The position numbers and the translations under genes are program-made. Shown in pieces: positions 1 to 25,349 of a stretch of 25,349 nt of DNA. The stretch is from Phoronis ovalis. Taxonomy: Eukaryota > Phoronida > Phoronidae. Each line of letters begins with the position of its first letter. Within the stretch, counting starts at the first letter, position 1. The stretch lies in the NCBI GenBank assembly GCA_028565635.1, contig JAOXYB010057278.1:1-25349 (forward strand). The letters are read 5' to 3'. The notes under the pieces were generated by a model. It saw only the letters and a list, made by a program, of their open reading frames with translations. It did no database searches and had not been told where the DNA came from.

Positions 1-346
1 CAGGATAATCCTAATAGGTCTGGATAACCACCTATTTCTGTGTGCAACCTGGCCTTTGCTAAAAGGCGTTTCTAGTTGTAACTTGTTATAAAGTTTTCAC
101 ACCTAATTATGAATTTATTTTTATATTGATATTGATATGCACTCTGAAACGCGCTTCGTTGCCAAAGTTGCGTACCTTTAAAACAAAAAGTTATCTCGTA
201 ATGTATTTATCATCAATGAAATCGTAAATAAAAACATTTAGGCCTATCTCTTTTTACTGTTACACAAACACACACACGTACTCGTGAAATCTTCCACTAT
301 GGAGCTTTCAGAGACATGATGTGCTGCTAGAGTTTAAAAATAGAAG
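1..346. other. Non-coding, nothing recognised
   Basis: AT-rich sequence with no supported gene or structured repeat. The recognisable duplicated block begins just after it. Confidence 0.5.
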
Positions 347-488
347 GCTAAGCAAAAAGCAAACTCACCGGCGATACCTATTCAGAATGAGTCTTAATGT
401 TAGAAAGGACGTGGTAGGCGACGATGAATCACGCAGAGGGAAAGGCTTATTAAGATTATTGACGTAATTATTTCGCTCTTGTTAAATT
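347..488. repeat. Duplicated module a, copy 1
   Basis: This stretch matches 10023-10170. Both begin GCTAA-CAAAAAGCAA, share GGCGATACCTATTCA and TAGGCGACGATG, then ATCACGCAGA, and end with GACGTAATTAT plus CTCTTGTTA. It is the first module of the block that recurs at 10-15 kb. No coding sequence is visible in either copy, so the conservation reflects common descent of flanking DNA, or a regulatory role that cannot be judged from two copies. Confidence 0.8.
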
Positions 489-898
489 GAAGGAATATAA
501 CAAAAATTGACTATGGTTAAGCCCAGACGTTAGTTGAGAGGGTACAGAACACAAATGGTTCGATTTATTCAGACTGCAATTTAATATGTGTTCATCAGTA
601 CTGTATGTACAACACACGAATACACATATGCCTTACGTGATATCGTACAACAAAACGTCACAGTAAGAAGTTATATTTTAAATGGAACTACCTAAAATAT
701 TAATTCTGTATGAGTAATGTTGGCGGAGTTTAGTACAATCGTGAACTATTGCTGTTAATAAATGCCAGGAATGTTTTAAGCCAGCTGATTGTCATGATAC
801 AGCATTGAAAATGACGAAATATTATTGAAGGGGTCAGTTACTGAGATAATATGATACCACAACATAAAAAATCCCAAAGCGCCTTTGTATAAAGGAGA
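489..898. other. Non-coding spacer between modules a and b
   Basis: No gene supported. The equivalent spacer in block B (10171-10979) is about twice as long because it carries extra repeat sequence, including the 33-bp repeats near 10.4 kb. Confidence 0.45.
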
Positions 899-1155
899 CA
901 ATGAAATCCTTTAGTAGTAATACTTCGTTCAGAAATACCCATAACTGGCCAATCAGGAATAGACACGCTCGTTACTACTACGTCAACAGTCTCCAGTAAG
1001 AATCAGATGTGGTAAAAATCACACAATGGTAAAACCCTTTTGAGCCATTTCTTAAAATTCCATAAGCTAAAATAAATCCTCGCCAATGTGCAACTGTTAG
1101 CAACACATTTTGGAATAACCAATATGAGTCATTCAATATCGGGGAAATTTGCAAC
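899..1155. repeat. Duplicated module b, copy 1
   Basis: This matches 10980-11207. Shared landmarks in order are AATGAAATCCT, CCAATCAGGAA, CAACAGTCT followed by AGTAAGAA, ACAATGG-AAAACCC, CATAA-CTAAAATAAATCCTC and an AATATC-GG-A-AT-TGCAA segment. The CCAATCAG box is kept in both copies. CCAAT boxes also lie about 100 bp upstream of the three intact genes, so b may descend from promoter-bearing DNA, but no gene follows it directly. Confidence 0.8.
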
Positions 1156-1263
1156 TCTGAAAAAAGCCATAAAATGTTACTGCAACCCCGGCAACAATAT
1201 ATGGTATATTATCTGAGCCTATGAAACTTTATTTCGAATTAGAAATACTGTTATAACTATATA

Positions 1264-1478
1264 ACAAAAATGCAAAGACGAAACAAAGTGCAGAATATTT
1301 CACAAATATCTAGCAAAACATTCCTCTAAATTAGCCATTTTAAAGTTTTAAGACACGATTACATTAACTGCATGGAATTATATTGTTCAAGAAAACGCGG
1401 CAAAAACTATCTTTTATAGACTACACTGGCTACCGGAAATGTTGCATTTAGAACTTTCTTTTTAAAAAAAGTTGAACT
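1264..1478. repeat. Duplicated module c, copy 1
   Basis: This is one of four copies, with 3105-3437, 11702-12052 and 15894-16690. Shared landmarks are an ACAAAATGCAAA-like start, a TAGCAAAA/TAGCCATT segment before a TTAAG-C-A stretch, CAAGAA-ACGCG-CAAAAACTATCTT-TAGA (AAGAACAATCTGGTAGA in copy 3) and a run of Ts after TTTAGAA. It is non-coding in every copy. Confidence 0.7.
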
Positions 1479-1930
1479 GTTTATCACAACAAATATCTTT
1501 AAGAATTATTAAAGAAATATTTAAGAAATATTAATTTTTGCTTGAATAAGCTGTTTTCAGTGTTTTGAATGGGGCTTTGTTAATTAATTTTGTTTGTACA
1601 TTCCAACACATTTAGTAGCCGAAATTAGATCGCTTCACATTTGACACACCTGAGCATTGAAGAAATGCATCCAAATATAATAGCCTTACGGATATTTACA
1701 AAAGCAGAAAAGCGTAAATAATATTTAAAACTCTATAATCGACGTGTGTACTATTTTTATAGAGATAAACAAAATAATTCCAAACAGTAAACAGTAAACA
1801 AGTATACTTATACAATAAAATGCATGTAGACAAATGTATTTGTATTCATGTACAGATAGCACATTATCATAATCATTATTATAGCAAAATTTATCTCTTT
1901 AGTGATAAAGTGATTGCAAACACAAATACC
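1479..1930. other. Non-coding, AT-rich
   Basis: No gene or distinct repeat supported. It separates modules c and d, as the corresponding stretch does in block B. Confidence 0.4.
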
Positions 1931-2290
1931 TGTTAATGTGAAATAATTGGTTTTTGTGCAAATAATATTTATTCGTATACATTATCTACGGAGGAAGTTA
2001 TACAATCTATAAGCTTGCTATATTCCCTAAACGTCGCTTTTTTAATTTTTTGCTGAAATGTTTTATTTCTATAACAATGTATAAAATATTATACACTACA
2101 TAATTTTCAACTAACTTTGATGTGTATGATATCTGAGAAAAAGAACATAAGACTTTATACGGAGTTCAGACAAATCATCATACATTTATGTAATACATGT
2201 CTCGTCAAAATTGATAAAACTTGCAAAAATGTTTATTATAGATAGGAGCAGTTAAGGCAGACAAGATACCTTAGTTTAAATTAAAATGCC
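1931..2290. repeat. Duplicated module d, copy 1
   Basis: This matches 12441-12770, and in its second half 17940-18090. The clearest mark is ATGTCTCGTCAAAATTGATAAA near 2199, present in all three with one or two changes. Before it come AACTAACT-TGATGTGT, a TATACGGA-TT-A segment and ATCATA/ATCGTA-TTTATGTAA. AATATGAAATAATTG-TTTTTGTG-like sequence opens copies 1 and 2. No reading frame is conserved. Confidence 0.75.
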
Positions 2291-3104
2291 ATACGGATAA
2301 TACTTTATTTCTTTGATTTGTAATTATCTTGCAGGTATAAGTGTGGATTTACCCGTTTCTAACTTACAATAACATCAAATAAATGACATAAAAACATTAT
2401 AGTATATACGATATATAATAATTTATTACCACCTTTTTTCTTACTAGCAAGCTGCCTTCCATTGATTAATATGATGTTTTAGTTACATAAATGTAATACA
2501 GAATCAATCAAACTGCTTCTTGCTTTAATTATGTCACTGCACGAGCGATGGATCTAGACTTTGTTATATAGTGATAGCACTTTTATTAATAGCAACGTGC
2601 AACTGACACATTGCAGTAACTTCCCACGATAAATTGTCGAATATTGGTGCTAAACTGTAACAGTATGGTAAATGTAAGGTATTTCACTTTTCCAATAACA
2701 AAAGCGATATGCCCAATGTTTAAATAGAAGACTACTAATACAAAAACAACTAGTATATACTACTTATTTCGCTCAAAACCTGCAAAAAACAACATAATAA
2801 GACTTTAAAATAATATAAAGATACACAAAACTTTATGACATTATTTAACTTTCGCTTTTATTGCAAAATATAAAGTTTATACAGATTTTGTGGCAGGTAA
2901 TACACCCGCACATAATATAATGCTTGATATCTTTGTTACTCAAGCAAAAAAACATACCGGACAGTTGACCTGATACAATTAAATAAATACTATATTTTGC
3001 TGAAATAATCCACCATCCCCAATAATATTTCTAGGAAACAGAAAATATTCCACAATGCGGCTGGTACAATATCGGATCTTTCTAAAAAAAATTTACTGAT
3101 ACAT
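2291..3104. other. Non-coding, AT-rich
   Basis: No supported gene. In block B a decayed family gene lies about 0.85 kb after module d. I searched the same interval here for its YH and CxC signatures and saw none; a second module c follows instead. Confidence 0.4.
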
Positions 3105-3437
3105 ACAAAGACAAAACATTGCATACTTATCTACAAAAACGCTTCTCTCTAAAATAAAATAATAAAAATCTGCAAATTAGCAAAATTAAAGCAAACTTAA
3201 CTTATCTGGAGGAATATTTTATTTAAGAACACGCGACAAGAACTATCTTGTAGATTACATAAGGCTGTACTCGGGCTAATTGACATCTTTAATTCAGAAA
3301 TTTCTTTTTAAAATAAAGGGACAATTCTTTTTTACATACTTGCATCAGTATTGATGCTGTCCCGCACAAGTGTTGAGCTAATTTAGATTGTATCAGTTAC
3401 TAACTTCAAGCTTGGCACCAAACTGCACGTGTAGTGC
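3105..3437. repeat. Duplicated module c, copy 2
   Basis: This copy aligns best with 11702-12052. Shared segments include TTATCTACAAAAA, TTAGCAAAATTAA followed by AACTTA, ACAAGAACTATCTTGTAGA, TAA-TGACAT-TTTAATT and GAGCTAATTTAGA followed by TATCAGTTACTAAC and GCACCAA-CT. Its position just 3' of block A suggests a local re-duplication of c alone. Confidence 0.75.
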
Positions 3438-4778
3438 CACTCTCTCGTGTCACCCTGAAATTCGTATGTTTTAGTAGAAAAAAAGGTTGAAACTTTTTTT
3501 TATCAGCGTGAATGATATAATACCCAACAGGAATTCAGAATTTTTTAAGGTCCTGCTTTTCTTTTTTTTAGAAAAGTTACAGTTTAGTAAATCCCATCAT
3601 AAGTACTCTATAGCACATTATATATCAAGGTTTAACCTCGGCGAGTACCTTAAGAAAGCCAAGCGTAATACAATGGCGCAAAGTTCTAATTCGATATGCA
3701 CATCATAAATACCTGAGAGGATGAGTTCAGAAACTATCATAATTATTATCATTTTTACTCAGTGACAAAAGAGATACTTATATAGGTCACATTCAAATGG
3801 GCTGTGTAATCGAAATTGTAATCGTCCTTATAGCACTGACAGATAACGCTTGTACAGAAATTCAATTAAAACTTGTAAACTCGGCAGGGAGAACTTTATT
3901 CTGTATAGAATTGCAATACTTTGTAACAAACAGTTTATGATGTTGTCATAGATATTGCTAGTAAATGTGTGTCAAGTCGTAATTGTCTTGGTGTAAAAAG
4001 GAAGTTTCAAATAATTACCAGTCGTATCTATTTTAACTGGTGTGAGTTTAAACTCACATCTTCCTTGTGTAATAGCTGTCTTTAAAGAAATATTAATATG
4101 AGTCTTATACACATGTGTATGAAATATAACAGAATAACAGAAAATGCGAAACTTTTTTCCCTTTTTTATATTACTGATAGAACTATGCTCAAAAACAAAT
4201 CCAATCCCCCTCTACACCATTATAACTTCTTTTTGCTTGTCGAGAAACATTTTTAGAATCGAAATCCTGGTGCCGCATCTGCAACTCAAATTTATCTCAG
4301 CCAATAAGTGTCTACCATTGATACAATTTTTTTCTTAAATTTGGAAATATACATTATAATATTGTGCAAAAAGTGTGCAAGTTTACATTGTTGGAAATAC
4401 AGATATCTTGTTAAATTAAGAACATATCTTACATGATCTACTCAGTAATTTTGAATCTTACTATTATAAATAAACAACTAGGCAACATTATTCAAAATGG
4501 CTGTGGAAGCGCATACCAGCTACAATGCATGAGGAATGAGAACAGTTATGTCCGCAAGAAACCTTTATTTGAAGTTGACATAGCCTCCTTGATAAACTTC
4601 AGAGCTTCTTGCAACGATTAATTGTATGTAAAACAACCTTATAAACTATAACTCAAGTCACAAACGGGTACAGTTTAGGTAACTCTTACAAGTACGTTAA
4701 ATTAACTTAGTTCATCTTAATCTAATGAAGGACTCTTTTTTCTACATTCCTCAGCCTCTTTTTAAATCAACATGTCAA
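3438..4778. other. Long upstream region of gene 1, no gene supported
   Basis: Several short ATG-initiated frames (73, 64 and 62 codons) lie here. They are T- or A-run driven, show none of the family's Cys spacing and have no neighbour homology, so I treat them as chance. The two perfect palindromes at 4041-4058 and 4107-4120 are the only distinct structures. Confidence 0.45.
4041..4058. other. Perfect 18-bp palindrome TGTGAGTTTAAACTCACA
   Basis: The sequence equals its own reverse complement over all 18 bases. A second perfect palindrome (4107-4120, ATACACATGTGTAT) lies 48 bp away. They could be dimeric factor sites or chance; the distance to gene 1 is about 0.8 kb. Confidence 0.5.
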
Positions 4779-4783
4779 CCAAT
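4779..4783 (+). promoter_or_regulatory. CCAAT box of gene 1
   Basis: CCAAT lies 96 bp before the ATG at 4875. The other two intact family genes have a CCAAT at 112 and 113 bp before their ATG. No convincing TATA box is seen between it and the start. Confidence 0.35.
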
Positions 4784-4874
4784 AGAAATGGGACATTGAT
4801 GTGCTGAATACGACGTCTAAAACTTCGGTTCAATTGTCAAAAAATCGCAGCTGACGGAACAGTGAAACTTAAAC

Positions 4875-5135
4875 ATGTCAAACGAATATAACTACGTTCA
4901 TTATCATGAAAGCTGCAAAGTAAAGAAACAACTAAAATCTAACACAACTTCAACATTTCAACATGTTTGTGTATGTGGCTATGGCAACCATGGTATAAGC
5001 CAACATACAGCGAATTGTGAAGTCATTGGAGTGGTATCACAGCCGTATTGTTGGTGGATAAAATATTATTGGAAAATTAAATGTTATTGTAGGTACATTC
5101 CTACTGTTGACCAAAATCCAGTGGAAGGCCGCTAA
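4875..5135 (+). CDS. Small cysteine-rich family protein, copy 1 (86 aa)
   Basis: Function unknown; I do not recognise the family. The protein opens M-S-N-E-Y-N-Y-V-H-Y-H, in ungapped register with the other two intact copies at N6, V8 and H11. It has seven cysteines: C14, C32-V-C34, C48, C59 and C70-Y-C72. A tryptophan/lysine-rich segment (about 60-69) precedes the second CxC. The tail is P-T-V-D-Q-N-P-V-E-G-R, matching V-D-x3-V-x2-R-stop in all copies. There is no signal peptide or membrane helix. The start is well fixed: an in-frame TGA lies 12 nt upstream and A is at -3. An AATAAA follows the stop by about 20 bp. A decayed copy starts 260 bp downstream. The two CxC pairs could bind zinc or form disulfides; this is inference. 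Confidence 0.68.
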   Translation: MSNEYNYVHYHESCKVKKQLKSNTTSTFQHVCVCGYGNHGISQHTANCEVIGVVSQPYCWWIKYYWKIKCYCRYIPTVDQNPVEGR

Positions 5136-5154
5136 GTTGTAAGAAGCAAATATG

Positions 5155-5160
5155 AATAAA
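5155..5160 (+). terminator. AATAAA polyadenylation signal of gene 1
   Basis: A canonical AATAAA occurs about 20 bp after the stop codon. The 3' UTR would be very short if it is used. Confidence 0.4.
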
Positions 5161-5394
5161 CACGTAATAACTGCTTTTACATACAGTTTTAAAACAATAC
5201 TATTTTAACAGGAATTGACTTACGTAACCATATTCAAACTTGAATAATATCCATGAACGCCAACAAACTCATAAAAGCCTACAGCACAAATTACGATCAT
5301 ATTGATAGTCCGCATCATATAAAACACTTCGTCTATTCTACATGCTAATATAACAGTTAGTCAAGGAGGAACGCCAGTTTAACAGGATGCTTAT

Positions 5395-5639
5395 TACAAA
5401 ACAAAAGCTGCATTGGAACATTATCAAAGACGTTGTATTAAATTGTATTTTTCTTTCAGATTACGATCAGTATGTCTGCTAACATTGTTTTGCAATCCGA
5501 GGATTGATGACCATGATAATATACCTGAATGCATTGGTGAAGGTGTTCTATATCATTAGACGTTTCCATTTTGGCTATAAGAAATTGAGAACAGAGTAGA
5601 TATTCTTCTCCAGTTGATCAAAATACTGTGTATCACAGG
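5395..5639 (+). pseudogene. Decayed copy of the cysteine-rich family, next to gene 1
   Basis: From 5395 one frame reads Y-K-T-K-A-A-L-E-H-Y-Q-R-R-C, which places H9, Y10 and C14 exactly as in gene 1. It continues through S-V-C (near 5453), F-C-N-P (near 5483) and P-E-C-I-G-E-G-V to a TAG at 5557. In another frame the C-terminus follows as S-R-Y-S-S-P-V-D-Q-N-T-V-Y-H-R, almost the gene 1 tail, but the stop codon is now TTG. The copy has lost its start ATG (TAC), the second CxC (now AAT-TGA-GAA-CAG-AGT region), and has at least one frameshift. A T-rich tract ending CAG at 5459 resembles a splice acceptor, but lies inside the homologous region and is probably chance. Confidence 0.72.
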
Positions 5640-5821
5640 TTGGAGCTTACAATTGATATTTAAAACTCCCCTGTACTTGATAAATTGCTGGTTTACTGAT
5701 GTTTACCTAACTACACACTATTTGCACTGTTATTGACTAATTGGAAATTAACGTCACGGTGTTCTTCGGAAAACATTACAAGCTTTTTTCGATCAACTGT
5801 ACCGTAAATCGGAAAGAAATC

Positions 5822-6018
5822 AAGTTCACCCGAAGTTTCATAATATACCATCATCTAACTTTCTAATATATAGCAAATTGGAATTAACCTGTGATTATAA
5901 AAGTGTTTTAATGTAAATTTCTAGTTAATGTACGTCTTCTTTCTTTGCCAATGCTGTTTTATCAAAAACAAATGCTTAGAAAACATAAAACAATATATAA
6001 TACTGCGTAACTTTGAAA
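5822..6018. repeat. Duplicated module e, copy 1
   Basis: This matches 13927-14150. Shared segments are AGTTCAC-C-AAG, ACCATCA-TAA-TTTCTAATA-ATAGCAA, TGATTATAAAA, TGCCA-TGCTGTTTTATCAAAAA and ATGCTTAGAAAA-AAAACAATATA. In both blocks the module comes after a family gene or pseudogene, so gene and flank were duplicated together. Confidence 0.8.
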
Positions 6019-6129
6019 GAACGCTGTTCATAGACTGATTCGAGTACTATATAGAATTTATACATATTCTAGGTTCGATTAGTTTGTGTAACTATAATTA
6101 GATAGAATACTTAAATTATTTTACAAACC

Positions 6130-6290
6130 CAATTTCACGAAAGGTATCCCAGAAGAATATTATACGCAATACTGGCAGACGTCAATAGAAACCCTATTTC
6201 AACCTAACATAGGCCAAATCAAAATATTAAACAATTTCTTACCCGTTTTTCCGTGTTTTACTAAGAATAAGTATAAGCCATCTAGACAAT
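6130..6290. repeat. Duplicated module f with truncated start of g
   Basis: This matches the start of 14285-14650: AATATTA-ACGCAATACTGG, then AAATCAAAATATTAAACA-TTTCTTACC-GTTTTT. After about 6290 the similarity to the block B copy ends, and full g copies appear only after gene 2 (7640 and 7925). Confidence 0.7.
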
Positions 6291-6842
6291 AACATTTGAA
6301 TGAAAAACGTAGCAAATCATGTATATAGACACCTTGCGAACAGATTGTATGCCAAGAGATACATCTGAACTATTGAATATACGTGTATTCCTGTAGCTAT
6401 AAACGATTCATTCAAATTTTATTGTTGGCAAAACCGAATTATCATTATGTTCACTATTAGTAGTAATAAAAAATTTAACTGCTTTGAGAATTATTTTAAA
6501 ATGTGTATTTAAAATTTAATGTCAGGCTTAAAATGCATTAGTTTCAGCTTCTTTTAAATACAGACGAAGCAAGAACCTTCCAACACGACTCTTTGCTTGT
6601 TCACGTTATACTTCCAGTATTTTTACTTTAAATTCACCACCCGGACCAGTTAAGCTACATGCGATAAAAACAATCCATTTTAGTCTCATCGATCTTTATT
6701 ACCAAGTTAACCTTGTAAACATATAGTCATATATTAAAGTGATCTCTCATTTTTGTATAATTGTTTGAAAAAGAAGCCACGAGGCAATGACCTAAAGCGA
6801 AAAGCTACCAATTATAACCCATCTTACATGAACACATTACCG
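6291..6842. other. Upstream region of gene 2
   Basis: No gene supported. This is the left part of the segment (about 6290-7630) that has no counterpart between f and g in block B. Confidence 0.4.
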
Positions 6843-6847
6843 CCAAT
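6843..6847 (+). promoter_or_regulatory. CCAAT box of gene 2
   Basis: CCAAT lies 112 bp before the ATG at 6955, very close to the position seen in gene 3 (113 bp). A CACGCCCCC motif follows 26 bp later. Confidence 0.35.
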
Positions 6848-6954
6848 GGTTTTATTAAACAAAGACACGCCCCCAACAGTAAACCAACGGCAACGTAAAG
6901 CAAACTAACAGAAATACCAAATCATAATAAATAAAGACATCCATTCGCTCTACA

Positions 6955-7248
6955 ATGGCTAACGACTGGAATGACGTCGAATACCATCGGAAACTAACCT
7001 GTAGGTATGTCGGGTATTGGGTTCAGGAAAGAGTCGGCATTCGAAGACATTTGTTGAGATGTTGCAAATGTGGAAATTTTACCAATAAGTTGAATGACGA
7101 GAGACAAGAAAGATCAAGTGATGGGTACGAGAGACATATTAACGGAATTTGCTGCTGGGAAAAAATGGGAAATGGCAAGTTGGTACGTCTTTGCTACTGT
7201 GGACGTTTCCGATCACCAGTCGACATTACCATCGTACCACAAAGATAA
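6955..7248 (+). CDS. Small cysteine-rich family protein, copy 2 (97 aa)
   Basis: Function unknown. The N-terminus M-A-N-D-W-N-D-V-E-Y-H aligns without gaps to copies 1 and 3. Eight cysteines are present: C16, C36-C37-K-C39, C66-C67 and C80-Y-C82. The stretch between the two halves (about 43-62) is hydrophilic, rich in R, E, D and N, and longer than in the sisters, which explains the greater length. The tail S-P-V-D-I-T-I-V-P-Q-R ends at the stop like the others. No signal peptide or membrane segment is present, and the protein is basic. An in-frame TAA lies within about 30 nt upstream; the ATG context ACA-ATG-G is good. The pseudogene at 24478 is its closest relative here (shared H-L-[LV]-R-C-C-x-C and G-[KR]-L-[VI]-R-L-C-x-C). 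Confidence 0.68.
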   Translation: MANDWNDVEYHRKLTCRYVGYWVQERVGIRRHLLRCCKCGNFTNKLNDERQERSSDGYERHINGICCWEKMGNGKLVRLCYCGRFRSPVDITIVPQR

Positions 7249-7630
7249 TGTTTCCCAATTGGATAGAAGTGGAAAGAGAGCTTCTTTGTGTACCCGCATA
7301 TATGTATAAGAGATATTTTATACACCGCTCTGTTTTAATAAAAATGAAATGTAACTATTCATATGGTTATAAACCGAAAAACAAATGTAATTCTATAAAC
7401 TATTCAAATAATACACTGTTTATATCAAATTATAGTGTTATACTTTTAACATCCCAGGTACACGAACAAACCCTGTATTTGGAAATTGGGAGTTCATTTT
7501 CTGGCGAAATTATTAAACAATTTAAAAACATGTAAATAATCCTGATTAATACATATTAATATTATGTGCAAATGCATTTGTAATGTTTCCAGCAATCACT
7601 TTAATTCAACCTAAGCTATACTATGAACAT
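7249..7630 (+). other. 3' flank of gene 2 with an unexplained open frame
   Basis: A frame that is out of phase with gene 2 and begins inside it (ATG at 7149) stays open until 7535, 96 codons beyond the stop of gene 2. It includes C-N-Y-S-Y-G-Y and N-K-C-N-S but lacks the family's start or tail motifs. It may be chance or the remains of another copy. An AATAAA at 7337-7342 could end the gene 2 transcript. Confidence 0.3.
7337..7342 (+). terminator. AATAAA polyadenylation signal, possible end of gene 2
   Basis: A canonical hexamer lies 88 bp after the stop. In this AT-rich DNA it may be chance. Confidence 0.3.
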
Positions 7631-7639
7631 TATGCACAC

Positions 7640-7880
7640 CAAAATCAAAAACGTTTTTAAAACAACTTTTCCGTTTTTGTGTAATCCTGTTGCACTTACT
7701 AGGTATAACCCATATATGCTATGTATCCTAAAGTAATAATCTGTGAGAGATATATCCGTAAATCTAATGTATTCTTTAATAAATATTCACACGCTGTGTA
7801 CCAGTTGAACTTTAGTCCTCGATCATATACCCCGATTATATTGTTGTTCAATGGCGGTTGATACAGGATTAGAGTTTTTT
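7640..7880. repeat. Duplicated module g, copy 1
   Basis: This copy is tandem with 7925-8165 and matches 14405-14650. Shared marks are CCGTTTTTGT, CCATATATGCTATGTAT, AATAATCTG-GAG-G-TATATCCGTAAAT and CAATGGCGGT followed by TTTTTTTGATTTAG. Confidence 0.75.
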
Positions 7881-7924
7881 TGATTTAGAACAGTTCGGCG
7901 CAATTAGATTACTCTTTAACTACA

Positions 7925-8165
7925 AAATAAAAATCTAACAATGTCTTACCGTTTTTGTATATTGTATTACAAATAAATGTAATCCATTCGCATCCTGTGT
8001 TTATCGTAATGAAATAATCCGTGAGTGATATATCCGCAAGTTGAATGTATGTCTTCTGAAAACCTCTCACGATATATAAACTGAACATGAGTTCACAATG
8101 CTATGACCTGATTTTATCGCTTCAATGCCGGGCGGATGAGAATACAGCATTTTATTGATTTCCTC
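7925..8165. repeat. Duplicated module g, copy 2
   Basis: TCTTACCGTTTTTGTATATTGTA, AATCCATTCGC, GTAATGAAATAATCCGTGAGTGATATATCCGCAAG, GCTATGACCTGATTTTATCGCT, GCATTTTATTGATTT. The last two segments are closer to the 14.4 kb copy than to the adjacent g copy. No gene lies between the two g copies here, so a gene-bearing segment may have been lost. Confidence 0.75.
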
Positions 8166-8439
8166 AAGCAAACTGAAAATCACACTTGAAAGCGGGATTT
8201 TGGAAGTTACAGAAGGAAGAAAAAAACATAAATTAGATATCTTGATTTTAGACATACTACAAAAGATTAAACCTGTGTTTGCTTTTATCTAATACACAAA
8301 TATACGTTTGAAACTAACATATGGATATCATATGTAAAAAAATCATGAATTTCATCAACTATGTAGTTGGTATTTGACTATATAAAGATATGCCGTAAAT
8401 AATAATTATGTCTAGCAGTGTATGGAAACATTAATAGAT

Positions 8440-8520
8440 AAATGTTGTGCGTTATTTTGCTATAGAAACTCGTTAAAGCAGTACAATACAATGCCAAACA
8501 ATGAAGATCAACGATACATA
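8440..8520. repeat. Duplicated module h, copy 1
   Basis: This matches 14925-15025: TT-TTTTGCTATAG, then ATGCCA-A-AATGAA-ATCA. The short frame from the shared ATG reads M-P-N-N-E-D-Q-R-Y-I-H here and M-P-D-N-E-H-Q-Q-N-H in the other copy, but neither goes on into the family's Cys pattern. Confidence 0.55.
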
Positions 8521-10022
8521 CACCGCCATGTTTTATTATAATTCCTGTGAATCACATATCTACACGCATACTAAACAATGAATAACCCAGTCTTCTATAT
8601 CATGAAGGAGCTAAAGTGAACTGATGATAAGCTTCATTATTTTGTGAACAAATTTTCTGTGTGAATGTTAGTATTTAAAAACTATATTACGGACCGGGAG
8701 GCGTAATTTCTGCTAGAAGATAACGAATCAAAAAGCAAGTGTATAGCAAAATTTTCCAGCATTCTAACGCCATCTATCGGTACCATTTAAAACAAATTCA
8801 TTATTATTGTAATTGAATATTTCATCATTACTTATCAGAATAAATGTTCAATTGATGACATTTCGATTCAGTGGAGTATTTATCAAATAATTATATAACT
8901 CTAATCAAAATAGCATTACTAGCCATTTTAGAAACGACCAATGAAATTCTTGTCTCAAAGAAGAAGCGATGGCTATATTTGCTCAAAGTTCTTATAAGAA
9001 TACAGTCTTAGACTGAATTTGCGTGTTGGATTATTGTTCTTTTGGATTGCAAGAAGATAATGTATTCTTGTTCACAGTATATTATAATAATACATCTACA
9101 AGCATTTAACTAAACCCGTTTCAAGACCGCAAAAAGCTACTGTACACACAGAGGCTTCCCGATATGCACATGTACGCATGATCTCAAAGAATAGATCGAG
9201 ACACTTTCGTTAATAACAACAGAAAACAAATGGATGTGATATCATTGCTTCACTCAGCAGCTATTAAATTTTTGGCATGCTCAAGAAAAACTAAATAGCA
9301 TATATGGTGAGGAACCTAAGCAAATTGTAGAACGTCTAGAACAAAAACCAAATCGAAATAGCCAATTGCAATGCATGATATAATGATGTTTGCCATTTCG
9401 GAGTTCTTACAGTTGAATTATATACAACATAATACATGAAACAACCAAATGGCTGTGCTAGTATTTTTTTCTTATTACTTTGGCCTTTCTTTCTTATCTT
9501 CCCTGAAAAGAAAAATGCTTCGTAACTACTAAGTTGTGTTACCTGCAGGAAAAAAAGGGTACCGACACTTCTGGATATTTCATCTCGTGAAGAAATGAGA
9601 TCACGGATGTACCTATAGAGTTAGTCACAATAGATGTAAACTGTGTTTTTTGCCTATAAAATAATTTTTTAATATTTTTGGTGAAAAAAGAAGTCAAGAA
9701 AGTCAAAACGCTACCTTGAGGTATTTGAAGATGTGCATAAAATATTTGAAATTTTAAATATAGCAATTTTAGATTTAAAAAATGCTTTTTGATTTGGGCC
9801 ACATTTTTTATTTACATGTTAAAAGTTGGATAGTGACAGATGGGTGTTTCTTACAACAGATAAATTACCTTGGATATAAAAGGTGACTCTCTAGGTATCC
9901 AAGTGTCACCAAAGTTTTGACACCAATCAAATTGCAGCCTACAATAACAGGTATAACAGTGGACTAAGCGGGTGGGGGGTCGATCACACAAATGCTGTGC
10001 TACCATAGCTTATCTGTAGCCC
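8521..10022. other. Non-coding stretch between blocks A and B
   Basis: No gene supported. The part from about 9540 to 10000 differs in texture, with Sse8387I-like CCTGCAGG, A-runs, and GGTGAC...GTCACC arms near 9881-9915. It lies directly before module a of block B, has no counterpart before copy 1, and may be an inserted repeat. An 87-codon minus-strand frame (9539-9802) has no family features. Confidence 0.4.
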
Positions 10023-10170
10023 GCTAAACAAAAAGCAAGATACCAGGCGATACCTATTCAAAATGAGTCATAATGATATAATAGATGTAGTAGGCGACGA
10101 TGGATCACGCAGAAAGAAAATCTCGGTTGGCAAAAGATTAATGACGTAATTATGCCACTCTTGTTATAAA
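10023..10170. repeat. Duplicated module a, copy 2
   Basis: This is the counterpart of 347-488 and marks the start of block B. Similarity stops close to 10170, where lower-complexity AT-rich sequence and the 33-bp repeats begin. Confidence 0.8.
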
Positions 10171-10380
10171 ATAGCTTAAAAATCTTACAAAAACAAAAAT
10201 TTAGTCCCAAAAATAATAAAAGTATATTTTTACTACTTTATTTACATTATAATTAAGTCGTGTTATTTTTTTCTAAGATTTTGTGTTTTAATTTTAAACA
10301 TTATTTTGAAAAGTGTCTTAATTTAGTGTACTATTTTATTTGGAACCGTTTTTTTTGTTGTTGTCAATTTTTCTTGTTAA

Positions 10381-10475
10381 GATCCCAAAGGCCAAAAAAG
10401 GGTATGAGTTTTGAGCTCATAGATCCCAATAAGGGTAGGAATTTTGAGCTCCTAGGTCCCAAAAAGAGGCTTTTT
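10381..10475 (+). repeat. Short tandem repeats, 33-bp period
   Basis: Two and a half units start GATCCCAA / GATCCCAA / GGTCCCAA, each with an AAGGG-like segment and TTTTGAGCTC at the end. In one frame (within a plus frame from 10260) they read as 11-residue repeats P-K-K-G-M-S-F-E-L-I-D and P-N-K-G-R-N-F-E-L-L-G. The frame stops soon after. They are absent from block A, so they sit in extra DNA between modules a and b. Confidence 0.65.
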
Positions 10476-10530
10476 TTACCCTTCATAACAAGAATGTCAC
10501 CCCCCAACTCACAAATCGACCTTTGAAATA

Positions 10531-10979
10531 TTCAGCTTAACCTGAGGCTAATATATCTAAGGTGATATTCGTTTCAGAGATTAAGTACCTCTATAATATA
10601 TATGTATTTAATTTTATATCTGTACGGGATCTGTTAAAAGTGAATAGGTGAAGCTACCTATAATATGCATCCTTTATTTAGCAATGTAAGTGGAGTTTAT
10701 GTTAGAAAACTAGGGTTGTGAATTGCTAATGTAAATAGAAGTTAGTCATTTTTGAAGCCTGCATTTGGATCTATGCAAAAACATGTATAATGTAGTTCAT
10801 CTTTACATGTGTTACAATGTGGGTAGAATCTATTCAGGGGGAGTTTCTGCTCTAGTGTATCTCATGCGTTCTAAATTTAGTGGGAACTAGTCCTCAGTTT
10901 AGCTAAAGCCACTGTTTCGAAAAGTTCAGATATTTTTCTTGTTTGAATTCTTACATTCAGTTTAATTTTTAAAAGCAGC
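10531..10979. other. Non-coding spacer before module b
   Basis: No gene or clear structure supported. Confidence 0.4.
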
Positions 10980-11207
10980 CAATGAAATCCTCTAGTCGTA
11001 ATTAATACCCACATACTGACCAATCAGGAAATATACTTCGCCAACAGTCTGTAGTAAGAAACAATTGTAGCAAAATCATACAATGGAAAACCCCTTGAGT
11101 CGATCATTTGTCAAAATCCCATAAACTAAAATAAATCCTCCCGTGTTTTGCAAAACATCCAACATAGAAAATCATATATAGTTTATTTAATATCAGGAAT
11201 ATGCAAA
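10980..11207. repeat. Duplicated module b, copy 2
   Basis: This is the counterpart of 899-1155, with the same landmark order and about 30 bp shorter through several small gaps. Confidence 0.8.
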
Positions 11208-11701
11208 AACAATAAAAAAACGAACTCGCGAATTTGATAACGAGTTTGAAGTATCTCCTAATTTCTCAATCAACCGATATGTATTAGTTTGGATCGTAAT
11301 CTTTTGTTCTATGGTGGAAAATATTAAATTATTACTAGACAAATCAAATAACGCTTGTAAAATGGCAACAAACAAATTACTTTGTAGAAAATGTTGTTTC
11401 CGAAAATACCTGTTAATTATAGCTTCGTTTTGTTACAACCCCACTACTGTACAACCAACATAGGCTGGTGTTATTGTTTATTAGCAGAATATTTTTTAAA
11501 TCAAGCTTATGCTAACATTGACTCATAAATTTGGTATGGATAAGGAATGTTCTTCTTAAAAATGATTCTATGCTGTAAACATAAGTGAACTCAATAAAAA
11601 AAACGGCACCCCCATGATTTTTCCAAAAAGCGGAACATTTTCCATCATACAACAGTGCAATACATATATGGTACACCATCAAATCTTCCTACTGTTAAAA
11701 C
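11208..11701. other. Extra sequence between b and c in block B
   Basis: Block A has only about 110 bp here, block B about 490 bp. One plus-strand frame is open for roughly 90 codons (about 11190-11462, no ATG until 11311) and includes L-L-C-R-K-C-C-F. That is unusual for this base composition, but the family's end motifs are missing, so it is not called as a gene. Confidence 0.35.
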
Positions 11702-12052
11702 ACGCAACAAAATAAAAAAAGCAAAAAACACTGCACAATTATCTACAAAAAAAATACTCTAAATCTGTAAAATAGCAAAATTAAGACAAAATTAACTTAG
11801 TCGAAGGAATAATTTTTGGCAAGAACAATCTGGTAGAATATACTATAAAGTGCTTGAACTAACCGACATGTTTAATTTAGAAAATTGTTTTTTACAATTG
11901 GGCAATTTGTTTTCTTATTCTTATATTTATTTTTAACGCTAAAAGGATTAATCTTGTGCCCCTAAACACAATGATTTGATCTAATTTAGACTTAACATAT
12001 ATCAGTTGCCAACATCAAATGCACTTCAGTACCTTTGCACCAATCTACGCGT
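11702..12052. repeat. Duplicated module c, copy 3
   Basis: This is the counterpart of 1264-1478 and 3105-3437. GTAAAATAGCAAAATTAAGACAAAATTAACTTAG is the clearest shared run and is also the point where copy 4 is interrupted. Confidence 0.75.
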
Positions 12053-12440
12053 AATTTTTTTAACTTCTGTTTTAATTGTAATCCTAATGAATTGTGTTAC
12101 GTAACCTTTAACATTTTTTTAAAATGAAAGTAAGATAATTACCGCGATAAGATCCTTTGATTTTGAACATACCTTTTGAAATATAAAAAAATAAATAGGA
12201 TTAACAAAACTTACTGTTATTTTTTAGTATATCATTAGTCTAAGCACATAAAAAAATATGCAAAAACTTTTTTATTTCTTGCCTCGTAACTTAGATTTTA
12301 AAATAGCACACATCTCATAGCAACTAGGCCAAAAAATTAGCTTTATTGAGTAAAATAATCATAATAATAATAAATACATGTACTTTGGTAAATTGTTGCA
12401 TTATCCCTAAATTAAAACACAACGTCTAACGAATATATAC
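12053..12440. other. Non-coding, AT-rich
   Basis: No gene supported. A short AAT-repeat lies at about 12357-12375. Confidence 0.4.
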
Positions 12441-12770
12441 TTGTGAATATGAAATAATTGTTTTTTTGTGAAACAATATAAAATAAATACGCACAATACT
12501 ATATTCTATGGTAATTGCAGACACGTTTAGGTTCTGTAACAATGTAAATATATTACAGTATACGTCTTTTTGAAACTAACTGTGATGTGTTAATGTATTT
12601 GGTGAAGTAATTATAAGGCATCATATATACGGACTTAATTCATATAAATTATCGTAAGTTTTATATGTAAAGATGTCTCGTCAAACTTGATAAAGAAGTG
12701 CATACCTTAGTCAATTTGAAGTGGAAACCGGCGCCGAAATTGCTACAGTTTTTACGATAACAAAACTAAA
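12441..12770. repeat. Duplicated module d, copy 2
   Basis: It contains AGATGTCTCGTCAAACTTGATAAA near 12671. Beyond it, TTTGAAGTGGAAACCG-CGCC and TTTTTACGATAACAAAACT match 18040-18090 better than block A, so blocks B and C share this half most recently. Confidence 0.75.
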
Positions 12771-13631
12771 ACCAATTGCGATAGACACACCATAGGTCAC
12801 AAATATTGAATACACAAATAACACTATATAACCTATATAATAATCGAGAGCGCAGTAATATTCAAATAAATATAATATATAAGATTTTTAATTAAATGGT
12901 TTTAACTATACACATGTATAACATCACATAAAAAATTAACACTTAGTAGTATGCTTCTTTTTTCATTTTCAATTTGTGGATAAAAGATTTCCTTACTTTG
13001 TGAAATGCCAGCTCAGGTATACAATAAATACTTTAAACTGTTATTATTCTTGGGAAATTTTATATCATCGGGTTTATAATATTGTTAGAAGCACAGTTGT
13101 GTAATATTTTTGCCTTTCTCATGTAAAGTAAGTTTCCAAGAACAACTATATTGCAAGTTCTAATTAAACATCATACTTTAATTTTTTAGGTGATAGACAA
13201 AGATTCGAATCATATTACGGAAACGCACAATGTACATATAGTGTAGTAATATGTTATGTTACTATATATATATACATGATTTCAGTAGTTATATCCTACT
13301 CGATATACTAATATGTGTGCTATAACTTGTCCAGATAATTGCTAAGTAGACGTATTATTGATATTGCGGCCACTCTACATGCTGTAATAATAGCGGATCT
13401 GAATAAATTTTGCTGCAGTAATGTTTTTTAACCGTAATTATATAACAAAAAAAATAGTATTTCGAAGAACAAGAACTTCAAAAGCATTACGGGGGGACAA
13501 AAACTTTCTAGCCTGTGTTGAGATCGAGAGGTCTGTAAACACGTGGTTTTCTTTACTTATTGGGTAAAATGCAGTGGACAAATCACTTTTGGTTTACACT
13601 AGTAGCCGTTAATATTGAGAAATAACTCAAG
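12771..13631. other. Non-coding, AT-rich
   Basis: No gene supported. There is a short TA microsatellite near 13262. An inverted CCAAT (ATTGG) lies about 75 bp before the pseudogene. Confidence 0.4.
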
Positions 13632-13806
13632 GAAGCAAACGAAGTTAAAGTTATAAAAATACCATCGACAAAGCGTGTGTAAGCAAGAACCATCTTGTCG
13701 CAGAGCTGCATATATATTTTGCAAAAAATGCAACGGAAACTCTCATTCACAGATTTGCATAGATACAGAAACAGCATTAACCGTTCAGTACCTCCGTAAA
13801 AAATAA
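13632..13806 (+). pseudogene. Decayed copy of the cysteine-rich family in block B
   Basis: Codons 2-9 read A-N-E-V-K-V-I-K. One extra A in an A-run (13655-13659) then shifts the frame, and Y-H-R-Q-S-V-C-K follows, so A2, N3, E4, Y10 and H11 sit exactly where they do in gene 2 (A-N-D...E-Y-H). The frame then runs through P-S-C-R-R, I-F-C-K-K-C-N-G-N and Q-I-C-I-D-T to a TAA at 13804. The start codon is lost (GAA in its place) and the second CxC with the canonical tail is missing. It lies between modules d and e, the same place gene 1 takes in block A, which supports orthology of the slot. A 64-codon minus-strand frame across it is a shadow. Confidence 0.68.
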
Positions 13807-13926
13807 TTTATTTCATGAAAGATTTCTTCCAAGCAATACCAGGTATATGTTTGGTATCATACGTAACCAAGGTATTGGGTTTCTTTCTAAAAAGACGAAT
13901 AACTACAGCCCGCACTGCTGAAGACG

Positions 13927-14150
13927 AGTTCACACAAAGCTGCAACTTCTACCATCAAGTAATTTTCTAATACATAGCAAGCTTGACATAATAAGTTAGT
14001 TCATGATTATAAAATTATTCTTTATGTAAGAGTCTAGGAAAATAGCATACTTTATTTCTATGCCAGTGCTGTTTTATCAAAAAGCAAAATAGCAATTCAT
14101 CAATACCAGGTAAGCATATGCTTAGAAAATGCAAAACAATATAATACTGA
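13927..14150. repeat. Duplicated module e, copy 2
   Basis: This is the counterpart of 5822-6018, with a short insertion (about 30 bp) before ATGCTTAGAAAA. Confidence 0.8.
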
Positions 14151-14284
14151 TCTAAAATATTGCAAAAAGATATTTAATGTACTTTACCATTCATTTTTAA
14201 ACAGCATTACTGTTCTATGAGATTTGTAACTGTTCATAATAGTAAATATACTTGAATATTTATCTTACCAACAAAGTTTTAGTA

Positions 14285-14650
14285 AAGTACATATATACCT
14301 GAAAAATATTACGTGCAATACTGGTGAAACGCAATAAACAGGAATGAACATCCACAAAAAGCATCCTACTTTAGCCTATCATACGCCATAGAAAGGTATG
14401 ATTCACCAAAAATCAAAATATTAAACAGTTTCTTACCGTTTTTGTTTATTCTGCAACCAAACAGTATAATCCATATATGCGCTATGTATGCTAGCGAAAT
14501 AATCTGAGAGTAATGTATCCGTAAATAAAAGACTTCTTTGTGAAATTCACGATGAATTTCACTTCACATCCAGCTCACAGATCTATACTATTGCCTAATT
14601 TTATCGCTATACGTACAATGGTGGTCGGAGTGCTGTTTTTTATTGATTTA
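14285..14650. repeat. Duplicated modules f and g, block B
   Basis: Here f and g are continuous. In block A the same junction is broken at about 6290, and g resumes only after gene 2. This copy therefore shows either the ancestral arrangement or a deletion of a gene-bearing segment. Confidence 0.75.
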
Positions 14651-14924
14651 GGGATAATGAAATACCGCGTGCTTTTAGTTTGAACAACTGTTAGAAAGAT
14701 AAAATACTTAATTACAGAAATTAAGCATTTTAATATGGAATATTAGTGTTTATCATACGGATACATTCCTATATATGAAAATATGAATGTATCATACAAG
14801 AGAATAATTATGTCCAGAAATGTTGTTCTTGTTAGGTTCAGTTTCCTGTTTAATAACATTTATCTAGTTTCTGTCCATAGCTGCGCGTGTGCTAACAGAA
14901 ATAGAAATACTAATATATTTTTTC

Positions 14925-15025
14925 TGTATTCTTTTGCTATAGCCTTTTTTGAGCAAACATTTATCATACGATAAGAAAACACTTTATCACTGCATGCCAG
15001 ATAATGAACATCAGCAAAACCATAT
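14925..15025. repeat. Duplicated module h, copy 2
   Basis: This is the counterpart of 8440-8520. The plus frame from the shared ATG (14994) runs for 40 codons with two cysteines but has no second CxC and no V-D tail. Confidence 0.5.
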
Positions 15026-15893
15026 GTCAATCAGCGCATGCCACACAATAAATATTCTGTATAAAGACGAGGAATTCTACTGTCCTAGAATTCAAAATAA
15101 CCTAGTGATATAGTTAACTGTTATTGAGAAATATTACTACACATGTTTGATGGGCCATTTCTAGCGTCTGTTTAATAGCGCATAATACCTGTTTATTTAC
15201 ATATATTTACATATATGTATTTTGAAAACAGAGACATCATCAACACCAGCTCCACGACATTGTAGGGAAAGTGTCACATGCATTTTCGAGTCTCGGTTTA
15301 TGAATAAAATGTTCCGCATGCTTATCAAAGACGGTGACAGGTTTTTCTTCTGACTGATTTCGTTTTCATCTTTACAAAAAGATGTAAACATTTTGTGTCA
15401 GTGTTATCAAACGGCTTTTCCTTTTTAGATCCGATTCCATTCTGATCAAACAGCTAGAACACCACATGAATACTTATCCGCGATTTGCAGGTGACATTGA
15501 AGTATATTCCAGTCAATGTGTACAACTTTGAATTGCAATATAATTTTGTTCCATGGAGAAACTATCACAAGACGAGACAAATAACACTGATAAAATGAAA
15601 AAAGAACGAATTTGTTGCTTTGTAACTGCTGCTTCTGAAAATGTTTGTTAGGTTTTATTTTTTTTGAACAAAGCGTAAGTTAAAATCAAAAGAATTTAAG
15701 TAATAATAATAAAATCATAGCTATGGTTTGCATTGGAAATGCTCTTTTTAAAATGAATTATATATATGCTGTTTGTGTACTAAAACAACCGTACACATCC
15801 CGCGTTTTTCATTAAGCCCTCACAAAATGCGTTTCTTATCTCTGGAATTTTACTTCGGGATACTGTTGTAACATTCAATAAAAATCTATACAC
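15026..15893. other. Non-coding between blocks B and C
   Basis: No gene supported. A 64-codon minus-strand frame (15197-15391) has no recognisable features. Confidence 0.4.
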
Positions 15894-16690
15894 GTTTTCG
15901 GAATAAAACACAAAATGCCGAAAAAATAACTACAAAACACATTTTTACAGTTGTAAAATAGAAAATTTAAGACCAAACTAGATTCCATGTCGCATGACAA
16001 GTACACTTTTTCGAACACAAATTTTGTGTCGGCCATTTCGGATTAAAAATAGCCGTCAAATACTACAAATTGTCATTTTAAGAAGTCAGCAAACATTTAA
16101 TCCAAGTTTCGGTGAAGTCGGTCAAGTACTTGATGAGGTAATCAAGATGTTTTCACATGGCAACCATTTTGAATGCAAAATAGCAACCGCCTTTTTTACT
16201 TCAACATTTTACCCTCAGAAAATGGCAAGCACCTTTATCCAAATTTCGTGGAAATCGGTCTAATAGTTTCCATAGTGCTAGTGGCCGCTATTTTAGATTA
16301 CATCAAAAAAGTGTCCTGTTCAGATCCATAAAAACATTTCCACAAAATTCCGTTTAAATCTGACCCGTACTTACTGAGAAAACCTTCGGAAAGAATTACT
16401 GAAAAAAGAGAACGGATGTGACAACAGTATGTCTTCCAACTTTATTGTTGGAAGCGATAATTAGCTTAGTTCAATGGATAAACTATTCAAGAAAACACGG
16501 CAAGAATTATCTAATAGATCTCACTAGGCAATACTTGTGGTAAGTGATACGTTTCGTTCCGAAATTCATTTTTTTAACTAGGAGCAATTCTTTTTCTCAT
16601 ATGTATTTCAATATTGAAAAGCAAAATATCCACTAAGTTACAATGAGTTGGCCTAATTTCAACTTATTATTGTACGGTAATCTACATTTA
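15894..16690. repeat. Duplicated module c, copy 4, split by an insertion
   Basis: The left part (15894-15979) ends GTAAAATAGAAAATTTAAGACCAAA. The right part restarts at TTAGCTTAGTTCAATGGA (16461) and runs through ATTCAAGAAAACACGGCAAGAATTATCTAATAGA, matching copies 1 to 3. About 480 bp of unrelated sequence separates them. Confidence 0.72.
15980..16460. mobile_element. Inserted repeat element inside module c
   Basis: This sequence is absent from the three other copies of c, so it was inserted after duplication. It carries degenerate subrepeats: TCCAAGTTTCGGTGAAGTCGG near 16101, TCCAAATTTCGTGGAAATCGG near 16238 and a weaker third near 16339. GGCCATTT/CAACCATTTTG/GGCCGCTATTTT segments are interleaved. 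Near its right end CTTCCAAC (16433-16440) and GTTGGAAG (16447-16454) form a perfect 8-bp stem around TTTATT. An 89-codon plus frame across it is a by-product of the repeats. I see no transposase and no certain target-site duplication, so the class is open. Confidence 0.6.
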
Positions 16691-17939
16691 ATACAATCTG
16701 CTACATGTACACTTATGTCTTGTAATACCCTTATCATTTACACCTGTTTTATTTGAAATCGCAGCTCTCATGAATTGTTCATATATTGACATGCTTGAAT
16801 AAGGTTAAAATAACTTTCGTTTTTCTAGTTAGAAGAACGTCACGTATATGGCATTTATTAACCAAAAGAAACTGGTCATACATGATTTTTTTAAATTATA
16901 CATATTCTACATTGTTCCTGTATTTAAATTTAAAATAATTTATTCTTAGTAGATCCTTGCAGAAAAATAGTAACATGTTAGTGTATCATATTTTACAAAA
17001 TTCGTTAATATAAATTCTTTTCAAAAGCTATTAATATATGCCAAATTTAAAATTTATTAAAATTTAATTGAAAATAAGCTAGTACACATAAAAAATGTAT
17101 TATGGCTTCATCTTACCACATTTCAAAACAAGTTACATTGAAAATATAAAGAATGGAGAGGATTTTTTTAACAATATAGTACTGGTACATATACATGTAT
17201 CAGTAGCCTGTGCACATCAAAACAAACAACATTTAGTGCGAGCTAGAAGACAAAAACTAGGTTGTTCACACATATTCATAATTCATCTTATATGTAAATC
17301 AAACATGCATTATTTTCGTAGTTGATCCAGAATTCATCACACTGCTGTAAATTAATTACAAAAAAATTCATTCATTGATTCTTCTGAATAAGTCATGTTT
17401 TTATTTCGTTTTAGCATATAATGGAAGGAACAGATTGCTTATAAAGTAAGGAGAATAGTGCACATATTTCATATTTTAAAAATCGTCAAGATGATGCGCA
17501 TTACATTAAATTATATAGGTTATCCATGTTATTACAGACATTTAACAGAGGTTTTCGTGTATTATTTCGTGTATTATAAAAAGAAGACTATATGTGAAAA
17601 TATCTAGTTTTAACTAAAAACTTCACCACATACCATTATAAATACATTAATAAAGTTGAGCTAACAAATACGTACACGTAGATATAGTTATGTTAGTTTT
17701 ATGAACTCTTATAATTTAATACTTTTATGGAGTTACCAACAATAGCTAATTGACATTCTCAAAGGTTGATCAATCTCCTAATTTTTATTACAGAAATCAT
17801 ATATAAAGGAAGGTGATAAAACTTTCAATATAAGCGTTGCTTTGCAATTTTGATTTGTGCAACATTTCATTTCTTTTTGAAAATATCATAAAACAGTATG
17901 CACGTCCTTGAAGAGGAACCTAATTTAAAAATCAGATTT
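16691..17939. other. Non-coding, AT-rich
   Basis: No gene supported. A 76-codon plus frame (17095-17325) has no family features. Confidence 0.4.
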
Positions 17940-18090
17940 GAACTGAGACTTTATTCGGAATTCAAATAAATTATCATAAGTATCATAAATATGCAATGAT
18001 GTCTCGTCATACTTGATAAAAACTACAATTTTAGCTCATTTCAAGTAGAAATCGACGCCAGCATTACGATAATTTTATGATAGTAAAACT
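17940..18090. repeat. Duplicated module d, copy 3
   Basis: GAGACTTTATTCGGA-TTCA, AAATTATCATAAG, TGATGTCTCGTCATACTTGATAAA, then TTTCAAGTAGAAATCGACGCC and ACGATAATTTTATGATAGTAAAACT. The second half is closest to 12690-12770. Confidence 0.72.
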
Positions 18091-19027
18091 GAAGACCTCA
18101 CTAGGATTGACCATAGATAACAAAACTTAAATCGTGATACGAATATAATTTATTTCTATATAAATTCATGCATTGTTAAAACACTCGCGAAGAACAATTC
18201 AAATTACTTGTACAAATACAACTATCAATTTGATTCCTTTGTTTTTTAAGTCGGTTTAATTTCCGCGAGAAAAGCTGGTAATAATGTTGCATTTTTACGA
18301 ATTGCGTTATCTACGTTCAGGGGGTGTTTGAAAAATGATCACCGTTTTAAAGTGGTTTAAATATTTGAAAGAATGTTTTTGTTCAACGTCAAGATATTTG
18401 GCTAATTCGTGGCGTCAAGGTTTTTTCGAGTAACGTCATGAAGTTCAAAATTGTGTTCCTTCCGTGAAAATCACTTTTTTCGCATTTTAAAAAAATCTAG
18501 AAATGTACATTTTTTATTTTTTGATATGTTTTTCTCCTTCCCTTGAGCCTACTTTAGACATCATTTTTACTCTCAAGTGCATTCCAAACGTAATAAGTAG
18601 TAGAATTTATACCTCGGCCAAAATCGCAAAAATTCTGCCGTTATTCTAAAATTAAATGTCTTCACGGTAAAATACGGATACATGTCATGCCTTTCAAATG
18701 TTATTAAAAACACCTTCCATTATATTTTGCTTGTCGCAAATTGTTTACAGTCTATGCAACCGCTATTTCGTTATTACAAAAAACGAACATTTTGCGCTTT
18801 AAAAAAAACTGGAGAAGCAACTGGCCTTCATATTATATGAGATGTTTCCTTAACAGCTACTCACGTCTATTTTTAATCATAAAAGAAACTAAATGGTATG
18901 AATATATTTTTGGTAAAAAGACTCATGATCGGTTGCAAGTCATATCAAGCATCTGGTAGAAGTAATAAGAACTGAAGAGTTTCCTCTGTATGTATCAATT
19001 TTACGATGACGTTTGTTCCGGTATTCA
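18091..19027. other. Non-coding, with a probable inserted repeat
   Basis: The stretch from about 18300 to 18690 (GGGGGTGTTTGAAAAATGATCACCG..., CAACGTCAAG, GTGGCGTCAAGG, TAACGTCATGAAG) is less AT-rich and has a repeated CGTCA/GTCAAG flavour unlike the neighbouring duplicated DNA. No protein-coding potential is visible. Confidence 0.35.
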
Positions 19028-19140
19028 GTTTATAAAGCAACTGATGTATACCATTCACAAAAGACAGTCTTTTAGTCAAATAAACTTTGTCAGCTGCTGT
19101 TACGTCCAGTATAATCGATTTGACTGTTGTGTAAAGGCCT
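19028..19140 (+). pseudogene. Possible heavily decayed family copy in block C
   Basis: One frame reads A-T-D-V-Y-H-S-Q-K-T-V-F-stop-S-N-K-L-C-Q, comparable with V-I-K-Y-H-R-Q-S-V-C-K-Q-E-P-S-C-R of the 13.6 kb pseudogene. AGCAA, TATACCAT-CACAAA and CTTGTC...AGCTGC are shared at DNA level. It lies about 0.9 kb after module d, as the block B pseudogene does. Another frame gives S-C-C-Y-V and F-D-C-C-V-K. The match is short and stop-interrupted. A 70-codon minus-strand frame covers the same DNA and could be the real signal instead. Confidence 0.3.
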
Positions 19141-19157
19141 GAAAAAATACCTAACAA

Positions 19158-19922
19158 ATAACATCAGTCAAATCCTAGGAAAGTTTTCGATAGCGGAATT
19201 TGTCATAACACCCATAGATTACAATTATAAAAAAAATATGAAAAAAAGCATAATATAAAATCAAAGTCTGACTGACTAAAAAAAATTATAATTATCACAA
19301 ATAATAACTTAGTGTAGCGAATATTATTCGACACCATTCATTCACACTGACTTTATGCGTCAAGTTAAGGTTTAGCTAATCATATGAAAATTTATATATT
19401 TTTAAAGTAACTCAAACTCTAAATATGTAACATATTATTCTCTAAGTAGGTCATGGGACTTAAACGATTGCCGTTTTGGGCTAAAACGTTAATTTTTTAA
19501 AACAAAAATTCAGTATAATTCAATAGAGCATAAGAATATAAATAGAATGTAATATAAATTCAATAGGATATAATTAAGTCAAAAACCCTTTTACAACATA
19601 TTTGAATATTGCACAAATTATATTCTTTACATATGTAGCACAAAAAGCATCTCAAAATTTTTGACAAACACTGTGAATTTCCAAATCTTTATCTCTTTAA
19701 TTGTATTGATTTTTTCCTAATATAAAGTTTCAAAAATCTGTTATAGTTTTCTCTAGCTATATTTATACAAATTATTTGGGCAAAGTTTCAACTGTGGAGT
19801 TTTATTGGTTTTTGTCTTATATTCTTTTGAATTTTACATTTTACAATGGCAACCATATAGGTCACGTGGTATACCCAGAGAAAAATAAATTACAGATTTA
19901 GAAAGTTTGGTCTGTATATTCA

Positions 19923-19957
<35 letters not shown>

Positions 19958-20820
19958 CTGATAAATCTAATCTTTGCCCATATTACTGACTATGCTCACA
20001 AAGATTTTCTCATTTATCATTAAAATATTAATAAGCCCTTGTTGCTTAATGTTTTGTGCGCCGTTTCTCTTTATTATTCATTGTAGACATTGTTTTTTGT
20101 ATGCCGTAGTTGCAAACATTATTTTGAAGCTGGGAATAACAGGTGTATAGTGAAATGCCTGTTACTGGTACTGCTAGATGCTACTGCATCTAACATATTT
20201 TTTTTTCATATTTGACTCCACAAGCAGAAACGATTCAAGTGATAAATACCTACCTTACAATTTTATTTTATCAAACTCACTTCCTCACTGGAAATATATT
20301 TTGTGAAATTTTATATCATATCTCACTATAGCTATTGAGTCCTGGAAGTACTAGGAAGTAAGATATTTTTTAACATTCTAGTTTAATACGAATTTTCATT
20401 GATATCTTGCCTATCTTACATAGCAATGTTCAGATTTCATATATTTGTGCGTACGTTAGATTATCTATGTAAACTGTATATAGTATCAAGATATATAATT
20501 GCTGCAAGTTAAATAGTTGATGTATTGCAAAATATCTTTCTATTTACATCATATTCACAGCAAAGCATTTACACTGAGCAGTACAATACATGAGACAAAG
20601 TAATTATACGCATGCACAAACTGAAAAGCAATTTGAGGTTAAAATATAAGAGAACAGATAAAAGTGAAAAAAGAAAACAGCACAGGCAACCAAAAAATGT
20701 CATTTCCACATATTTATTTCTTATTGTGTATATTTATCTGCTGTCACTAATAATGTATTATGGTAAAAGAGCACGCATTATGTATAGCTCGAAATAAAAG
20801 TCATGTAGTTGACGGCATGA
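19158..20820. other. Long AT-rich stretch without a gene
   Basis: Apart from the TA microsatellite at 19924-19957 nothing is supported. A 61-codon plus frame (20612-20797) with a basic start and a hydrophobic end has no further support. Confidence 0.4.
19924..19957. repeat. TA microsatellite, 34-bp perfect palindrome
   Basis: TATATAC, ten AT units and GTATATA make a perfect self-complementary run able to form a cruciform. AGATTTA (about 19893) and TAAATCT (about 19963) lie outside it in inverted orientation. Confidence 0.8.
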
Positions 20821-20822
20821 AA

Positions 20823-20911
20823 CTGACGCTTTGTATACGCTCTGATCCTATAAAACTCATCCTATAAACATCATATAAAATTATAGGGTCAGAAAGTGTG
20901 CGAAACGCCAG
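20823..20911. repeat. 30-bp inverted repeat pair, possible MITE or RNA hairpin
   Basis: The left arm (20823-20852) and the reverse complement of the right arm (20882-20911) agree at 22 of 30 positions. Seven of the eight differences are transitions, and four of them would pair as G-U in plus-strand RNA. The loop is 29 nt and repeats CATCCTATAAA-like sequence. It could be an old miniature transposon with decayed terminal repeats. It lies about 470 bp before gene 3. Confidence 0.55.
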
Positions 20912-20966
20912 CTATGCTAGGATACGTTAATTTCGCGCTGCCATGTACATGACGTTTAATTCGCAG

Positions 20967-20974
20967 TATAAATA
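20967..20974 (+). promoter_or_regulatory. Consensus TATA box TATAAATA upstream of gene 3
   Basis: TATAAATAA follows GCAG and lies 415 bp before the gene 3 ATG. Initiator-like TCATACC is about 30 bp further on (near 20999). If it is used, the 5' UTR is long or spliced. The CCAAT at 21269 argues for a nearer promoter. Confidence 0.25.
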
Positions 20975-21268
20975 ATCGTGCTCTTCATCATACCATTGTG
21001 ATTATTAGCAGTAGGCAAGCCTATGCCAGCAACAACAAGAAGACTTCCATGAGCGTGGATCATCTTACCACATTGTTGGTATCAGGATAATTCCCCCTAT
21101 GAAAATTCACAATTTATACACATTTCCAAAGATATTAATTAGTTATTTAATTCAAGTTCAGATTTAAAATACACCAATTAGATAATTGGCTACACATGCA
21201 CACGTCCAAAACAAAGAGTACTTTATTCCACTCCTGTGGGTCGTATTCTAAGTTCAAGTTTGTCTCAG

Positions 21269-21273
21269 CCAAT
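21269..21273 (+). promoter_or_regulatory. CCAAT box of gene 3
   Basis: CCAAT lies 113 bp before the ATG at 21382, and a TATATTTT stretch follows about 26 bp later, a plausible core promoter spacing. Confidence 0.38.
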
Positions 21274-21381
21274 ACCGATCATTCTGCCATCAAGATAATA
21301 TATTTTTTTAATCTCTTGTGACTCATAAATTTACATACACACCTTTACGCTAGAACTACACCAGCAAAAAGTTGAAGTAAC

Positions 21382-21636
21382 ATGTCTACTGAAATAAATG
21401 TAGTAGGAACTCATGGATCTGGCTGTACAATGACATATTCCATTCAAGGGACCTCTAAAAAGATGTTTCAACTAATATGTTGTTGTTCAGCAGGAATGGG
21501 ATCAAGACAGTTTTGTCATTCCATTGGTTGCAATCATTTGATGATCCAAACAATATCAGGGAGATACAAATTTAAGATACAATGTTCCTGTTCTAGTGTG
21601 CCTGGGGTTGACGTTGGCAAAGTAGTTAAACGTTAA
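21382..21636 (+). CDS. Small cysteine-rich family protein, copy 3 (84 aa)
   Basis: Function unknown. M-S-T-E-I-N-V-V-G-T-H keeps N6, V8 and H11, with T in place of Y10. Eight cysteines: C15, C33-C34-C35, C45, C50 and C68-S-C70. The region before the last pair is G-R-Y-K-F-K-I-Q. The tail is P-G-V-D-V-G-K-V-V-K-R-stop, again V-D-x3-V-x2-R. There is no signal peptide or membrane helix. An in-frame TGA lies 9 nt before the ATG, and A is at -3, so this start is firm for the contiguous genomic sequence. It is the most divergent of the three, sharing mainly the Cys frame and both ends. No canonical AATAAA is near the stop. A decayed copy follows about 350 bp downstream. Confidence 0.68.
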   Translation: MSTEINVVGTHGSGCTMTYSIQGTSKKMFQLICCCSAGMGSRQFCHSIGCNHLMIQTISGRYKFKIQCSCSSVPGVDVGKVVKR

Positions 21637-21984
21637 ATCAGATAAAGAACTGTATAAAATACAAGTCAAGACATTAGCGTATAGCGCTTAGGCAACTCCA
21701 GCTAAGATTACTTGAAGCACTTTTTGCTCTACTGCTCCACAGCAAATTCTCCTTTTTCGATGTGCAGCATTTGTACAATTTCATGAAACTATTGGAATAC
21801 ACTTACATCAAGAACAGAAGGGCTACGTGATTTCATCCGATAAGTAATAATGATACCACCATGTTTGCAGAACAGAGGACGAAAAACTACCCAACGATAA
21901 TAACGAAATTCATTGTAATGATCTATATGTTAATATGTTGAAAATATCTATATGTTAATATTTCTCTGGCGCAATATCCTTACT

Positions 21985-22175
21985 TTAACACTACGTTGAC
22001 ATTGGCACCAAGGATAGAACCATTACACTTACGTTGCAGATTTGTGAGACTTGTAGTAGAGGAATGGCATTGTAACTTTTAGAAAATCTATGCATGGAAG
22101 ATAAACGTTACCACCTTTTGAATCATTCGGTAGATTGCTAAATATGATGCTGCTCTAGCATACCTACCTCAGCAA
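21985..22175 (+). pseudogene. Decayed copy of gene 3
   Basis: L-Q-I-C-E-T-C-S-R-G-M-A (22034-22069) parallels Q-L-I-C-C-C-S-A-G-M-G of gene 3, then a TAA interrupts. Downstream, TTTTGAATCATTCGGTAG-TTGC-AA (22117-22142) matches the gene 3 stretch encoding F-C-H-S-I-G-C-N. TGCTCTAGCATACCT (22151-22165) matches TGTTCTAGTGTGCCT and reads C-S-S-I-P-T. About 40 bp of the gene 3 middle are deleted between these blocks. The N-terminal part is not recognisable and the V-D tail is lost. Confidence 0.6.
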
Positions 22176-22590
22176 GATGTCTTTAGAACTTGTATTCTGG
22201 CGTACTGCGCACTTTTATTAGTTTCAATACTATACAAAATTGGAAAATATAGCAATCTTAACTTAATTAACTCAATGTAAACCATCAATACCAACAACTA
22301 CAGAACGCATAGTTAGCGAATAAGACCAAGCTACCCACTTTTCGAGAATGAGACAAATATTTGCTCTTAATGCACCTATTAGCTATGAGTAGTCACATCA
22401 CACGTTGACCATTAACTTGATCAAAGCTAGATTGCATAAAAACATTAATTTTATTCCCTACATAGATTAATGAAGAAAATAGTGTAGCTAATGAAGGCTT
22501 TCGTACTACTTTTAACATTTTGACAAGGAAAGATATATCGCTGGTGCACATCTAAATAATACGGCACTTAGATAGGAGTTTTTAATTGGC
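22176..22590. other. Non-coding
   Basis: No gene supported. Confidence 0.4.
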
Positions 22591-23720
22591 TGTGTAGGAG
22601 AAAACCATGCAGTAGCCCTATAGGGGTGAAACATGACCGTCCCAGATTTTGACACAACTTGCAGGATATATATGCTCTTTACATTTACTCATTTTTTCCA
22701 CCAAAGTTAATTTTAGCTCACTATACAAGTTTGAACATTTGACCCTCAGAACCACTGAAATCCCTTTTACATGCTATTATATAGGGAAATAGGGCACTTC
22801 GGATCTTCAGATCTCCCATGGTAGAGCCTAGGTGGCAAAGATGTTTAAACATGATGAATGGGTATATCTTAAATATTTAATTTTATACGTCACACCCGGG
22901 TAACTCTTTTTCATTTTTCATTAGCTAGGCTACATATTCAAATCCGAAAAATTGAAAAATCACCAGAAAATGGGATAGAAAAGCAAATTGTTTAATAGCT
23001 TCTTTATTTAATAATATTTTGTTGCTATCTGTAAAATTTGAACAGGTGAAAAAAGTGCATAATGCAACAATATATTTTTTTTTAGTAATTTCAGTTATTG
23101 TGATGCATGAAACAGTACAAAACGGCTGCCCAATCCAAGATGGCCGCCAAATATCGTGTCTTTTCATATAAAACACATGGTTTAACTGGTTCTTACCATC
23201 AGTTCCAAATAAGTAATAATGAACATAATGCATGAAGATGTACCTCTAACAATATTGGACATTTGGTATGTGTTGATATCCAATATGGCTGAAAAAAAAT
23301 CAAGATGGATGACTTTGTTTTTAATCTAGCAATAAAAAACACAAAATTAGGGCGAATTGTGCACTTTTTCACACAAACACCAAATTTGGCACGAATGTAG
23401 AGTTCAACATTGCAAACAATTTTGAACAGTGACCGCATCTTAAATTTTCCAAAATGGCCGCCAAATCCAAGACGGTCACCTAAAGTAAAAGCTTTTACTA
23501 AAAGTATCACAAGGTTGTACCAGATATATTCTAAAACGTGAAAAACGTACATATTGTAAACAAATTAATCATTTATGAAATACAGTCATTGTAGCATATG
23601 CTAGTATCCAAAATGGCTGCCAAACTTAAGATGTATGCAAAAAAAAGTAGTATTTATTTCTAGTGGATGTGGAACTCTTCTGAGAGAGGTAAAAAAGATC
23701 AAACCAAGAGGTATTTGGAA
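22591..23720. repeat. Degenerate interspersed repeat region with ~163-bp periodicity
   Basis: AAAATGGC-GCCAAATCCAAGATGG-like cores recur at 23118, 23281, 23450 and 23609, spacings of 163, 169 and 159 bp. A GTGAAAAA-GTGCA segment near 23046 appears inverted near 23360 (TGCACTTTTTCAC). Two minus-strand frames of 102 and 117 codons run through the repeats and read G-F-G-G-H-F-G at the cores; they follow from the repeat and are not gene-like. The left part (22600-22900) has CCCTATAGGG (22616-22625), CCCGGG and similar GC-richer motifs and may belong to the same old element. Confidence 0.6.
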
Positions 23721-23770
23721 AGTGTTTGAAATTGAATCACATTAAAGCATTTATAAACAGTTACTGAAAA

Positions 23771-23815
23771 ATAGGCGAGGGAGAGAGAGAGAGAATGGGA
23801 TGGAGGGGTAGAATG
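23771..23815 (+). repeat. Purine-rich GA tract
   Basis: A GAGAGAGAGAGAGA run is embedded in about 40 nt that are nearly all purine on the plus strand. It could form H-DNA, but no gene is adjacent. Confidence 0.6.
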
Positions 23816-24345
23816 TAATTTCACGATTATAATCGCGGGAAAACTGACTTTTGAAATAACATTTCGTATTAATTGTTAATATGCTAATCGGATTGCTGAC
23901 AGTACAAGTTTTCGTTTCTGGCCAGATGCATACACATTCAGTTACTGAGGAATATAACAAGAGCGTTTGCAATACACAAATCGTTGGTTCAGGAAAAAAC
24001 TGTTAAAGTTTAGAGTATTTTACACTGTCCCTCAAAACAACGCTGCTTTAAAAAGTTAAAATAGTACAGTCTACAGCATGTGTTACACTTTCGGCGTTTT
24101 GTGTGTGAGTTCAATACAAAAGCAATGGTTCATTTTGAATAAAAACTTTAGCTTGTCGCATCGTTACTACTGCACAAATCGAATCTACAATTGCGGGTAA
24201 CAACCATATAGTTATATCTGTAATAGCCGGCATATTTGCAGATGTTAGATTTGATTGGGGGAGCAACCCTGAGGCAATTCCATAAAAAACTACCAATCGC
24301 AGTCGGTCTTTCATTTGCACATTGTCGTCAACAGTTTCATTAATT

Positions 24346-24363
24346 ATAGAGGCGCGCCTCTAT
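24346..24363. other. Perfect 18-bp GC-cored palindrome upstream of the 24.5 kb copy
   Basis: ATAGAGGCGCGCCTCTAT equals its reverse complement and holds two central CpGs in otherwise AT-rich DNA. It lies 115 bp before the pseudogene ATG. A CCAAT is at 24293-24297. It may be a remnant promoter element. Confidence 0.5.
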
Positions 24364-24477
24364 CAGCTTTCACGGAGACATTACATCACATTTCAAAAAT
24401 AACTCTTGGATTTGTTTGTAAAATTCTAATTCTAAAACAAAAACTGTCTTTCTCTCTAAAAATATATATTTGCCACA

Positions 24478-24785
24478 ATGTCTAATGATGGAAACACCAT
24501 AGAATACCACCACCACCACCACATATAGTGTGAATGAAAGACATAGCAGAAGAAGAAATAAACATGTATAGATACACCTTGTAAGATGCTGCAGCTGCGA
24601 TAATTATAAAACCATGAGTCACCAGCTGTATCATTTTGGCCGTACTCGCACATGCGAGGGGTATTATGTGCACCATGATGAAAGATGTCGATGAAAAAAA
24701 GTTTAGGAATGGCCGTTTGATACGACTATGCAACTGTTCATATTACTAGAGTGCAATCGATACCAATGTTATGCATCATAGATAA
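24478..24785 (+). pseudogene. Frameshifted family copy with a histidine tract
   Basis: The ATG frame reads M-S-N-D-G-N-T-I-E-Y, then five histidines from a CAC repeat, I and TAG. H-L-V-R-C-C-S-C-D-N-Y follows in the +1 frame (24566-24598 area), then R-T-C-E-G-Y-Y and R-C-R. The +2 frame then gives F-R-N-G-R-L-I-R-L-C-N-C-S-Y-Y, TAG and S-A-I-D-T-N-V-M-H-H-R, with a TAA exactly at the family's end position. Each half matches gene 2 (H-L-L-R-C-C-K-C; G-K-L-V-R-L-C-Y-C; S-P-V-D...R). Two +1 shifts and at least three stops make it non-coding as assembled. The start codon, Kozak-like context and tail are intact, so decay is recent. Two minus-strand frames (65 and 83 codons) over this DNA are shadows. 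Confidence 0.75.
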
Positions 24786-25261
24786 TGTTTCATCTTTGAG
24801 CAAGAAGAACCCATGGATATTAAATCATAAACTGTTGCCAAGTAACTGTTTTAAACCGTATTTGCACTGAAGTGACTGAAAGTTGAACAACCTTGAACGA
24901 TCATTTTTCGTTATATAGTTATATGTAGCCTATGCATATATGTGTAGGGTAAATCTGTACAAATTGTTTTGCATATACCACTAAGTTTTAATCGGAGAAA
25001 TGCTAGTAATTATAAGCCAGTAAAATGGAATCATTTATTTCTATAAATATTCAATTAATTTCAAGGTTATAAATGTAATATCTCAATTTCTACATGTTAA
25101 TCCCTAATGTTGTAATTATAATTAAAATATGGAAGCTCCTTTCACCTTCAAAAATGCAGTAAATATACACATGTAGGTAAATCTGTATTATATATACACG
25201 TTACTTGTATGTTTAAAATCCGTGGATAATATCTAATAAAGCAAGACTCCATTTTATGTAA
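24786..25261. other. Non-coding, AT-rich
   Basis: No gene supported. Confidence 0.4.
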
Positions 25262-25349
25262 ATTGTTCCCCCGGGGGTACTCAAGGTTTTTTGAATACGG
25301 GGATGTGCCGCGGAACCCAATCCAAAATTTTAGCTTGCGGTAGCAAACC
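25262..25349. repeat. GC-rich repeat entering from the right edge (partial)
   Basis: Base composition jumps to about half G+C. CCCCCGGGGG (25268-25277) is followed by TACTC, TTTTTTGAATACGGGGATG and GCCGCGGAACCC. This resembles degenerate interspersed repeats common in marine invertebrate genomes. The element continues beyond the window. Confidence 0.45.

Follow-up and report, generated by a model that had tools for sequence, protein, structure and literature searches.

Several described groups of small cysteine-containing proteins bear on the genes analysed here. The CCHC zinc knuckle of the retroviral type carries four Cys/His ligands per module in the order C-x2-C-x4-H-x4-C, the SWIM zinc finger follows C-x-C-x(n)-C-x-H, and metallothioneins are about 20-30% cysteine with no aromatics. 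Small size, many cysteines and clustered, fast-changing genes are typical of secreted Cys-rich peptides. Immune or reproductive recognition often evolves in gene families that have many copies, are restricted to one lineage and combine a fixed scaffold with free loops. Here, we analysed a stretch of 25,349 nucleotides (the window), the whole of contig C3480 from a 77.4-Mb animal assembly of 4805 contigs, which carries three small genes, P1, P2 and P3.

Their family resembles the CCHC zinc knuckle and other small Cys/His modules in its small size, its four putative Cys/His ligands per module and its two proposed modules per protein, but the ligand order is H...C...C-x-C with long loops. It shares with the SWIM finger one C-x-C pair, one Cys and one His, but the order is reversed, with H and C ahead of C-x-C, and there is no Pfam match. 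Metallothioneins are similar in their C-x-C pairs, tandem genes and, probably, intracellular location; in contrast, the window proteins hold 7-8 cysteines in 84-97 residues and 5-13 aromatics (7 Cys and 13 aromatics in the 86 residues of P1, 8 and 10 in the 97 of P2, and 8 and 5 in the 84 of P3), and the few cysteines together with the aromatics indicate a folded domain, not a cysteine coat. Cys-rich antimicrobial peptides of bivalves and other invertebrates are also small, cysteine-rich, multicopy and fast-changing, but the present family has a conserved His and shows neither a visible signal peptide nor a Pfam match.

The earlier note on this DNA had called the family unrecognised, and no significant match was found in Pfam-A, NCBIfam, PHROGs or PDB sequences. 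The best Pfam matches stayed under the curated cut-off (14.3 vs 20.2 bits for P1, and 12 vs 22.6 for a double-domain protein encoded on contig C4785), none of the Pfam zinc-finger models matched any of the eight domains of the family at E up to 1, and a sequence search of solved structures gave nothing at E up to 10. Among viral contigs, 57 pattern matches were obtained and none was confirmed. Profiles of the three proteins and of the eight domains had no match at E<=10 in a set of 5.8 billion proteins; since an animal lectin control, a single 187-residue C-type lectin frame (a partial exon) from the same assembly, likewise had none at E<=0.001, this negative carries no weight. In the literature, no title or abstract beginning reports a family of this kind, a weak indication given that subscription journals were mostly outside the scope of the search.

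Three window genes and their relatives

Three intact genes of 84-97 codons had been proposed, and open reading frames of 86, 97 and 84 codons lie exactly there on the forward strand, all with the shared N-terminus, the CxC frame and the VD...R-stop tail. P1 (4875-5135), an intact single-exon frame of 86 residues, has relatives on contigs C2168 (49% identity, E 1.4e-15), C3488 (36%, 6.0e-8) and C4785 (40%, 0.010). P2 (6955-7248), an intact single-exon frame of 97 residues, belongs to a second subfamily with relatives on C2168 (E 2.0e-9) and C3479 (E 1.3e-6). P3 (21382-21636), also an intact single exon, encodes 84 residues, is tied to P1 by BLASTP and has a decayed relative at C2168:26539.

CCAAT boxes, all on the forward strand, lie 96 bases upstream of the P1 ATG (4779-4783), in a CCAATAGNAA-like stretch common to the copies on C3488, C4785 and C2168; 112 bases upstream of the P2 ATG (6843-6847), with a second CCAAT from 6808; and 113 bases upstream of the P3 ATG (21269-21273). 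AATAAA follows on the same strand 20 bases past the P1 stop (5155-5160) and 89 bases past the P2 stop (7337-7342), and neither AATAAA nor ATTAAA occurs within 400 bases of P3. All eight intact genes, a Cys-poor one included, have CCAAT at -84 to -134 against an expectation of 0.07 per gene, a comparison in which the interval was picked after looking and the copies share descent. The same interval holds CCAAT in one of six decayed copies examined, one of the six being anchored by guess. Each gene would consist of one open exon preceded by a CCAAT box and encode a protein of about 84-113 residues, or 170 in a fused gene. No match was obtained when the window was scanned for Rfam families and tRNAs.

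The claim that these genes form one real family was borne out by a profile of six other domains, which ranked each window gene over all 2000 of its own shuffles (56.0 bits vs 12.9 for the best shuffle in P1, 19.4 vs 10.0 in P2, and 22.5 vs 12.5 in P3). The profile scores of all eight Cys domains likewise exceeded all 2000 shuffles. When profiles were built from the window genes alone, P1 with P2 found P3 at 13.9 (best shuffle 13.6) and P2 with P3 found P1 at 15.5 (13.9), each barely over all 2000, while the score of P2 with P1 and P3 was matched by 36 of 2000 shuffles, which is weaker evidence than the six-domain profile. BLASTP gave E 8e-5 for P1-P3, 0.008 across 13 residues for P1-P2 and 0.34 for P2-P3. 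This weak tie of P2 within the window would suit frames that are open by chance in AT-rich DNA and a motif merely read into them, but that explanation, whose probability we regard as negligible, is refuted by the same-genome relatives and by the eight Cys domains that outscore every shuffle. The three window genes and their paralogues are almost certainly a genuine, related family.

Homologues with the same end motifs, which the earlier note had proposed to look for in related species, exist as paralogues within the one genome searched. The family comprises seven intact Cys-type genes, equal to eight domains with one fused gene, and about eight decayed copies, two of these probable. Four of the intact genes, including the fused double-domain gene, lie beyond the window on C3488, C3479 and C4785, and C2168 carries four decayed copies, one copy truncated by the contig end and one doubtful Cys-poor frame. 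In genome searches that scored the best candidates only, copies turned up on 5 of the 4805 contigs, in long duplicated segments. This multicopy animal gene family is apparently limited to one cluster; contig numbers were not used as a guide to neighbourhood, as several consecutive ones differ by single bases in size, suggesting that they are ordered by length.

Across the whole genome, the start pattern gave four matches against one in the control, three of them known members, and the tail pattern gave nine against 11 with the reversed control, five of them known members. Reading in three frames showed that the start-pattern match on C844 and the remaining four tail-pattern matches lie outside the family. 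A match on C1359 (E 0.2) was dropped after reading. As markers of phylum, tyrosinase gave no match in this assembly or in the controls, and C1q gave three matches; neither assigns the animal to a phylum.

Decayed copies and duplicated segments

Four decayed copies had been proposed for the window, of which one is clear and one probable, and the other two were not confirmed individually. The clear copy (24478-24785, forward strand, E 5.1e-7) belongs to the P2 subfamily; it begins with MSNDGNTIEYH, continues with stops and frame changes, and ends with the tail SAIDTNVMHHR in a different frame. Its start motif scored 33.3 in a scan not trained on it, compared with 24.7 for the best of six shuffled windows, and it is 87-89% identical to C2168:24469 in windows over the gene. 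The probable copy is marked by the tail RYSSPVDQNTVYHR (5598-5639, forward strand), and from about 5474 the frames leading up to it are broken; this tail scored 25.8 bits, and 1 of 15 shuffled windows reached a higher maximum (28.5). Possible decayed sites near 4434, 5800 and 13900 are hinted at by eye or by flanking duplication alone.

The gene units also have a non-coding stretch in common (14400-14660, forward strand), with related stretches at 7703-7796 and 7924-8073, and a DNA search places it solely on four of the cluster contigs. Birth-and-death evolution, as put forward in the earlier note, is thus upheld by intact and decayed paralogues amid duplicated non-coding DNA in the window and on C2168. 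The comparison shows that copies originate when kilobase segments are duplicated together with non-coding DNA, and that they degenerate through stops and frameshifts. Many single-exon copies with common flanks would also suit a captured and copied mobile-element or viral gene. However, such an origin is very improbable, given that the copies lie on only five contigs among the best candidates scored and within long duplicated segments, that the flanking element is restricted to four of those contigs, that no relative was confirmed in viral contigs, and that the PHROGs matches were to single members at E 0.0078 or worse.

Selection on the copies

The dN/dS comparison suggested in the earlier note gave ratios below 1 among distant copies (for example, dN 0.52 and dS 1.33 for P1 and the first C4785 domain), whereas between the closest separate genes, on C4785, dN in alignable blocks (0.34-0.36) was about the divergence of flanking non-coding DNA (0.35-0.37). 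The alignable blocks of the two fused domains gave dN 0.16 vs dS 0.12, with overlapping intervals. In full-length automatic alignments the values were 0.61-0.63 vs 0.74-0.75 for the closest separate genes and 0.24 vs 0.35 for the fused domains; block and full-length alignments of the same pairs thus differ, indicating that the ratios are alignment-dependent. In favour of coding constraint, a third-position excess was found for P1-P2 (p 0.005), P1-P3 (p 0.005) and P2-P3 (p 0.008); it was absent among the closest copies (p 0.65 and 0.69). In simulated neutral drift, both members of the closest pair were still open in 1 of 5000 trials.

In the closest copies, a dN near the flanking rate fits weak constraint as well as diversifying selection. 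The genes might thus be weakly constrained duplicates without a strong function, the old copies constrained and the recent ones drifting to decay, as the two C4785 observations and the numerous decayed copies would suggest. We consider this unlikely, because frames and ligands are retained in all eight domains, where drift would usually close frames, because dN lies below dS in those distant copies for which dS is measurable, and because intact genes retain their CCAAT boxes. If it were so, this would be another orphan family, of limited interest.

Conserved Cys and His positions and a possible metal-binding scaffold

The family comparison supported the pattern first described from the window genes, in which ends and cysteines are conserved and loops are free. 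The residues C14, C32, C34, H44, C70 and C72 are invariant in 8/8 domains of the seven genes, and each domain has six to nine cysteines. H-x(2-5)-C occurs in both halves of every domain, followed by C-x-C in all eight first halves and in six of the eight second halves, the other two having CC or CxxxC instead. This repeated H-x(2-5)-C...C-x-C arrangement suggests two metal-binding hairpins. The interpretation as two halves is based on the ligand pattern; a profile comparison of half against half gave only p 0.008-0.02 and a probability of 1-5%. Structure predictions for P1 and P3 (pLDDT 38.9 and 44.6) were too poor for use.

Judged from sequence, the family may tentatively be read as a metal-binding scaffold with diversified loops, a proposal to which we give a little under even chances. 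The protein would probably be all-beta and consist of two halves that resemble each other, each forming a hairpin in which one metal ion, most likely zinc, may be held by H-x(2-5)-C and C-x-C. Fixed ends and ligands would keep the scaffold, while loops free in length and sequence would carry specificity. The most likely use might be recognition of a changing partner, such as a pathogen or gamete component, which, like the defence or recognition protein suggested in the earlier note, is a guess and somewhat doubtful. It is less likely still that the family represents an undescribed animal domain in the full sense, that is, an intracellular scaffold of two tandem H-C/C-x-C metal hairpins with selection-diversified loops that serves one lineage as a multigene system of recognition or restriction. 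If expressed and metal-binding, it would be a new domain, with intact, fused and decayed copies ready for the study of family turnover.

The number of cysteines per domain, the small size and the clustered, fast-changing genes would also suit secreted, disulfide-bonded peptides of antimicrobial or toxin-like type, whose export would depend on an unconventional pathway or on an upstream exon that escaped notice. However, each of the seven Cys-type genes has a stop in frame 2-26 codons ahead of its ATG, and the start is polar, not hydrophobic, with no signal peptide visible (judged by eye on the open frames, a spliced upstream exon being possible), so the protein is probably intracellular. The M-[SA]-x-[DE] start conserved in most copies, the upstream CCAAT box and the histidines retained beside the cysteines also make secretion a rather improbable account compared with the metal-binding scaffold.

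The Cys-poor frame (C2168:19942-19691) is a borderline case, with 1 of 2000 shuffles equalling its profile score, and may be a family member without the ligands. On the strand opposite the decayed copy at C2168:26539, a frame scored 15.7 bits with the family profile, which we took as coincidence.

Members of the family in the same genome

The genome searched was a 77.4 Mb assembly of 4805 contigs, of which the window is one complete contig (C3480, 25,349 bases), and other contigs carry animal-type exons (TM2, C-type lectin, and Ras-association plus myosin-head in a single exon), which places the host among the animals. The three open frames described in the earlier note are present in the window at 4875-5135 (P1), 6955-7248 (P2) and 21382-21636 (P3). 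When P1 was used as the query, matches were obtained at C2168:17846-18073 (E 1.4e-15, one stop), C3488:4837 (E 6e-8, frame open) and C4785:3670-4131 (two stretches, E 0.010 and 0.015, open), while P2 matched C2168:24173 (E 2e-9, two stops), C3479:1182 (E 1.3e-6, open), C2168:16340 (E 4.4e-4, two stops) and C2168:28014 (E 0.0026), a copy truncated by the contig end. A start-motif scan recovered a decayed copy at window 24478, on which it had not been trained. With leave-one-out profiles, seven domains were tested one after another, and each of them, like the second domain of the fused gene, outscored 2000 of 2000 shuffles. Together, the same-genome matches and these profiles show that the gene family proposed in the earlier note is real, and the further copies outside the window make it larger than could be seen there.

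Seven intact genes with the cysteine frame, comprising eight domains, were found: P1, P2, P3, C3488:4837-5091, C3479:1505-1164, C4785:8865-9164 (an open frame) and C4785:3670-4179 (L020:3670-4179), in which two domain copies are fused in one frame. In the fused gene nearly the entire domain has been duplicated in frame; the two domains are 77% identical in DNA, and an extra in-frame ATG lies 26 codons upstream. Decayed copies lie at C3480:24478, C2168:24469, C2168:16552, C2168:18073, C2168:26539 and near C3488:3740, and probable ones at C3480:5598 and C3479:453-535. We also observed an open frame of 84 aa at C2168:19942-19691 (L016:9692-9943, minus strand) with the family start and tail motifs and one cysteine only; its membership is borderline (1 of 2000 shuffles scored equally well), and it is possibly a family member that has lost its metal ligands. 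Another frame, of 86 aa, runs antisense to a decayed P3 copy (L017:6420-6680, plus strand), with a family profile score of 15.7 bits.

Domain anatomy and possible function

Six positions are invariant in all eight domains (C14, C32, C34, H44, C70 and C72 in P1 numbering); in two domains the last Cys pair, as aligned, is formed by CC or CxxxC. A His precedes the first Cys of each half by 2-5 residues in every domain (8/8), and H-x(2-5)-C...C-x-C is found in full in 8/8 first halves and 6/8 second halves. Because the profile comparison between the halves was weak (p 0.008-0.02), their origin by internal duplication is suggested at most. No signal peptide was visible in the family proteins, and all seven genes with the cysteine frame have an in-frame stop 2-26 codons ahead of the ATG. 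On general grounds, cysteines and histidines in proteins that show no signal peptide suggest a bound metal, here most likely zinc.

The best library matches were below cut-off or came from single members of the family (Pfam E 0.021, NCBIfam E 0.011, PHROGs E 0.0078), and solved structures gave no match at E up to 10. Judged by sequence comparison, the family is an orphan relative to these libraries. The 5.8-billion-protein database also returned no match, but this carries no weight, since one control, a C-type lectin taken from this assembly, was likewise blank. Multicopy families that combine a fixed scaffold with free loops usually serve recognition, and by analogy we would guess at such a role here.

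Selection on the copies

Among distant copies dS is high or saturated and dN is lower, and a third-position excess was detected in most distant pairs tested, with P1 against the first C4785 domain reaching only p 0.10. For the closest pair of separate genes (C4785), hand-chosen alignable blocks gave dN 0.34-0.36 and dS 0.54-0.75 (wide intervals) against a flanking divergence of 0.35-0.37; aligned automatically over the full length, the pair gave dN 0.61-0.63 with dS 0.74-0.75. Coding windows of this pair are 0.56-0.69 identical; of the 24 flanking windows compared, 23 lie at 0.58-0.87 and one at 0.40. Block dN between C3488 and C4785 is 0.36-0.52, with flanks at 0.47-0.50, and the two fused domains show dN 0.16 and dS 0.12 in blocks, or 0.24 and 0.35 in full alignment. 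For the fast-evolving fold envisaged in the earlier note the outcome is mixed: dN/dS is below 1 in distant pairs, and block dN in the closest pair is about equal to flanking divergence. Plain weak constraint is a possible alternative explanation for the divergence of the loops. In a drift simulation at flanking substitution and indel rates, both frames of the closest pair were still open in 1 of 5000 trials (0.7% without indels). We read these results as pointing to a constrained frame and ligands, with loops that change fast, perhaps under selection. Windows over the gene show 87-89% identity between the decayed copies C3480:24478 and C2168:24469, and windows around it 77-98%, which fits decay.

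Flanking signals and duplicated surroundings

CCAAT occurs 84-134 bases before the ATG in 8/8 intact genes, including the Cys-poor one, against 0.07 expected per gene, for an interval picked post hoc and copies related by descent; it occurs there in one of six decayed copies examined. AATAAA closely follows P1 and P2 and is absent within 400 bases downstream of P3.

The gene units have non-coding DNA in common at 58-90% identity, and a DNA search with one such element matched four cluster contigs only. The birth-and-death evolution proposed from the window is borne out. A single physical cluster is no more than likely, as the contigs could not be joined.

Diverged segmental duplications at 70-74% identity also cross the window (308-484/9984-10166, 891-1081/10972-11140 and 2050-2218/12515-12694), and others link it with C2168 and C3479. 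Window 10395-10466 holds 2.2 copies of a 33-base unit. By eye, short caagatggccgccaaat-type stretches recur at 23100-23650 as an apparent repeat, and the GC-rich contig end (25260-25349) resembles a repeat edge.
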